Below are positions 1 to 64,000 of a DNA stretch of 64,000 bases, in pieces. The number at the start of each line of letters is the position of its first letter. The first letter of the stretch is position 1. The notes below the pieces were generated by a model, which was given only the letters and a program-made list of their open reading frames with translations, was not told the DNA's origin and did no database searches. The stretch lies in assembly GCA_017625255.1 (NCBI GenBank), contig JAGALK010000075.1, positions 1-64,000 on the forward strand. Reading direction: 5' to 3'. A program made the translations under genes and the position numbers. This DNA comes from Lachnospiraceae bacterium (GTDB lineage Bacteria; Bacillota; Clostridia; Lachnospirales; Lachnospiraceae).

Positions 1-789
1 GATGTAATTTCAATCATAAGAAAATTTCTTGTCAGTGGAATTATGGCAGATGATGAATATAAGGAATCCGTGATAGGGACACCACAAGGGGGGAATCTAT
101 CGCCACTCCTTGCAAATATCATGCTGAACGAACTGGATAAGGAGATGGAACAAAGAGGGCTAAAGTTTGTCAGATATGCAGATGATAGTATCATTATGGT
201 CGGAAGTGAAATGTCAGCAAAAAGAGTGATGAGAAATCTCACAAAGTTTATTGAAGAGAAACTAGGGCTTAAAGTAAATATGACAAAAAGCAAGGTAGAC
301 AGACCAAGCGGTCTTAAATATCTTGGGTTTGGATTTTACTTTGACAGAATAGCACATCAATATAAGGCAAAACCACATACGAAATCTATAGAGAAGCTCA
401 AAGCAAGAATGAAGCAACTTACTTGCAGAAGTTGGGGAGTAAGTAATTCTTACAAGGTGGAGAAACTAAATGAACTTATCACAGGGTGGATTAACTACTT
501 TAAAATAGGAAGTATGAAAACCTTATGTGCAAAGTTGGACAGCAATATTCGATTTCGTTTGCGTATGTGTATATGAAAGCATTGGAAAACACCTCAGAAC
601 AGAGCAAAGAATTTGATGAAACTTGGGATTGAGAGAAAATGGGCGTACTCAACAGCTTACAACGGAGCACGAATTGCGCATTGTTGTAGTGGTGGGGCAA
701 TGAACATGGCTGTTACAAAAGAAAGACTAACCCGGTTTGGATTAGTCTCAATGTTAGATTACTATACCGAAAGGTGTGTTACTTGTTAA
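1..789 (+). pseudogene. Group II intron reverse transcriptase/maturase, 5' truncated by window, nonsense-interrupted
   Basis: The reading frame is already open at base 1. It shows reverse-transcriptase motifs: a TPQGG..SPLLANI block near residue 25 of the visible part and the catalytic YADD near residue 58. The maturase (X) domain follows. At 574-576 a TGA stop falls in the MCI-stop-KHWK context, where the family normally has Trp (IWK.WK), so one TGG to TGA change would explain it. The same frame then stays open to a TAA at 787-789 and encodes a plausible family C-terminus (NLMKLGIERKWA and onward). The protein is therefore probably truncated just before its last ~70 residues, which belong to the maturase/DNA-binding tail. 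Read-through or UGA suppression cannot be excluded but nothing here suggests it. Confidence 0.85.
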
Positions 790-796
790 GTTGATT

Positions 797-838
797 GAAC
801 CGCCGTGTACCGAACGGTACGCACGGTGGTGTGAGAGG
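797..838 (+). ncRNA. Group II intron domain V (catalytic hairpin), followed by domain VI to about 880
   Basis: ACCGCCGTG at about 799-807 pairs with CACGGTGGT at about 822-830. A two-base CG bulge follows, then an inner TACC/GGTA stem capped by a GAAC tetraloop, which is the canonical domain V shape. Downstream, 843-868 can form the AAATTTCTC/GAGAAATTT hairpin of domain VI. The RNA core at this end looks intact even though the reverse transcriptase is interrupted, so the intron could in principle splice if a maturase is supplied in trans. Confidence 0.75.
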
Positions 839-916
839 TCGAAAATTTCTCTAATCAGAGAAATTTTCTCCTACTCGATTATATTATGTATGGTTTAGTG
901 ATATGGAGAGGTAACT

Positions 917-2761
917 ATGAGTAACAAACTGATAAAAGATAAGTTGGAGAGCGAAAGTAAGAAATTATTTGATTTTAATGAGAAACAACTGAAAATTATG
1001 GCGATTATCATGTTTTTGATTATGCCATTCTTTGATTTCTATATGTTTGAAACCATAGTGGGAAATTTTGAAAAAATTATGGAAAATACTATGGGAATCA
1101 TTCTACTGAATCTTTGTATATGGTATCTGCTGTACATGTTGCTGTTTAGCATAATAAATCATGTGAAATATACGATTCTGATTTTAAATACAGTTTCCTA
1201 TATTTTTGCACTGGCAAATGCCTTTGTGGTGCAATTTCGAGACCAACCGATTATGATTATGGATATTAAGTCTCTGTCCACTGCAATTTCCGTAAGCGGA
1301 GAGTATAGTTATGAATTTACATCGGCAATGATAGGACTTGGCATAGTTGTGCTACTTATTAATGTGGGGATATTGGTATTAAAAGTTGATTTTGTCTGGA
1401 AAAACTGGAGATTTCGACTGAGCTATGCTGTGTTTACCATTGTATGTATTGTTTTTTCTTTTCATGGTATGCTGGCAGGAGACTGGTTTGCAAGGGCTGG
1501 ATCTACCGGACTGGATTTTTTTAAGTTTAATCTTACCTATCAGACACAGGGGTATATGGCATGTACAGTACAGAGTTTACGTTATTTTCAGATAGAAGAA
1601 CCGGAAGGGTATTCTGTATCAAAGGTAGAAGAAATTGCTGACAATGTAAAAATAGAAAGTAAGTCCGAAGAAAATCTGCCGGAAAATATTATTGTTATTA
1701 TGAATGAATCCTTTGCGGATTTATCCGTACTAGGAGATATAAAAATGGATGAACCTATACTTTCTAACTTTTATGGTATTTCAGGAAATGTAAAACATGG
1801 GAATGTCTATGTATCTGTATACGGTGGTGGAACAGCAAATTCAGAGTTTGAATTTCTGACAGGAAATACGGTAGCCGATCTTCCTGCTGGAACTGTGGCA
1901 TATCAGATGTATGTGGAAGAAGGGGATTCTTCTATTGTATCCATATTAAAAGACAGAGGATACCGTACTATTGCTTTTCATCCCTATCGAAAAGAGAATT
2001 ATAACCGTCCCAAAGTGTATGAGTGGTATGGATTTGATGAGTATTATGGAAAAGATGATGTCAAAGTAAAAAAAGTAAGAAACTATGCATCAGATAAGTC
2101 CGATTATAAAGCACTGATAAAAATGTACGAAGAAAAGCAGCCGGGAGAGAAGTTGTTCATATTCAATATAACCATGCAAAATCATGGGGGATATGATTAT
2201 GAAAAATTCAAAAAATCTGTTACATTGACGGATTATCCGGGAGAATTTCCACAGGCGGAGCAGTATTTAGGATTAATGAAAAAATCTGATGAGGCGTTGA
2301 AGTATCTGATTGATTATTTTACAGAGGTGGATGAAAAAACGGTAATACTTTTCTTTGGAGATCATCAGCCGAAATTAGAGGATGGATTTTATGAACGGGT
2401 TATGGGAGCGGTTACAGCAGAAAATTCATTTATCCAGTCCCAGCAAAAGCAGATTACCCCTTATATGCTCTGGTCGAATTATGAATTGGATGCAGAAGCG
2501 ATGGAATATACCAGTACAAACTATCTGGGAAGTTATTTATTGGATGCTGTAGGTGTGGAGCTTCCGATATATAACCAGTATCTGTTGGAATTGCAAAAGA
2601 AGGTTCCGGCAGTAAACCATATAGGGTATTTAGACACGGATAATGTTATGCATTGGAATGGTGAAGATGGAGAGGAAAGAGATTTATTAGATGAATATCA
2701 AATGTTTCAGTATAATAATCTGTTTGATAAGCGTAACCGATGTATAGAGTTTTTTGAATAA
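917..2761 (+). CDS. LTA synthase family protein (membrane sulfatase-fold phosphoglycerol/phosphoethanolamine transferase)
   Basis: The 614-residue protein has about five N-terminal membrane helices (roughly residues 25-200) and then an extracellular sulfatase-fold domain (about 255-560). Key metal and active-site residues are visible: the E in IMNESF, the presumed nucleophile Thr306 in GGGTANSEFEF, His355 in FHPYR, His423 in QNHGGY and Asp482-His483 in FFGDHQ. Enzymes of this family transfer glycerol-phosphate or a similar group from a lipid donor to polyglycerolphosphate or glycans outside the membrane. A GGAGAGG ribosome binding site lies at about 905-911. The gene is monocistronic: a group II intron lies just upstream and a hairpin terminator follows. 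Which polymer it makes or decorates cannot be told from sequence alone. Confidence 0.9.
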   Translation: MSNKLIKDKLESESKKLFDFNEKQLKIMAIIMFLIMPFFDFYMFETIVGNFEKIMENTMGIILLNLCIWYLLYMLLFSIINHVKYTILILNTVSYIFALANAFVVQFRDQPIMIMDIKSLSTAISVSGEYSYEFTSAMIGLGIVVLLINVGILVLKVDFVWKNWRFRLSYAVFTIVCIVFSFHGMLAGDWFARAGSTGLDFFKFNLTYQTQGYMACTVQSLRYFQIEEPEGYSVSKVEEIADNVKIESKSEENLPENIIVIMNESFADLSVLGDIKMDEPILSNFYGISGNVKHGNVYVSVYGGGTANSEFEFLTGNTVADLPAGTVAYQMYVEEGDSSIVSILKDRGYRTIAFHPYRKENYNRPKVYEWYGFDEYYGKDDVKVKKVRNYASDKSDYKALIKMYEEKQPGEKLFIFNITMQNHGGYDYEKFKKSVTLTDYPGEFPQAEQYLGLMKKSDEALKYLIDYFTEVDEKTVILFFGDHQPKLEDGFYERVMGAVTAENSFIQSQQKQITPYMLWSNYELDAEAMEYTSTNYLGSYLLDAVGVELPIYNQYLLELQKKVPAVNHIGYLDTDNVMHWNGEDGEERDLLDEYQMFQYNNLFDKRNRCIEFFE

Positions 2762-2775
2762 GCAGATAAATAGTA

Positions 2776-2833
2776 AAAAGGCTGTTGCAAAATATATTTC
2801 CATTGGTAGGATAAAGATTTGCAACAGCCTTTT
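2776..2833. terminator. Bidirectional rho-independent terminator
   Basis: The 16-base arm at 2776-2791 (AAAAGGCTGTTGCAAA) pairs perfectly with 2818-2833 around a 26-base loop, with A- and T-tracts at the two ends. It lies between the convergent LTA-synthase-like gene and the acyltransferase remnant and could serve both. Confidence 0.75.
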
Positions 2834-2835
2834 CA

Positions 2836-3210
2836 TCAAAGAGATAATTTTTTTCGAATAAATTTGTCCGCAGGTTTTTCAATCATAAAATGTGATATTG
2901 TACCAATAATAAAACATACAAGAGCAAAAACGAACATAGATATCACGCTGTTAAAATTCAATTTGAATTTAAAAAGTGCCTGAATGACATAGGTTGCCAA
3001 GAAAAGTGGTGTATGCCATATATATACATTGAAAGATATTTTGCCTATAGTTCCAATCTATTTCCAACGGAAAATCTTTTTTATAAAATTAGCATGAAAC
3101 AGAATGATTAAAGCAGGATAGTAAATAAATGTCATGATGCCGGGGTCAAAAGCTCTAATAATAGAACCTTGAAAATTTAATATTTTACAGTAAATACAAG
3201 CAATCCACCC
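2836..3210 (-). pseudogene. Acyltransferase family 3 (OafA/YrhL type) C-terminal remnant
   Basis: Read on the minus strand, 3210 down to 2836 translates to a hydrophobic C-terminus typical of acyltransferase-3 membrane enzymes. It contains the family motif IGKISFNVYIWHTP, further helices and a final basic FMIEKPADKFIRKK tail ending in tandem TGA stops at 2833-2838. An in-frame TAG at 3058-3060 interrupts it (FRWK-stop-IGTIGK). The N-terminal two thirds are missing: homology stops at about 3210, where the transposase-derived sequence begins. This gene once O-acylated an envelope glycan, by family analogy. It is now dead through both truncation and the nonsense codon. Confidence 0.75.
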
Positions 3211-3233
3211 TTTTATAAGTTATAATGGCAGTA

Positions 3234-3386
3234 GCTTGTGAAAGTTGGTATGTCTTTTAAAACAAATGATTGCCAACAGTTATCATTAGATGACAGTTTT
3301 ATAACTCTTACTGAATGTGAAAGAAAAGCATTGGAAAAATCTTGGGCGAAGATTTTCGCTGATGAAATAATTGCTTGTGAAAGTTG
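3234..3386 (+). repeat. 14-bp direct repeat bracketing the IS1182-like segment
   Basis: GCTTGTGAAAGTTG occurs at 3234-3247 and again at 3373-3386. The 125 bases between the copies contain the IS1182-like start. The second copy lies in the IS110 coding frame (ACES), so the first copy may be a duplicate of IS110 sequence. Confidence 0.8.
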
Positions 3387-4549
3387 TTTTTCAACCTTTA
3401 ACAACTCTATTCTTGCATTCAAGCAGTGGCTGTTAGACAATAACTGCCATGATGTCTGTATGGAATCCACAGGTAAATACTGGGTTCGGGTCTTTAATCT
3501 TTTGGAAGATGAAATCAATGTTACTATTGCTAATCCCAAGTGGGTAAAAGCTGTCAAAGGCAACAAGGATGACACCAAGGATTCGAAATGGATTGGAGAT
3601 TTGTTCCGTCTTGGTCTGGTGAAGGGCAGTTATGTTCCCTGTAAGGTTATTCGTATTCTCAGAGAGTACACACGATACCGTTACAAGTTAGTTTCCTGCC
3701 GTTCTAGTGAAAAAATAGATATCAGAAAGCTCTTACTGTTTGTAATGTCGCTTTCGATTCTGTTGTTTTCGATATCTTTGGGAAGTCATCCATGTCCATC
3801 ATTGACTACCTGCTTGAAAAATCGGGTATGTCTGTCAACCACGAAGAAATCGCTTCTAAACTTCTCAGGAGCCTCAAATCCAAAGAAAATGCAGTGATTG
3901 AATCCATCGAGGATATCAGATGACTGATGCCCCAAAATATCGTATGCGCCTTGTCCGTGCACATATGGATTATATCACAGCTGAAATCAAAGATATAGAC
4001 TCTGAAATAGAGAAAATGATTTCTTCCAATACTGATTATGAAAATGCTATCCAGCTACTTTGTACCATTCCGGGTGTCAAATGTGATAGTGCCATCACTA
4101 TCATCTCCGAAATTGGTACGGATATGACTCAATTCTGTAATTCAAAACATTTATGTTGCTGGGCAGGTCTTACACCAGGATGCAACGAAACTGGTGGTAA
4201 GAAGAAATCTGTTCGGATTATGCGTGCAGGTGTTTACCTTAAATCTGCATTGGTACAGTGTGCCCATGCAGCCGTAAAATCCAGCAAATCTCCTTACTAC
4301 AAAAAGAAATACGAATTTCTCGTAAAACGCCGTTGCAAGAAAAGAGCCATTATTGCTATTGTCCGTATGATTCTCACTGCTATTTACCAGATGCTGTCTA
4401 CTGGTGAAGCATGGAATCCGAGCGATTTATACAAAGTTGATATGCCTGCTCCTCTTGTTGAAAAACAGAAGGCTAAGGCTATCAAACAAGCCATTAAACT
4501 ACTTCAAAAGGAGGGATTGTTACCACCTGATGAGCCAATGGCTTCGTAG
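3250..4549 (+). pseudogene. IS110-family transposase with IS1182-like N-terminus and two frameshifts
   Basis: Residues 1 to about 40 (through SWAKIFADEI) match the start of IS1182-type transposases. From ACESCFSTFNNS on, the sequence is IS110 family: the VCMESTGKYW block of the DEDD domain, the RLGLVKGSYVPCK region and, further on, the CTIPGV..AITIISEIG Transposase_20 domain. The IS110 body is broken twice. One A appears missing in the A-run at 3710-3715 and one G at 3911-3912; restoring both gives a continuous frame (NRYQKALTV, then YQMTDAPKYRM). The pieces are therefore 3250-3897, a middle segment in another frame, and 3920-4549. The start of the normal IS110 DEDD domain, with its first acidic residue, is absent. 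The protein cannot be functional as written. Confidence 0.8.
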
Positions 4550-4670
4550 ATTAATTCTACTTTTTAGACAGCATGGTGAAGTGTGCCCTTTTACGGCTTT
4601 CCTCTATTTTCTTTCACACTATAGCTTCTTGTGCAAACTTTTTTTTCCCTCTTTTCATCTTTTGAAAATC

Positions 4671-4679
4671 TGCTATAAT
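4671..4679 (+). promoter_or_regulatory. Extended -10 promoter for the phosphoglucomutase operon
   Basis: TGCTATAAT is a consensus extended -10 element 50 bases upstream of the start codon. No good -35 box is seen at 16-18 bases, as is common for extended -10 promoters. It lies downstream of the insertion sequence, so the operon keeps its own promoter. Confidence 0.55.
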
Positions 4680-4729
4680 AAAAAGGACTATAACTATATC
4701 AACAATTATGGAAAAGAGGAGTTTTAATT

Positions 4730-6457
4730 ATGAATTATTTAGATGTATACAAAAAGTGGTGCACAGATTCGTATTTTGATGCTGAGACTAAGGCGGAATT
4801 AAAAGCGATTGAAAATGATGACAAAGAGATTCAGGAACGCTTTTACCGCCAGTTAGAATTTGGTACAGGCGGACTTCGCGGTATCATCGGTGCAGGTACA
4901 AATCGTATGAATATTTACACAGTTCGTCAGGCTACACAGGGACTTGCAAATTATATCATTTCCCAGAACGGTCAGGACAAAGGTGTGGCAATCGCATACG
5001 ATTCCAGAATCATGTCTCCGGAATTTGCGGATGAAGCAGCACTTTGCTTAAATGCAAATGGCATTAAGGCATATGTATTTGAGAGTCTTCGTCCTACACC
5101 GGAATTATCCTTTGCAGTTCGTCAGTTAGGCTGCATTTCAGGTATTGTAGTAACAGCAAGCCATAATCCAAGTGAATACAATGGATACAAAGTATATTGG
5201 GAGGATGGCGCACAGGTTACACCACCTCATGATACAAGTATTATGGCAGAGGTTGCTAAAGTAACAGATTTTGCTATGGTAAAGACTATGTCAAAAGAGG
5301 AAGCCACAGCAGCAGGATTATACAATGTCATTGGTGCTGATATTGATGACCTTTATATGGAAGAATTAAAGAAGCAGTCCATTCATCCTGAGATTATTAA
5401 ACAGGTGGCAAAGGATATTAAAATTGTATACACACCACTTCATGGAACAGGAAATATTCCGGTTCGTCGTGTGTTAAAGGAATTAGGCTTTGAAAATGTT
5501 TATGTAGTAAAAGAACAGGAATTACCGGATGGAATGTTCCCAACTGTTGGTTATCCAAATCCGGAATCACCAAAGGCATTTGAATTAGCTCTTAAATTGG
5601 CAAAAGAAGTAGATGCTGACATTGTACTTGCAACAGACCCGGATGCAGACCGTCTTGGCGTATACTGCAAGGATACAAAATCCGGCGAATATGTAAGCTT
5701 TACAGGAAATATGTCCGGTATGTTAATCGCAGAGTATATTCTTCGTGAAAGAACTGCAACAGGAACTATGCCAGAAAATCCTGCATTAGTAGAAACCATC
5801 GTTACTACAGATATGGCAAAAGCCATTGCAGAGGCTTATGGTGTAAAATTAATCGAAGTTTTAACAGGATTTAAGTATATTGGTGAACAGATTCGTTGGT
5901 TTGAAGAGCAGAATACATACAATTATGTATTTGGTTTAGAAGAAAGCTATGGCTGTCTGACAGGAACTTATGCCAGAGATAAGGATGCCTGCGTAGCAGT
6001 TATGATGCTCTGTGAGGTAGCTTCCTGGTGTAAAGCGAATAATCAGACTTTATGGGATGCCATGATTGATATGTACAAGAAATATGGCTACTACAAAGAA
6101 GGTCTTGAAACTATGACCTTAAAAGGTATGGATGGCGCAGCACAGATTGATGCAATGATGACAAAGATGCGTAACAATCCGCCAGTGGAATTAGCAGGAT
6201 TAAAGGTATTAGCGGTAAGAGATTACAAAGCAGATACCAGAAAAGATTTAGCTACAGGTGAAGTAACAGCTACAGGTCTTCCTTCTTCAAATGTATTATA
6301 TTATGAATTAGACAATAATTCATGGTGTTGTGTAAGACCTTCCGGAACAGAACCAAAGATTAAATTCTATTTTGGTGTTGTAGGTGAATCTTTAGAAGAT
6401 GGAAAGGATAAATTAGACGCTTTAAATAAAGCTATGTTAGCTTACGCAGAAGAATAA
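4730..6457 (+). CDS. pgcA: Phosphoglucomutase / phospho-sugar mutase (alpha-D-phosphohexomutase family)
   Basis: It interconverts glucose-6-phosphate and glucose-1-phosphate, feeding UDP-glucose and other nucleotide sugars for envelope glycans. The 575-residue length is usual for the PgcA/PGM2-type subfamily. All four signatures are present: the phosphoserine loop TASHNP with Ser144, the metal loop DPDADRLG at 303-310, the sugar-specificity loop GLEESYG at 402-408, and the phosphate-binding RPSGTEPK at 536-543. A strong AGAGGAG ribosome binding site precedes the ATG. The nucleotidyltransferase gene starts 10 bases after its stop, so both are probably co-transcribed. Substrate preference (glucose versus mannose) is inferred from the subfamily, not proved by sequence. 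Confidence 0.92.
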   Translation: MNYLDVYKKWCTDSYFDAETKAELKAIENDDKEIQERFYRQLEFGTGGLRGIIGAGTNRMNIYTVRQATQGLANYIISQNGQDKGVAIAYDSRIMSPEFADEAALCLNANGIKAYVFESLRPTPELSFAVRQLGCISGIVVTASHNPSEYNGYKVYWEDGAQVTPPHDTSIMAEVAKVTDFAMVKTMSKEEATAAGLYNVIGADIDDLYMEELKKQSIHPEIIKQVAKDIKIVYTPLHGTGNIPVRRVLKELGFENVYVVKEQELPDGMFPTVGYPNPESPKAFELALKLAKEVDADIVLATDPDADRLGVYCKDTKSGEYVSFTGNMSGMLIAEYILRERTATGTMPENPALVETIVTTDMAKAIAEAYGVKLIEVLTGFKYIGEQIRWFEEQNTYNYVFGLEESYGCLTGTYARDKDACVAVMMLCEVASWCKANNQTLWDAMIDMYKKYGYYKEGLETMTLKGMDGAAQIDAMMTKMRNNPPVELAGLKVLAVRDYKADTRKDLATGEVTATGLPSSNVLYYELDNNSWCCVRPSGTEPKIKFYFGVVGESLEDGKDKLDALNKAMLAYAEE

Positions 6458-6467
6458 GGAGAAGCAT

Positions 6468-7394
6468 ATGATAAAAACATCTCTTGTAATTATGGCGGCG
6501 GGTATTGGCAGTCGTTTTGGCGGTGGTATCAAGCAGTTGACACCTGTTGGACCAAGCGGTGAAATCATTATGGACTATTCCATTTATGATGCTATGGAAG
6601 CCGGATTTAATGAAGTAGTTTTCATTATCCGTCATGATTTAGAAAAGGATTTTAAGGAAATTATCGGTAATCGAATCGAAAAGATTCTTCCGGTAAAATA
6701 CGCATTTCAGGAATTAAATGATTTGCCGGAGGGCTTTGAAAAGCCGGCAGATCGTACAAAGCCATGGGGAACCGGTCAGGCAGTACTTGCCATTAAGGGA
6801 CTTGTAGGGAATCCGTTTGTTGTTATTAATGCGGATGATTACTATGGTAAAGAGGCCTTTGTGAAGCTGCATGATTATCTGGTAGAAAATGCTGATAAAG
6901 GCTGCAATAAGGAAGTATATGATATCTGTATGGCAGGCTTTATCTTAAAAAACACCTTAAGTGAAAATGGTGGTGTTACCAGAGGTGTGTGCCATGTGGA
7001 TGAGGATAATTATCTGCAGGAAGTAAGGGAAACCTATGAAATCCAGAACAAGGATGGTAAGCTCACAGGTTTGGATGATGATGGCAAGGATGTAGCTGTG
7101 ACAGAAGAACAGTATGTATCCATGAATATGTGGGGCTTGTATCCATGCTTTTTAGAGGAGCTTGAAAGTGGATTTAAGACATTCCTTTCTAATGTAAAGT
7201 CAGGAGATATCAAGGCAGAATATTTATTGCCAAAGATTATTGATAAATTGCTCCATGAAAATCGTGCAACTGTAAAATTGATAGAGACACAGGACAAATG
7301 GTTTGGTGTTACCTATCAGGAAGATAAGCAGAGTGTTATGGATGCCATTCACAATCTGGTAGAAAATGGTATTTACAAGAGTAAATTGTTTTAA
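6468..7394 (+). CDS. Sugar-1-phosphate nucleotidyltransferase (UTP-glucose-1-phosphate uridylyltransferase-like)
   Basis: The 308-residue GT-A-fold enzyme has an N-terminal nucleotide-binding loop MAAGIGSRFGGGIKQ (variant of GxGTRxxP..K), an INADDYYG metal-binding motif near residue 122, and PWGTGQA in the middle. It likely condenses a sugar-1-phosphate made by the preceding mutase with an NTP. The loop departs from the classic GalU pattern, and the protein belongs to a clostridial group usually annotated only as nucleotidyltransferase, so the sugar and nucleotide are inferred. An AAGGAG ribosome binding site lies just upstream, and a perfect palindrome follows. Confidence 0.8.
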   Translation: MIKTSLVIMAAGIGSRFGGGIKQLTPVGPSGEIIMDYSIYDAMEAGFNEVVFIIRHDLEKDFKEIIGNRIEKILPVKYAFQELNDLPEGFEKPADRTKPWGTGQAVLAIKGLVGNPFVVINADDYYGKEAFVKLHDYLVENADKGCNKEVYDICMAGFILKNTLSENGGVTRGVCHVDEDNYLQEVRETYEIQNKDGKLTGLDDDGKDVAVTEEQYVSMNMWGLYPCFLEELESGFKTFLSNVKSGDIKAEYLLPKIIDKLLHENRATVKLIETQDKWFGVTYQEDKQSVMDAIHNLVENGIYKSKLF

Positions 7395-7422
7395 TATGGT
7401 TTTAATATAAGATAAGTATGTT

Positions 7423-7451
7423 AAGAGCGTATCGTACGATACGCTCTTTGT
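7423..7451 (+). terminator. Terminator-like perfect palindrome
   Basis: AAGAGCGTATCGT at 7423-7435 is followed immediately by its exact reverse complement to 7448. In RNA this folds as a stem with a tight loop, followed by a short, weak U-run (CTTTGT). It is most simply the terminator of the mutase-nucleotidyltransferase operon. Confidence 0.6.
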
Positions 7452-7484
7452 AACTATGCAATATACGAAAGTGGGGCGGAAGAG

Positions 7485-10271
7485 ATGAAAAATATAAACT
7501 GGAAAAAATGCAGTCTTTTTTGTATGATTTTGTTTTTGTTTATAGGCATTGGTCTATTGCATACAGAAACTGCTCATGCAGCTGAAAACCCGATTACGAT
7601 GAAATCCTGTAAATTAAATAGCAGTGGAAAAAAACTGACTATAAAAGCCAAGGTAAAAAAGAAAACAAAGGATATGGGTAATCGGCTATATTTGCTGAGC
7701 CTTGATGCACATACTTCAGAAAGCGGCAAAAAAAAGGCAAAACCATTAGCAAAGGTAAAGACAAAGAAAGGTACAATTACCTATAAGGTGAAATACGACA
7801 GCTCCATGCTGTATCAGAAATTTGTGGTTGCCGGCAAAAAAGGCAGCAAATATAAGATTTTAAGTAATGCCATGTATATTACCAATCCGGAAGTTCTGGC
7901 AACCTATACGGGAACAGGACCAAAAGCGGCTTCAAAAAAGGGATTACAGGTAGAGGAATTATCGGATTCTCTGGAAATTGGAACTAAGCATGCGGTAATT
8001 AACTGGACATTAAATTCTCTTTTAAATAATGATGCCATTCGTAAGATGGAGTATGTCTATAAAGGAAAAACCTATTATCTGGATGCAGATCAGATAAAAA
8101 GGAATGATGAATTGGTTCAGGCATATAATGCAGCAGGTGTACGGGTGACCATTATTTTGCTTTTGCCAAAGGATAATGCTTCCACCGGAACAAAAGCCAT
8201 GCAGTTTGGCGGATATCCTTCCACGAAGTTTTCTTCTGTTAATACCGGAACAAAAGCCGGAGCGCAGACCTTTGAAGCTGTGATGACCTATTTGGCAGAG
8301 CATTATGGAACAAAAGAAAATCTGGTCACAGGATGGATTTTAGGGAATGAGATTAATGCACCCTATATCTGGAATTATGGTGCGAATAAGAAGCTAAGTA
8401 CCTATATCCAAAATTATGCGAGAAGCTTTCGCATCTGCTATAACGCGGTAAAAAGTGTCAATAAAAATGCCAATGTCTATGTAAGCCTGGATTATAACTG
8501 GAATCGGGATTTTGATTCCGGAAACAGATATTTTTCTGCGAAAGCAGTATTAGATAGCTTCTATCAGCAGATAAAAGCACAGGGAAATATTGTTTTCCAG
8601 ATAGCATATCATTCCTATCCACAGGATTTAGGGGATGCCATTTTCTGGGATGATTCCTTAGCGACAAATAGTACCAGCAGTAAAATTATTAATTTTAAAA
8701 ATCTTCAGGTGCTGACAAAGTATGTGAAGAAGAATTTTGGTAAGAAGTATAAGATTATGCTTTCTGAACAGTCCTTTAATTCCAGCAGGGGTGAAGTTGT
8801 TCAGGCAGCCGCCTATGCCTATGCATATTATATGAGCGAAGGCAATGATATGATAGAGGCATTTATTTACGGAAGAGAATTCGATCATCCAGAGGAAATG
8901 AAGGAAGGCTATTACTGGGGCTTATGTGATGTATGGCATGTAAAGAGGCTGGTTTGGAGTGTGTTCCAATACATAGATACCAAGGATTCATTTACTTTTA
9001 CCGATCCACTGCTGTCCTCTACAGGCTTAAGCAGTTGGAGTAAAATCAGTGGATTTAAGAAATCGAAATATACGAAGATGGCAGATACCAAAAATAATGG
9101 AAAAATTACGGAGGTAATACCGATTTCTGCCACATCCGCAAAGATTCAGTGGGAAAAAATGAATACCGGAGACGGATACGAAATATTTAGGAATGGTGAA
9201 GTAATAGCTTCTGTATCGGGCAATTCGACAGTAAGCTATACAGATAAAGGGCTTACACCGGGAGCAGTATATCAGTATCAGGTGCGGATGTATAAGGATG
9301 CACCGGTCAAGGAAAATGCCAATAACCGGATGCGTATATATGGAGGTCTGTCAGGTGTTGCAGAGTATAAAGCGATTCCGGGACAGATAGAGTTGAATAC
9401 GGAGAAATGTGAAATAGCAGGAAATACCATAAAGGTTGTATGGAAAAAGATGGACGGTGTTACAGGGTATGAGGTTCTGCGTTCTACAGCCATAGATGGA
9501 GAATATCTTCCGGTTGCAGTCAAAGAACAAAGCAAATACACCTACAAGGATACGGATGTAGTATCCGGCATGAAATATTTCTATAAAATTCGCGGATATG
9601 TCATCGTAGATGGTGAAACTCTTTATGGAGAGACTTCAGAAGCCTATACAGCGCAGCCGCTGATTCAGCTTACTGCAGAAGTGGCAGATGGAAAAGTGGT
9701 ATTGAGTTGGACGCAATGGCTCTCTGAAATGAGATACCGGGTATATTGTAAAAGTGCAGAAGATACATCCTTTAAAAAGCTTGAAGAGGTTACCGAGTTA
9801 AGCTATACCTGTACCCGATATAAAGATGCTTCAAAAAATTGGTTGGATTTAGAACCGGGAAAAACCTATTGCTTTAGGGTTCGGGTAGAATATGCAGATG
9901 GAACAGCCGATAAGCAGTCGAATACTGTAGAGGTTACGATTCCGCAGGTGACAGTGCCAGAGGGAACAACCCCAGAGGGAACGACTCCAGAGCAAACAAC
10001 TCCAGAGCAAACGACTCCAGAGGGAACAACCTCAGAAGAGACAACTCCAGAGCAAACGACCCCAGAGGGAACGACTCCAGAGGAAACAACCTCAGAAGAG
10101 ACAACTCCAGAGCAAACGACTCCAGAGGGAACAACCTCAGAAGAGACAACTCCAGAGCAAACGACTCCAGAGGAAACAACTCCGGAAGAGACAATTCCAG
10201 AAGGAACGACTCCAGAGGAGGCAACAGAGAAAGAAACAATATCAGCTCAAACGATATCAGAAAATATATAA
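7485..10271 (+). CDS. Secreted DUF5722-like protein with FN3 domains and Pro/Glu/Thr-rich tail
   Basis: The 928-residue protein has a signal peptide (basic start, hydrophobic core 13-27, cleavage near AHAAEN). A lysine-rich beta region (about 35-135) is followed by a TIM-barrel-like domain (about 140-510) resembling DUF5722, which looks glycosidase-like. GWILGNEINAP near residue 286 and MLSEQS near 428 supply Glu residues where retaining glycoside hydrolases carry theirs. About three fibronectin-III-like domains follow (545-640, 645-735, 740-820), then a repetitive PEGTT/PEQTT tail from 825. No LPXTG or C-terminal anchor is present, so it is probably released or held by non-covalent interaction. 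A GGGGCGG ribosome binding site precedes the ATG. Catalytic activity is an inference; the domain has no function I can name with confidence. Confidence 0.75.
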   Translation: MKNINWKKCSLFCMILFLFIGIGLLHTETAHAAENPITMKSCKLNSSGKKLTIKAKVKKKTKDMGNRLYLLSLDAHTSESGKKKAKPLAKVKTKKGTITYKVKYDSSMLYQKFVVAGKKGSKYKILSNAMYITNPEVLATYTGTGPKAASKKGLQVEELSDSLEIGTKHAVINWTLNSLLNNDAIRKMEYVYKGKTYYLDADQIKRNDELVQAYNAAGVRVTIILLLPKDNASTGTKAMQFGGYPSTKFSSVNTGTKAGAQTFEAVMTYLAEHYGTKENLVTGWILGNEINAPYIWNYGANKKLSTYIQNYARSFRICYNAVKSVNKNANVYVSLDYNWNRDFDSGNRYFSAKAVLDSFYQQIKAQGNIVFQIAYHSYPQDLGDAIFWDDSLATNSTSSKIINFKNLQVLTKYVKKNFGKKYKIMLSEQSFNSSRGEVVQAAAYAYAYYMSEGNDMIEAFIYGREFDHPEEMKEGYYWGLCDVWHVKRLVWSVFQYIDTKDSFTFTDPLLSSTGLSSWSKISGFKKSKYTKMADTKNNGKITEVIPISATSAKIQWEKMNTGDGYEIFRNGEVIASVSGNSTVSYTDKGLTPGAVYQYQVRMYKDAPVKENANNRMRIYGGLSGVAEYKAIPGQIELNTEKCEIAGNTIKVVWKKMDGVTGYEVLRSTAIDGEYLPVAVKEQSKYTYKDTDVVSGMKYFYKIRGYVIVDGETLYGETSEAYTAQPLIQLTAEVADGKVVLSWTQWLSEMRYRVYCKSAEDTSFKKLEEVTELSYTCTRYKDASKNWLDLEPGKTYCFRVRVEYADGTADKQSNTVEVTIPQVTVPEGTTPEGTTPEQTTPEQTTPEGTTSEETTPEQTTPEGTTPEETTSEETTPEQTTPEGTTSEETTPEQTTPEETTPEETIPEGTTPEEATEKETISAQTISENI
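9957..10226 (+). repeat. 15-bp tandem coding repeat (PExTT units)
   Basis: About 18 in-frame pentapeptide units (PEGTT, PEQTT, SEETT, PEETT) make up the C-terminal tail of the DUF5722-like protein. Larger blocks of several units recur almost identically, which points to recent slippage or recombination and likely length variation between strains. Confidence 0.9.
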
Positions 10272-10275
10272 AAAT

Positions 10276-10314
10276 AAGGCAGGGAAAATCCGAAAAGGAA
10301 ATTCCTTGCCTTTT
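10276..10314. terminator. Rho-independent terminator
   Basis: AAGGCAGGGAA at 10276-10286 pairs with TTCCTTGCCTT at about 10302-10312, with one G-U pair, around a short A-rich loop and ending in TTTT. It lies directly after the DUF5722-like gene. Confidence 0.7.
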
Positions 10315-10349
10315 ATGATATCTCGGGGGAGTTGAGATACCTTCATGTA

Positions 10350-10496
10350 TTAGTCCCAAATTGAGAGATGATATTTAAATTTCCGGTATATTTTCCAGAT
10401 AATAACAGCAGGCATACTAATAACCATGTATATACATGGAAGAAGCCCTACAATACCTATAAAGGCAACCAGAATAATTTTAAGCAATAAATCCAT
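10350..10496 (-). CDS. Small single-helix membrane protein (48 aa)
   Basis: On the minus strand an ATG at 10496-10494, preceded by a strong GGGAGGAA ribosome binding site (10502-10509), opens a 48-codon frame ending at 10350. The peptide is almost wholly hydrophobic up to about residue 33, followed by a basic segment (KIYRKFKYH), consistent with one or two membrane helices with the C-terminus inside. A TATAGT -10-like element lies about 25 bases upstream on the minus strand. I do not recognise a family. Small inner-membrane peptide, regulator or type I toxin-like roles are all possible; none is shown. Confidence 0.55.
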   Translation of the reverse strand: MDLLLKIILVAFIGIVGLLPCIYMVISMPAVIIWKIYRKFKYHLSIWD

Positions 10497-10684
10497 GAGA
10501 AATTCCTCCCTTCTTGCCATGACTATAACATCAAAAGTAAACAGGGAAATTTAATTGTGCATATTTTAGCAAAATATTAATACAATTTAGAAAAAAGGGA
10601 GCACAAAAAAAGCGATTTTACCCGCTAAGAAACTGCAAAGAAATTATAAAAATGAAAAAAAATACTGTTGATATGAAAATAATC

Positions 10685-10693
10685 TGCTATAAT
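10685..10693 (+). promoter_or_regulatory. Extended -10 promoter for membrane protein / response regulator pair
   Basis: TGCTATAAT is a full extended -10 element 45 bases before the start codon at 10738. TTGATA at 10668-10673 is a recognisable -35 sequence but only 14 bases away, so the extended -10 probably dominates. Confidence 0.55.
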
Positions 10694-10737
10694 AAATTAA
10701 ATATTTAGTAGATAAATCAGAAAGGATGTGAGACAGA

Positions 10738-11229
10738 ATGCATATACAGAAAGTACAAAGACAATGTATACTAATTTTTTTAGCAATCGTTTTTATCATA
10801 GGCATATTTGCTAATCTATCACATATGGAAACTGTCTCGGGAAGAGTTTTTGATGGAAATATAGGTTTTTTGGCAGAACAGAGTTTCTTTGCCGCAGAGC
10901 CAAGAGAAATAAATCCAGATGCTAAGGTTCTTCCGATAGATTCCTTTCATGAAATGGATGATTTTTACATAGCACATGCACATGGCAGAAGTTCGCGAAA
11001 TGAGTCAGAAACAGTAAAAGGGGCAGTATTTATTATAGCTGTTGCCATACTTTTGGTTATTTGCACAAAACGAGAACGATATCAGGTGAATTTTGGTGAG
11101 GGACGAATAGAATTTTTCCATATTGTCTCGTTTATCCATAGGATAGACGGCAAGAAAAAGAACCTGTTTTGGAGCACAGTAAGCAACAAAACAGGAGGTC
11201 AGGAAAATGGAAGTTGGAACAAAATATAA
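10738..11229 (+). CDS. Unrecognised membrane protein (163 aa) coupled to a response regulator
   Basis: No family was recognised. There are two predicted membrane helices, about residues 10-28 and 92-111, enclosing a ~60-residue segment probably outside the membrane, and a basic cytoplasmic tail of ~50 residues. A GGATGTGAG ribosome binding site precedes the ATG. The gene overlaps the following response-regulator start by 23 bases, so translation is coupled. It occupies the place where a sensor kinase would be expected, but has no H-box, ATP-binding or HAMP motif. It might be a non-kinase sensor or accessory protein feeding the regulator; this is context only. Confidence 0.65.
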   Translation: MHIQKVQRQCILIFLAIVFIIGIFANLSHMETVSGRVFDGNIGFLAEQSFFAAEPREINPDAKVLPIDSFHEMDDFYIAHAHGRSSRNESETVKGAVFIIAVAILLVICTKRERYQVNFGEGRIEFFHIVSFIHRIDGKKKNLFWSTVSNKTGGQENGSWNKI

Positions 11230-11905
11230 AATATTATCTATTGATGAAGAAAAAGAGGTACAATATTATTTAAAGAGAATGTTTTTACAAAAGGGATACA
11301 AATTTTATTCCGCACAAAGCGGTAGAGATGGTATTTCACAGATTACAAACGGCTGTCCGGATTTGGTATTGTTGGATTTGGTATTGCCGGATATGGATGG
11401 AATGGATATTATCAGACAGGTACGCTCAGTATCTGATTGTCCGATGATTGTAGTTTCCTCAAAGGGAAAAGAAAAGGATAAAGTATCTGCACTGGATGCA
11501 GGAGCCGATGATTATGTAACAAAACCATTTGGTTCTGAAGAATTAATGGCAAGAATTCGCTGTGCACTTCGTTATCGCAGAAAATATGGTGTAGGAAATG
11601 TCTATCAGACTGGCGACCTGAAGCTGGATTTCGAAAGACGCTTGGTAACCTTAAATGGAGAGCAGATACACTTGACACCGGTAGAGTATCGAATTATGGA
11701 ATACTTGGCAATGAATTCCGGAAAGGTTATTACCTATCAGATGCTATTGGAGAAAATCTGGGGACCATATGCGGCAGAGAACAATAAGATTCTTCGTGTA
11801 AATATGACAAATATCCGCCGGAAAATCAAGGATGATCCGACGGAACCAAAGTACATATTTACAGAAGCCGGTGTAGGTTATCGAATGGTTGAATCCGATA
11901 ATTAA
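11207..11905 (+). CDS. Orphan OmpR/PhoB-family response regulator
   Basis: The 232-residue protein has a receiver domain (residues 8-120) and a winged-helix DNA-binding domain (about 132-228). The acidic pocket Asp13-Glu14, phosphoacceptor Asp57 (LLDLVLPDMDG), Ser84 and Lys106 (VTKPFG) are all present, so it should be phosphorylatable. The C-terminal YRIMEYLAMNSG..LLEKIWG and VGYRMV motifs are standard for the trans_reg_c domain; overall it resembles KdpE. AGGAGG at 11191-11197 is a good ribosome binding site. No histidine kinase gene adjoins it. Targets are unknown; the strong promoter of the polysaccharide operon begins ~280 bases downstream. Confidence 0.9.
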   Translation: MEVGTKYKILSIDEEKEVQYYLKRMFLQKGYKFYSAQSGRDGISQITNGCPDLVLLDLVLPDMDGMDIIRQVRSVSDCPMIVVSSKGKEKDKVSALDAGADDYVTKPFGSEELMARIRCALRYRRKYGVGNVYQTGDLKLDFERRLVTLNGEQIHLTPVEYRIMEYLAMNSGKVITYQMLLEKIWGPYAAENNKILRVNMTNIRRKIKDDPTEPKYIFTEAGVGYRMVESDN

Positions 11906-12004
11906 TCAGTGGAATTCATCATAGATATTCCAGGCAAAGCTGCCAATAATAATTACAAATCCGGTAATTGCAATCACATAATCTAATACACTTGTTAAAT
12001 TCAT
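11906..12004 (-). CDS. Tiny single-pass membrane protein (32 aa)
   Basis: On the minus strand an ATG at 12004-12002 with a GGGAGGT ribosome binding site (12010-12016) opens a 32-codon frame. The peptide begins MNLTSVLDYV, continues as a glycine/isoleucine-rich transmembrane segment (about 8-25) and ends NIYDEFH. Its stop codon at 11906-11908 immediately abuts the stop of the convergent response-regulator gene. The near-consensus ribosome binding site and clean hydrophobicity make it a credible gene despite its size. No family was recognised. Confidence 0.55.
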   Translation of the reverse strand: MNLTSVLDYVIAITGFVIIIGSFAWNIYDEFH

Positions 12005-12131
12005 TATGTACCTCCCTTTGGTAGAAATTTTAACTGGGTGTTAGTATACCGTTTATAAGATTAAAAAAAGGGAAATTAAAAGGTTTTTCATACAAAACTT
12101 ACATAATGAGAAGAAATTTGAACAGAATTTT

Positions 12132-12169
12132 AGCAGCCATTGGTGATTTTTACTGATGGCTGTTTTTTT
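12132..12169 (+). terminator. Rho-independent terminator upstream of the polysaccharide operon
   Basis: CAGCCAT at 12134-12140 pairs with ATGGCTG at 12156-12162, followed by seven T residues. It would end transcription coming from the response-regulator side just before the operon promoter. The ~260 bases from 12005 hold only this hairpin, the small-ORF leader and the promoter. Confidence 0.8.
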
Positions 12170-12185
12170 GAAAAAATTCGTCAAT

Positions 12186-12214
12186 TTGACAGTATTACAA
12201 AATAAAGGTATAAT
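12186..12214 (+). promoter_or_regulatory. Consensus sigma-A promoter of the polysaccharide operon
   Basis: TTGACA at 12186-12191, a 17-base spacer and TATAAT at 12209-12214 form a perfect vegetative promoter. It is the only clear promoter seen ahead of the tightly packed genes from 12269 to 29229. Confidence 0.85.
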
Positions 12215-12268
12215 AAAATGATTTATTAGACCTGATTATATGGTGATATAATGCCAATGGAGGAAAAA

Positions 12269-13228
12269 ATGAAACTGACGGTAATCGTGCCCTGTTATAA
12301 TGAAGAAGCAGCATTGCATTATTTTTATGCAGAGATAGAAAAAGTTATGCAGAATATGCAGGAAGTAGAATTTGAGCTTTTATTTGTCAATGATGGTTCG
12401 AAGGATCAGACTTTAGAAGTTATTCGTGAATTAGCAGCAAAGGATGAACGGGTAAAATATGTTTCTTTTTCCAGAAATTTCGGAAAGGAAGCCGCTATTT
12501 ATGCAGGATTAGAGCACTCTACAGGAGATTTGACAGCGATTATGGATGCCGATTTGCAGGATCCGCCTGCACTTTTGCCGGAAATGTATAAGGCAATTAC
12601 AGAGGAAGGATATGATTCCGTGGCGACGAGAAGAGTGAGCCGAAAAGGAGAGCCTCCGATTCGTTCTTTTTTTGCCAGAATGTTTTATCGTCTGATGAAG
12701 CGTATTTCTAAAGCAGACATTGTAGATGGTGCGAGGGATTATCGCTTGATGAGCAGACCTTTTGTAGATGCTTTATTGGAAATGAGTGAATATAATCGTT
12801 TTTCAAAGGGACTTTTTGGTTGGGTAGGTTTTCGAACCAAATGGCTGGAATATGAAAATATAGAACGAGTGGCAGGAGAGACAAAATGGTCTTTCTGGAA
12901 GTTGTTTTTGTATTCAATTGATGGAATTGTGGCATTTTCCACAATGCCTTTATCTTTAGCAGCGTTATTGGGAGTCGTGATGTGTCTGGTGGCAGCATTA
13001 GCAATTGTGTTTATTGTTGTCAGACAGGTATTGTATGGAGGCTCTGCTTTTGGTTGGCCGTCTATGGTATGTATTACGATATTTTTAGGGGGCATACAGT
13101 TGCTTTGCATGGGAATTTTGGGTTCTTATCTGGCAAAAACTTATCTTGAAGTCAAAAAAAGACCTATTTATATATGCAAGGAAACAAATACTCGCAGGAA
13201 AAACAGAATGGAGATAGAGAATGAGTAA
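12269..13228 (+). CDS. GT2 polyprenyl-phosphate glycosyltransferase (GtrB/DPM1-like)
   Basis: It transfers a sugar from a nucleotide donor to undecaprenyl phosphate at the inner membrane face. The 319-residue protein has a GT-A domain beginning VIVPCYNEE, a metal-binding DADLQDPP near residue 88, and two C-terminal membrane helices (about 228-255 and 265-292), the standard layout of the GtrB/YfdH group. I chose the ATG at 12269 because GGAGG at 12259-12263 is properly spaced for it and homologues start at MKLTVIVP; an upstream in-frame ATG at 12251 lacks such a site. It overlaps the GtrA-like gene by 8 bases; GtrB-GtrA pairs make and flip a lipid-linked sugar used by GT-C enzymes outside. Confidence 0.88.
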   Translation: MKLTVIVPCYNEEAALHYFYAEIEKVMQNMQEVEFELLFVNDGSKDQTLEVIRELAAKDERVKYVSFSRNFGKEAAIYAGLEHSTGDLTAIMDADLQDPPALLPEMYKAITEEGYDSVATRRVSRKGEPPIRSFFARMFYRLMKRISKADIVDGARDYRLMSRPFVDALLEMSEYNRFSKGLFGWVGFRTKWLEYENIERVAGETKWSFWKLFLYSIDGIVAFSTMPLSLAALLGVVMCLVAALAIVFIVVRQVLYGGSAFGWPSMVCITIFLGGIQLLCMGILGSYLAKTYLEVKKRPIYICKETNTRRKNRMEIENE

Positions 13229-13745
13229 AATAATCGATGGATTTTGGTGGCTCGTAGAGCTCATAGCGGGATGGTGCTTAAAAATATTGTTTAAGCTTAT
13301 TCGAAAGGAGCTGACTCCTGAAATCGAAAAAAACTTTCTACAGTTTGTTCGTTTTGGTGTAGTAGGTGTCAGTAATACAATAGTCAGCTATGTGATTTTA
13401 ACTGTCAGTCGTCTGGCATTAGAATCAGCCGGATTTATAAATTACGCCTATATTGTAGCAAATTGTATTGCTTTTGTGCTGGGTGTTGCATGGTCCTTTT
13501 TCTGGAATGACAGATATGTGTTTACGGTAAAAGAAGGGGAACAAAGGTCAATGCTTAAAGCGTTGGTGAAAACCTATATTTCGTATTCCTTTACCGGATT
13601 GTTTTTAAGCAATATCTTACTGCTGCTTTGGATAGAAGTATTCCATATGTCAAAGTTTGTTGCTCCGCTTGTGAATTCTCTGATAGGTTTACCGATTAAC
13701 TTTTTAATTAACAAGTTCTGGTCCTTTAGAAAAGAAGGTAGGTAA
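13221..13745 (+). CDS. GtrA-like lipid-linked sugar flippase
   Basis: The 174-residue protein has four predicted membrane helices in the GtrA family pattern: FVRFGVVGVSNTIVSYVI in the first and VAWSFFWNDRYVF, a conserved family motif, after the second. A ~35-residue basic/amphipathic N-terminal extension precedes the first helix. GtrA proteins are thought to flip undecaprenyl-phosphate sugar across the membrane. It starts inside the end of the GtrB-like gene, so the two are translationally coupled. Confidence 0.88.
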   Translation: MSKIIDGFWWLVELIAGWCLKILFKLIRKELTPEIEKNFLQFVRFGVVGVSNTIVSYVILTVSRLALESAGFINYAYIVANCIAFVLGVAWSFFWNDRYVFTVKEGEQRSMLKALVKTYISYSFTGLFLSNILLLLWIEVFHMSKFVAPLVNSLIGLPINFLINKFWSFRKEGR

Positions 13746-13750
13746 ATAGC

Positions 13751-14785
13751 ATGATAAAGAGTATGGCATTAATTGCAGTTGTTCTTGGGGTACTTCCCTT
13801 TCTATTAGGAATGCTTTATACGAAATTTGTGGATGAAGAAAAAAACAATCTTCTGCTGCAGTTGGCAGGGGGATATGTGCTGATGCTTGGTATATTTGAA
13901 CTGGTGGCATTGCCATTAATCTGGCTTAGAGGTTCTTTGAATCTGCTGACAGGCATATATGGCGGAAGTATACTGGTGTTAGCAGGGATATCCATAATAC
14001 TTAACGGGAAAAGAATTTTACAGGTGATAACCGATACTTTTCTGGCAGTGCGTGAATTTACGCTTTGTATATGGGCACAGCTTGCATTAATAGCCGGACA
14101 GGTTATTTTCTATATAAAATATCAGTATTCTAATGCAGATGATGCTTTTTTTGTGGCAGCGGCTACAACGGCAATAGAAACAAATAGTATCATAGCCTAC
14201 AATCCTTATACGGGAACTGCCTATGAGAGTTTGCCGTCTAGATATGTTTTGTCACCGCTATATGGATTCAATGCAGTGCTAAGCAAGGTGACGGATACTC
14301 ATCCGGCAATTATGGCACATATGATATTCATGTTGGTGTTTCTGCTGTTAGCTTATGCCGTATTTGCATTAATTGGACGGGCATTATTTGCTAAAAATAT
14401 GGAAAAGACAGGGTATTTTTTAATTATGATATCCGTATTACATCTGTTTGCTGCGTATAGTGAGAGGACAAGCGGATTAGTGCTGTTGATTCGTCTTTGG
14501 CAGGGAAAGGCAATTCTTGCAGGAGTACTTTTGCCAATGATTTTATATCTTGCCATTCGGATTTTCCTATTGGAAGGAAAACTGGCTGATTGGATACTCT
14601 TATTTTTCTTAATGTGCGCCTGCTGTATGGTATCTTCCATGGGTATTATGTTAGGTGCAATTATGGTTGGTATTTTAGGGCTTTTATTTGCATGGAAGCA
14701 TAAGAATATCCGGATATTGCTGTTGCTGGCATTTTGTTGTCTGCCGAATCTGCTTTGTGCAGGAATTTATCTGGTGATTAGGTAG
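13751..14785 (+). CDS. Polytopic membrane protein, probable N-terminal half of a GT-C-like/DUF6077-type protein
   Basis: The 344-residue protein consists of about nine hydrophobic helices. After helix 4 the loop NADDAFFVAAATTAIETNSI near residue 130 resembles the acidic first extracytoplasmic loop of GT-C-type enzymes. It starts 5 bases after gtrA. It ends abruptly after a helix (LCAGIYLVIR), and the next gene opens with helices that would continue such a membrane domain, so the two may be halves of one ancestral protein. GT-C enzymes use lipid-phosphate sugars of the kind the two preceding genes would supply. Activity and the DUF6077 assignment are inferences. Confidence 0.6.
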   Translation: MIKSMALIAVVLGVLPFLLGMLYTKFVDEEKNNLLLQLAGGYVLMLGIFELVALPLIWLRGSLNLLTGIYGGSILVLAGISIILNGKRILQVITDTFLAVREFTLCIWAQLALIAGQVIFYIKYQYSNADDAFFVAAATTAIETNSIIAYNPYTGTAYESLPSRYVLSPLYGFNAVLSKVTDTHPAIMAHMIFMLVFLLLAYAVFALIGRALFAKNMEKTGYFLIMISVLHLFAAYSERTSGLVLLIRLWQGKAILAGVLLPMILYLAIRIFLLEGKLADWILLFFLMCACCMVSSMGIMLGAIMVGILGLLFAWKHKNIRILLLLAFCCLPNLLCAGIYLVIR

Positions 14786-14796
14786 GGAGGTATATT

Positions 14797-16386
14797 TTGA
14801 GAGAAACTTTTGATTTTGTGATTTCAATGTACGATACCTACAATGGTACGGGTATGCATATGGCACTCTTTTTTGCCTGTTTGATTTATCTGATTGTGCA
14901 GAAAAAGGAAAAAGATAAACGATATCTGTTTTTGGGATATACCCTATTATTTTTTATCCTTTGCTTTTTCCCTATAACGGCAAAGGTGATTCTTTCCTGT
15001 GTAGGTCAGGAAGTGTACTGGAGAATGTTCTGGCTTTTGCCAATGACGGTTGTCATAGCCTATACTGCAGTACAGATATTGATGCAGATGGAGACTAAGG
15101 GCAAACGCTATGGAATGCTTGGCCTGCTGCTGGTAATGATTGTGATGACGGGGACATTTACTTATAATGAAACCATTTTTGCACCCAAACAGAACAATTA
15201 TAAATTGCCGGGAGATACTATTGAAATCTGTGATGCCATCGAGGCGGATGCTGCGCTAAATGGCATTGAAACAAAAAAGCTTTTAACAGTAAATGAATTA
15301 TTGACTACGATAAGACAATATGATGCTAGTATCTTAATGCCTTATGGAAATGAGGTTATAAAGGGGAATAAAGCAGAAACGGAAAATGCCGCTTGTCTTT
15401 TTAGGTTGATGAGCAGGGAAATAAAGAATTGGGAAGCTATCTGTTGGTATGCAGGTATGGAAAATTGTAATTATATTGCCTATCCAAAGGATGATGCTGT
15501 AACAGAAACGCTTGCCGGATTAGATTTTGCCAAGGTTTCTGAAACAACAAACTATGCCATATATCGAAGAGAATATGGAGTAAAAAGCTACGACGATAAG
15601 TGGCTGATTACTCAGTATGGTGGTGCGGATGGTGCACAGCTAAGCTTTTATACCCTGCAGAATAATAAAGGAAATTTAATTGTCGTAGACGGCGGTTGGG
15701 AAAGCGATGCTTCCTATATGCGAAAGGTTTTAAAAGGGCTTGGGAATCATGTGGATGCTTGGATTATTACTCATCCGCATAGAGATCACGCCGGAGCTTT
15801 TTGCAAGATTTATAAAAAGCCGAAAAATCTGACGATTGATAAAGTCTATGCCGTAGATGTCGGTGATTTGCAGAGGCATTTAGAGAATCCCACAGAGGAT
15901 GAAGAAGAAATCTGCCAAAAGTGGTTTGAAATGGAGATACCACAGCTTACCTATGTACATGCAAAGGATAGCTTTGAAGTGGCAGGATTGAAATTTGAGG
16001 TATTTAATGCCTATGATGCGTATGTAGAAGAAATGTCCGATAAACTTTTAAATGACGGTTCGATGATGTTTAAGGTGACTGCAAAGGAAGAGTCCATGCT
16101 GTTTTGTGCAGATGTAGGTGAAGCAATGAGTGATTATTTGTTAGACACCTATGGTGATGCTTTAAAAGCAGAATATATCCAGATGGGACATCATGGCAAT
16201 GGAGGCTTAAAGAAGGATTTTTATGATTTCATTGATGCAAAGGTAGCATTCTTTGATGCACCGGACTGGCTGATGAATGATACAACCGGAGCTTACACGA
16301 CTCCGGACAACCGATACTTTATGACAATAAATGGAGTGGCGGTTTACAGCTTTTCGACCACGCCAAACCAGATTATATTAAAATAA
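14797..16386 (+). CDS. Membrane protein fused to an exported metallo-beta-lactamase-fold domain
   Basis: The 529-residue protein has about four N-terminal helices (residues 20-125), a ~140-residue extracytoplasmic-type linker region, then a metallo-beta-lactamase domain from about 270 to the end. The zinc motif THPHRDHAG (His326, His328, Asp330, His331) is complete, with Asp439 in FCADVGEA and His465-His466 in GHHGNGG as further ligands. This most resembles the hydrolase domain of ComEC-type proteins, but no competence domain is present. The start is a TTG at 14797 with GGGAGG at 14785-14790. Given the helix number, the domain probably faces outside, where it might cleave a phosphodiester in a glycan; teichoic acid phosphorylcholine esterase has this fold. 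Substrate unknown. Confidence 0.75.
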   Translation: MRETFDFVISMYDTYNGTGMHMALFFACLIYLIVQKKEKDKRYLFLGYTLLFFILCFFPITAKVILSCVGQEVYWRMFWLLPMTVVIAYTAVQILMQMETKGKRYGMLGLLLVMIVMTGTFTYNETIFAPKQNNYKLPGDTIEICDAIEADAALNGIETKKLLTVNELLTTIRQYDASILMPYGNEVIKGNKAETENAACLFRLMSREIKNWEAICWYAGMENCNYIAYPKDDAVTETLAGLDFAKVSETTNYAIYRREYGVKSYDDKWLITQYGGADGAQLSFYTLQNNKGNLIVVDGGWESDASYMRKVLKGLGNHVDAWIITHPHRDHAGAFCKIYKKPKNLTIDKVYAVDVGDLQRHLENPTEDEEEICQKWFEMEIPQLTYVHAKDSFEVAGLKFEVFNAYDAYVEEMSDKLLNDGSMMFKVTAKEESMLFCADVGEAMSDYLLDTYGDALKAEYIQMGHHGNGGLKKDFYDFIDAKVAFFDAPDWLMNDTTGAYTTPDNRYFMTINGVAVYSFSTTPNQIILK

Positions 16387-16404
16387 TTTACAGGGAGAAA
16401 ATCT

Positions 16405-18198
16405 ATGTTACATGGAACAATCTTTGGAACAATTTTATATTTTGCAGCAACTGTATTTTGTGTGACAAATGTATATTTGTTCCGCAAATCCCATAAAGCG
16501 ATGAATGGATTTTTATGGATACTTTTATCCTATATTATTACAATCTGCATGGGAAGCGTTGTGGCAGGAATTATGACACCTGTGCATATACCGGTCAATA
16601 TCTATACAATGTCGGTGGTGTATTTACTGCTTGGCGGAGCGTTTTTCTATGCCTGCAAAAAAGAAGGGAAACGACAGGAATATGTGTGGGAAAAGTATGA
16701 TTTTATTGCAATTACATTAGTGACTGTAGCTCTTTTGGCAATTTTCTTAAATATTTTCACATTGGATTTACAGTATTATTATTATAATAGTGATGCAGGC
16801 TGTCATTTGAAGGAAGCGACACAGATCGTCCGTTCACAAACGGTATTTAATATGTATTTCTTACATTTGCAGAATGCAATGATTATCGAAATGGTTCAGC
16901 CGTTTGTAAGAATTGCAGACTGGTATAAAGGCTATATCCTTGCGGATTGCTTCTTTGTATGGATAGAAACCTTATTCTTTGTAGCATTGATTCGCCGTTT
17001 TGCGAAAACAACAGCAGCAAAGGTGTTTTCTTTGATTATCACAGTAGCGTATTTTATGGGATATCCGTTTTTTGGATTCTATTATTCCTTTACCTACTGG
17101 GGCGCAGGTGGAATGCTGGTAGCCTTTTTGCTGATTACTCTTTGGCTTTATGAGGAAGCTTTGGTGGAGCGAAAATATAGTACTTTTATGCTGATGTTAG
17201 GCTGCTTTGGTGTAATTACCTGTTATATGTTATTTGCACCGGTAACCTTTGTGGCGGTTCTTGCTTATCTTATGATTGTGGCAAGACGAGAAGGCAAGGT
17301 GTTTACAAAGAAAAATGTGCTGTTGGCATTAAAGGTATTTTTAATTCCATCTGTGATGGGTATATATTATTGCTTCTTTGGATTTTTTGTAAATTCCGGT
17401 ACAAGTGTTACGGATGCATTAGGAAATCAGGGAGGTATTTATACCGAGCTGTATATGGATTTCTTCTGGACGATTTTGCCGGTACTCTTTGTAGTGGTGT
17501 ATACTTTGAAAAAGAAACGGCTGACACCACAGGTGGTGTTCTTTGGCGCATTTTTCTGTTTTACAGGCGGAATGCTTCTGCTGACACTGACACATCATGT
17601 GTCTACCTATTATTATTACAAGACCTATTATCCACTGTGGATGCTCTGCTGGGTATTAACAGCTCAGGCGGTTTCAATTATGCTAAAGGAGGCAAAGGAG
17701 GTATTAATTGCCTACTGTATGATGATTGCCATGTTTGCGGTAATGTGCTTTGGGCATATCGAGTATCGAATTGTAACCTCCAGAGAAAAGATTACAGGGG
17801 CTATGCATAGTCCTGCATATTTTACACTGTTTCAGAATAACTGGTCATTTATTACCAGAGAGCATATCGGACTAGATGAATCCATTATGGATTTATATCA
17901 GGTCGTAGCGGATGAGCTTTCTGAAGAAAAAATGGTGCCGCTTATGACAGAAACAAACGATTATGGGGCAACCTATTTTTATGAAGGTATCAGCGGTTAT
18001 GATTTTCCGGATTTCTATGAGTGGAGACATACCGATGAAGAATTGATACAGGCGTATTATGACTGGGATGTGGAGTATACAGTTATGTTAAAGGGTACGC
18101 AGTTTGAAAAAGAGCATGGAGAAAAGACTTTAGCCCATGAGGCAGTAAGTATTTTCTTTGAAAATGAAGCGGGATATATCTTAAAGTTAGAGTATTAA
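16405..18198 (+). CDS. Large polytopic membrane protein of the polysaccharide operon (GT-C or polymerase candidate)
   Basis: The 597-residue protein has about twelve membrane helices in the first ~470 residues and a ~110-residue soluble C-terminus (from about SREKITGAMH). The loop YNSDAGCHLKEATQIVRS near residue 130 carries the acidic residues expected in the first outer loop of GT-C glycosyltransferases. The repertoire of the operon lacks any other obvious Wzy-type polymerase, so this is the best candidate for a polymerase or extracytoplasmic glycosyltransferase. GGGAG precedes the ATG; it follows the preceding gene by 18 bases. No closer family assignment is possible by eye. Confidence 0.6.
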   Translation: MLHGTIFGTILYFAATVFCVTNVYLFRKSHKAMNGFLWILLSYIITICMGSVVAGIMTPVHIPVNIYTMSVVYLLLGGAFFYACKKEGKRQEYVWEKYDFIAITLVTVALLAIFLNIFTLDLQYYYYNSDAGCHLKEATQIVRSQTVFNMYFLHLQNAMIIEMVQPFVRIADWYKGYILADCFFVWIETLFFVALIRRFAKTTAAKVFSLIITVAYFMGYPFFGFYYSFTYWGAGGMLVAFLLITLWLYEEALVERKYSTFMLMLGCFGVITCYMLFAPVTFVAVLAYLMIVARREGKVFTKKNVLLALKVFLIPSVMGIYYCFFGFFVNSGTSVTDALGNQGGIYTELYMDFFWTILPVLFVVVYTLKKKRLTPQVVFFGAFFCFTGGMLLLTLTHHVSTYYYYKTYYPLWMLCWVLTAQAVSIMLKEAKEVLIAYCMMIAMFAVMCFGHIEYRIVTSREKITGAMHSPAYFTLFQNNWSFITREHIGLDESIMDLYQVVADELSEEKMVPLMTETNDYGATYFYEGISGYDFPDFYEWRHTDEELIQAYYDWDVEYTVMLKGTQFEKEHGEKTLAHEAVSIFFENEAGYILKLEY

Positions 18199-18220
18199 GA
18201 GGATTGAAAGAGGAAATTCC

Positions 18221-20101
18221 ATGTTAGTAAATGAAGATATAGAGTTAAGACGGTTAGCAGATAGTGAAAAAAAGAAGATATCAGCAGATTTAGGTGATTT
18301 TGCGAAGTTTTTGGCATATACCAATGACGATGGAGTGGATGATGTACCGCAAGAACCGCCAAGAACGGGGATTCGTAAACTGAAAGGTACGCCTGTGTGG
18401 ACTTTGATTTATCCGGCAAGAATGGGCTATCGTGCGGCGAGATTTGTCTATCAAAACGGTGCATCGGGGATTTATCGCCGAGTGGAAAATAAAGTAAAGC
18501 ATGCTATGGATGAAAATCCTTATGCTAAAAAGAAACGGGCAAGAGAATTTTTGACGAAAATTATGCCGACAGAGGAAGAAAAGCAAAAGCAAAAAGAACG
18601 CATTTTTGAAAAAGATATCAAAATCAGTGTGCTCGTACCATTATATAATACGCCGGAGAAATTCCTGCGGGACATGATTACCTCTGTAACCGGACAAACC
18701 TATCAAAACTGGGAATTATGCTTAGCAGATGCTTCAGACGACAGTCATCCTCAGGTGGCAGATATCGTCAAAGAATATGCAGATGCAGACAGCCGTATTG
18801 TATATAAAAAGTTAGAGAATAATGCAGGAATTGCAGAAAATACCAATGCGTGTATCAAAATGGCAAGCGGTAATTATCTGGCACTTTTTGACCATGATGA
18901 TATGCTGCATCCATGTGCACTTTATGAGTGCGCAAAGGTAATTGAAAAGGAAGATGCAGAATTTGTCTATACGGATGAAGCGACCTTTGAAGGAGACAAT
19001 ATAGAAAATATCATTACCTTGCATTTTAAACCGGATTTTTCTGTGGATAATCTGCGGGGAGTCAATTATATCTGTCATTTAAGTGTATTTAAAAAAGCAC
19101 TTGTGGACGAGGTTGGAATGTTTCGTGCGGAATATGACGGAAGTCAGGATCATGATATTATCATGCGGCTTACGGATGCGGCAAAGAAGGTGTGCCATAT
19201 TCCAAGCGTGCTGTATTTCTGGCGCTGTCATCAGATGTCTACCTCTATGAATATTGATGCTAAGTCCTATGCCATTGAAGCCGGAAGAAAGGCTGTTGCA
19301 GATGCGGAGAAACGAAGAGGCTATCCTGCAAAGGTATATAGTGCACAGATTTGTAAAACCCATTATCGTATGAAATATGAGATTGAAAATCCGCTGATTA
19401 CGATTTTAATTGATGGAACCCATACGAAAAAGGAACGGGCAGCATATACGGTAGCAGCAATTGAAAATCGCTCTACATACAGCAATTATGAAATTCGTTA
19501 TGGAAAAACACAGGCAGAATTACAGGAAGAGATGCAAAAAGCAAAAGGAGAATATATACTATTGTTTGCAGCAGGAGCATTGCCTGTGACACCAACCTGG
19601 ATAGAGGAATTGCTGATGTTTGCCCAAAGAAGCGATGTAGGAATGGCTGCCATGCAGGTGTTAGACGAGAAGGACTTTATTTTAAGCTCTGACCTTGTAC
19701 ATGGTATGAGCGCAGATCGTCTGGCGATTGAAGTGAATCGCGGAGAACGGTATGATGCAACCGGCTATATGGGAAGAAACTATTATGCACATAATGTATC
19801 TGCCATTTCCGGCTGTGCCTGTCTGGCAAAAAAAGAGATTTTCACAGGTCTTTGGGAGGATTGTCATACCAAGTCTGTTTTTGGCAAGGTGTTAGAGCTG
19901 TGCTTTAAGCTTCGCAAAGAAGAAAAGCAGATTGTAGTCAATCCGTATGCCTTGTGCAAGCTTGCAAAGGCAGATTTTCCGGTAAATCTGTCAGCCTCAG
20001 ATCGTGAAATTCTCATGCAAAATTATGACAGACAGATTCAGGCAGGAGATGCATTTTATAATAAAAATCTGTCTTTTGAAAGACGCTGGCAGAAGAAATA
20101 G
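18221..20101 (+). CDS. Two-domain GT2 glycosyltransferase, N-terminal domain active-looking
   Basis: The 626-residue protein has a ~125-residue leader with basic helices, then a GT-A domain starting ISVLVPLYNTPEKFL, with LADASDDSH as the nucleotide-binding stretch and LFDHDDMLHP (about residue 222) as the DXD-type metal site. A second region from about residue 390 (PLITILIDG..) has the same overall fold pattern but no DXD and no catalytic base motif, so it looks degenerate. The end (AFYNKNLSFERRW) matches the C-terminal signature of RgpI-like polysaccharide GTs. No membrane helices are seen; it acts in the cytoplasm on the lipid-linked chain. Donor and acceptor cannot be told. Confidence 0.82.
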   Translation: MLVNEDIELRRLADSEKKKISADLGDFAKFLAYTNDDGVDDVPQEPPRTGIRKLKGTPVWTLIYPARMGYRAARFVYQNGASGIYRRVENKVKHAMDENPYAKKKRAREFLTKIMPTEEEKQKQKERIFEKDIKISVLVPLYNTPEKFLRDMITSVTGQTYQNWELCLADASDDSHPQVADIVKEYADADSRIVYKKLENNAGIAENTNACIKMASGNYLALFDHDDMLHPCALYECAKVIEKEDAEFVYTDEATFEGDNIENIITLHFKPDFSVDNLRGVNYICHLSVFKKALVDEVGMFRAEYDGSQDHDIIMRLTDAAKKVCHIPSVLYFWRCHQMSTSMNIDAKSYAIEAGRKAVADAEKRRGYPAKVYSAQICKTHYRMKYEIENPLITILIDGTHTKKERAAYTVAAIENRSTYSNYEIRYGKTQAELQEEMQKAKGEYILLFAAGALPVTPTWIEELLMFAQRSDVGMAAMQVLDEKDFILSSDLVHGMSADRLAIEVNRGERYDATGYMGRNYYAHNVSAISGCACLAKKEIFTGLWEDCHTKSVFGKVLELCFKLRKEEKQIVVNPYALCKLAKADFPVNLSASDREILMQNYDRQIQAGDAFYNKNLSFERRWQKK

Positions 20102-20110
20102 AGGATAAGT

Positions 20111-21835
20111 ATGTTAAGTGATTTTGATTTAGAAGGCAAGAATAAGCTGCAAAAAGCAGTCTATTATCTAAGATATTATGGGATGTCTTATACGGCAAAA
20201 AAAGCGTTGCGAAAAATCGGCGTCCCCATTAGCGAAGAATCGGAGTATATGACATGGTGCCGCCGTATGGCAGCGACCAAAGCAGAATTAAAGCAGCAAA
20301 AGGAATCCGAAAAAGCGAAAAAAATCCCATTTACGATTGTACTTGAAGCAGAAGAAAGCGCAGAAGCAGCAGGCTGGAAAAAACAGACCTGCAGTAATGT
20401 GTCTGTTGTAAATATTTTAAAAGGTATGTCCTTAGCAGAGCTTTTAAAAGAAGTAAACGGTGAATATGTGGTGTTTTCCGGCAAAGATATAAAGGCTGCA
20501 CCGGAATATCTGTATGAAATTACAAAATGTATTACAGAGCCTCAGCCAAAGGGTGAAAGTAAGGTGCGCATTTATCCGCAGGAAACACCGGATGTCATTT
20601 ATACGGATGAAGATAATTGCGTAGGCAAAAAAAGAATACGGCCATTTTTTAAGCCGGACATGAGTAAGAATATGCTTTTGAACTTTCAGTATATGGGTCG
20701 ATGCTTTGTGGTTAAGCGCAGTCTTTTAGAGATAATAGCAGAAAATAAAGAATTAGAGCTTAGCGGAAATGATTGGTATGACATAGCATTACAGGCATTT
20801 TACTATGCAAAGCATGTTCGTCATATTCCAAAGGTGCTCTTTTCTAATAAAGTGACCGAAGAGACAAAAACAGAGTTTGTTCGCGCAAAGGATGGCAAAG
20901 GAGAAGAGTGTATCCGCCGATATCTAAAAACTGCCCAAATGAAAGGAAAGGTCATCAAATCCGATGTGGCAGGCTTTTATCATGTGGAAATGGAGCTTGA
21001 TAAAGAGCCTTTAGTAAGCATTATTATTCCAAATAAGGATCATATAGAGGATTTGAAGCTTTGTCTGGATTCTTTACGGGAAAAAAGTGATTATACGAAT
21101 TATGAAGTGATTATTGCAGAAAATAATAGTGAAAAAGAGGAAACCTTTGCCTATTATGAGAAGCTGCAAAAAGAAGATGCTAAAATCCGTGTGGTTACAT
21201 GGAAAGGAATTTTCAACTACTCAGCTATCAATAACTTTGCAGTAAAAGAAGCAAAGGGCGAAATTTTGCTGTTTTTAAATAATGATACAGAATTTATGGA
21301 TGCTAAAACCTTGCGTGAGCTTGTGACATCTACGATGAAGTCTGGTGTAGGAGCAGCAGGAGCTATGCTTTATTATGGGGATGAAACCATTCAGCATGGC
21401 GGAATTATTATGGGAATGGGTGGTTTTGCAGCCCATGCACTCTGGAGTCTTACAGACAGGGATGAGAAGTATTATCCGTTTTCTCTTTGCGAAAGAGAGG
21501 TCAGTGGCTGTACCGGAGCATGTCTGATGGTAAGAAGAAATGTATTCGAAGAAATAGGTCAGATGGATAAAGATTTTGTCGTGGCACTAAACGATGTGGA
21601 TTTGTGTATGAAAATCCGTGCAGCAGGCTATGAGATTATTTTCAATCCATATGCAAGATTATATCATTATGAATCTAAGTCCAGAGGCTATGAGGATACA
21701 ATGGAAAAACAGGCAAGATTCCAAAGGGAGATTGCAAATTTCCAGTCAAAATGGGAAAATGAAATTACAGAAAAAGATCCCTATTATAATCCGAATCTGA
21801 CACTGCATCGTGCAGATTATTCTATGGATATTTAA
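20111..21835 (+). CDS. Two-domain GT2 glycosyltransferase, C-terminal domain active-looking
   Basis: The 574-residue protein follows the previous gene by 9 bases. Residues ~65-280 look like a worn GT-A domain: DVIYTDEDN is recognisable but the N-terminal nucleotide-binding strand (VLEAEESAEAAG) is not. Residues ~295-530 form a convincing GT2 domain: VSIIIPNKDHIEDLK, VIIAENNSE, LLFLNNDTEFM as the DXD equivalent, and GCTGACLMVRR further on. It ends DPYYNPNLTLH, the same tail signature as its neighbours. It is the mirror image of the preceding gene, whose first domain is intact. A cytoplasmic sugar transferase is likely; specificity unknown. Confidence 0.82.
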   Translation: MLSDFDLEGKNKLQKAVYYLRYYGMSYTAKKALRKIGVPISEESEYMTWCRRMAATKAELKQQKESEKAKKIPFTIVLEAEESAEAAGWKKQTCSNVSVVNILKGMSLAELLKEVNGEYVVFSGKDIKAAPEYLYEITKCITEPQPKGESKVRIYPQETPDVIYTDEDNCVGKKRIRPFFKPDMSKNMLLNFQYMGRCFVVKRSLLEIIAENKELELSGNDWYDIALQAFYYAKHVRHIPKVLFSNKVTEETKTEFVRAKDGKGEECIRRYLKTAQMKGKVIKSDVAGFYHVEMELDKEPLVSIIIPNKDHIEDLKLCLDSLREKSDYTNYEVIIAENNSEKEETFAYYEKLQKEDAKIRVVTWKGIFNYSAINNFAVKEAKGEILLFLNNDTEFMDAKTLRELVTSTMKSGVGAAGAMLYYGDETIQHGGIIMGMGGFAAHALWSLTDRDEKYYPFSLCEREVSGCTGACLMVRRNVFEEIGQMDKDFVVALNDVDLCMKIRAAGYEIIFNPYARLYHYESKSRGYEDTMEKQARFQREIANFQSKWENEITEKDPYYNPNLTLHRADYSMDI

Positions 21836-21861
21836 GGATATCTAAAAAGAAGGGAACTTTC

Positions 21862-23100
21862 ATGAAGAAAAAATCGACATTGGCAAATATATTTTATAAC
21901 AGCTTTGGGACTATGTTTTTTTATGGCTGTCAATGGCTGACAACGATTTTGGTTGTACGGCTTTCGGGGTTTGAGGATGGAGGAAATTATTCTCTGGCGA
22001 TGACCTTTACAGCGGCATTTTCCATACTTGCCCTGTTTAATACCAGACAATATCAGGTGTCAGATGTGACAGGAGAATATTCAGAACAGACCTATATTAA
22101 GTCTCGGTTTATTGCTATGGCAATTGCGTTTTTAGTCTGCTTTTTCGCCATGTTATTTAATGATTATACACCGTATCAGTGGGGCGTTATTCTGCTATAT
22201 ATGGTTTATAAATGTGCAGAGGCATGGATTGATGTTTATCATGGTGTTGACCAGAAAAATGGCAGAATGGACTATGTCTGCTATTCCTATATTGCCAGAA
22301 GTATCTTAATGATGGCAGGCTTCTGTGGTGTTTTGTATTTGACAAAGAATCTGGTATATGCCATTGCTGCATTGGCACTAACCACATTTTTGGTTGCCGT
22401 TGTATTTGATAAGAGAATGGCAGAAAAGTTTATTCCATCCAAAGATACTACAGATATGGCAGCTATCAAAAAACTAATGCTTGCCATGGTACCACTTGTC
22501 ATTGTGGCAGTAACGAATAATCTTTCTATTTCATTGCCGAAGTATTTTCTGGAAAGATATTATGATGCAACAGTGCTTGGCTATTATTCCTCAGTGGCTA
22601 CGCCAAGTATGATTGTACAGGTAGGAGCAAATACCATCTTTATTCCATTGATTACACCGTTAGCGGATTGTCTGGCAGCGAATGATAAAAAAGGATTTAT
22701 GAATATTTTAAAGAAGGTAGCCATTGTATTTGCGGGGTTATCCGTATTGGCATTAATTGTTTCTGCATGGCTTGGAGAATGGTTTTTAGTACTGTTTTTC
22801 AAAGAGGAAATTCGTCCGTACACTTATTTATTTGTACCGATTATTGTATCTACATTGCTGATTAGCATTAATGCATGCCTGTTCCCGGTTTGTACGGTTC
22901 TTCGGGAAATTAAGGGGCAGCTTGCTATTGGTATCAGCGGAATTTTATCATCATGGATTGCTTCTATGATATTTGTAAAAAGATATGGAATGGATGGAGT
23001 TGTAATTGCCCTGTTGATTACCTTGGGCATTCAGATTATAATAGAATTATATTGTGTATATCACAAGATGAAAAAATGGAGGATAACCAATCATGGATAA
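21862..23100 (+). CDS. Wzx-type oligosaccharide flippase
   Basis: The 412-residue protein has about 12 hydrophobic helices with the pattern of the polysaccharide-transport (MOP/PST) family. It begins with a short basic N-terminus and the GTMFFYGCQWLTTILVVRL helix, and has AEAWIDVYHGVDQKNGRMDYV between helices 4 and 5. It moves undecaprenyl-diphosphate-linked repeat units to the outer face. A GAAGGGAA ribosome binding site precedes the ATG. The start of the next GT2 gene overlaps its end by 8 bases. With a flippase but no ABC transporter in the cluster, a Wzx-dependent route is indicated. Confidence 0.88.
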   Translation: MKKKSTLANIFYNSFGTMFFYGCQWLTTILVVRLSGFEDGGNYSLAMTFTAAFSILALFNTRQYQVSDVTGEYSEQTYIKSRFIAMAIAFLVCFFAMLFNDYTPYQWGVILLYMVYKCAEAWIDVYHGVDQKNGRMDYVCYSYIARSILMMAGFCGVLYLTKNLVYAIAALALTTFLVAVVFDKRMAEKFIPSKDTTDMAAIKKLMLAMVPLVIVAVTNNLSISLPKYFLERYYDATVLGYYSSVATPSMIVQVGANTIFIPLITPLADCLAANDKKGFMNILKKVAIVFAGLSVLALIVSAWLGEWFLVLFFKEEIRPYTYLFVPIIVSTLLISINACLFPVCTVLREIKGQLAIGISGILSSWIASMIFVKRYGMDGVVIALLITLGIQIIIELYCVYHKMKKWRITNHG

Positions 23101-24034
23101 GATTGCGGTATTAATTCCCTGCTACAATGAAAGCAGGACAATTAAGAAGGTTGTAGAGGATTTTAAAAGAGTATTGCCGGAAGCGGTGATTTATGTATAT
23201 GACAATAATTCTACCGATGGAACAGATAAAATTGCAAAAGAAGCAGGAGCTATTGTTCGCTATGAGTATCAGCAGGGAAAAGGCAATGTTATTCGTCGGA
23301 TGTTTAGGGATGTGGATGCAGAATGCTATATTATGACAGACGGGGATGATACTTATCCTGCAGAAGCTGCCCTAGATTTGATTCGTCCAATTTTTGAGAA
23401 AAATGCAGATATGGTGGTAGGAGACAGATTATCCTCTACTTATTTTACAGAAAATAAAAGGGCATTCCATAACTTTGGAAATTCTTTGGTAAGAAAGAGT
23501 ATTAATACTTTATTTGAGACAGATATTAAGGATATGATGACAGGATACCGTGCATTTAATTATCTGTTTGTAAAATCCTTCCCTGTACTTTCTAAAGGCT
23601 TTGAAATTGAAACAGAAATGAGTATTCATGCAGCCGATAAAAATATGCAGGTAGAAAATGTGGTTATCGAATATCGTGACCGACCGGAAGGAAGTGTATC
23701 AAAGCTTAATACATTTTCCGATGGATTCCGTGTGCTGCGGACAATTGCAAGAATGTATCAGACCTACAAACCGATGAGCTTCTTTGGTATTTTGTCTACG
23801 GTTTTGGCAGTATTGGCAGTTGGTTTTATGGTTCCGGTATTGATTCAGTATACAAAAACCGGATTGGTGGGACATTTCCCGACACTGATTGTATGCGGAT
23901 TTACGATGTTGGCAGCTATTCAGGCGTTTTTCTCCGGTTTGATTTTAAAGACTATTGGACAGAAAAATCGTCAGGATTTTGAAATGTCACTTCAGACTTT
24001 GAAAGCACAAATGAGAAAACTTTTAGAGGATTAA
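23093..24034 (+). CDS. GT2 glycosyltransferase, DPM1-like, with C-terminal membrane helices
   Basis: The 313-residue protein begins IAVLIPCYNESRTI and has YDNNSTDGTD and the metal motif TDGDDTYPAE near residue 84, followed by MTGYRAFN typical of dolichyl-phosphate-mannose-synthase-like enzymes. Two helices at about 225-250 and 262-285 anchor it. It is a second polyprenyl-phosphate sugar synthase besides the GtrB-like enzyme at the start of the operon, suggesting two different lipid-phosphate sugars are made. It overlaps the flippase gene by 8 bases. Confidence 0.85.
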   Translation: MDKIAVLIPCYNESRTIKKVVEDFKRVLPEAVIYVYDNNSTDGTDKIAKEAGAIVRYEYQQGKGNVIRRMFRDVDAECYIMTDGDDTYPAEAALDLIRPIFEKNADMVVGDRLSSTYFTENKRAFHNFGNSLVRKSINTLFETDIKDMMTGYRAFNYLFVKSFPVLSKGFEIETEMSIHAADKNMQVENVVIEYRDRPEGSVSKLNTFSDGFRVLRTIARMYQTYKPMSFFGILSTVLAVLAVGFMVPVLIQYTKTGLVGHFPTLIVCGFTMLAAIQAFFSGLILKTIGQKNRQDFEMSLQTLKAQMRKLLED

Positions 24035-24037
24035 AGA

Positions 24038-24235
24038 ATGAAAGTATTTATATGCCCTAAATGTGGTTGGTTGCGGGTGGTTTCCAGAAGAAAAAGCGTA
24101 GAATGCTTTAAATGTGGAGAAGCACAGATGGTAGTAACAAAGCTTCCTTACGAAAAAGTTGGCAATATGACAGAAGAAGAGCGGGAGGATTACGCTAAAA
24201 GCTGGCTCTACATTCATAATGCCAAAGGTGAATGA
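24038..24235 (+). CDS. Small zinc-ribbon protein (65 aa)
   Basis: Two CxxC knuckles, CPKC near residue 6 and CFKC near 27, form a rubredoxin-like zinc ribbon, followed by a short acidic/aromatic tail. It starts 3 bases after the DPM1-like gene and ends 11 bases before the phosphotransferase gene, so it is an operon member. No role is known to me; a metal-binding accessory or regulatory factor is possible. Confidence 0.65.
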   Translation: MKVFICPKCGWLRVVSRRKSVECFKCGEAQMVVTKLPYEKVGNMTEEEREDYAKSWLYIHNAKGE

Positions 24236-24246
24236 GGTAAGAAATT

Positions 24247-25656
24247 ATGTATAAAAGGGAAAAGAAAAGCTGGCTAAAGCATTTGGATTTTACAATTTTA
24301 GATATGCTTTGTATGCAGGCGGCATTTATTATCGCCTATGTACTGCGTCTTGGCTGGCAGCTTCCATATGCGAGTGATCCTTATGAGCGATTGGCAGTTA
24401 TCATGATTTTGATTGATATCTGCGTGGTTTTCTTTTTTGAACCTTATAATGGAATATTGCGGCGGGGAAACCTGCAGGAAGGAAATTCTTCTGTTACATT
24501 TTGTACGATGATTTTTGCAGGAATTCTTGTGTATGAGGTTGCAACAAAACAGACCGAGATTTACTCGCGAAAAATTATATTTGCATATTGGCTGATTTCC
24601 ATTGTACTCGTCTATTTTGCGAGAATTGGATTAAAACAGTTTATCCGCAGAAGGATGAAAAGTGAAAAAAATCTTTCTGTGATGATTCTTTTAACTACAG
24701 CGGAATATGCCAAAGAAGCGTTGCTTGAGTTTGCAAATCTGCCATATCGGGATTTTACCGTAGCAGGTGTGATTGTTGTGGATGAAACTCTAAAAGGAGC
24801 AAGAATCTGTGGTGTGCCGGTGGTGGCGAATGCAGACGATTGCTATGAATATTTAAAAACCCATGTGGTGGATGAAGTATTCATTAATGGAAATACCCGT
24901 GCAAGCTCCGAGGCTTTGGCAAATGAGCTGTTGGAAATGGGTATTACCGTGCATTTTAATCTGGTGCACATGAATACACTTGGACCAAACAAGGTTGTAG
25001 AAAAGTATGGTAATTATTTAGTACTTACATCCAGTATGAAGATTGCTTCACCCAGACAGCTTTTTGCCAAGCGTTTAATGGATATTGTTGGCAGTCTGAT
25101 AGGACTGATTGCCTGTGGAATTGCATTTGTTATTTTTGCACCGCTGATAAAAAAACAGTCTCCGGGACCTGTATTCTTTTCGCAGACCAGAGTAGGCAAA
25201 AATGGCAGAAAGTTTAAGCTGTATAAGTTTCGCTCCATGAATGTGGATGCAGAGGAGCAAAAAGCAGCCCTGATGGATCAAAATGAAATGTCCGGGCTGA
25301 TGTTTAAAATCGCAGATGACCCGAGAATCTTTCCAATCGGTAAGATTATGCGGAAGTTTTCCATTGATGAGCTGCCGCAGTTTTTTAATGTCTTAAAGGG
25401 GGATATGAGTCTTGTAGGGACAAGACCTCCGACTGTTGAGGAATTTGAAGAATATCAGATTCATCATAAAGCAAGACTTGGCATCAAGCCGGGAATCACC
25501 GGTATGTGGCAGGTCAGCGGCCGCAGTGATATCAAAGATTTTGAAGAAGTGGTAGCCTTAGATACCCATTATATTTCCCAGTGGAGTATTGGATTGGATT
25601 TTAAGATTTTAGCGAAGACTTTACAGGTAGTAATTACCGGAAAGGGTTCAGAATAG
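24247..25656 (+). CDS. Initiating undecaprenyl-phosphate sugar-1-phosphate transferase (WbaP/CpsE type)
   Basis: It starts repeat-unit assembly by moving a sugar-1-phosphate onto undecaprenyl phosphate. The 469-residue protein has four N-terminal helices (about 15-125), a Rossmann-like CoA-binding_3 region (140-260), a re-entrant helix near 280 and the bacterial sugar transferase domain (about 275-465). Hallmarks are KLYKFRSMNVDAE, SIDELPQFFNVLKGDMSLVGTRPP and the late GITGMWQVSGR. Length and layout are normal for polyisoprenyl-phosphate hexose-1-phosphate transferases. In this operon the initiating enzyme comes in the middle rather than at the front. Confidence 0.93.
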   Translation: MYKREKKSWLKHLDFTILDMLCMQAAFIIAYVLRLGWQLPYASDPYERLAVIMILIDICVVFFFEPYNGILRRGNLQEGNSSVTFCTMIFAGILVYEVATKQTEIYSRKIIFAYWLISIVLVYFARIGLKQFIRRRMKSEKNLSVMILLTTAEYAKEALLEFANLPYRDFTVAGVIVVDETLKGARICGVPVVANADDCYEYLKTHVVDEVFINGNTRASSEALANELLEMGITVHFNLVHMNTLGPNKVVEKYGNYLVLTSSMKIASPRQLFAKRLMDIVGSLIGLIACGIAFVIFAPLIKKQSPGPVFFSQTRVGKNGRKFKLYKFRSMNVDAEEQKAALMDQNEMSGLMFKIADDPRIFPIGKIMRKFSIDELPQFFNVLKGDMSLVGTRPPTVEEFEEYQIHHKARLGIKPGITGMWQVSGRSDIKDFEEVVALDTHYISQWSIGLDFKILAKTLQVVITGKGSE

Positions 25657-25662
25657 AACGAA

Positions 25663-27327
25663 ATGAATATCAGATATAAATATCGTTATGTGACAGGCCT
25701 CTTGAAGCGTTATGGCTTTCGGGGGCTTGTTTTAAAAACAATAGAACGGATGCAGTCACCGATGTTAGCATACAGCAATAAATATATGCAGTATATGCCA
25801 ACGGAGGAGGAACTAAAAAAACAAAGAGAAAGTCTGCCAAAATATGCCCCTTTAGTCAGTATCGTTATACCGACCTATGAAACACCGGAAAACTATCTGA
25901 GGGAGCTTATAGATTCCCTGCTTGTACAGTCCTATCCGAATTGGGAGCTATGCCTTGCCGATGGAAGCAAAACGGATGGGGTAAGTCGTGTGGCAGAAAA
26001 ATATCAAAAAGCAGACAAAAGAATCCGTTATCAGAAATTAGAAAAAAATGGCGGCATCTCAGAAAATACCAATGGCGGGTTTGCCATGGTAAAAGGGGAA
26101 TTTGTAGCGTTGATGGATCATGATGATTTACTGACACCAAATGCTCTCTATGAGATGGTAAATGCATTAAATACACAGTATACGGTCGATGAAAGAACTA
26201 TGGCAATGATTTATTCGGATGAGGATAAGATTAACGGAGATGGAACTGTGCACAGCCGTCCGCATTTTAAGCCGGGTTATAATCCGCAGTTTCTTTACCA
26301 TAATAATTATTTTTGCCATTTTCTTTTGTTTTCTGCGAAATTATTAGAGCAGACAAAGGGTCTGAAAAAAGAATATGATGGTGCGCAGGATTATGATTTT
26401 GTACTCCGCTGCGTAGAAGCAGGAGCGATTGTGCGGCATGTACCAAAGATTTTGTATCACTGGAGAATACATGAGGGCTCTACAGCGGGAAACAGTGCGG
26501 ATAAAGCCTATGCCTTTGATAATGGCTGTCGGGCAATTGAAGCTCATCTGAATCGAATTGGCGAATCAGCAAAAGCAAGAGTTACCACCAACTTAGGGGT
26601 ATATCAGGTGACCTATGATTTAAAGGGAATCTATCGTATCGTGATTGCTGCTGAAAAAGAGGAGCATTTGCATCAGATACAAAGCTGGTATGGAACTTCT
26701 TATCATAAGGATGACTATATTTTTGAATTGACATATTCAAAAGTTAAGCAGTTAGATAATCATGTAATGGAAAGTGCAGAGGGAGACTATATTTTTTATC
26801 TGACTAAGGATATTATTTTAAAGGATAAAAATATATTAGAAACCATGCTTCGTTACCTGCAGCATGAAAAAACAGCAGTTGTGGGAAGTAAGATTTTAGA
26901 TACCAGAAAACAGGTGGCATCCTGTGGATATATCTATAGACAGGATGGCGAGATACTGCCGGCATTTAAAGGACTTCGTGCAGAGTTCAAAGGCTATTTT
27001 TTACATGCAGTGATTCCACAGAATGTCAGCGTAGTAGATTTTTCCTGTGTGATGTTAAAAAAATTGGCATGGGAGAAAACGGCGGGATTTTCTGAAGAAT
27101 TTGTGGAATTGTACAAGGCTGCGGATTATTGTTTTCAGGTGGATAATGCTGGATTTGAGGTTGTAGTTACACCGGAGAGTACAGTTGTTTCACGAAAAAA
27201 ACAGAGCAAAACAGACAGCCCCGAGGAATTTTATCATCGTTGGAAAGAGAAACTTAAGCAGCCGGACGGTTGCTACAATCCGAATCTGACATTAGAATAT
27301 AAGGATTCATACAGAATGAAGGAATAG
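25663..27327 (+). CDS. Two-domain GT2 glycosyltransferase, N-terminal domain active-looking
   Basis: The 554-residue protein has a GT-A domain from about residue 65 (VSIVIPTYETPENY), with CLADGSKTDG and the metal motif LMDHDDLLTP near 148, and HWRIHEGSTAG near 267. From about 325 a second GT2-like region lacks DXD (YIFYLTKDIILKD in its place) and appears non-catalytic. The tail GCYNPNLTLEYK matches the other two-domain GTs. The ribosome binding site is weak, and the start lies 6 bases after the preceding stop, so translational coupling is likely. Closest in plan to the gene at 18221. Confidence 0.82.
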   Translation: MNIRYKYRYVTGLLKRYGFRGLVLKTIERMQSPMLAYSNKYMQYMPTEEELKKQRESLPKYAPLVSIVIPTYETPENYLRELIDSLLVQSYPNWELCLADGSKTDGVSRVAEKYQKADKRIRYQKLEKNGGISENTNGGFAMVKGEFVALMDHDDLLTPNALYEMVNALNTQYTVDERTMAMIYSDEDKINGDGTVHSRPHFKPGYNPQFLYHNNYFCHFLLFSAKLLEQTKGLKKEYDGAQDYDFVLRCVEAGAIVRHVPKILYHWRIHEGSTAGNSADKAYAFDNGCRAIEAHLNRIGESAKARVTTNLGVYQVTYDLKGIYRIVIAAEKEEHLHQIQSWYGTSYHKDDYIFELTYSKVKQLDNHVMESAEGDYIFYLTKDIILKDKNILETMLRYLQHEKTAVVGSKILDTRKQVASCGYIYRQDGEILPAFKGLRAEFKGYFLHAVIPQNVSVVDFSCVMLKKLAWEKTAGFSEEFVELYKAADYCFQVDNAGFEVVVTPESTVVSRKKQSKTDSPEEFYHRWKEKLKQPDGCYNPNLTLEYKDSYRMKE

Positions 27328-27333
27328 GTAAAA

Positions 27334-28488
27334 ATGCGAGATATATTTATTATAGGAAGCAAAGGAATTCCGGCAAAGTATGGTGGATTTGAGACCTTTG
27401 TAGACCAGCTTACCAGACACAAAAAAAGTAAGGATATACAGTATCATGTGGCATGTATGGCAGACAAGTCCTGTGAGTTTTCCTATCAGGACAGCCATTG
27501 CTTTGGGATGAAGGTGCCGCCTATTGGACCGGCAAAAGCAGTATGGTACGATATTGCAGCATTTTTGTACTGCATACGGTATCTAAAAAAGCATCCCTCT
27601 AAAGAGCCTGTTATCTATATACTTGCCTGCAGAATCGGTCCGTTTATGTGCATTCTAAAGCATATGTTAAAAAGGCTTGGCGGAAAAATCTATGTAAATC
27701 CGGATGGGCATGAATGGATGCGTGCAAAGTGGAATAAAGCGATTCGCAGATATTGGAAATTTTCTGAAAAACTCATGGTAAAGCATGCGGATTTGCTGAT
27801 TTGTGATTCCAAAAATATCGAGAAATATATAAAGAATACCTATCAAAAGTATCAGCCGAATACCACATTTATTGCTTATGGGGCAGATGTTGCATCGAGT
27901 ACTTTGGCAGATACGGATGAAAAGCTGCTTGACTGGTATGATAAATGGCAGTTAAAGGCTCATGAATACTATCTGATTGTGGGACGGTTTGTGCCGGAAA
28001 ATAATTATGAGACTATGATTCGGGAATTTATGCAGGCAAAAACCGATAAAAAGCTTGCGATTATCAGTAATGTGGAAGAAAATCCTTTTTACCGGAAATT
28101 GCAGGAGGAAACCGGTTTTGAAAAAGATAGACGAATTGTATTCTGTCAGACTGTTTATGACGAACAGCTTTTGAAAAAAATCAGAGAAAATGCATGGGGA
28201 TATCTTCACGGTCATGAAGTGGGAGGTACGAATCCTTCTCTCTTAGAGGCATTGGGCAGTACAAAGGTCAATCTCCTTTTAGATGTGGGATTTAACAGAG
28301 AAGTCGGTGAGGATACAGCGCTCTATTGGAAAAAAGACAAAGGCAGTCTGGCACAGCTTATTGATGTAGCTGCCGATTTGGATGATGAGGAAAGAAATCG
28401 TTTAGGAAAAGCAGCAAAAGCGAGAATTTTAGCTGCTTACAGTCAGGAAAAAATCGCGGATGCATACGAGAAGATTTTTTTGGCATAG
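27334..28488 (+). CDS. DUF1972-GT4 rhamnosyltransferase (Cps2T/WchF-like)
   Basis: The 384-residue protein opens with the DUF1972 signature IIGSKGIPAKYGGFETFVDQL and has NPDGHEWMRAKW near residue 125, both characteristic of pneumococcal Cps2T/WchF, which adds beta-1,4-rhamnose to lipid-linked glucose. The C-terminal GT4 half has GYLHGHEVGGTNPSLLEALG near residue 290, the donor-binding E-containing motif. This suggests that the second residue of the repeat unit is rhamnose; no dTDP-rhamnose genes are in the window, so donor supply would be elsewhere. Confidence 0.85.
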   Translation: MRDIFIIGSKGIPAKYGGFETFVDQLTRHKKSKDIQYHVACMADKSCEFSYQDSHCFGMKVPPIGPAKAVWYDIAAFLYCIRYLKKHPSKEPVIYILACRIGPFMCILKHMLKRLGGKIYVNPDGHEWMRAKWNKAIRRYWKFSEKLMVKHADLLICDSKNIEKYIKNTYQKYQPNTTFIAYGADVASSTLADTDEKLLDWYDKWQLKAHEYYLIVGRFVPENNYETMIREFMQAKTDKKLAIISNVEENPFYRKLQEETGFEKDRRIVFCQTVYDEQLLKKIRENAWGYLHGHEVGGTNPSLLEALGSTKVNLLLDVGFNREVGEDTALYWKKDKGSLAQLIDVAADLDDEERNRLGKAAKARILAAYSQEKIADAYEKIFLA

Positions 28489-28497
28489 GAAAAAAAT

Positions 28498-29229
28498 ATG
28501 AGTGAAATTAACATATCGGTTGCAGTAGCAACCTACAATGGTGAAAAATACATCAAGGAACAGATGGATTCTATTTTAAAGAATCTTTCTGATAAGGATG
28601 AAATCGTTGTATCGGATGATGGTTCAACGGATGCTACACTGGATATATTAAGAGTATATCAGCAGGGGAATATTCCTGTAAAAATTGTAAAAGGTCCTAA
28701 AATGGGAATTAAGCAAAATATTGCTTCTGCCCTTTTGCATTGTCGTGGAAAATATATTTTTCTGGCAGATCAGGACGATGTCTGGACAGAAAATAAGGTA
28801 GAAACAGTTTTTAAATATTTAGGCAAGGATGGATGTATGCTTGTAAATCATGATGCAAAGGTCATGAATGGTTCGTTGACAGAGGTAATAATGTCTTCCT
28901 TTTTTGCCTATCGAGGCTCAAAGCCCGGTTTTTGGAATAATTTGTGGAAGAATAGCTATATGGGCTGTTGTATGGCATTTGATGCAAGTCTGATAAAATG
29001 TGTATTACCAATACCGGATAATATCGAGATGCATGATCAGTGGATTGGTATGATAAATGATATCAGAAGAGGAAAAAGTCGGTTTATCGATGAAAAACTG
29101 CTGTTATATCGCAGGCATGATGCAAATGTATCAGATTTTTCTCATGGAACGGTTATGGAAATGCTTGGAAAACGCAAAAGGCTGTTGATGGCATTATGGA
29201 AAAATAGAAAAAACATAGGCAAACATTGA
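28498..29229 (+). CDS. GT2 glycosyltransferase (rhamnosyltransferase-like)
   Basis: The 243-residue soluble protein has ISVAVATYNGEKYI, VVSDDGSTDAT and FLADQDDVW as nucleotide- and metal-binding motifs, and a late MHDQWIG and LYRRHDANVS that are typical of the WbbL/RfbF-like rhamnosyltransferase group. It is shorter than the usual ~300 residues but complete in motifs. It is the last gene of the operon; a promoter for the LCP gene overlaps its stop codon. Confidence 0.82.
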   Translation: MSEINISVAVATYNGEKYIKEQMDSILKNLSDKDEIVVSDDGSTDATLDILRVYQQGNIPVKIVKGPKMGIKQNIASALLHCRGKYIFLADQDDVWTENKVETVFKYLGKDGCMLVNHDAKVMNGSLTEVIMSSFFAYRGSKPGFWNNLWKNSYMGCCMAFDASLIKCVLPIPDNIEMHDQWIGMINDIRRGKSRFIDEKLLLYRRHDANVSDFSHGTVMEMLGKRKRLLMALWKNRKNIGKH

Positions 29230-29254
29230 CATAACTGGAAAAAAGTTATATAGT
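29226..29254 (+). promoter_or_regulatory. Promoter for the LCP ligase gene
   Basis: TTGACA at 29226-29231 (overlapping the preceding TGA stop), a 17-base spacer and TATAGT at 29249-29254. The roughly 70-base leader contains a small GTTTC/GAAAC hairpin at 29298-29312. Confidence 0.65.
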
Positions 29255-29322
29255 TATTTTAATTGTTTTTCACTAATATTACAAAATAAAGGAAAGGTGT
29301 TTCTTAAAGAAACGGAGATAAG

Positions 29323-30483
29323 ATGGGTACAAGAAGCAAAAAGAAAAAAAGAAATAAAATTATTTTAGTTGTAGTTGAGCTTTTGGTGATTGTAGCATTA
29401 ATTGCAGGTTTATATGTTTATAAGCTTATGAGCGAAGTGGAAACCCCTACGATAACCAAAGAAGAAGAAGAACAGGCACAGCAGAGTATTGAGTTGTCTT
29501 CAGAGACCGCAGAAGTTTTAGAAAGCTATACAAATATTGCATTATTTGGATTAGATAATCGTACTACAGGCAATTATGACGGGGGAAACAGCGACTGTAT
29601 TATGATTGCCAGTATCAATAATGATACAAAAGAAGTAAAATTAGTATCTGTATACCGAGATACTTTCCTAAATGTAAAAGAAGATACTTATAATAAGATT
29701 AATTCTGCATATTCTTATGGCGGTCCAAGCAATGCCATTGCAGCATTAAACAAAAACTTAAACTTAGATATCGAGGATTATGTAGCTGTTGATTTTGGTG
29801 CAGTAGTTGAGGCAGTAGATCTTTTAGGTGGTATTGAACTGACCTTTACTGATCAAGAAGCACAGATTATGAATGATAACTACATTGAAGAAATCAATGA
29901 AGTTACCGGTCACAATACAGATTTACTCCCGGGTGGAGGAACTTATCAGGCAGATGGTGTATATGCATTGGCATACTGTCGTATCCGCTATACAGCAGGT
30001 GATGATTTCAAACGAACAGAGCGTCAGAGAACTGTACTTACCCAGATGATTGAAAAAGCAAAGGGTTCTAGCATTGCGACAGTCACAGAGATGATTGAAA
30101 GCATGATGGGTGATATTAAAACAAGCTACAGCAGTAAGGAAATGCTTGCTCTTGCCAGCAAGGTTATGGATTACGAATTAGCAGGTACACATGGCTGGCC
30201 ATTTGAGCTTTGTACAGGAAGCTATGGTTCTAAGGGAAGTATTGTAGTACCTACAGACCTTGAAACAAATGTAGAGGAATTGCATGAGTATCTTTTCGAA
30301 GAAAAGACAGAGGTTTCCAATACAGTACAGGGTATCAGCGATTATATTATCAACTATACCGGTTGTACCGCAGATGTAGCTACCAGAAAGGATAATCCGC
30401 TGACAGGTGATGATAATACCAGTACAACAGATACAGGATATGTAGTAGATGCAGAAGCCAAAGAAAATGAAAAGGCTGAATAA
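29323..30483 (+). CDS. LytR-CpsA-Psr (LCP) family glycopolymer ligase
   Basis: LCP enzymes attach undecaprenyl-diphosphate-linked glycopolymers to peptidoglycan on the outer face. The 386-residue protein has a lysine-rich cytoplasmic start, one membrane helix (about 12-30) and an LCP domain (about 65-250). Family residues are visible: ALFGLDNR, NSDCIMIASINND, VSVYRDTFL, KINSAYSYGG and, near residue 221, YCRIRYTAGDDFKRTERQR with the conserved Arg residues. An acidic, threonine-rich tail ends the protein. Its position right after the assembly operon suggests it attaches that polymer. Confidence 0.92.
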   Translation: MGTRSKKKKRNKIILVVVELLVIVALIAGLYVYKLMSEVETPTITKEEEEQAQQSIELSSETAEVLESYTNIALFGLDNRTTGNYDGGNSDCIMIASINNDTKEVKLVSVYRDTFLNVKEDTYNKINSAYSYGGPSNAIAALNKNLNLDIEDYVAVDFGAVVEAVDLLGGIELTFTDQEAQIMNDNYIEEINEVTGHNTDLLPGGGTYQADGVYALAYCRIRYTAGDDFKRTERQRTVLTQMIEKAKGSSIATVTEMIESMMGDIKTSYSSKEMLALASKVMDYELAGTHGWPFELCTGSYGSKGSIVVPTDLETNVEELHEYLFEEKTEVSNTVQGISDYIINYTGCTADVATRKDNPLTGDDNTSTTDTGYVVDAEAKENEKAE

Positions 30484-30499
30484 AAGGTGTATGCTAAGG

Positions 30500-30531
30500 A
30501 AGGTGAAGGATGGAAGTCTTTCACCTTTTTT
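30500..30531 (+). terminator. Rho-independent terminator after LCP gene
   Basis: AAGGTGAA at 30500-30507 pairs with TTCACCTT at 30520-30527, followed by a T-run. Confidence 0.8.
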
Positions 30532-30621
30532 GAATCATAGGAAATGGATATTTCACAGATACTACACAAATGTAGGATAAACTGTCATAGGGAAAAACAC
30601 AAAGATAAAGGAGCTATACAT

Positions 30622-31962
30622 ATGGAACAGTTTGAAAATAATGAATACAATCATTACTATGCATATGGACAGACATACAGCCAGACAGATGAGACACAAA
30701 ATAACTGGTATCGTCCCTATGAAGAGCCGCCAAAAGCACCGAAAAAAAGCAGATTTGTCTTAAAAGGTCTAAAATATGTATTTTTGGCAATTTTGTTTGG
30801 GGTTTTAGCAGGATTGGCTTTTTGGGGAACTACAACTCTTTTTTCTAAGGTTACAGGAGTAGAAGTGGGTGAAGAAATCCTTGAAGAAGCACCAAAGGGT
30901 GATGATTTACATGTGGCAGAAGAAACTAAAGAAGCAGAAGTGCCGTTATCAGTGAATGGGGCAGTGACGGATGTTTCCGGTATTGTGGATCAGGTAATGC
31001 CATCGATTGTATCCATTACCACTATTGCAAAAACACAAGTGCCGAGCTTTTTTTACTGGCAGATGGAGGAATATGAAAGTGAAGGCTGTGGTTCCGGCAT
31101 TATTATCAGTCAGGATGAGGAAAATTTATACATTGCTACCAATAATCATGTAGTTGCAGGAGCAGACACTTTAACGGTATTCTTTTCTGATGATACCTCT
31201 GTGAAAGCACAGATTAAAGGAACAGATGAAAGCACAGATCTTGCGGTGGTTTCTGTGGCATTAAATGAAATTGATGCAGAGACGAAAGCAAAAATCAAGA
31301 CAGCAACCTTTGGTGAAACCGAAGATTTAAAGGTAGGTCAGACAGCGATTGCTATTGGAAATGCTCTAGGCTATGGACAATCCGTAACAACGGGGGTTAT
31401 CAGTGCCATAGACAGGGAAGTGGCAGTTACCAGCGAAACTGACGGAAGTTTGATTACTAATGAGCTCTTACAGACAGATGCAGCGATTAATCCGGGAAAT
31501 AGCGGCGGAGCTTTATTGAATTTAAGAGGCGAAGTGATTGGTATTAATTCCGTAAAATATTCGGAAACAAGTGTAGAAGGTATGGGATATGCAATTCCAT
31601 CAGATACAGCTATTCCGATTATCAAGCAGTTGATTACCAGAGAGGTAGTAACAGGTCTTGACAGTGCATATCTTGGGATTTCCGGTGTAGATGTAACCCA
31701 AAGTGTATCCGAAACCTATAATATGCCACAGGGCGTATATGTTGCTCAGGTGGTAGAAGGAAGCGGAGCAGCTGAAGCGGGACTTGTACAGGGAGATATT
31801 ATTACAAGGTTTGATGGAAGAAATATTACTTCCATGGAGGAGATTCAAAATCTTTTGAAATATTTATCAGCAGGAGATTCCGTAGAGGTTTCTATTGAAA
31901 GAGCGCAAAATGGAGAATATGTAGAACAAACAATTTATATAACATTAGGCAGAAAACGCTAG
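30622..31962 (+). CDS. HtrA/DegP-family membrane-anchored serine protease with PDZ domain
   Basis: This is envelope quality control. The 446-residue protein (from the ATG at 30622) has an acidic/Tyr-rich cytoplasmic leader, one membrane helix at about 52-75, a trypsin-like domain (about 110-325) and a PDZ domain (about 345-440). The catalytic triad is His176 (NNHVV), Asp206 (STDLAVV) and Ser294 (GNSGGALL). I prefer 30622 because AAGGAG at 30608-30613 is well placed; an upstream in-frame ATG at 30544 lies almost on the terminator of the previous gene. The carbamate kinase start follows 30 bases after the stop. Confidence 0.92.
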   Translation: MEQFENNEYNHYYAYGQTYSQTDETQNNWYRPYEEPPKAPKKSRFVLKGLKYVFLAILFGVLAGLAFWGTTTLFSKVTGVEVGEEILEEAPKGDDLHVAEETKEAEVPLSVNGAVTDVSGIVDQVMPSIVSITTIAKTQVPSFFYWQMEEYESEGCGSGIIISQDEENLYIATNNHVVAGADTLTVFFSDDTSVKAQIKGTDESTDLAVVSVALNEIDAETKAKIKTATFGETEDLKVGQTAIAIGNALGYGQSVTTGVISAIDREVAVTSETDGSLITNELLQTDAAINPGNSGGALLNLRGEVIGINSVKYSETSVEGMGYAIPSDTAIPIIKQLITREVVTGLDSAYLGISGVDVTQSVSETYNMPQGVYVAQVVEGSGAAEAGLVQGDIITRFDGRNITSMEEIQNLLKYLSAGDSVEVSIERAQNGEYVEQTIYITLGRKR

Positions 31963-31992
31963 GTGTTTGGAAATCTTTTGAGGAGGAAGGAA

Positions 31993-32925
31993 ATGAGAAA
32001 GAAAAAGGTTGTAATTGCATTAGGACATGAAGCATTGGGTACTACATTGCCGGAACAGAAGGTTGCTACAAAAAAAACAGCAAAGGCTGTTGCAGATTTG
32101 GCAGAAGCGGGATATCAGATTGTTATTTCTCATAGCAATGGTCCTCAGGTAGGAATGATTCATACAGCTATGGCAGAGTTTTGCAGGCTTTATCCGGAAT
32201 ATACAGCAACACCAATGTCTGTGTGTTCAGCTATGAGTCAGGGATATATCGGGTATGATTTGCAGAATGCGATTCGTACGGAGTTATTAGGCAGAGGAAT
32301 TTACAAGACGGTATCTACCATCCTGACACAGGTTTGTGTAGATCCTTATGATGAAGCCTTTTATCATCCGAGTAAGGTGATTGGGCGTGTGATGACAGAA
32401 GAAGAGGCAGAAGCAGAAGAGAAAAAAGGTAACCATGTGGTAAAAACAGAAAATGGATACCGCCGAATCGTAGCAGCTCCAAAGCCTATAGATATTGTGG
32501 AAATGGATGCGATTCGTACCTTGTGTGATGCAGATCAGATTGTGATAGCTTGTGGCGGCGGTGGAATTCCTGTGCTTACGCAGGCAAATAAGTTAAAGGG
32601 TGCTAGTGCGGTTATTGAAAAAGATCTTGCAGCAGGAAAATTAGCAGAGCTTTTAGATGCAGATATGTTTGTCATTTTAACAGGTGAGGATAAGGTTTGT
32701 CTGAATTATAATACAGCAGAAGAAAAACCATTGTCTAAAATCACTGTTGCAGAGGCAAAAGCGTATATAGCAGAAGGTCAGTTTGAAGAAGGTACAATTT
32801 TGCCAAAGATTCAGGCGGCAGTAGATTTTATTGGAGATTCTGCAGTGAAAACAGCATTGATTACCAGATTGGATAAATCAAGAGAAGCAATGGAGGGAAC
32901 TACAGGAACTATAATCTGTAAATAA
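31993..32925 (+). CDS. arcC: Carbamate kinase (variant N-terminal loop)
   Basis: The enzyme makes ATP from carbamoyl phosphate, or the reverse. The 310-residue amino-acid-kinase fold has NGPQVGMIHTAM near residue 51, CGGGGIPV near residue 187 and the ALITRLDKSREAMEGTTGT C-terminal motif near residue 285. The usual first loop GGNALG reads GHEALG here, an unusual substitution in the phosphate-binding region. The start at 31993 is supported by AGGAGG at 31981-31986; the frame extends upstream to 31963 without a ribosome binding site. No arcA, arcB or ureido-degradation gene adjoins it, so its pathway is unclear. Confidence 0.85.
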   Translation: MRKKKVVIALGHEALGTTLPEQKVATKKTAKAVADLAEAGYQIVISHSNGPQVGMIHTAMAEFCRLYPEYTATPMSVCSAMSQGYIGYDLQNAIRTELLGRGIYKTVSTILTQVCVDPYDEAFYHPSKVIGRVMTEEEAEAEEKKGNHVVKTENGYRRIVAAPKPIDIVEMDAIRTLCDADQIVIACGGGGIPVLTQANKLKGASAVIEKDLAAGKLAELLDADMFVILTGEDKVCLNYNTAEEKPLSKITVAEAKAYIAEGQFEEGTILPKIQAAVDFIGDSAVKTALITRLDKSREAMEGTTGTIICK

Positions 32926-32943
32926 TTTTTAGAAGGAAGACAA

Positions 32944-35900
32944 ATGAGGTTTATGAAACGATTGACAGCCTTGTGTTTAGCCATATTGCTGGGCATAAAT
33001 ACAGGTGGTTTGGAGGTGGCTGCCGCAGAGCCTGCGGCAGTTTGTGAGATACATACACAAGCGGTTGGAAGTGAAGAGAAAACCAAGATAGAAGAAAGCA
33101 TAGAAACGGCAGAAAACATAGAAACGGCAGAAAGTACAGAGACGGTTGAAAGCATAGAAACGGCAGAAAGTACAGAGACGGTTGAAAGCATAGAAACGGC
33201 AGAGGGTACAGAGGCGGTTGAAAGCATAGAAACGGCAGAAGGTACTGAGACGGTTGGAAGCATAGAAACGGCAGAAAGTACAGAGGCGGTTGAAAGCATA
33301 GAAACAGTAGAAAATACAGAGACGGTTGAAGATACAGAGGCAGCGGATAGTGCGGAAGCAGTTGAAAGTGAAGAGGGAACAGCACCTCAAACAACCGCTG
33401 TCGTGAATTTTCTCGTGATTGATGAGCCGATGGTGACTACTCCGGGTACACAACGGATTATGACAAGTATCGGAGATGGCACGCAAAAGCTTGAGGAAGT
33501 AGTTCTTACTTATATCCATACAGCTACGGGACAGGAATTTAAGATTCCTGCCACAGAGATTTTGGGTGATTTTGTACTTTTTGAGATAACATACACAAAA
33601 GAGAGCCTAAATGGTACCTATCATTTAGAACAGATTAGTTATCTGTCAGACGGACAGCAGATTGTGACGGATTATGCTCAAATCGGTATAGATGCCGCTT
33701 TTGGTGTAAATGAAGCGGTGGAAACCACACCGGATGATGTGCTATTGAGAGAGGATGCAAATTCCACCGCATTGATTCAGGAAGCATTAGCAAATGCAGG
33801 CTGTGAAGTGGAAGCTGCAGCTGCACCGTCCTATATGACGCGCAGAGGATCTGCCGTCAGTGCTACAGGGCTTGTAGTTGTACTTGATCCGGGTCATGGA
33901 GGAAATGACGGCGGTGCGCAGGGAAATGGCATAACCGAAAAAACAGTGAATCTAAAGATTGCTAAGTACTGCAAGGCAGAGTTGGAGGAATATGCGGGTG
34001 TTACCGTATATATGACAAGAGAAAGCGATACTTATTTAACACTGGCAGAAAGAGCACAGGTGGCAATTAACAAAAAAGCAGATTTGTTTGTGGGTCTGCA
34101 TAACAATTCCAATAAAAGCTCAGCAGTAAGTGGCGCAAATGTATATTATCCAAATGCGAACTATAATGCTACCTGTAGCACAGTGGGAAAATCCATTGCT
34201 TCGATTATTGAATCCAAGCTGACAGATTTAGGACTTGCCAGTGGAGGTATTCATTATGAAAATTCCAAGGATGGCACAAAGTATCCAAATGGAAGTACAG
34301 CAGATTATTATGGTGTAATTAAACGATGCAAAGAAAATGGAATTCCTGCAATTTTAGTAGAGCACGCTTTTGTGTCAAATGCAGGAGATGCTAAGAACTA
34401 CTTGAGTACAGATGAGCAGCTAAAAAAGCTTGGTGTGGCAGATGCTGCAGGTATTGCAGAGTATTATGGATTATCTAAAGGAATTGGGTTTACAAGTATT
34501 GTATCGAAAAACAGTACTACAATACAGTTGAATTGGAAGCAGCAGGCAGGTGTTTCCGGTTATTGTATTTACAAAAGCAGCTCTAGCACAGGTGAGTTTA
34601 CAAAGGTGGCTACCATCGAGTCTGCATCGACTACCAGTTGGAAGGACACAGGACTTGCACCGGGGACTGTCTGCTACTATAAAATTCGTTCCTTTACAAA
34701 AACAAATTCCGGAAAAAAATATAGTGAATATAGTCCCGCGGTAGCAGGACTTACCATGGAATGCCCGGAAATTTCCATGTTAAAATCCCAGAGCAATAAA
34801 GCAATGGTCATTGGATGGGATATTCTCTCGAATGTTTCGGGATATGAAGTTTATCGTGCGACTTCAGAAAAAGGTACATATAAATGTCTGGCAACGCTTG
34901 ACGGAACGACAACAACAACCTATACGGATACCACCGTAAAAGCGGGAAAATTATATTATTATAAAATCCGGGCATGGGGAAAGAATGGAAATACGATGAT
35001 TTACAGTGATTACAGTGCACCGGTGTATGGAAGAACAGCCAAAACGCCGGGGAAACCTACAGTAAAATCACAAGACAGTAATACACTTCGTATTTCATGG
35101 AAAGCAGTAGAAAATGTCAGTGGATATGTCATTCAAAGAGCATCCTCTAAAGCAGGAAAATACAAAAAAATTGCGACGATTACAGATGCACAGACAACCT
35201 CCTATGATGATACTACGGTAAAGACAGGCAAAACCTACTATTATCGAATTCGTTCGTATAACTATAATTATGAGGTAAAAGGCTATAGTGGTTATTCTAA
35301 AGTAGCAAGCCAAAAGACAGTAAAGAAAACAGTCATTACACAGATGGTCAGTGATGCACCGACCAAGATAACCTTACGATGGAAAAAGGCAGATGGTGTA
35401 AATGGTTATGTAATTTACCGAAGTACGACAAAAGATGGTGTATACACAAAGATTAAAACAATTAAATCTGCGAACAGACTTTTTTATACAGATACAAAGC
35501 TTACACCTGGAACAAAATACTATTACAAGGTTCGTACAAGAACAAAGAAGAATGGAAAGATTGGCTATGGTTCAGATTCAGTTGTGCGAAGTACATGGAC
35601 AGGAAAAAAGCCTGTAGTTACAGAGGCTTTAGGTACTACGGCTACAAAAATCCGCATTACATGGGACGAAATAAAGGGTGCACAAAGCTATAATATTTAT
35701 CGAAGCACAAAGCAAAAGAATGGTTATAAAAAGATTGCATCCGTTCTTGTAAAAAATGGTACCAGCTATGAAGATAGTAAGCTGGATATGACTCAGAAAT
35801 ATTATTACAAAGTGGAAGCTGTGATGAAGGGCTATAAAGCAACCGGAACCAGTGGAAAAAGTGCTGCATTAGGTGGTACGCCAATCCAGACAGGAGCTAT

Positions 35901-37254
35901 CACTTCTGTGGCAACCAATGAAAACAATCAGCTTCAGATTAAGTGGCAGCAGATAAAAAATGTTACCGGCTACAGATTATACCGCAGTACACAGGAAAAT
36001 GGCAATTATACAATATTAGCAACAATTTCTGATGAGAAAACAACCAGCTATGTAGATACCGGTGCATATGTGGGTACAACCTATTATTATAAGCTTGTTC
36101 TGATGAATACATATGATAAAAAGGCAGTGTATGGACCATATTCGGCGGCTGTATCCGGCGTGCTTTTAATGGCGCCAAATGATATAACAGTAATATCAGC
36201 ATCAGAAAATCAGTTGAATTTGACATGGTCAGCAGCAGCAGGGGCGGCAGGCTATGAAATTTATCGCAGCACAGACTATGCAGGAGAATATACGCTGGTG
36301 GGAACGGTCACATCCGGAGCAGTCACAAGCTATTCCGATACAACAGTAACCAAAGACATTACTTATTATTATAAAATAAGAACTGTTGGTAAAAACAATA
36401 CATACAGCAATTTTGGCAGCACAGTAACTGGCTGTGCGGTAGCAAAGCCGGCAATTGAGTCTGTTGCATTAAGCGCAGACAAGAAAAGTATGCAGATTGT
36501 CTGGAAGCCTACCGCAGCAGAAATTACAGGCTATGAGGTGTATAAAAGTACCTATTTGACACCGGCAAAGCAGATAAAGGTTGCAGATACTACAGAAGTA
36601 AACTATGTGGATACAAATATAGATGCTCTGCAGGTATATTATTATCGTGTACGGGCATACACAAAGGTTACTGTGGGTGGAAAGACCAAAACCGTATATG
36701 GGACTTTTTCAGATACCGTATCTACAAATGCATCAGATTGTAAGATTATGGGGGCATCGGGAGTAACAGCAGCACAGATGGCAGCTATGTATAAGGCTTC
36801 CGGAAATACATATCCATCAGAGATTTATAAGAATAAAGGTGCGGCAGACATTGACTCTTTTTGTCAGATTGTCTATGAGGAATGTTGTATAGAAGGTGTA
36901 AAACCAGAGGTGATTTTTGCTCAGATATGTCATGAAACCGGTTACTTGCAGTTTGGCGGACAGGTAAAAGCTGCGCAGTGTAACTTTGGAGGATTAGGAG
37001 CAACAGATGATGGAGCTTCTGGAGGAGCATTTACAGATGTCAGAATGGGGGTTCGTACACAGGTGCAGCATATGAAAGCATATGCATCTACGGCTCCTTT
37101 AAAACAGGCGTGTATTGACGGCAGATTTTCTTATGTCAATCGTGGAAGTGCAGAATATGTACAGCAGTTAGGAAAGGGAAACTGGGCGACAGATACCTCC
37201 TATGATGTAAAGGTGTTAAATGTAATAAATAAGATTCTAGTAAAGCAGGGGTAA
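32944..37254 (+). CDS. Bifunctional secreted peptidoglycan hydrolase: amidase_3, eight FN3 repeats, glucosaminidase
   Basis: The 1436-residue protein has a signal peptide (1-28), a Glu/Thr-rich tandem-repeat segment (about 57-128), a beta region, and an N-acetylmuramoyl-L-alanine amidase domain (about 308-505). There, zinc ligands His318 (DPGHGG), Glu near 330 and His386 (LHNN) and catalytic Glu473 (VEHAF) are present. Eight fibronectin-III-like repeats (about 508-1260, each with a YYYKIR-type motif) follow, then an endo-beta-N-acetylglucosaminidase domain (about 1265-1436) with Glu1331 in CHETGY. It could cut both the peptide and the glycan side of peptidoglycan. It is followed 4 bases later by a shorter relative with the same C-terminal architecture. 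Confidence 0.92.
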   Translation: MRFMKRLTALCLAILLGINTGGLEVAAAEPAAVCEIHTQAVGSEEKTKIEESIETAENIETAESTETVESIETAESTETVESIETAEGTEAVESIETAEGTETVGSIETAESTEAVESIETVENTETVEDTEAADSAEAVESEEGTAPQTTAVVNFLVIDEPMVTTPGTQRIMTSIGDGTQKLEEVVLTYIHTATGQEFKIPATEILGDFVLFEITYTKESLNGTYHLEQISYLSDGQQIVTDYAQIGIDAAFGVNEAVETTPDDVLLREDANSTALIQEALANAGCEVEAAAAPSYMTRRGSAVSATGLVVVLDPGHGGNDGGAQGNGITEKTVNLKIAKYCKAELEEYAGVTVYMTRESDTYLTLAERAQVAINKKADLFVGLHNNSNKSSAVSGANVYYPNANYNATCSTVGKSIASIIESKLTDLGLASGGIHYENSKDGTKYPNGSTADYYGVIKRCKENGIPAILVEHAFVSNAGDAKNYLSTDEQLKKLGVADAAGIAEYYGLSKGIGFTSIVSKNSTTIQLNWKQQAGVSGYCIYKSSSSTGEFTKVATIESASTTSWKDTGLAPGTVCYYKIRSFTKTNSGKKYSEYSPAVAGLTMECPEISMLKSQSNKAMVIGWDILSNVSGYEVYRATSEKGTYKCLATLDGTTTTTYTDTTVKAGKLYYYKIRAWGKNGNTMIYSDYSAPVYGRTAKTPGKPTVKSQDSNTLRISWKAVENVSGYVIQRASSKAGKYKKIATITDAQTTSYDDTTVKTGKTYYYRIRSYNYNYEVKGYSGYSKVASQKTVKKTVITQMVSDAPTKITLRWKKADGVNGYVIYRSTTKDGVYTKIKTIKSANRLFYTDTKLTPGTKYYYKVRTRTKKNGKIGYGSDSVVRSTWTGKKPVVTEALGTTATKIRITWDEIKGAQSYNIYRSTKQKNGYKKIASVLVKNGTSYEDSKLDMTQKYYYKVEAVMKGYKATGTSGKSAALGGTPIQTGAITSVATNENNQLQIKWQQIKNVTGYRLYRSTQENGNYTILATISDEKTTSYVDTGAYVGTTYYYKLVLMNTYDKKAVYGPYSAAVSGVLLMAPNDITVISASENQLNLTWSAAAGAAGYEIYRSTDYAGEYTLVGTVTSGAVTSYSDTTVTKDITYYYKIRTVGKNNTYSNFGSTVTGCAVAKPAIESVALSADKKSMQIVWKPTAAEITGYEVYKSTYLTPAKQIKVADTTEVNYVDTNIDALQVYYYRVRAYTKVTVGGKTKTVYGTFSDTVSTNASDCKIMGASGVTAAQMAAMYKASGNTYPSEIYKNKGAADIDSFCQIVYEECCIEGVKPEVIFAQICHETGYLQFGGQVKAAQCNFGGLGATDDGASGGAFTDVRMGVRTQVQHMKAYASTAPLKQACIDGRFSYVNRGSAEYVQQLGKGNWATDTSYDVKVLNVINKILVKQG
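33112..33327 (+). repeat. 36-bp tandem coding repeat (ESIETAESTETV units)
   Basis: Six in-frame copies of a 12-residue unit lie in the N-terminal spacer of the bifunctional hydrolase; neighbouring copies differ by only a few bases. It is a flexible acidic linker and a likely site of copy-number variation. Confidence 0.9.
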
Positions 37255-37258
37255 GTAA

Positions 37259-38977
37259 ATGAAATTGAAATGGACAAAAAATTTTCTGGCAATTTTTATA
37301 CTGTTGCTGGCATTAGCTGCCGGAAAGGATGTATATGCGGGAACTTTTAGCGCAACAGCTACAGTGGTATCTAGCAGCAAGGTAGAAATCAAATGGCAGG
37401 CAGTAAAAGAGGCATCTGTTTATAAAGTTTATCGCAGCACTTCAAAAGAAGGCGGCTATGAATTATTAGATACAGTAAGTGGAACTGTGTATCGGGACCG
37501 AAAAATACGGTCAGCTGTAAATTATTATTATCGTATATCACCGATTAGTACACAAAACAATAAAGAAATAAAGGCTTTTCGCATGACGATAAGAGTAAAA
37601 GCTCCTCAGCAGGTGGAGATTTCTCGTCTGACAGTGAAAGCACCGGATAAGATAAAGCTATACTGGAAGGTATCTAATGGAGCGAATGGATATCAGGTAT
37701 ATCGTTCCATGAGCTTAAAGGGAGATTACACGAAAATTGCAGATCTAAAAGGAAAAAGCTCTGTTGTATACACAGACAAAACGATTATTCCGGGACAGAC
37801 CTATTATTATAAAATCCGTCCTACTGTAAGTAATAATGGTCAGCCCGGCTATGGGACATTTTCCAGTCCCATAAAAGGAAAAACTGTGCCAAAGACAGAA
37901 ATTACCTCTGTAAAATCAGTGAATTCCAATACACTCAAAATCACATGGGATAAAGTAAGCAATGCCAATACATATGAAATTTATCGCAGCAGCAAAAAAG
38001 CAGGTGCTTATGAAAAAATTGCAGAAGTAAATAATTCTGTGCTGAAATATTCAGATAAAAAGGTTACCAGTGGTAAGAGATATTATTACAAAATTGTCGC
38101 TACAGGTACTTTAAACGGAAAAGCTATCAATAGTGGTTTTTCAGATGCCGTTTCTTACAGGGCATTAAAGCAGGTGAAGATTTCATCCATAAAATCCAAC
38201 CTGACGGATGGATTGAAAATTAAATGGGGAAAGGTTGCCGATGCCACAAGCTATAAGGTTTTTCGTGCAACTTCCTTAAATGGAAAATATAAACGGATTG
38301 CTACAGTGATGGCAACAGATGCGTCTGCCCAGTCTTATACAGACAGAAAAATTTCTTCCGGAAAAACCTATTACTATAAGGTACAGGCATATTCCAAAGA
38401 AAATGGAATGATCGGAGAAAGTAACGGCAGTCAGTCTGTGGCAAAAAAAGCAATATGTGCCTATGAAATTATGGGAAAATCCACAGTAACGGCAGAACAG
38501 ATGGCAAGTATGTACAAGGCTGCCGGAGGAAAATTCCCGGTAGGAACCTACAAGGGCAAGGGTGCAAAAAATATTGAAAAATTCTGTAAAATTGTTTTGG
38601 ATGAATGTAAAAAAGAAGGGGTAAAAGCAGAGGTGATTTTTGCCCAGATTTGTTTGGAAACCGGTTACTTGCGATTTGGCGGACAGGTAAAAGCTTCCCA
38701 GTGTAACTTTGCAGGACTTGGAGCTACGGATGATGGTGCAGCAGGAGCAACATTTCCAAATATAAAGGTTGGTGTCCGCGCTCAGGTACAGCATATGAAA
38801 GGATATGCATCTACAGAGAGTCTGAATCAGGAATGTGTAGACCCTAGATTTATCTATCTTGCTTCTAGGAGAGGTACAGCCAAATATGTAGAAAATCTTG
38901 GAAATGGAAACTGGGCAACAGATCCAAATTATGCTTCTAAATTAATGAATTTAATTAAAGCTATGAAACAATATTAA
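37259..38977 (+). CDS. Secreted glucosaminidase with four FN3 repeats
   Basis: The 572-residue protein has a signal peptide (1-27), four fibronectin-III-like repeats (about 30-400) and a glucosaminidase domain (about 403-572) with catalytic Glu467 in CLETGY. The last ~170 residues closely match the C-terminus of the preceding protein (MGxS..TAEQMASMYKA, AEVIFAQIC, GGQVKASQCNFAGLGATDDG). It looks like a duplicated and shortened version without the amidase domain. The intergenic gap is 4 bases, so both are in one transcript. Confidence 0.92.
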   Translation: MKLKWTKNFLAIFILLLALAAGKDVYAGTFSATATVVSSSKVEIKWQAVKEASVYKVYRSTSKEGGYELLDTVSGTVYRDRKIRSAVNYYYRISPISTQNNKEIKAFRMTIRVKAPQQVEISRLTVKAPDKIKLYWKVSNGANGYQVYRSMSLKGDYTKIADLKGKSSVVYTDKTIIPGQTYYYKIRPTVSNNGQPGYGTFSSPIKGKTVPKTEITSVKSVNSNTLKITWDKVSNANTYEIYRSSKKAGAYEKIAEVNNSVLKYSDKKVTSGKRYYYKIVATGTLNGKAINSGFSDAVSYRALKQVKISSIKSNLTDGLKIKWGKVADATSYKVFRATSLNGKYKRIATVMATDASAQSYTDRKISSGKTYYYKVQAYSKENGMIGESNGSQSVAKKAICAYEIMGKSTVTAEQMASMYKAAGGKFPVGTYKGKGAKNIEKFCKIVLDECKKEGVKAEVIFAQICLETGYLRFGGQVKASQCNFAGLGATDDGAAGATFPNIKVGVRAQVQHMKGYASTESLNQECVDPRFIYLASRRGTAKYVENLGNGNWATDPNYASKLMNLIKAMKQY

Positions 38978-38993
38978 TAACAGGAGATAGCAT

Positions 38994-40001
38994 ATGAGAA
39001 GAAAAAAGATATGCTGTCTGTGTACAGGGCTGCTAATTGCAGTCCTGTTTACTGCTTCCTGCGGAAAGCAGAATAGCAAAGTAATGGAAAGCAGTCAGAC
39101 AGCAGACAAAACGGAAATATTAGAAACAGAAATACTAGAAACAGAAATAGCAGAAGCTGAGACAGAAATCATAGAAAATGAGGCTTTAGAAGTCAAAGCA
39201 GAAGATACAGAAAGCCAAATGCAAGAAACAGAAACGGAAAGTACAGAAAGCGATACACAAGAAATTAAGACGGAAAATACAGAAAGTGAAATGTCGTCAA
39301 CAGAAGAACAGACAGCAGAATTTGTTGCTCCGGGACAGACAGAAGGAACAGGCATCACTCACAATATGGAAGCCTCTAAAATTATCTGTATTGATGCAGG
39401 GCATCAGATTCGGGGAAATAGTGAAAAGGAGCCTGTAGGACCGGGAGCTTCTGAAATGAAAGCAAAGGTCAGTGGAGGTACAACAGGAAGAACCACAGGA
39501 TTACCGGAATATGAATTGAATCTGCAGGTATCCTTAAAGCTTCGGGATGAGCTTTTAAAACGAGGCTATGGAGTAATTATGGTTCGGGAAACCAACGAGG
39601 TAAATATCAGCAATAGTGAAAGAGCAATGATTGCTAATAACTATGGAGTGGATGCTTTTTTGCGTATTCATGCCAACGGTTCAGAAAATACAGATGCAAA
39701 TGGTATCATGACAATCTGTCCTACAGCAGCAAATCCTTATTGCAGCAATATCTATGAATCGTCTAAGCGGTTGTCTGAAAATATCTTAAATCAGATGACA
39801 GCAGTAACCGGAGCTAAAAAAGAATATGTATGGGAAACAGATACTATGAGTGGCATTAACTGGTGTCAGGTTCCGGTGTCCATTATTGAAATGGGATATA
39901 TGACAAACCCTACAGAAGATCAGAATATGGCAAATCCCTCTTACCAGGAGCTTCTGGTAAAAGGGATTGCAGATGGTTTAGATCTGTATTTTACAAATTA
40001 G
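38994..40001 (+). CDS. Lipoprotein N-acetylmuramoyl-L-alanine amidase
   Basis: The 335-residue protein has a lipobox TASC with Cys23 as the lipidation site, so it is membrane-tethered outside. A Glu/Thr-rich linker (about 30-115) leads to an amidase_3 domain (about 128-333) with His137 in DAGHQ, His at RIHANG and catalytic Glu299 in IIEMGYM. It hydrolyses the bond between muramic acid and the stem peptide. A GGAG site precedes the ATG 17 bases after the glucosaminidase. Its TAG stop overlaps the stop codon of the convergent diguanylate cyclase. Confidence 0.9.
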
Positions 40002-41911
40002 GAATGATATTCCATAAAGATTCCTTTGTGATTCCGTTTGGATTCGTAAAGTGCTTCGTCAGCATATTTTAGCAGGAGATCAATGTCTATGTCAGAATGT
40101 GCGCTCCAGGCGAAGCCGCCGGAGGCTTTAATAGGCCGGCTTTCGTTTCCGGGGAATTCAAAGGGATTTTCTTTTAATAAATCAAAAAAGCTTTGTACGA
40201 ACTGTCGAATGGATTCCCTGTCAGAATAATAATAGGTAAACATACAAAATTCATCTCCGGAACGACGGGCAACGATACATTTTTTCTCCGGCATTTTTTT
40301 CATAATAGAAGCAAAATGCTGTAAGTATTTATCACCGATATCATGTCCATAAGTATCATTAATCTGCTTAAAAGAATCCAAATCTAACATTATACAGGCG
40401 CAGAGCTTGCCAGGATGCATATTGTTTATCAGTAAAGTGGCTTCTTCCTTGAAGTACTGATAACGATATAAGCCGGTAAGCTGGTCATGTGTATTTTCAT
40501 ATAACATCCGTTGTTTTTCCTGCATATCTTTTGAAGCATCTGTAATAACCCCCAGATAACCGGAAGGCTCTAAAGCTAAATGTATGCGAACATAGGTATT
40601 GTTTTCTAACTTATAAGTATCCTTTTCGCCATGTACCGGATTTTTCATCAGTAACTGAATCCGCTGATAAAAATGTGCCGGATGAGCAAAGAGCTGTTCC
40701 ATTTCATCCTTTGGGAAATTCAGCATCTTTCGAAGTCCGGAGGTGACAAAAAGGTGATTAGTCTCAGTCTGATATTCAAAGGCAGCAAGAGGAATATCAC
40801 TCATTTTAATAATTTTAGTAATTCGATCCGTAGTATGAAGAATACTGTGAACCATAGTGTTGATACCCCGGCTTAGCTCTTCAAATTCCGGATTGCCGCC
40901 AACCTCTACAGTTGCTTCCAGATTACCATTGGTAATTTGGGAAAGGCTAAAGAGTATGGAATGTATACCCTGAATAACCAGGCGTTTAACCAGATGGTTT
41001 AATAATAGCAATATAATGATTTCTACCAGAATCAGACATAAAAATGTAGGCAAAAAGTTGAGGCAAAATTCTTTATACAGCAGGGTAACAGGAAGAGAAG
41101 CACAAATTAGAATGTTATCATACTGCTGAGATACAATAAACAAAACCTCCTGTTTATCTGTTTGTACAAAAGCACCTTTTGTGCATTGTTTAAGCTTTGA
41201 GGTTGAAAGAGAATGTGCAACCGTTTTATCTTCGTCCTTTGTCGTATGGCCAAGTACCATATTGGTATTGCAGTCAATGGCAAAAAATTCTTCTCCAACA
41301 TCTGTAGCAAGGGAAGAAAGAATGTTGCTGTAAAAGCTTTTCCTTTGTGCGGCGAATAAACGGGTAGGTGTCACACCCACTTGTACAATACCGTTTTGGT
41401 CAAGTCTGGCTGCGCCTACATATTTCATAATTTTGCCTGAGGAATAATTAGATCTGGCAGACTGAATCACATAGGCATCTTTTCCACCCTCTAAAATACT
41501 GAGAAATAGCTGGGTTTGTTCATTTGCATGAAAATCTATACCAATATATTCCGGTGTGGAAGAGTAAACTACAATACCGTTTGCATCTGTAATATTTAGT
41601 TCGTCAATTCCAAGTAGTTCTGTTATCTTTTGTAGTTCTAAAGGATCTGTTAAAAGCTCAGGATTTTTTTGAAACATATAAGCAGCTGCCTTTGCACAGG
41701 TTAAATATTCATCCCCCATGCTTTGATTGATGTCGTCTAGTTCAGAAACACTGCTTTCCTGCATGGTATATATCTGATGGATTTTAGTCAAAAAGGTTTC
41801 TGTCTGTTGAGAGCGTATGGAAAAATATAAAAAGAATGAATTAAAAACCAGCAAAAGCAAAATAGCTGCGGTCACAATGAGAATCGTATATTTGCGAAAT
41901 ATTTTTTGCAT
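39998..41911 (-). CDS. Membrane diguanylate cyclase with extracellular Cache-type sensor
   Basis: It makes cyclic di-GMP. The 637-residue protein has a first helix (about 10-32), an extracytoplasmic double-Cache-like sensor (35-275), a second helix (about 283-305), a HAMP linker (310-360), a PAS-like stretch (about 365-455) and a GGDEF domain (about 468-632). The active site reads SGDEF, an accepted functional variant, preceded by [18 protein letters not shown]; no RxxD inhibitory site is evident just upstream of it. A GGGGAGG ribosome binding site precedes the ATG at 41911. It is transcribed convergently to the amidase gene and divergently from the NlpC/P60 gene. Confidence 0.92.
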
Positions 41912-42022
41912 AAGCTATCCTCCCCATAGAAAGATTTATCTGATAAAAACACCCTGTTAGTATTGTAGCATATATATGGAAAAAAGTGGAAGAATATTGT
42001 GGAAATTTGCCTATAATTAGGG

Positions 42023-42051
42023 TTGACGGATATAAGACCCTTTGTTATAAT
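42023..42051 (+). promoter_or_regulatory. Sigma-A promoter of the SH3-NlpC/P60 gene
   Basis: TTGACG at 42023-42028, a 17-base spacer and TATAAT at 42046-42051. Transcription should start near 42058. Confidence 0.82.
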
Positions 42052-42065
42052 AAATGCGTAAAAAA

Positions 42066-42082
42066 TGTAACAATTTTGTAAC
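42066..42082 (+). promoter_or_regulatory. Candidate WalR (YycF) binding box
   Basis: TGTAAC at 42066-42071, five bases, TGTAAC at 42077-42082 is an exact fit to the WalR consensus TGTWAH-N5-TGTWAH. It sits just downstream of the predicted transcription start, a position more often linked to repression than activation. The downstream gene is a cell-wall hydrolase, the class WalRK controls in other Firmicutes. Confidence 0.65.
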
Positions 42083-42105
42083 AAAGTATTGGAGGATTAT
42101 AATTC

Positions 42106-43398
42106 ATGAATTTAAATCGCAAGGCTCTTCGGATTAGCGCATGTTGTATAGCAGCGACACTTGCACTTACAGGTGCACCGGCACAGGTTTATGCAGCGTC
42201 ACCGGTAGCGGGGATTTCCGGAATTACAGCTTCTGCATTAGAAGAAGCATCGAAGAGTTCGTTAGTATCACCAACAGCAGGTGTATCACAGAAAATGGCA
42301 GATTATGTTTCTGTTGCAGCAATTGAAACTGTAGCGTTGACAGAGGCAGCAGATAGTATAGATACAGAACAGTCAGCAGAAGAGACACAGGAAGCTTCGG
42401 CTGCAGTTATTGAAGGAGAAATAACAGAGGCCGAGACAGAAGAAAAAACCGAAAAGAAATCGAATAAGAAAAAAAAGAAAAATAAGAAAAAGAAATCAGA
42501 ATATGCAGACATTGCAATTGCACAGGTAGATAATTATGTAAATGTCAGAGATGCAGCTACAGAGGAAGGAAATGTTGTAGGAAAGCTTTATAACAATTCT
42601 GCAGCAACTGTGCATGCTACAGAGGGTGACTGGTATCAGATTACATCAGGTAATGTTACCGGTTATGTAAAAAGTGAATTTGTAGTTTGCGGTGATGAAG
42701 AGCTTGCCAAGCAGGTAAGCAGACGAGTAGCAACAGTACAGACAGAAACCTTGTTTGTGCGTACAGAACCGACAACAGCATCGGATGTGCTGGGTATGGT
42801 TCCAAATCAGGAAGAATTAACAGTAACCGATGAAACCGTAGATGGATGGACAAAGGTATCTATTGAAGATGGTGAAGGATATGTATCTAATGACTACATC
42901 ACCATGTCAACAGAGTTTGTAACAGCAGAGTCTAAGGAAGAGGAAGAAGCCAGACTTGCAAAGGAAGAAGCAGAAAGAAAAGCAGCAGCGGCAGCGGCAG
43001 CAAAGGTTACCAGCCAGAATGCAGCAATTGCTGACAGTACAGCACCAACAAGCTCCGGCGGAAGCGCAGTAGCAAGCTATGCAGGTCAGTTTGTAGGCAA
43101 TCCATATGTATATGGTGGAACAAGCCTTACAAATGGAGCAGATTGTTCCGGTTTTGTCATGGCAGTATATGCAGCATTTGGTGTAGGACTTCCACATTCC
43201 TCCTCAGCAATGCGTGGTGTAGGATATGGTGTAAGCACTTCTGAGCTGCAGCCGGGAGATATCATTTGCTACAGCGGACATGTTGCTATTTATGTTGGCA
43301 ATAACACGATTGTACATGCAAGTACACCGTCCACAGGTATCAAGTATACATCACCAATTGATTATAAACCTATTCTTGCAGTACGAAGAATTTTCTAA
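42106..43398 (+). CDS. Secreted SH3-domain NlpC/P60 peptidoglycan endopeptidase
   Basis: It cleaves peptide stems of peptidoglycan. The 430-residue protein has a signal peptide (1-29, cleavage near VYAAS), an acidic then very lysine-rich spacer (KKKKKNKKKK near 125), two bacterial SH3 domains (about 145-198 and 210-265), an Ala/Glu-rich helix (275-302) and a C-terminal NlpC/P60 domain (about 322-430). Catalytic residues are Cys347 in GADCSGF, His392 in SGHVAIYV and His404 in IVHAS. GGAGGA precedes the ATG. It has its own promoter, a WalR-like site and a strong terminator, so it is a single-gene unit. Confidence 0.93.
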   Translation: MNLNRKALRISACCIAATLALTGAPAQVYAASPVAGISGITASALEEASKSSLVSPTAGVSQKMADYVSVAAIETVALTEAADSIDTEQSAEETQEASAAVIEGEITEAETEEKTEKKSNKKKKKNKKKKSEYADIAIAQVDNYVNVRDAATEEGNVVGKLYNNSAATVHATEGDWYQITSGNVTGYVKSEFVVCGDEELAKQVSRRVATVQTETLFVRTEPTTASDVLGMVPNQEELTVTDETVDGWTKVSIEDGEGYVSNDYITMSTEFVTAESKEEEEARLAKEEAERKAAAAAAAKVTSQNAAIADSTAPTSSGGSAVASYAGQFVGNPYVYGGTSLTNGADCSGFVMAVYAAFGVGLPHSSSAMRGVGYGVSTSELQPGDIICYSGHVAIYVGNNTIVHASTPSTGIKYTSPIDYKPILAVRRIF

Positions 43399-43407
43399 AG
43401 TATATTC

Positions 43408-43445
43408 AGCAGTCATTTTCAAGTGAAAATGACTGCTCTTTTTTT
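43408..43445 (+). terminator. Strong rho-independent terminator
   Basis: A perfect 13-base stem (43408-43420 with 43425-43437) with a four-base loop is followed by an eight-T tract. Confidence 0.92.
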
Positions 43446-43541
43446 GGAAAAAAATTGAAGGAGATACAAAAAATCCTGCAAAAACCAATTTATACAAAAT
43501 GCACAAAATATAAGTGGTCAATACAGGGGTTAAACAGTGAC

Positions 43542-43631
43542 TGTGGAATACTGTGGAAAGTTATCCACAATTTGAAACCACAAAAAGCTGAAAAAAATAA
43601 GTTATACACCAAGTTATCCACTTTATCCACA
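43542..43631. other. DnaA-box cluster in an A/T-rich intergenic region
   Basis: Two exact TTATCCACA boxes lie at 43561-43569 and 43623-43631. Near matches TTATACACC at 43602-43610 and TTATCCACT at 43614-43622 are on the same strand, the last abutting the second exact box. Two weaker boxes on the other strand (TGTGGAATA at 43542-43550 and TGTGGAAAG at 43552-43560) form an inverted arrangement with the first exact box. The following ~130 bases are strongly A/T-rich, as in unwinding elements. No dnaA, dnaN or rpmH gene is in the window, so this may be a DnaA-titration or regulatory cluster rather than oriC. The whole gap 43446-43880 has no credible gene. Confidence 0.7.
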
Positions 43632-43798
43632 AAATACATCTCAAAAAAAAGAACCTATGTTTTGTAAGAATATAATAAAGTTTGCCTATTTGGAAAAAAA
43701 TACAAGAAAATCATTGACATTTCAAATGTGAAAAATCTAAATAAACGGAATGAAAATCGTCAGACTATTTTCGGGAAAAGGGAGGATATAAGCGATAG

Positions 43799-43827
43799 TT
43801 GAAAAATCCAAATTTTTTTGCTATACT
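43799..43827 (+). promoter_or_regulatory. Promoter for the TagA-like / YitT genes
   Basis: TTGAAA at 43799-43804, a 17-base spacer and TATACT at 43822-43827 with a TG extension. Start of transcription near 43834 places the true start codon at 43881. A second possible -35 (TTGACA at 43714-43719) has only a weak partner. Confidence 0.7.
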
Positions 43828-43880
43828 TACACGCGTGTACATTGGGAATCTTGGATAGTGAGAAGAAAGCAAGGGGAAGT

Positions 43881-44567
43881 ATGATAAAAAAAATAAATAT
43901 ACTTGGAATGCAGGTAGATAATTATACCGTAAGGGAATCCATGCTGCGGTTAGAATCCTATACGAATAATGCTGTATTAAATATTATAGAAACCATTACG
44001 ATGAAACAACTGATGTTAGCAACAGAAAATCCGGTTGTTCGTGAATGTGTGGAAAAGTGTGATCTTTCTGTTATTGGTGAAAAGGAGATCTTAGCTGAGG
44101 TTGGAAATGTATCTGCACAGCGAATACGGGAGATTCAGGATAAGGATTTTATGTTCGAATTGATAAAACGAATTGTTCGGAATCAAAAGCGTGTATATTT
44201 GATTGGAAAGACCAGAGCAGATATCGAAGCGATGCATAATTTTTTTGTTGAAGTAAATCCCAAATTTTCAGAAATAGAAAGCTATGCTTTAGACGAATGT
44301 GCAGGAGATGCGGATGATATTATTAATGAAATTAACAGTGAGACACCGGATATTATCATTTCAGCACTGCCGTCGCCTTATGAAGAAGAATTTATTATGG
44401 AGCATAAGGACAAAATCGGTGCGAATATCTGGTATGGCTTAGGAGCAGATTATCATAAAAAAACAGGTATTTTTAATGTAAGTCGGATGGTAAGAAATTT
44501 GTCATTGAGGGGACAACTGCGTCATACGATGCAAAAATATGAAAAAGAAATTAAGGATAGGAAATAA
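43881..44567 (+). CDS. Divergent WecG/TagA/CpsF-family protein, probably not a canonical glycosyltransferase
   Basis: The 228-residue protein aligns by eye along the whole WecG/TagA fold: an INILGMQVDNYT start, a Rossmann-like RVYLIGKTRADIEAM near 110 and a WYGLGADYHKKTG near 195 equivalent to the family GLGGSFD..SG. The signature region LPDGIG, which carries the catalytic Asp of TagA, reads VIGEKE here, and the C-terminal membrane-targeting segment is short. A glycosyltransferase role is therefore doubtful. AAGGGGA at 43871-43877 supports the ATG at 43881; longer upstream frames would begin inside the promoter. YitT follows 3 bases later. Confidence 0.7.
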   Translation: MIKKINILGMQVDNYTVRESMLRLESYTNNAVLNIIETITMKQLMLATENPVVRECVEKCDLSVIGEKEILAEVGNVSAQRIREIQDKDFMFELIKRIVRNQKRVYLIGKTRADIEAMHNFFVEVNPKFSEIESYALDECAGDADDIINEINSETPDIIISALPSPYEEEFIMEHKDKIGANIWYGLGADYHKKTGIFNVSRMVRNLSLRGQLRHTMQKYEKEIKDRK

Positions 44568-44570
44568 AAT

Positions 44571-45446
44571 ATGAAATTGTTAAATAAGAAGCCAGTCTAT
44601 GTGAATTATATCCTGATTATATTAGGTTCAGGTTTAATTGCCATGAGTGTACAGTGTTTATATGATCCCTGTGGTATGGTAACAGGTGGGTTTACCGGTA
44701 TTGCCATTATTATTAAGATGGCAACTTCTTCTATTATAGAAGGCGGTGTACCGCTTTGGCTGACGAACATTTTATTAAATGCACCAGTATTTATTATTGC
44801 GTATTTTATAAAAGGAAAAAGATTTATTGGCAGAACAACATTTGCAACGATTATGCTGTCTGCATGGTTATATGTGATTCCGGCGGTAGATTTGGCACAA
44901 GGAGATTTTATGCTGGCATCGATATTTGGTGCAGTGATTGCCGGAGCAGGTATGGGATTTATCCTTTTGGCTAAAGCTACGACAGGTGGTACGGATATGG
45001 TGGCAGTATTGATTCATCATAAGCTTAGACATTATTCTGTGGTGCGTCTGCTGCTTTTAGTAGATGGTGCAGTAGTTGTTGCAGGTCTGTATGCCTTTGG
45101 TTTACAGGCAGGCTTATATGCAATTATTGCTATTTACATTACATCTAAAGTGTCCGATGCTCTTATGGAAGGAATGAAATATGCAAAAGCTGCTTTTATT
45201 ATTACTGATCGCCATGAACAGGTAGCAGATGCATTGATGAGCACATTAGACAGAGGTGTGACAGGAATTTATGCAAAGGGGATGTATTCTGGTACAGATA
45301 AATGTATGCTCTATTGCGTAGTTTCTAAGAAGGAAATTGTAGAGCTGAAGGATATAGTAGTCAAAATTGATAAAAATGCCTTTGTCATTGTGTCCGATGC
45401 GATTGAAGTTTTAGGCGAAGGATTTATTGAATATCATAAAAAATAG
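44571..45446 (+). CDS. YitT family membrane protein
   Basis: The 291-residue protein has five to six membrane helices (to about residue 205) in the YitT/DUF161 pattern, with DPCGMVTGGFTGIAI near residue 28 and AKATTGGTDMVAV near residue 135. A cytoplasmic DUF2179 domain (about 215-285) with DRGVTGIYAKGMYSGTDK follows. Function in this family is poorly defined; transport or regulation has been proposed. It lies 3 bases after the TagA-like gene and ahead of a strong terminator. Confidence 0.9.
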   Translation: MKLLNKKPVYVNYILIILGSGLIAMSVQCLYDPCGMVTGGFTGIAIIIKMATSSIIEGGVPLWLTNILLNAPVFIIAYFIKGKRFIGRTTFATIMLSAWLYVIPAVDLAQGDFMLASIFGAVIAGAGMGFILLAKATTGGTDMVAVLIHHKLRHYSVVRLLLLVDGAVVVAGLYAFGLQAGLYAIIAIYITSKVSDALMEGMKYAKAAFIITDRHEQVADALMSTLDRGVTGIYAKGMYSGTDKCMLYCVVSKKEIVELKDIVVKIDKNAFVIVSDAIEVLGEGFIEYHKK

Positions 45447-45499
45447 CTGTTTGTACACTTTGTTTACTGAAAAAAAGAGAAAGAAATTATAAAAAATTG

Positions 45500-45542
45500 A
45501 GGAAATGCATAAAAAATGTTGCATTTCCTCTTTCTTTTTTTG
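45500..45542 (+). terminator. Rho-independent terminator
   Basis: GAGGAAATGCA at 45500-45510 pairs with TGCATTTCCTC at 45521-45531, then a C/T-rich and T-rich run. The rest of the ~235-base gap (45447-45681) shows no other clear element besides the leader of the next gene. Confidence 0.85.
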
Positions 45543-45681
45543 TGATTTTGGCTTAAAATGTCTAATAGGTATTTTCGCTTTGAAAAAAATAACAAAAATT
45601 TCATTGTGAATATTGCATATGTTTTATGGGGGAAGCAATAAAAATTGCCCGTATAAAGGGGTATGAGAAGGAGAAATAAGT

Positions 45682-46770
45682 ATGATATCAAACCAGATAC
45701 TTCAAAACACAATTGATGGATTAAAAGGTATCACAAGAATTGATTTGTGCATTATTGATATAGAAGGAAAGGTGCTTGCAGCTACATTTCCGGATGCAGA
45801 CCGTTATATAGAGTCTGCGCAGGCATTTGTGGAATCGCCGGCGGATTCTCAGGTGGTTTCCGGGTGTCAGTTTTTTAAGGTATTTGATGACCATCAGTTA
45901 GAGTATGTTTTATTGGCAAATGGCGACAGTGATGATGTGTATATGGTAGGAAAAATCGCCGGCTTTCAGATTCAGAATCTGTTAGTTGCTTACAAGGAAC
46001 GCTTTGACAAGGATAATTTCATCAAGAACCTGTTGTTGGACAATCTGCTTTTGGTAGATATTTACAATCGTTCCAAAAAGCTCCATATTGATACAGATGC
46101 ACGAAGAGTGGTATATATTATTGAAACAAACCGGGATAAGGATGGAAATGACCTTGAAAAGGTCAGAAGTCTCTATGGTGGAAAATCCAAAGATTTTGTA
46201 ACTGCAGTAGATGAAAAAAATATCATTCTGGTAAAAGAACTTGCAGAGAATGAAACTTATAATGATTTGGAAAAAACAGCAGAAGTAATTTTAGATCTGT
46301 TCCGTGGAAATACCGACAGGGAAGTCCATATAGCATATGGTACAATTATTAATGAAATCAAAGAAGTATCCCGTTCCTACAAAGAAGCGAGAATGGCATT
46401 GGATGTAGGCAAGATTTTCTTTGAAGAAAAGCATGTAATTGCATATTCAACTCTTGGAATCGGTCGTTTGATTTATCAGCTTCCTATTCCATTGTGTAAA
46501 ATGTTTATAAAAGAGATTTTTGATGGCAAATCACCGGATGATTTTGATGAAGAGACACTGACAACAATCAATAAATTCTTTGAGAATAATCTGAATGTGT
46601 CAGAAACCTCTCGTCAGTTGTATATTCATAGAAATACACTGGTATATCGTTTGGATAAATTACAGAAGAGTACAGGTTTGGATTTGCGTATTTTTGAGGA
46701 TGCTATTACATTTAAGATTGCATTGATGGTTGTAAAATATATGAAATATATGGAGTCTTTGGATTATTAA
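45682..46770 (+). CDS. CdaR/PucR-type helix-turn-helix transcription regulator
   Basis: The 362-residue protein has an N-terminal sensory region resembling the sugar-diacid recognition domain (about 8-130, with CIIDIEGKVLAATFPD), a GGDEF-like inactive middle part (about 140-270) and a C-terminal HTH_30 domain (about 300-358) with TINKFFENNLNVSETSRQLYIHRNTLVYRL. CdaR relatives control carbohydrate-acid use in many bacteria, but no such genes adjoin it. A GAAGGAG ribosome binding site precedes the ATG. It is immediately upstream of ftsE with an 18-base gap, so it may be co-transcribed with the division genes. Confidence 0.85.
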   Translation: MISNQILQNTIDGLKGITRIDLCIIDIEGKVLAATFPDADRYIESAQAFVESPADSQVVSGCQFFKVFDDHQLEYVLLANGDSDDVYMVGKIAGFQIQNLLVAYKERFDKDNFIKNLLLDNLLLVDIYNRSKKLHIDTDARRVVYIIETNRDKDGNDLEKVRSLYGGKSKDFVTAVDEKNIILVKELAENETYNDLEKTAEVILDLFRGNTDREVHIAYGTIINEIKEVSRSYKEARMALDVGKIFFEEKHVIAYSTLGIGRLIYQLPIPLCKMFIKEIFDGKSPDDFDEETLTTINKFFENNLNVSETSRQLYIHRNTLVYRLDKLQKSTGLDLRIFEDAITFKIALMVVKYMKYMESLDY

Positions 46771-46788
46771 TTGAGGAGGCACTCATAT

Positions 46789-47469
46789 ATGATTAAGCTA
46801 GAACATGTCAGTAAGACATATTCTGCCGGAATACCGGCCTTAAATGATATTAATTTAGAGATTACAGAAGGCGAATTTGTCTTTATTGTAGGAGACAGCG
46901 GTTCCGGTAAGTCTACTTTGATAAAGCTTTTGTTAAAAGAGTTAGAGCCAAGCGAAGGCGTTATTACGGTAGATGGAAAGAAACTGCATACCATTCGCCG
47001 CAGACACATACCCAAATTTCGCAGAAATCTGGGGGTAGTATTTCAAGACTTCCGTTTGCTGAAGGATAGGAATGTCTATGATAATGTAGCTTTTGCCCAG
47101 AGAGTGATTGGTGCACCGGTGCGGGAATCTAGAAGAAAAGTTCCGGCAATTTTATCTACGGTTGGATTGGCAGCAAAGTATAAATCCTACCCTAAACAGT
47201 TATCCGGTGGAGAGCAGCAGAGGGTAGCTATTGCAAGGGCGCTGATTAATCAGCCAAAGATTTTGCTTGCCGATGAGCCTACCGGTAATCTGGATGCTAA
47301 TAATGCGTGGGAGATTATGAAGCTTTTGGAAGAAATTAACGCAAGAGGCACAACGGTTGTGGTTGTTACACACAATATGGAGATTGTTAAAGCCATGAAT
47401 AAGCGTGTCATCACAGTACAGAAAGGTATCATCGTTTCCGATGAGAAGGGTGATGACGATGAGATTTAG
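46789..47469 (+). CDS. ftsE: Cell division ATP-binding protein FtsE
   Basis: The 226-residue ABC ATPase works with FtsX to switch peptidoglycan hydrolases on at the septum. Walker A GDSGSGKST is at 35-43, followed by the LSGGEQQR signature and Walker B ILLADEPTGNLD. VFQDFRLL after the Q-loop is typical of FtsE. GAGGAGG at 46773-46779 selects the ATG at 46789 over an in-frame ATG at 46771 next to the previous stop. It overlaps ftsX by 11 bases. Confidence 0.95.
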   Translation: MIKLEHVSKTYSAGIPALNDINLEITEGEFVFIVGDSGSGKSTLIKLLLKELEPSEGVITVDGKKLHTIRRRHIPKFRRNLGVVFQDFRLLKDRNVYDNVAFAQRVIGAPVRESRRKVPAILSTVGLAAKYKSYPKQLSGGEQQRVAIARALINQPKILLADEPTGNLDANNAWEIMKLLEEINARGTTVVVVTHNMEIVKAMNKRVITVQKGIIVSDEKGDDDEI

Positions 47470-48367
47470 TTCGATTGGTTATACCATAAAGCAGGGATTT
47501 TGCAATATCTGGCGCAATAAGATGTTTTCTCTGGCATCTATTGCTACAATGTCTGCTTGTATCTTTTTGTTTGGACTTTTCTTTGCCATTGTGACAAATT
47601 TTCAGGCAATGGTAAAAGAAGCGGAATCCGGTGTGGCAGTTACTGTATTTTTCAATGAAGGAATTACACAGGATGAAATTGACTGGATTGGAGAAGAAAT
47701 TGGCAAAAGGGTAGAGGTTTCTGAATACAATTTTATATCCGCAGAAGAAGCATGGGAAGAATTTAAGACGGAATATTTTGGTAATGATGAACAGGCTGCA
47801 GCAGGATTTCAGGATGATAATCCTTTGGCAAATTCCGCCAGTTATGAAATTTATATGAATGATATTTCCATGCAGTCTACGCTGGTAGATTATTTGACCG
47901 GATTAGAGGGCGTCAGAGAAGTACGACAGTCTGAAATTGTGGCAAATACTCTTTCGGATTTTAATAGTCTGATTGGTTACATATCGGTTGGTATCATATT
48001 GATTTTGCTGTTAGTTGCAGTATTTTTGATTAGTAATACGGTTACTACAGGTATCGCTGTCCGCAAGGATGAAATTGGTATCATGAAGCTGATTGGTGCT
48101 ACTGACCGTTTTGTACGGGCACCGTTTATTATTGAAGGTGTGATGATTGGACTGATGGGTTCAATTTTACCGTTGATATTACTTTATATTTTATATAATA
48201 AAGTGATTGTATATATTGGAGAAAAGTTCAGCTTTTTAAATACATTGATTAACTTCCTTCCGGTGGAAGAGGTGTTTGATTCTTTAGTGCCGGTGGCATT
48301 GATTTTGGGTGTCGGCATTGGATTTTTAGGAAGCAGAATTACCATTCGTAAGCATTTGAAAGTATAG
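47459..48367 (+). CDS. ftsX: Cell division membrane protein FtsX
   Basis: The 302-residue protein has the classic start MRFSSIGYTIKQGFCNIWRN, a first helix at about 22-45, a large outer domain (about 46-165) and three C-terminal helices (about 170-300), which is the FtsX plan. The start at 47459 follows a GAGAAGGG site and matches the family N-terminus; earlier in-frame ATGs lie within ftsE. It relays FtsE ATP hydrolysis to an extracellular hydrolase, here most likely the next gene. Confidence 0.95.
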   Translation: MRFSSIGYTIKQGFCNIWRNKMFSLASIATMSACIFLFGLFFAIVTNFQAMVKEAESGVAVTVFFNEGITQDEIDWIGEEIGKRVEVSEYNFISAEEAWEEFKTEYFGNDEQAAAGFQDDNPLANSASYEIYMNDISMQSTLVDYLTGLEGVREVRQSEIVANTLSDFNSLIGYISVGIILILLLVAVFLISNTVTTGIAVRKDEIGIMKLIGATDRFVRAPFIIEGVMIGLMGSILPLILLYILYNKVIVYIGEKFSFLNTLINFLPVEEVFDSLVPVALILGVGIGFLGSRITIRKHLKV

Positions 48368-48374
48368 AGAAGTT

Positions 48375-49655
48375 ATGTTCAATAAAAGTTGGAAAAAAAG
48401 AATAAGTTTGCTGATGCTTGCAGTAATGTTGGCATTTATGCCGACAATGTATGCTTTTGCAGGTTCTTTAAAGGAAGCCAAAGAGGAAAAAGAGCAGTTG
48501 GAAAATTCCTTGAAAGAAGCACAAAAATTGGTGGATACTTTAAAAGGCTCAAAGGAAACTATCGAAGAAAAGGTGACAGAGTTAGATGGAAAGCTTACCG
48601 ATATATCTGCGAATATCACAGACTTAGAAGCAAAGCTTGAAGTTAAAAATCAGGAGCTTTTTGATACACAAGTACTGTTAGAAGAGGCAATATTGGATGA
48701 AAGAGAGCAATATGAGCGAATGAAAATTCGCATTCGTTTTATGTATGAAAACGGAAAGAGCTCTTATATGGAAAGGCTTTTAAATGCAGAGAATTTTGCA
48801 GATTTTTTGAATGCCATAGAATATATTCGACAGATTTCTGCATATGACAGGGCGATGTTAGAACAGTATCGTCAGACGCAGACAATCATTGCAGATGCAA
48901 AGACAGCTTTAGAAGAAGATAAGCTACAGTTAGAGCAGATGCAGACACAGGTAACAGAGGAAAAACAAGCGGTGGAGACACTGCTTACAGCCAAGGAAAC
49001 AGAGCTGGCATCTGTAGATAAAAACTTGGATAAGGCCAGTGAGTTAGCGGATGTATTTGCAGCAGAAATAGAAGCGCAGAATGCAATTATTGCACAGATT
49101 AAACAGGCGGAGGCTGCAAAGGAAGCAGCAAGAAAAAAAGCAGAAGAGGAAGCAAGAAAAAAGGCAGAAGAAGAAGCGCAGAAAAAAGCAGAAGAAAATG
49201 GAGAAGCAGAGCCGGATGAAAGCGGTTCTGAAACGGAAATTCCAGAGGATAGCTATAATGGGGGAGCCTTTGCGTGGCCCTGCCCGAGCAGCAAACGGAT
49301 AACCAGTGATTATGGAAATCGTATATCTCCAACAGAAGGAGCCTCCTCTGATCATAAAGGGATAGATATCGGAGCTGCCTATGGAGCAGATATTGTAGCG
49401 GCTGCAGATGGAATTGTAATTTTTTCCGGTTATAGCAGCGCGGCAGGTAATTATGTCATGATAGATCATGGAGGAAGTCTGTATACCGTTTATATGCATG
49501 CCTCAGCTCTTTGTGTTTCCCAGGGAGAAACCGTTACGAGAGAACAGGTGATAGCAAAGGTTGGAAGTACAGGCATTTCTACGGGAAATCATCTGCATTT
49601 TGGTGTATCTTTAAATGGAAGCTATGTGAGTCCGTGGAATTATTTAAGCAACTAG
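48375..49655 (+). CDS. PcsB/CwlO-like coiled-coil murein hydrolase with LytM (M23) domain
   Basis: The 426-residue protein has a signal peptide (1-28), a long coiled coil (about 30-250), an Ala/Lys/Glu low-complexity spacer (250-285), and an M23 peptidase domain (about 300-426). Zinc ligands are complete: His327 and Asp331 in DHKGIDIG, and His408 in HLHFG (with His406). It is therefore probably an active endopeptidase, unlike the inactive EnvC group. Its place 7 bases after ftsX matches the FtsEX-PcsB/CwlO partnership of other Firmicutes. Confidence 0.93.
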   Translation: MFNKSWKKRISLLMLAVMLAFMPTMYAFAGSLKEAKEEKEQLENSLKEAQKLVDTLKGSKETIEEKVTELDGKLTDISANITDLEAKLEVKNQELFDTQVLLEEAILDEREQYERMKIRIRFMYENGKSSYMERLLNAENFADFLNAIEYIRQISAYDRAMLEQYRQTQTIIADAKTALEEDKLQLEQMQTQVTEEKQAVETLLTAKETELASVDKNLDKASELADVFAAEIEAQNAIIAQIKQAEAAKEAARKKAEEEARKKAEEEAQKKAEENGEAEPDESGSETEIPEDSYNGGAFAWPCPSSKRITSDYGNRISPTEGASSDHKGIDIGAAYGADIVAAADGIVIFSGYSSAAGNYVMIDHGGSLYTVYMHASALCVSQGETVTREQVIAKVGSTGISTGNHLHFGVSLNGSYVSPWNYLSN

Positions 49656-49678
49656 AACATATATATGAATAGAACTAC

Positions 49679-49707
49679 TCCCTGCCAGAACTGGCAGGGA
49701 ATTTCTG
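49679..49707 (+). terminator. Hairpin terminator or attenuator
   Basis: A ten-base perfect stem (49679-49688 with 49691-49700) with a minimal loop is followed by ATTTCTGTT. The weak T-run means part of the transcription may read through into the protease gene. Confidence 0.6.
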
Positions 49708-49737
49708 TTACTATACAGTAAAAAGAAAAGGATAGGG

Positions 49738-50994
49738 ATGCATATGGAATTTGAAACTGAAAAAAAAGCAAAAAATAAAGGATTTGCAAAGGGTGTGATA
49801 ACAGGTGTTTTTAGCACAATTATTATTGGTATAACGGCATTATCTATTTTTATTAATGTCATGGGAAATAGTCTGGTGCTTAGCCCGGGAGCAGACAGTA
49901 AGGGAAGCCAGACGATATTAAGCAGTGAAGTGCAAAAGAAAATCAATGAACTGACAGGATATATTAATTTATATTTTTATGAAGAAGCAGATACAAAAGC
50001 TTTGGCAGAAGGTTTATATTCCGGCTTGTTAGAGGGATTGGGGGATACCTATTCTCAATATTATACAGCAAACGAATATGCAGACTTGCAGATTTCTGCC
50101 ACACAGAATTATTGTGGAATCGGTGCTGCGATGCTTCAGGATATTGATACCATGCAGGTAACTGTCAGTCATGTGTATGAGGGATCTCCGGCAGAAGCAG
50201 CGGGCTTAAAGGATGGAGATATTCTGGTGATGGTAGAGGATATTGAAGCTATAAGCATGGAGCTTTCCGAATTAGTAACCTATATTCGTGGAGAAGAAGG
50301 TACGGTTGTACACTTGCAGGTCTATAGAGAGGGTGAAAGCGATTATATTGAATTGGATGTAACCAGAGCGAATATTGATTTGCCAACCATTGAGCATAAG
50401 CTTTTGAAGGATCATATTGGATATATACAGATTTTAGATTTTGGTGCTCCAACCCATGAACAGTTTATGGCAGCAGTCGAAGATTTAAAACAGCAGGGAA
50501 TGGAAGGCATGATTATTGATGTAAGAGATAATCCGGGTGGAATGGTAACTGCGGTAACAGAAATTTTAGACAGCATTTTACCGGAGGGACTTACGGTATA
50601 TATTCAGGATAAATATGGCAAACGACAGGAATTTTTCTCAGATGCAGAAAATTATATGGATTTGCCAATGGCTGTATTAGTCAATGGCAATAGTGCCAGT
50701 GCATCTGAAATTTTAGCAGGGGCAATCCGTGATTATGAGTACGGAACCTTAATTGGTACAAATACTTATGGAAAAGGCATTGTTCAGACGGTTTATCCAT
50801 TGGATGAAGGTGATGCGGTTAAGCTGACAACAGCAAAATATTTTACACCAAATGGTGAAAATATCCACGGTACAGGTATTGCACCGGATATTGAGTTAGA
50901 GTATGAATATCAGGGAGAAATGACAGATACCTATGATGAAATGCAGGATAACCAGATTTTAAAAGCGATTGAGGTATTAGAAAGTGAACTGTAG
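49738..50994 (+). CDS. S41-family carboxy-terminal processing protease (CtpA/CtpB-like)
   Basis: The 418-residue protein has a membrane anchor (about 20-42), a PDZ domain (about 120-200) and an S41 protease domain (about 205-390). The Ser/Lys dyad lies in NGNSASASE (Ser319 or Ser321) and GTNTYGKGIVQ (Lys346). It trims secreted or membrane proteins from the C-terminus. A CtpB-type gene after the CwlO-like gene and ftsEX is also seen in Bacillus. The VanZ gene begins inside its last codons. Confidence 0.92.
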   Translation: MHMEFETEKKAKNKGFAKGVITGVFSTIIIGITALSIFINVMGNSLVLSPGADSKGSQTILSSEVQKKINELTGYINLYFYEEADTKALAEGLYSGLLEGLGDTYSQYYTANEYADLQISATQNYCGIGAAMLQDIDTMQVTVSHVYEGSPAEAAGLKDGDILVMVEDIEAISMELSELVTYIRGEEGTVVHLQVYREGESDYIELDVTRANIDLPTIEHKLLKDHIGYIQILDFGAPTHEQFMAAVEDLKQQGMEGMIIDVRDNPGGMVTAVTEILDSILPEGLTVYIQDKYGKRQEFFSDAENYMDLPMAVLVNGNSASASEILAGAIRDYEYGTLIGTNTYGKGIVQTVYPLDEGDAVKLTTAKYFTPNGENIHGTGIAPDIELEYEYQGEMTDTYDEMQDNQILKAIEVLESEL

Positions 50995-51469
50995 AAAAAA
51001 GAAAATATGGGCAGTATTAGCTGTTTTTTGGATGATAGTAATATTTTGTTTTTCCCATCAGAAGGCGGATGATTCCGGTGCACTTAGCGGTTCAATCACC
51101 TATCGGATTGTGGAGGCTGTGGATGTTTTGTTTGATTTAGAGCTAAGTGAAAAGGAACGGCTTGTGTATGCAAAGGAAATAGAGCATCCCATACGAAAAG
51201 CGGCGCATATGACAGAATATGGTATTTTTGCCTGCATTTTATTGGGAAATTTTATGCAGTATCCATTTTTTTATAAAAGACGATATCTGTTTGCAGAAGC
51301 AGGAGCAGTCCTTTATGCGGCAACAGACGAATTTCATCAACGATTTGTTGAAGGACGCTCGGGAGAGCTTAGGGATGTCTGTATAGACAGTACAGGTGCG
51401 TTGATAGGTTTGCTTTTGGCGTGGGTATTTCTAAGCTTATATAAGAGAAAAATAGAGAGAAATTCCTAA
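50984..51469 (+). CDS. VanZ family membrane protein
   Basis: The 161-residue protein has about three to four helices and the VanZ motifs FSHQKADDSG near residue 23, RKAAHMTEYGIFA near residue 70 and TDEFHQRFVEGRSGELRDVCID near residue 113. The best start is a GTG at 50984 within the end of the protease gene, giving an 11-base overlap. VanZ homologues are linked with teicoplanin resistance in enterococcal vanA clusters, but most chromosomal copies have no defined role. Confidence 0.88.
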   Translation: MNCRKKKIWAVLAVFWMIVIFCFSHQKADDSGALSGSITYRIVEAVDVLFDLELSEKERLVYAKEIEHPIRKAAHMTEYGIFACILLGNFMQYPFFYKRRYLFAEAGAVLYAATDEFHQRFVEGRSGELRDVCIDSTGALIGLLLAWVFLSLYKRKIERNS

Positions 51470-51522
51470 AGGTATTTATGATAAAATAGTTTATAATAAA
51501 AAAAGAGAAAGAGGTGAAGTTA

Positions 51523-52660
51523 ATGGTAGAATTAGACCAGTTCAAGTTCAAGTTGAACACTTACAAAGAGCCATTAGTGGAAGTGAGGGATTCACTTTGA
51601 CTTAGCTGTAAAAGAACAGCGAATTCAGGAATTAGAAAGAGAAATGGAAGCACCGGATTTTTGGGATAATGTCGAAGTTTCTCAGCAGAAAATGAAGGAA
51701 TTGAAAAGTCTAAAGGATGATGTGGCTACTTTTGCTAAATTGCAGGAGCAATTTGAGGATATTGAAACCTTAATTGAGATGGCAAATGAGGAAAATGATA
51801 CTTCTTTAATAGAAGAAGTAGAAACAGAGCTTGCAGAATTTGAGGCAACCTTTGAGGGGATTCGTATGAAAACGCTTTTGTCTGGCGAATACGATAGGGA
51901 TAATGCAATTTTATCCTTACACGCAGGTGCCGGCGGAACAGAATCCTGTGATTGGGCAGCAATGCTGTATCGTATGTTTACCCGTTGGGCATCCGATAAG
52001 GGATTTTCTGTGGAGGTATTAGACTCTTTAGATGGGGATGAAGCCGGAATAAAATCCATTACCTTTCAGGTAAATGGAGAAAATGCCTACGGTTATCTGA
52101 AATCTGAAAAGGGTGTGCACAGACTGGTACGAATTTCTCCATTTAATGCGGCGGGAAAACGACAGACATCCTTTGTATCCTGTGATGTTATGCCGGATAT
52201 CGAAGAGGATATAGATATTGAAATCGATGACGAAGAGATTCGTATAGATACTTATCGTTCCAGTGGAGCAGGAGGACAGCATATCAATAAAACCTCTTCG
52301 GCTATACGAATCACACATTTTCCTACGGGAATTGTGGTACAGTGTCAGAACGAACGCTCCCAGCATATGAACAAGGATAAAGCCATGCAGATGTTAAAGG
52401 CTAAGCTATATATGCTAAAACAGCAGGAAAATGCCGAAAAAGCAGCAGGTATCCGTGGTGAAGTGACAGAAATCGGCTGGGGAAACCAGATTCGCTCCTA
52501 TGTTATGCAGCCATATACCATGGTTAAAGATCATAGAACCGGTGTAGAAACCGGAAATGTAGACAGTGTTATGGATGGCAAGCTGGATTTGTTTATCAAT
52601 GGATATTTAAAATGGTTATCCTTAGGCTGTCCTGCCAATATGGGGGGGAGTGATGAATAG
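51523..52660 (+). CDS. prfB: Peptide chain release factor 2, expressed through a programmed +1 frameshift
   Basis: RF2 ends translation at UAA and UGA. The first 25 codons (51523-51597) run into an in-frame TGA at 51598-51600. A +1 shift at CTT-TGA-C continues from GAC at 51599 to the TAG at 52658-52660, giving 378 residues. After correction the anticodon-like tripeptide SPF falls at 205-207 and the catalytic GGQ at 250-252, the same numbering as in E. coli RF2. GAGGTG at 51510-51515 is the ribosome binding site. The UGA is recognised by RF2 itself, so this is autoregulation, not a defect. Confidence 0.96.
51582..51601 (+). promoter_or_regulatory. prfB: prfB programmed frameshift site
   Basis: An AGGGA Shine-Dalgarno-like element at about 51586-51590 lies just before the slippery CTT TGA C (51595-51601), as in other bacterial prfB genes. 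The spacing and the conserved CUU-UGA-C are standard for this recoding signal. Confidence 0.92.
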
Positions 52661-53411
52661 CTTTGTGGCTGTAGTTATTATCCTTGGGGTAATAATTGCA
52701 GCAGGTTATATCGCGTTTAGTATTATTCGTCAAAAGCTGCGGGAGGTATCTAGAGCTGCTTTTGGAACAGATTCTTTGGTAGAGGGGTGGAATCGTCAGG
52801 CAGACGAGCTGGCAGCCACACCAAAATCTGTTTCGGGTATGACAAAAATTTATGCGCCGCAGATTCAAAGGGATTTTCCGGAATTTAATATCGAAGAGTT
52901 CAAAAATATGGCAGAAAATATGTTGGTTTTGGCATTAACTGCCATTTCCACAGAAGATATTCTGGTACTGAAAGAAAGTACAAAGGAAGTAAAAGAGCAG
53001 GTAAACGCAAGGATTATTGGAAATAAACAGGCGGGCATCAAAGAGGTTTATGAGCGAATAAATATTCATCAAACAGAAATTACATCCTATGTAAAAAAAC
53101 AGGGAACTTGTATGATTACCTTTCAAAGTGCCATTGAGTATCTTTATTATAAGGAAAAAGATGGTAAGCTTTTAGATGGTGATAAAGTAAGGCTTACACA
53201 GACAAAGTATAATATTGAGCTTGTGTATATTCAAAATGCAGATTTAGCCGGCGGCAGTAATGCGGTAGGTACGACATGCCCAAATTGTGGTGCACCGGTG
53301 ACAAATTTAGGTGCTATGTACTGTGAATATTGTGGACTGGCAGTAACGACAGTGAATATCAAGGTATGGAATTTGCACCAGTTTTATGAGGTAAAACAAC
53401 AGAAATTATAA
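52653..53411 (+). CDS. Membrane-anchored zinc-ribbon protein (Tim44-like middle domain possible)
   Basis: The ~252-residue protein has one N-terminal membrane helix (about 4-24), a mixed alpha/beta middle (about 50-200) loosely like Tim44/NTF2-fold domains, and a CPNC..CEYC zinc ribbon near residues 210-228. GGGGGAG lies directly before GTG-ATG, so either 52650 (GTG) or 52653 (ATG) may start it; the site is very close to both. It overlaps the end of prfB. It precedes the SPFH gene by 25 bases and shares its zinc-ribbon theme. Function unknown. Confidence 0.7.
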   Translation: MNSFVAVVIILGVIIAAGYIAFSIIRQKLREVSRAAFGTDSLVEGWNRQADELAATPKSVSGMTKIYAPQIQRDFPEFNIEEFKNMAENMLVLALTAISTEDILVLKESTKEVKEQVNARIIGNKQAGIKEVYERINIHQTEITSYVKKQGTCMITFQSAIEYLYYKEKDGKLLDGDKVRLTQTKYNIELVYIQNADLAGGSNAVGTTCPNCGAPVTNLGAMYCEYCGLAVTTVNIKVWNLHQFYEVKQQKL

Positions 53412-53436
53412 AAAACAAATGTAGGAGGAAAATACT

Positions 53437-54738
53437 ATGGGAATTATTAAAGCTATCGGACAGGCAATTGGCGGTTCATTCGCAGATCAGTGGTTGGAGG
53501 TATATGAACCGGAGGATATGGGGGATCAGACCGTCTTTACTTCCGGCGTAAAAACCCGTAAAGGACAGAATACAAAGGGAACGGATAATACGGTTTCTAA
53601 CGGTTCTGTTATTCATGTGTATGACAATCAGTTTATGATGTTAGTAGATGGCGGTAAAATCGTAGATTATACCGCAGAACCGGGTTACTATAAGGTGGAT
53701 AATTCTGCATTGCCGTCTTTATTCAATGGTGAATTGAAAGAAACGGTAAAAGAAACTTTCTCCCGTATCAAATTTGGCGGACAGACACCGACAGCACAAA
53801 AGGTTTTCTATATCAATTTACAGGAAATCAAGGGTATCAAGTTTGGTACAAGAAATCCAATCAATTACTTTGACAATTTTTATAATGCAGAGTTATTTTT
53901 ACGGGCACATGGTACATATTCTATTAAAATTACAGATCCACTTCGTTTTTATCAGGAAGCTGTGCCAAGAAATGCCGGTCAGGTAGAGATTAGTGATATT
54001 AATGAACAGTATTTATCTGAATTTTTAGAGGGCTTACAGTCTGCAATTAACCAGATGTCTGCGGATGGTATCCGTATTTCTCATGTATCCTCTAAGGGAA
54101 GAGAATTGAGCAAATATATGGCAGATATCTTGGATGAGGACTGGAATAGCATGCGTGGTATGGAGATTCAGTCTGTAGGTATCGCAAGTATTTCCTATGA
54201 TGAAGAATCCCAGAAAATGATTCAGATGCGTAATCAGGGTGCTATGTTATCTGATCCTACCATTCGTGAAGGCTATGTACAGGGAGCTATGGCGAGAGGC
54301 TTAGAGGCTGCCGGTTCTAATGCCAATGGAAGTATGGCAGGCTTTATGGGCATGGGACTTGGTATGCAGGCAGGCGGCTCTATGATGGGCAACGCTTCTC
54401 AGGTAAATCTGGCACAGATGCAGATGCAGCAGGCGCAGGCAGCACAAAACACCGGTGCACAGGCAAATCATGCAGCAGGTACAGCAGGAAATTCAACAGG
54501 GAATTCAGCAGGAACATGGAGCTGTGCATGTGGAGCAGAAAATACAGGAAAATTCTGCAGCGAATGCGGCACACCAAAGCCTGTACCAAACAGTTGGTTA
54601 TGTGAATGTGGTGTGGAAAATACAGGAAAATTCTGCAGCGAATGTGGAAAACCAAGACCTGCAGGAGACTGGAAATGTGCATGTGGAGCAACCAACAGCG
54701 GTAAATTCTGTAGTGAATGTGGCAGTGCAAGACCATAG
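53437..54738 (+). CDS. SPFH/Band-7 domain protein with three C-terminal zinc ribbons (YdjI-like)
   Basis: The 433-residue protein has a short N-terminal segment and an SPFH domain (about 30-240, with FDNFYNAELFLRAHGTYSIKI). A Gly/Met/Gln-rich stretch (about 285-350) and three zinc ribbons (CACG..CSEC, CECG..CSEC, CACG..CSEC at about 360-433) follow. No membrane helix is evident. SPFH proteins form membrane scaffolds; B. subtilis YdjI, of similar plan, works with YdjG and YdjH at the membrane. The neighbours at 54814 and 55908 correspond to those two. GGAGGA precedes the ATG. Confidence 0.88.
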   Translation: MGIIKAIGQAIGGSFADQWLEVYEPEDMGDQTVFTSGVKTRKGQNTKGTDNTVSNGSVIHVYDNQFMMLVDGGKIVDYTAEPGYYKVDNSALPSLFNGELKETVKETFSRIKFGGQTPTAQKVFYINLQEIKGIKFGTRNPINYFDNFYNAELFLRAHGTYSIKITDPLRFYQEAVPRNAGQVEISDINEQYLSEFLEGLQSAINQMSADGIRISHVSSKGRELSKYMADILDEDWNSMRGMEIQSVGIASISYDEESQKMIQMRNQGAMLSDPTIREGYVQGAMARGLEAAGSNANGSMAGFMGMGLGMQAGGSMMGNASQVNLAQMQMQQAQAAQNTGAQANHAAGTAGNSTGNSAGTWSCACGAENTGKFCSECGTPKPVPNSWLCECGVENTGKFCSECGKPRPAGDWKCACGATNSGKFCSECGSARP

Positions 54739-54813
54739 AGACAGCACATACAGCTATAGTGAATGATGGGCTATGGTAATAGGTGCAGATTTGGAACAGA
54801 TTAGGAGGAGTTT

Positions 54814-55914
54814 ATGTCAGTTATCAGCTATAAGTGTCCCAATTGTGATGGTGAGTTGATTTTTGATCCTAAGACACAAAAGTATAAATGTGAATATTGT
54901 TTTTCACTGTTTGATCAGGCACAGTTAGATGCAATGAAGCCTGATACACAGGAAGAACAGACAGATAGTACAAAGGATAGTTATGAGGCAGAATCTGCAA
55001 AAGAAGATGCTTTTGAGCAGTTTGATGAACAAAACGGAGAAGATGGGATGATTTATACCTGTCCAAGCTGTGGTGCCCAAATTGTTACCGATGCGACAAC
55101 AGCGGCTACATTTTGTTATTATTGCCACAATCCGGTAGTATTAGGCGGCAGATTAAGCGGAGAAAATATGCCGGATAAAATCATTCCATTTGCCATTGAC
55201 AAAAAAGAAGCAGAGAAAAAGTTTTTAGACTATGTCAACAGCAAAAAGTTTATTCCAAGAGCATTTTTCAATAAAAAGCAGATTGAACTTTTTTCCGGTG
55301 TATATTTTCCATATTGGATATATAACACCTCTATAAAGGGCAGAATGACGGCAGAGGCAAAAAAGGTGCGTGTCTATCGGCATGGAGATACGGAGTTTAC
55401 AGAAACCAGCTTCTATGAAGTGGAAAGAGAAGGAAATATTCAGCTTCAGGATATGACGGAGAATGCACTCAAAAAAGCCAATCATGTGTTAGCAGACGGT
55501 GTAATGCCCTATCGTATGGAAGATGCAAAAGCATTTAATTTTGGATTTTTATCCGGTTTTCTTGCAGAGAAAAAGGATATTGAAAAGGATGAAGTCAGCG
55601 CAGCCTTACAGGCAGAAGCAAAGGATTATGCAGATAAAATGCTTAGAGAATCCATAGATGGTTATTCTTCCGTACACAGCAGAAACAGTAGTTTTTCGGC
55701 AAACAAAGAAGAATATGCGTATACACTTTTACCGGTCTGGACGATTACTTATCCGGGCAAAAATGGAAAGACCTACTATTATTCCATGAATGGGCAGACA
55801 GGAAAAATCTGCGGAGAGCTGCCGGTGGATTATAAAAAAGTAGCACTAACAGCGTTGATATCAGGTGTTGCAGCATTGCTGATCGGACTTTTAGGAGGGT
55901 ATTTCATATGGTAA
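54814..55914 (+). CDS. TFIIB-type zinc-ribbon membrane protein (YdjG-like)
   Basis: The 366-residue protein has a first zinc ribbon CPNC..CEYC (residues 8-30), an acidic spacer, a second ribbon CPSC..CYYC (about 85-110), a soluble domain (120-335) and one C-terminal membrane helix (about 343-364). The order matches YdjG-type proteins. AGGAGGAG precedes the ATG, and the gene overlaps the TPM-domain gene by 7 bases. Probably forms a membrane complex with its SPFH and TPM neighbours; the process served is not clear. Confidence 0.85.
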   Translation: MSVISYKCPNCDGELIFDPKTQKYKCEYCFSLFDQAQLDAMKPDTQEEQTDSTKDSYEAESAKEDAFEQFDEQNGEDGMIYTCPSCGAQIVTDATTAATFCYYCHNPVVLGGRLSGENMPDKIIPFAIDKKEAEKKFLDYVNSKKFIPRAFFNKKQIELFSGVYFPYWIYNTSIKGRMTAEAKKVRVYRHGDTEFTETSFYEVEREGNIQLQDMTENALKKANHVLADGVMPYRMEDAKAFNFGFLSGFLAEKKDIEKDEVSAALQAEAKDYADKMLRESIDGYSSVHSRNSSFSANKEEYAYTLLPVWTITYPGKNGKTYYYSMNGQTGKICGELPVDYKKVALTALISGVAALLIGLLGGYFIW

Positions 55915-56771
55915 AAAAAACAGAGAAAATGCGTAGAATATATGCAGCAATCGTACTGACGCTGATGCTGGTGTTCACAGGGACATTGTATTGTGCGGCA
56001 GAAGAAGCTCCGGCAGTAGTGGTAAATGATAAAGCAGCCCTTTTAATGGAAGAGGAAAGAGACTGGTTAAAAGAAGAAGCACAGGAGGTCGCAGATCGAA
56101 GCGGCTTTAATATGATTATATCTACCTGTGATGATGCGGCAGGTGAATCTACTCAGTATATCTGCGAGGATTTATTTAATACATATACCATAGGCGATGA
56201 TGGCGTAAGTTGTTTGATAGACATGGATAATCGTGAAATCTATCTGGCAACTGCGGGGGATGCACAGTTATATCTTACAGACGATAAGATTGATGATATT
56301 TTAGACGAAGCTTATGAGGCGGTTGCGGATGAAAATTATTCAGAGTGTCTGTATATTATGATTTATAGAATCGGCGAGTATTATGATGCAGGCATAACCG
56401 AAGATGTGTATGTCTACAATGAGGATACCGGAGAAACCTATATTTATGATGCAGAAACCGGTGAGTATGTCAAAGAGCCGCCGTTGTGTGCTTTTGATGT
56501 TTTTGTGGCATGTATTGCAGCGTTGATAGTTGGTATTTTGGTGTATGTAATTATTGTAGGAAAGTATAAGCTGAAATGGGGAACTTATCGTTATGATTTT
56601 CATGACAGCGGAAAGCTGACATTGACAAAAGAGAAGGATCAGTTTGTAAATAAGGTAGTTACCAGAAGACATATTCCTAAAAATACAGGAAGCTCCTCCG
56701 GTGGAAATCGCAGCACTGTGCATAATGGCGCAGGCGGCAGAAGCTTTGGAGGCGGCGGACGGAAGTTTTAA
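55908..56771 (+). CDS. TPM-domain membrane protein (YdjH/YgcG-like)
   Basis: The 287-residue protein has a signal or anchor helix (10-28), a TPM_phosphatase-type domain (about 35-155, with VVNDKAALLMEEERDWL and LYLTDDKIDDIL), a spacer, a second helix (about 197-220) and a Gly-rich C-terminus ending RSFGGGGRKF, the usual ending of this family. GGAGGG lies ahead of the start. TPM domains occur in photosystem repair and membrane-stress proteins. It closes the zinc-ribbon/SPFH/TPM operon. Confidence 0.87.
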   Translation: MVKKTEKMRRIYAAIVLTLMLVFTGTLYCAAEEAPAVVVNDKAALLMEEERDWLKEEAQEVADRSGFNMIISTCDDAAGESTQYICEDLFNTYTIGDDGVSCLIDMDNREIYLATAGDAQLYLTDDKIDDILDEAYEAVADENYSECLYIMIYRIGEYYDAGITEDVYVYNEDTGETYIYDAETGEYVKEPPLCAFDVFVACIAALIVGILVYVIIVGKYKLKWGTYRYDFHDSGKLTLTKEKDQFVNKVVTRRHIPKNTGSSSGGNRSTVHNGAGGRSFGGGGRKF

Positions 56772-56787
56772 AAGTAAAGCAATAGAA

Positions 56788-56836
56788 AACCCTAGTGATT
56801 AATTCTTAAAATTAATCGCTGGGGTTTTCGTTTTTT
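56788..56836. terminator. Bidirectional rho-independent terminator
   Basis: AACCCTAGTGATTAATT at 56788-56804 pairs with AATTAATCGCTGGGGTT ending at 56826 (one mismatch/GU) and is followed by a T-rich tract. It overlaps the 3' end of the convergent XRE gene. Confidence 0.8.
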
Positions 56837-57150
56837 ATAAGAAGATAATTTGTAATTGTCGTGTGAAAAAAGTTTTTTTCTGCATTTGAAAGTGTTGATA
56901 ATTTAGAAATAATATCTTGCGATAATTGGTCAGTATTATTTGTAAGACTGTCAGATAGAATATAGTCCATGCTTGTACCTAATGCGTTACATAAGCATAC
57001 AAGGGTTTCAAGGCTTGGCTTCCTGTCACCTCGCTCAATTTGTCCTATGTAGTTCGTGGAAACATCAATTAGTTCAGCTAAATCTGCCTGTGAGAGGTGA
57101 TGTGCATTTCTGAGTTGGCGTATTTTTTGTCCAAGTAAATAGAAGTCCAT
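56812..57150 (-). CDS. XRE-family helix-turn-helix regulator
   Basis: The 112-residue protein has a classic HTH_3 domain (about 6-62: IRQLRNAHHLSQADLAELIDVS and IERGDRKPSLETLVCLCNALG) and a short C-terminal extension. GGGGG precedes the ATG at 57150. It is divergent from the membrane protein/flavoprotein/BspA operon, and direct repeats in the shared intergenic region may be its operator. Confidence 0.9.
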   Translation of the reverse strand: MDFYLLGQKIRQLRNAHHLSQADLAELIDVSTNYIGQIERGDRKPSLETLVCLCNALGTSMDYILSDSLTNNTDQLSQDIISKLSTLSNAEKNFFHTTITNYLLIKNENPSD

Positions 57151-57220
57151 GGCAAATCCCCCTTTTTATTAAATGACTGTATAGATTTATATTATTGTAA
57201 TTATTTCGATAAGCATACAA

Positions 57221-57253
57221 ACAATTAGCTTTAAGAAAGTTGACAATTAGCTT
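57221..57253. promoter_or_regulatory. 11-bp direct repeats, candidate operator, overlapping a -35 box
   Basis: ACAATTAGCTT occurs at 57221-57231 and 57243-57253, exactly 22 bases apart (two helical turns), between the divergent XRE and membrane-protein genes. TTGACA at 57240-57245 overlaps the second copy; a convincing -10 at 17 bases is lacking (A-rich), with TATACC at 57269 further on. Confidence 0.5.
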
Positions 57254-57308
57254 GAAAAGTAGTAAAAATATACCATAACGAGAAAGCAAAAGGAAAAGAA
57301 AGGGAGCT

Positions 57309-59324
57309 ATGCGAGAGAAACTAAAGAAAATTTCATATAAAACAGTGGGGTATTATCTGGTTGTTTTTTTTCTAATTGCAATAAGATGCAAAATACAAAG
57401 TGAACTTCCGATTTGGGCAAATGGAAATAATTATCATGATGATATGTTATTGAACAATTACGCAGATACAATCCGACAAGGTCAATGGTTAGGAGATTAT
57501 AATAACGGAGCACTTTGCAAGGTTCCCGGTTTTAGTATCTTTTTAGTAATCAATAATATGCTGAATATACCATATATGATTACGGCATCACTTTTATATG
57601 GATTAGCTGCATTTATGCTGCTTTTAGGGATGCAAAAAATATATAAAAAAAAGTGGTTACCCTTTATTTTGTTTCTATTTATTCTGTTTTCGCCGGTGTA
57701 TTTCGAAGTAACGGTAGCATCTAGGCTTTATTGTGTATCACTTATTCCTACTACAATAGTATTTATGCTTGCAGGTACTGTTGGTACTTTTGCTGAGCGA
57801 AAAAGCAGATGGACAAAAAAACTGCCGTGGCTGATTTTACTTGGGGCGGCTCATGGATTTTATGCATGGCTAAGAGCAGATGTGATATGGATGACCTGTT
57901 TTGTAGGAGTCGCTGTTTTAGCTTTTATCATAGAGGGATGTATTCGCAGAGAAGGTAAAAAAGTTCTCATTTTTTTGATTCCGGTTGTTCTATATCTGGG
58001 GGCTGCAAATTTATTGTGTGCGATTAATTATAGTCAGTATGGTGTGTACACAATGAGCGATTTTACCGGGACAGGTTTTTCAGATATGTGCAAGGAGCTT
58101 ATGAAAATCAAACCGGAAAAAGAACGGAACAAATCCTATGTATCCTTAAAAACACTAAAAAAAGTGGCAAATATTAGCGAAACCTTCAAGCCTTTGTATA
58201 AGCAGATAAAAAAAGATGTCAAAGCAGGAGCAAATATGAATGCGGAATACTATGCATGGGAGATTCGGGGAGCCATGCAGACAATGGGATACTACAAAGA
58301 TGCAGCAGAAACCGATGCTTTTTATAAGCAGGTTTGCTTGGATATACAGCAGGCTTTTGAAGATGGAGTGTTTGAAAAAAGAGATGCGTTGGTGCTGTCG
58401 CCGTTTGCGGGACCTATTTATATAGAGAAAATTGGAGATGTTATTGTTGCCACGATTGATAATATTGTGGATTCGGTCATTTGCTATGACAAAATTACAG
58501 CATCAAGCGCGACATTTACAGGAACGGATTTAAGCTATGGTATCATGAGTGATTTGACGAATACCAAGTTGATTCATGATAGTAATGTTCATGTATTAAA
58601 ATTCAGAGGCTGGATGTTTGCGATTGAAGAAGAAAGCACCTTAGAGGCATATCTGTATGACATAAATGGAAAAGAGTACCCCATTGAGTTTCAGGAAACA
58701 GATAGGATTTATGATGCTTTAAATAAAGAATTTGAAAATGCTAAAAATAGTTATTTTGATATGACATGGTCAGGCTATTCGTACGAAACAAAGGATTTGT
58801 CTATTCGGATTATTTTAGATGGAATGGATATTTATGATGGACTATTAGAATATTTTCCGGCTTTTACGGCAGATGGATTTTTGATGCATGTGGATGAATT
58901 AGTGATAGGGGAACAATCCGATGCGTTAAAAATGCAATTAAAGTCGATAGATTGGCTTGTAGAGCGAATTAATCAGTGGATAGCGATGTATCAAAGGACG
59001 GGTATTTTTATCGCATGGATTGCTATGGGAGTATTTGGTTTGGATTTGCTTTTCCAAATTTATCTTATCGTAAAAAAGCAAAAGAATCAGGTGTTTTATT
59101 GGATATTAAAAGCAGGTGTTCTTCTGACCTTATTTGCATTAACCTTTGCGGTTCGTGTGCATGATTTAGCTTATTACGAAGAATTTGGAATTACATATGG
59201 CATAGGGGCGTTTACGATTTGGCAGATTTTTATAGCACTTAATGGGTTGACATTGGGAAATTGGGGACAAGAGGTTTTTTTACGAATAAAGAAACAACAA
59301 GATACAAATGTGAAGGAGATATAA
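57309..59324 (+). CDS. Large polytopic membrane protein, GT-C-like
   Basis: The 671-residue protein has about seven N-terminal helices (15-245), a ~310-residue extracytoplasmic-type soluble region (about 250-560) and three C-terminal helices (about 565-660). The first outer loop contains [21 protein letters not shown] with paired acidic residues, and LRADVIWM appears near residue 192; this suits GT-C glycosyltransferases. AAGGGAG precedes the ATG. It is followed 4 bases later by a flavoprotein gene. No precise family or substrate can be named. Confidence 0.6.
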
Positions 59325-59328
59325 AAAG

Positions 59329-60888
59329 ATGAAGAAAGTGCTTGTTATCGGCGCAGGTCCTGCAGGGCTTACTGCGGCATATGAATTATTGGATAAATCA
59401 AAGGACTATGAAGTAGTCGTATTTGAAGAAAGTGATAAATTCGGTGGAATTTCCCGTACAGTGGAGTACAAGGGGAATCGTATGGATATGGGAGGACATC
59501 GCTTTTTTTCAAAAGTACCTGAGGTTAATGCATGGTGGGAAAAGATGCTGCCTACACAGGGAAGTAAGTCCTATGATGATATTAAGCTAAATCGTGAGTC
59601 TACAGTAGTAAAAGGAGGACCAGACCCGGAGAAAGTAGATCGTGTTATGCTTCGTCGAAACCGATTATCCCGTATTTTCTTTAGGAGAAAATTCTTTGAT
59701 TATCCGGTATCTTTAAAAATGTCAACTTTAAAAAATATGGGCTTTGGAACGACCATCGTAGTAGGGTTTAGCTACTTAAAGAGCTGTATTTATAAGAGAC
59801 CGGAGAAGTCTTTAGAGGATTTTTATATCAATCGTTTTGGTAAGAAATTATACTCTATGTTTTTTGAAAACTATACGACAAATTTATGGGGACGACATCC
59901 TAGTGAAATTTCACCGGAATGGGGTGCGCAGAGAGTAAAAGGTCTTTCTATTATGGCAATTTTAAAGGATATATTTGGCAAGATATTTCATAAAACGAAT
60001 CGTAAGGTAGAGACTTCGTTGATTGAAGAATTTGCTTATCCAAAGCTTGGACCGGGGCAGTTATGGGATTTGACAGCAGAGGATATTAGAAAGATGGGTG
60101 GTCAGATTGTTATGAATGCAAAGGTTGTAGCCATTCACAAGGATGCAGATAATAATTTGACAGGTCTTACATATGAGAAAGGTGGTGAGAGGATTACAGT
60201 AGAGGGTGATTATATCATTTCTTCTATGCCGGTCAAGGATTTAGTAGCAGGAATGAATGATGTACCGAAAAAAGAAGCACAGATTGCAGCGGGACTTCCC
60301 TATCGTGATTATATGACAGTAGGGGTATTGCTTCCAAAGCTTAATCTAAAGAATGAGACAAAGATTAAGACATTAGGAAATATTGTGCCGGATGACTGGG
60401 TATATGTACATGACCGTTCTGTACAGATGGGGCGTTTTCAGATTTATAACAACTGGTCACCATATCTCGTAAAGGATGTGGAGCATACCGTATGGATGGG
60501 GCTTGAATATTTTTGCAATGAAGGGGATTCCATGTGGTCTATGACCGATGAGGATTTTGCACATATGGGAATCAAAGAGATGGTAACCATGAATCTAATC
60601 GATAGTGAATCAGAGGTTATGGATTATCATGTGGAGCGAGTGAAAAAAGCGTATCCGGCATACTTTGATACCTATGAAAATATGGATGAGCTGCGGGCGT
60701 ATTTGGATAGCATTCAAAATCTTTATTGCGTAGGACGAAATGGGCAGCATCGGTATAACAATCTGGATCATTCAATGTGTACATCTTTTGAAGCCGTTAA
60801 GAACATCTTGTCCGGAAAAACAGATAAGAGTAATGTGTGGAATGTGAATACAGAAAAGGAATATCACGAGGAAAAAGGAGAAAACTAA
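59329..60888 (+). CDS. FAD/NAD(P)-dependent oxidoreductase, amine-oxidase / UDP-galactopyranose-mutase-like
   Basis: The 519-residue protein has an N-terminal dinucleotide-binding motif [18 protein letters not shown] with the acidic FEES strand end, then [22 protein letters not shown], the second FAD loop typical of Glf, protoporphyrinogen oxidase and amine-oxidase relatives. A late [15 protein letters not shown] near 475 contacts the flavin. Its place between a GT-C-like protein and a surface protein points to sugar ring contraction or lipid-linked sugar modification, but oxidase or desaturase activity is equally possible by fold. The TAA stop overlaps the next ATG by one base. Confidence 0.78.
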
Positions 60889-63800
60889 TGAAAAAGAAAG
60901 TATTAGCACTTTTGCTGGCAGTGTTTATGGTATCGGGCACAGTTTTGTCCCCCATGAATATGACAGAAGTAAAGGCAGAAGAAGCAACAGAAGAAAATAG
61001 TGAGAATCAAATATTTCGATACAAAGTATTAGAAGATGGAACAATAGAAATTACTGGTTTGGAAGATTACAGTGTGAAAGAACTCATTATTCCATCAGAA
61101 ATAGATGGGAAAAAGGTAACGAGCATAGGAGAGGAAGCATTTTATGGGGAATATATCACGAGTGTTGAGATACCGGATACAGTGACACATATTGGAGACT
61201 ATGCCTTTGGAGAGTGTGAAAGACTGGTAGATGTAATCATTCCAGGTTCCGTAACTAGCATAGCTGGGGATGCATTTAGTGGAACACCATGGTTAGAAAG
61301 TCAAAGAGAGGCAAATCCGTTAGTAGTAGTAAATCATATCTTAATTGATGGAACAACAGCATCCGGTGATGTAAAAGTGCCGGAAGGAGTAACAAGCATA
61401 AGCGAAGAGGCTTTTTCTTATGCTGAAAATATCAATAGTATAGCTATACCGGATAGTGTTACATATATCGGCGAGAAAGCATTTTATTGGTGTACTAATT
61501 TAGCAGAAATAAGTATTCCGGAAAATATTACATATGTAGGCTATCAGGCATTTAGACAAACTGCATGGATAGCAAAACAGGCAGAGATAAATCCGCTGGT
61601 AATTGTAGGCAAAACATTGATATATGGAAAAACTGCATCCGGTGATGTGGTTATCCCAGAAATAGTTACAAGCATCGAAAGAGATGCATTTATTGAAGTG
61701 GATGAAAATGGAAATAGATATGGTGCAGATAATATAACCAGTATCACCATGTCAGATAGTGTAAAGGAAATAGGGGATTGGGCATTTGATGAGTGTGAGA
61801 ATCTAAAGAGTGTTCGATTATCAGAGAATCTGACAAGTATAGGCAGAGGTACATTTGCTGGCTGTAGCAGCTTAGAAGAGATTAGTATTCCAAATAGTGT
61901 TACAGAAATAAAAAAAGAAGCTTTTTACTATTGTAGCAGCTTAAAAACCGTGAAATTATCAGATTCAATAAATAAGATTGAAAGTAGTGTGTTTAGCGGT
62001 TGTACGATGCTGACAGATATAGTGATTCCGGAATCGGTAATTAGTATTGAAGAGGCTGCATTTTCATATTGTCAGAGTCTGAAAAAAATAATTATTCCGG
62101 ATTCCGTAGTAAGTATTGCACATTCAGTATTTTTTGGCTGTAGCAGTTTAGAGGAGATTATCATTCCGGAAAGTGTTACAAGTATTGGAAATGCTTTTAC
62201 AAGTACTTTGTGGCTTACTAATAAGCAGAAGGAAAACCCATTAGTCATTGTAAATAATATATTACTGGATGGAACAACAGCTTCCGGAACTGTTGAAATT
62301 CCGGAAGGGGTCAAAAAAATTGTTAGAAATTGCTTTGTGTCTTGTTCTGGTATAGAGAGTGTTAAAATTCCTAAAAGTGTAACGGATATAGAAAGTGGAT
62401 CTGTATTTTTGGATTGTGCAAATCTCAAAGAGGTTATAGTCGATGAAGAAAATGAAGTGTATACTTCTGAAAATGGAATGTTATACTCAAAAGATAAGAC
62501 AATATTACTGTTTTGTCCTATGAAAGTTGGTACAGAAATCGTAGTTCCAGAGGGAGTAACAGAAATAGGTACAGCGGCATTTTCTTATAGAACAATTACA
62601 GCCATACATTTACCGAAAACGCTTACAAAAGTTGCTGATTACTCCTTTTCTGCTACAAGAATAAATAAGATATATTATGCAGGTACTTTAAAGCAGTGGA
62701 ACAGCTTTCCAAAAGGAGTATTTAATGATTGTTTAGAGAATATCAGTATATTGGAATATATGCCTTATGAGTATAGAGAGTTAGAGGATGGAACATTAGA
62801 GATTACCAGTGGGTATTGGGGAAGTTGGGAAGATTATGCTGGTGCAATGCCATTGCCTTTGCCAAGAAATGTAGAAGTACCTGCAGAAATAGATGGAAAA
62901 GCAGTAACAGGTATTGCGGATAGTGCATTTTCTAATGCTTATAATGTAGGAAGCATTACCATTCCAAAAGGTATAAAATATATAGGAAGTTCTGCTTTGT
63001 CAAATTGTGTTAGCTTACATAGTGTAATTATAGATGCAGAAATTACGAGTATAAAGAGTGAAACATTTAGTGGCTGTAATAATTTGTGTTCTGTTACTCT
63101 TCCAGAAACACTTACCTGCATTGAAGAAGGCGCATTTTCTCAATGTAGAAGTTTGACAGCTATAACAATTCCAGAAGCAGTTACCTGTATTAAAATGAGT
63201 GTATTTTCTAGTTGTAGTAGTTTAACAGCCATAACGATTCCGGAAGCAGTTACGAGTATTGAAAATAATGCATTTGGTGGATGCAGCAGTTTAGCAGAAA
63301 TACATATTCCGGAAACCGTAACTGATATTAGCAGTGGAGCTTTTAGTGGAACGAAATGGTTAAGTAATCAAAGAGAAATTAGTCCATGGGTAGTTGTAAA
63401 TGGGATATTAATAGATGCATATCCAGTATCTGGGGAAGTGACCATACCGGAGAAAGTAACGAGTATTGCAGGTAATGTTTTTAGTGATGATTCTGATATA
63501 ACAAGTGTAGTAATACCAGAGGGGCTAACAGCGATTGGTGAGCATGCATTTTGGTATTGCTTTGCATTGAAGAGTATAACAATTCCTAGCTCTGTGACAA
63601 CAATGGGAAATGGAGTTGTTGAAGAATGTGAATCTCTGTTAGATGTTTATTATAATGGAACAAAAGAGCAGTGGGCGAATATTTCCAATATGAAACATAA
63701 TCTAGAGTTCAAAAGTGTGACCATTCATTGTACAGACGGAATAATTGAGCCGGGGATATTCAGATGTAGACTTCTTCCGGATGAAACAGTATGTATTGAA

Positions 63801-64000
63801 GGATTAGTAAAAAGAGAAGGAGTAACTGAAATTGTTATTCCATCAGAAATAGATGGAATTCCGGTTACAGTAATAGGGGCTTGGGCTTTTGAAGGGTGTA
63901 GTAGTTTAAAGAATATTACAATACCAGATACCATTACGGAGATGGCTGGTGGCGTATTTGATGATACACAGTGGCTTGCAGACAAAAGAAAAGAGAATCC
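60888..64000 (+). CDS. BspA-type leucine-rich-repeat surface protein, 3' end outside window
   Basis: The frame runs from the ATG at 60888 (AAGGAG at 60875-60880) to the window end without a stop, so at least 1037 residues. A signal peptide (about 1-28, cleavage near VKAEE) leads to many LRR_5 units of about 23 residues with the pattern ..ITIPESVTSIGxxAFxGCSSL. A recurrent longer module, TxWLxxQxxxNPLVIVNxILxDGTTASG, appears at about 61288, 61560, 62208, 63348 and 63964. YYAGTLKQW and YYNGTKEQW motifs mark block ends. BspA proteins bind host or matrix proteins and occur widely in gut and oral bacteria. The anchoring domain, if any, lies beyond the window. Confidence 0.9.
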   Translation, partial: MKKKVLALLLAVFMVSGTVLSPMNMTEVKAEEATEENSENQIFRYKVLEDGTIEITGLEDYSVKELIIPSEIDGKKVTSIGEEAFYGEYITSVEIPDTVTHIGDYAFGECERLVDVIIPGSVTSIAGDAFSGTPWLESQREANPLVVVNHILIDGTTASGDVKVPEGVTSISEEAFSYAENINSIAIPDSVTYIGEKAFYWCTNLAEISIPENITYVGYQAFRQTAWIAKQAEINPLVIVGKTLIYGKTASGDVVIPEIVTSIERDAFIEVDENGNRYGADNITSITMSDSVKEIGDWAFDECENLKSVRLSENLTSIGRGTFAGCSSLEEISIPNSVTEIKKEAFYYCSSLKTVKLSDSINKIESSVFSGCTMLTDIVIPESVISIEEAAFSYCQSLKKIIIPDSVVSIAHSVFFGCSSLEEIIIPESVTSIGNAFTSTLWLTNKQKENPLVIVNNILLDGTTASGTVEIPEGVKKIVRNCFVSCSGIESVKIPKSVTDIESGSVFLDCANLKEVIVDEENEVYTSENGMLYSKDKTILLFCPMKVGTEIVVPEGVTEIGTAAFSYRTITAIHLPKTLTKVADYSFSATRINKIYYAGTLKQWNSFPKGVFNDCLENISILEYMPYEYRELEDGTLEITSGYWGSWEDYAGAMPLPLPRNVEVPAEIDGKAVTGIADSAFSNAYNVGSITIPKGIKYIGSSALSNCVSLHSVIIDAEITSIKSETFSGCNNLCSVTLPETLTCIEEGAFSQCRSLTAITIPEAVTCIKMSVFSSCSSLTAITIPEAVTSIENNAFGGCSSLAEIHIPETVTDISSGAFSGTKWLSNQREISPWVVVNGILIDAYPVSGEVTIPEKVTSIAGNVFSDDSDITSVVIPEGLTAIGEHAFWYCFALKSITIPSSVTTMGNGVVEECESLLDVYYNGTKEQWANISNMKHNLEFKSVTIHCTDGIIEPGIFRCRLLPDETVCIEGLVKREGVTEIVIPSEIDGIPVTVIGAWAFEGCSSLKNITIPDTITEMAGGVFDDTQWLADKRKEN

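Follow-up and report, generated by a model that had tools for sequence, protein, structure and literature searches.

Why would a gene in a glycan-assembly operon encode a membrane domain and a complete metallo-beta-lactamase (MBL) domain on one polypeptide, and on what would such a hydrolase act? The question is raised by P0001, a 529-amino-acid protein of Lachnospiraceae bacterium GCA_017625255.1, encoded on contig JAGALK010000075.1, of which positions 1-64,000 of the forward strand constitute the window analyzed here (Table 1). An earlier note on this DNA had read the protein as the end of a DUF6077/GT-C-like membrane protein joined, outside of the membrane, to an MBL fold, and had cited teichoic acid phosphorylcholine esterase (Pce) as making a glycan phosphodiesterase, for trimming or release of a substituent, plausible. 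Its coordinates for the open reading frame, 14797-16386, and the residues that it named were correct when checked by position. The 529 codons begin with TTG downstream of a GGGAGG Shine-Dalgarno sequence, and homologs of P0001 keep the same start position.

Table 1. Features of the window that bear on the fusion protein P0001.
Feature	Position	Strand	Remarks
GT2, PgfS/undecaprenyl-phosphate (Und-P) sugar synthase type	12251-13228	+	
GtrA-family membrane protein, candidate Und-P-sugar flippase	13221-13745	+	PF04138, E 2.2e-20
First half of split DUF6077 GT-C-like protein	13751-14785	+	PF19554 profile covered over 2-353 of 354, E 1.6e-100; DD motif in large outer loop
Fusion protein P0001, 529 aa	14797-16386	+	MBL domain joined to the second half of the split DUF6077 GT-C-like protein
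P0001 residues 1-258, C-terminal half of DUF6077	14797-15570	+	Predicted four TM helices and extracytoplasmic alpha/beta domain (hydropathy, homologs, loop charges)
P0001 residues 262-529, MBL domain of ComEC/Pce type	15580-16386	+	Full HxHxDH site
Second large membrane protein, GT-C-like layout, 597 aa	16405-18198	+	Neighbor of the fusion, conserved within the near clade
Two GT2 glycosyltransferases and Wzx/Polysacc_synt flippase	18221-23100	+	
AglJ-like GT2	23093-24034	+	
WbaP-type initiating sugar-1-phosphate transferase	24247-25656	+	
GT2	25663-27327	+	
LytR-CpsA-Psr ligase	29323-30483	+	Attaches glycopolymer to peptidoglycan

The operon surrounding the fusion

In addition to the genes listed in Table 1, the operon encodes wall amidases and glucosaminidases, and its product is likely a glycopolymer attached to peptidoglycan. 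No Pfam or NCBIfam match was obtained for the 16405-18198 protein. When DUF6077 is taken as a GT-C enzyme, an Und-P-sugar GT2, GtrA, and a GT-C enzyme lie side by side (12251-13228, 13221-13745, and 13751-16386), and the PgfS-like GT2, GtrA, and DUF6077 fit the three-component glycosylation scheme reviewed previously (PMC8035078). Upstream of the operon, and conserved in near relatives, is a gene (7485-10271) for a protein with DUF5722 and fn3 regions and a long TPEGTTPEETTPEQ-type tail. A membrane protein of the sulfatase/LtaS superfamily, with the phosphoglycerol transferase GacH as its best PDB match (E 1.6e-20), is encoded at 917-2761, about 12 kb upstream of the fusion; an IS110-type transposase in two open reading frames (3238-3897 and 3920-4549) lies between the two.

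A DUF6077 enzyme encoded in two parts

In many Lachnospiraceae, homologs of P0001 residues 1-258 that are about 260 amino acids in length and lack the MBL domain are encoded directly after a DUF6077 first half (pairs in L024, L025, L041-L043, L070, L071, L073, L077, L080, and L081). Single-chain forms with both halves in one open reading frame are found in L044 (697 aa) and L078 (627 aa). The standalone second halves and the single-chain forms therefore show that the membrane domain of P0001 is the second part of a DUF6077 protein divided between two genes, which sharpens its earlier description as the end of a DUF6077/GT-C-like protein. A sequencing frameshift was ruled out as the source of the split because two-gene pairs recur in many genomes with the same breakpoint and because P0001 has a ribosome-binding site of its own.

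The fold of the complete enzyme was approached with a model of the L044 chain (mean pLDDT 62, with second-half rows misplaced in the input alignment), which was used only for the single-chain GT-C reading. The first 28 structures matched by this model were all GT-C enzymes (Z 6.8-11.9), including OST, AftA, AglB, PglB, ArnT, PMT, and DPY19, and the first unrelated structure followed at 6.7; the top three Foldseek matches were also GT-C enzymes, with weak E-values. Z scores are inflated for helical membrane proteins. For this reason, and because the model is of middling quality, these matches support a GT-C fold strongly but do not amount to proof. DUF6077, for which a literature search gave no hit, is thus probably a GT-C-like enzyme that is frequently encoded by two genes, and the 13751-14785 product and P0001 would together form one GT-C-type glycosyltransferase made as two polypeptides.

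In L104, L107, and L068, a single glycan locus contains two DUF6077 pairs in tandem, of which one carries the MBL domain and the other does not. MT837007.1, an unannotated 8-kb phage record from human feces that may be bacterial DNA, also encodes, at positions 3484-4215, a product that matches the DUF6077 second half at 27%. A phage origin was ruled out, given that this record matches the DUF6077 half only; no relatives of the MBL domain were found in IMG/VR.

The MBL domain and its closest relatives

The MBL domain was recognized by Pfam as Lactamase_B (E 2e-9), and the metal-site residues H326, H328, D330, H331, D439, H465, and H466 are present, as is N419. Across the 35 relatives compared, no variation was seen at H326, D330, H331, N419, D439, H465, H466, or G467; H328 is kept in 34, the exception being a ComEC-type protein with Asp. 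The HxHxDH motif (326-331), Asp439, and His465/466 had been called intact in the earlier note, and they are so at each position. Comparison with the nearest relative, L033, yielded a dN/dS of about 0.07 for the MBL domain (0.114/1.62), which is therefore under purifying selection, and of about 0.06 for the N-terminal part.

Among solved structures, the full P0001 model (pLDDT 77) best matched the ComEC MBL (9ic4; Z 22.5, rmsd 3.0, 241 residues aligned), followed by Pce (1wra, Z 20.8, rmsd 2.9, 246 aligned; 2bib, Z 20.4, rmsd 3.4, 250 aligned), after which scores dropped to Z 17.3. A relatedness to Pce is thus borne out, second only to that to ComEC. A profile of 22 relatives gave E 1.5e-10 to 9ic4 and 2e-9 to CbpE. 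The C-terminal domain of ComEC is a Mn-dependent phosphodiesterase whose closest solved relative is Pce (PMC8579336, PMC12455585). A phosphodiesterase activity is suggested for P0001 because both of its closest solved relatives, ComEC and Pce, have this activity. The MBL fold spans many hydrolases, and the structures matched include a sulfatase (8gyg), such that the domain could instead cleave a non-phosphate bond of the glycan, for example in a lactone, ester, amide, or sulfate ester, or could only bind. This is considered unlikely, since the two phosphodiesterases stand clear of all other matches (Z 20.4-22.5 versus 17.3) and a metal site so fully conserved speaks against a role in binding alone.

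Relative to Pce, ComEC has Asp in place of a motif II His and Asn in place of the motif III His (PMC8579336), and substitution of Ser728 in its HHGS motif reduces nuclease activity (PMC12455585). Motif II of P0001 (HPHRDH) is of the Pce type and its motif III residue, N419, is of the ComEC type. In all 30 close members, the motif II His is kept and the position of ComEC Ser728 is occupied by Asn (HHGN). A WD..Y segment that follows motif II is common to Pce and most relatives; P0001 has E367 and C373 rather than W367 and Y373, a substitution that may reflect an altered substrate pocket. This mixture of motifs therefore places the MBL domain of P0001 in neither the ComEC nor the Pce family.

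These motifs also bear on whether the domain is a relocated ComEC-type nuclease acting at the cell surface to break down extracellular DNA or RNA. Such a role would accord with ComEC as the best match in both fold and sequence and with the shared motif III Asn, but motif II is HxHxDH rather than the HxDxDH of ComEC, the Ser728 equivalent is Asn in every close member, OB and channel domains are lacking, a ComEC is encoded elsewhere in the genome, and fused copies reside in glycan rather than competence loci. A nuclease is accordingly regarded as very unlikely. That P0001 is a remnant of ComEC was ruled out: as the earlier note had it, no competence domain is present (no Pfam match to PF03772), the motifs differ (HxHxDH and HHGN), and the genome's own ComEC (807 aa) is encoded on another contig (G000:C28). 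In the seven fused genomes tested, ComEC was likewise found on contigs other than that of the fusion. The genome of P0001 also encodes a separate, exported ComEC-like MBL protein of 345 amino acids with an HPDADH motif (L002:1258-2295).

Location of the hydrolase

As read by eye, nearly all standalone MBL homologs have a signal peptide or anchor at the N-terminus, and in two of them the MBL domain is preceded by wall-binding-type repeats (L008) or by SLH-like and fn3 regions (L018), also identified by eye. In 25 homologs of the membrane half, Lys and Arg residues averaged 4.1 in the loop at 35-42, 3.3 at 97-105, and 0.64 at 66-75; the positive-inside rule therefore puts the segment that follows the fourth helix outside. 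In one protein (L079:7829-10216), a DUF6077 second half is joined to a long array of extracellular-type repeats, of the YYDENGxP type, in place of the MBL domain, at the same attachment point; this suggests that the C-terminus of the second half serves generally as a site for attaching extracellular modules. Exported standalone homologs, loop charges, membrane architecture, and the repeats of L079 together place the MBL domain outside of the membrane, where helix counting had put it in the earlier note, and on these sequence-based lines an extracytoplasmic location is very probable.

Distribution and context of fused and standalone copies

Fused copies were detected in 11 of 397 Lachnospiraceae genomes (E<=1e-40), with more divergent ones in G200 and G083, and the MBL part (residues ~262-529) occurs as a standalone protein in many genomes. 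Context was scored only where the surroundings were readable, and L065 was left out owing to a contig that is too short. With that scope, fused copies have glycan or wall genes around them (L037/L038, L064, L066-L069, L101-L105, and L107), like P0001 itself, which agrees with its earlier placement in a glycan-assembly operon. Context is thinnest in L103, with wall hydrolases and one GT2, and in L105, where the neighbors are a GT2 and a protein related to that of 16405-18198. The surroundings of standalone MBL genes vary and are not confined to glycan operons. GtrA is near about 4 of 13 fused copies and, in other fused lineages, is frequently not adjacent, and it was rejected as a constant neighbor of the fusion. 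Thus, of the idea that homologs always accompany GtrA, GT2, and Wzx genes, the association of fused copies with glycan and wall loci stands; constant company of GtrA does not, nor does the pattern extend to standalone MBL genes.

A phosphate-substituent gene (sulfatase/GacH type, LicD, or TagF type) was not found as a constant neighbor of the fused copies, occurring only sporadically: besides the GacH-like gene of the window, TagF-like genes lie within about 9 kb in G659 and at about 19 kb in G661, and LicD lies about 15 kb away in G200. None of six other fused genomes tested had a GacH-like gene near the fusion, and most other fused copies had no phosphate-substituent gene nearby; the neighborhoods thus do not point consistently to one substrate.

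On bootstrap trees of the MBL domain, the fusion label changes 5-7 times, with at least three changes forced; gain and loss are not distinguished as to direction. These observations bear on whether the fusion is a passive joining of genes, with both parts acting as they do when alone. Both modules are standalone in many genomes, and a near relative (L007) has an unfused MBL gene inside a glycan locus, as passive joining would allow. It is nevertheless judged improbable, given that the fused state recurs and that strong purifying selection persists on the fused protein.

A putative glycosyltransferase with an attached phosphodiesterase

About an even chance is assigned to the reading that the locus encodes a split GT-C enzyme belonging to a PgfS/GtrA-type system, with an attached extracytoplasmic phosphodiesterase whose target is the glycan being glycosylated or the lipid-linked donor of that glycan. 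The adjacent PgfS-like GT2, GtrA, and split GT-C would form a three-component system, in which the GT-C enzyme, on the outer side of the membrane, would transfer a sugar carried by undecaprenyl phosphate to a wall polymer. The MBL domain, held on the outer face directly after the GT-C extracytoplasmic domain, is predicted to bind two metals via HxHxDH, D439, and H465/466 and would most likely act by hydrolyzing a phosphodiester, whether in this wall polymer, in a substituent of the polymer, or in its lipid-linked donor. Tethering would bring transfer and trimming to the same spot. From fold, location, and partner, we infer the phosphodiesterase activity, substrate, and functional coupling of the MBL domain, for which a glycan-trimming function is plausible.

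A more specific proposal is put forward tentatively, and is less likely than not to be correct: P0001 may belong to a self-editing bifunctional glycosyltransferase in which the GT-C half adds a sugar outside of the membrane and the covalently attached MBL domain removes or cuts a phosphodiester of that glycan or of the donor, thereby setting the level of decoration or chain length, with an MBL family that is neither ComEC nor Pce having been built repeatedly into wall-polymer assembly in Lachnospiraceae.

Another possibility is that, at the GT-C site, the MBL domain hydrolyzes the Und-P-sugar donor itself or an Und-PP intermediate that has stalled, whereby carrier would be recycled or wrong donors edited. 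An Und-P-sugar is a phosphodiester, the domain sits on an enzyme expected to bind this donor on the outer face, and Bacillus subtilis has the carrier-freeing hydrolases UshA and UpsH (PMC11898649). Those enzymes, however, are cytoplasmic and of other folds, and most MBL homologs are exported on their own, in some cases with wall-binding-type repeats, so that a wall or soluble substrate fits them better than a membrane lipid; hydrolysis of donor or intermediate is thus deemed rather improbable. For the preferred reading of a GT-C enzyme with a phosphodiesterase acting on the same glycan or donor, the fusion offers a handle on an uncharacterized exported MBL family of gut Lachnospiraceae: the GT-C partner indicates where these MBL proteins act and narrows the likely substrate to a glycan or its carrier.

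Comparison with known systems

Pce/CbpE (PDB 1wra, 2bib, and 12qj) share with P0001 the MBL fold, the HxHxDH form of motif II, an extracellular location and, across the family, the WD..Y segment. Identity to Pce is about 15%, however, and P0001 differs in having no choline-binding repeats, an Asn in motif III, loss of the W and Y of the segment, and a fused GT-C half. The C-terminal MBL of ComEC (PDB 9ic4) shares the motif III Asn, the DGG, N, D, and HHG motifs, and a position at the extracellular end of a membrane protein; P0001, in contrast, has HxHxDH rather than HxDxDH and HHGN rather than HHGS, is encoded in a glycan operon, and is without the OB fold or Competence channel.

At the level of the operon, CsbB/GtcA/YfhO, GacI/GacK/GacL, and GtrB/GtrA/GT-C likewise combine an Und-P-sugar GT2, GtrA, and a large GT-C-like enzyme near wall-polymer genes, whereas in the window the putative GT-C enzyme is DUF6077, is encoded by two genes, and has a hydrolase at its C-terminus. 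No title or abstract in the literature searched described a fusion of GT-C and MBL domains, and no GT-C enzyme with a hydrolase joined to it was found there; carbohydrate-binding additions are known. GT136 ORF12 and Emb/AftD with a CBM (PMC11127046) resemble P0001 in that a GT-C enzyme bears an additional module outside of the membrane, but their modules bind carbohydrate, whereas that of P0001 is a predicted hydrolase.
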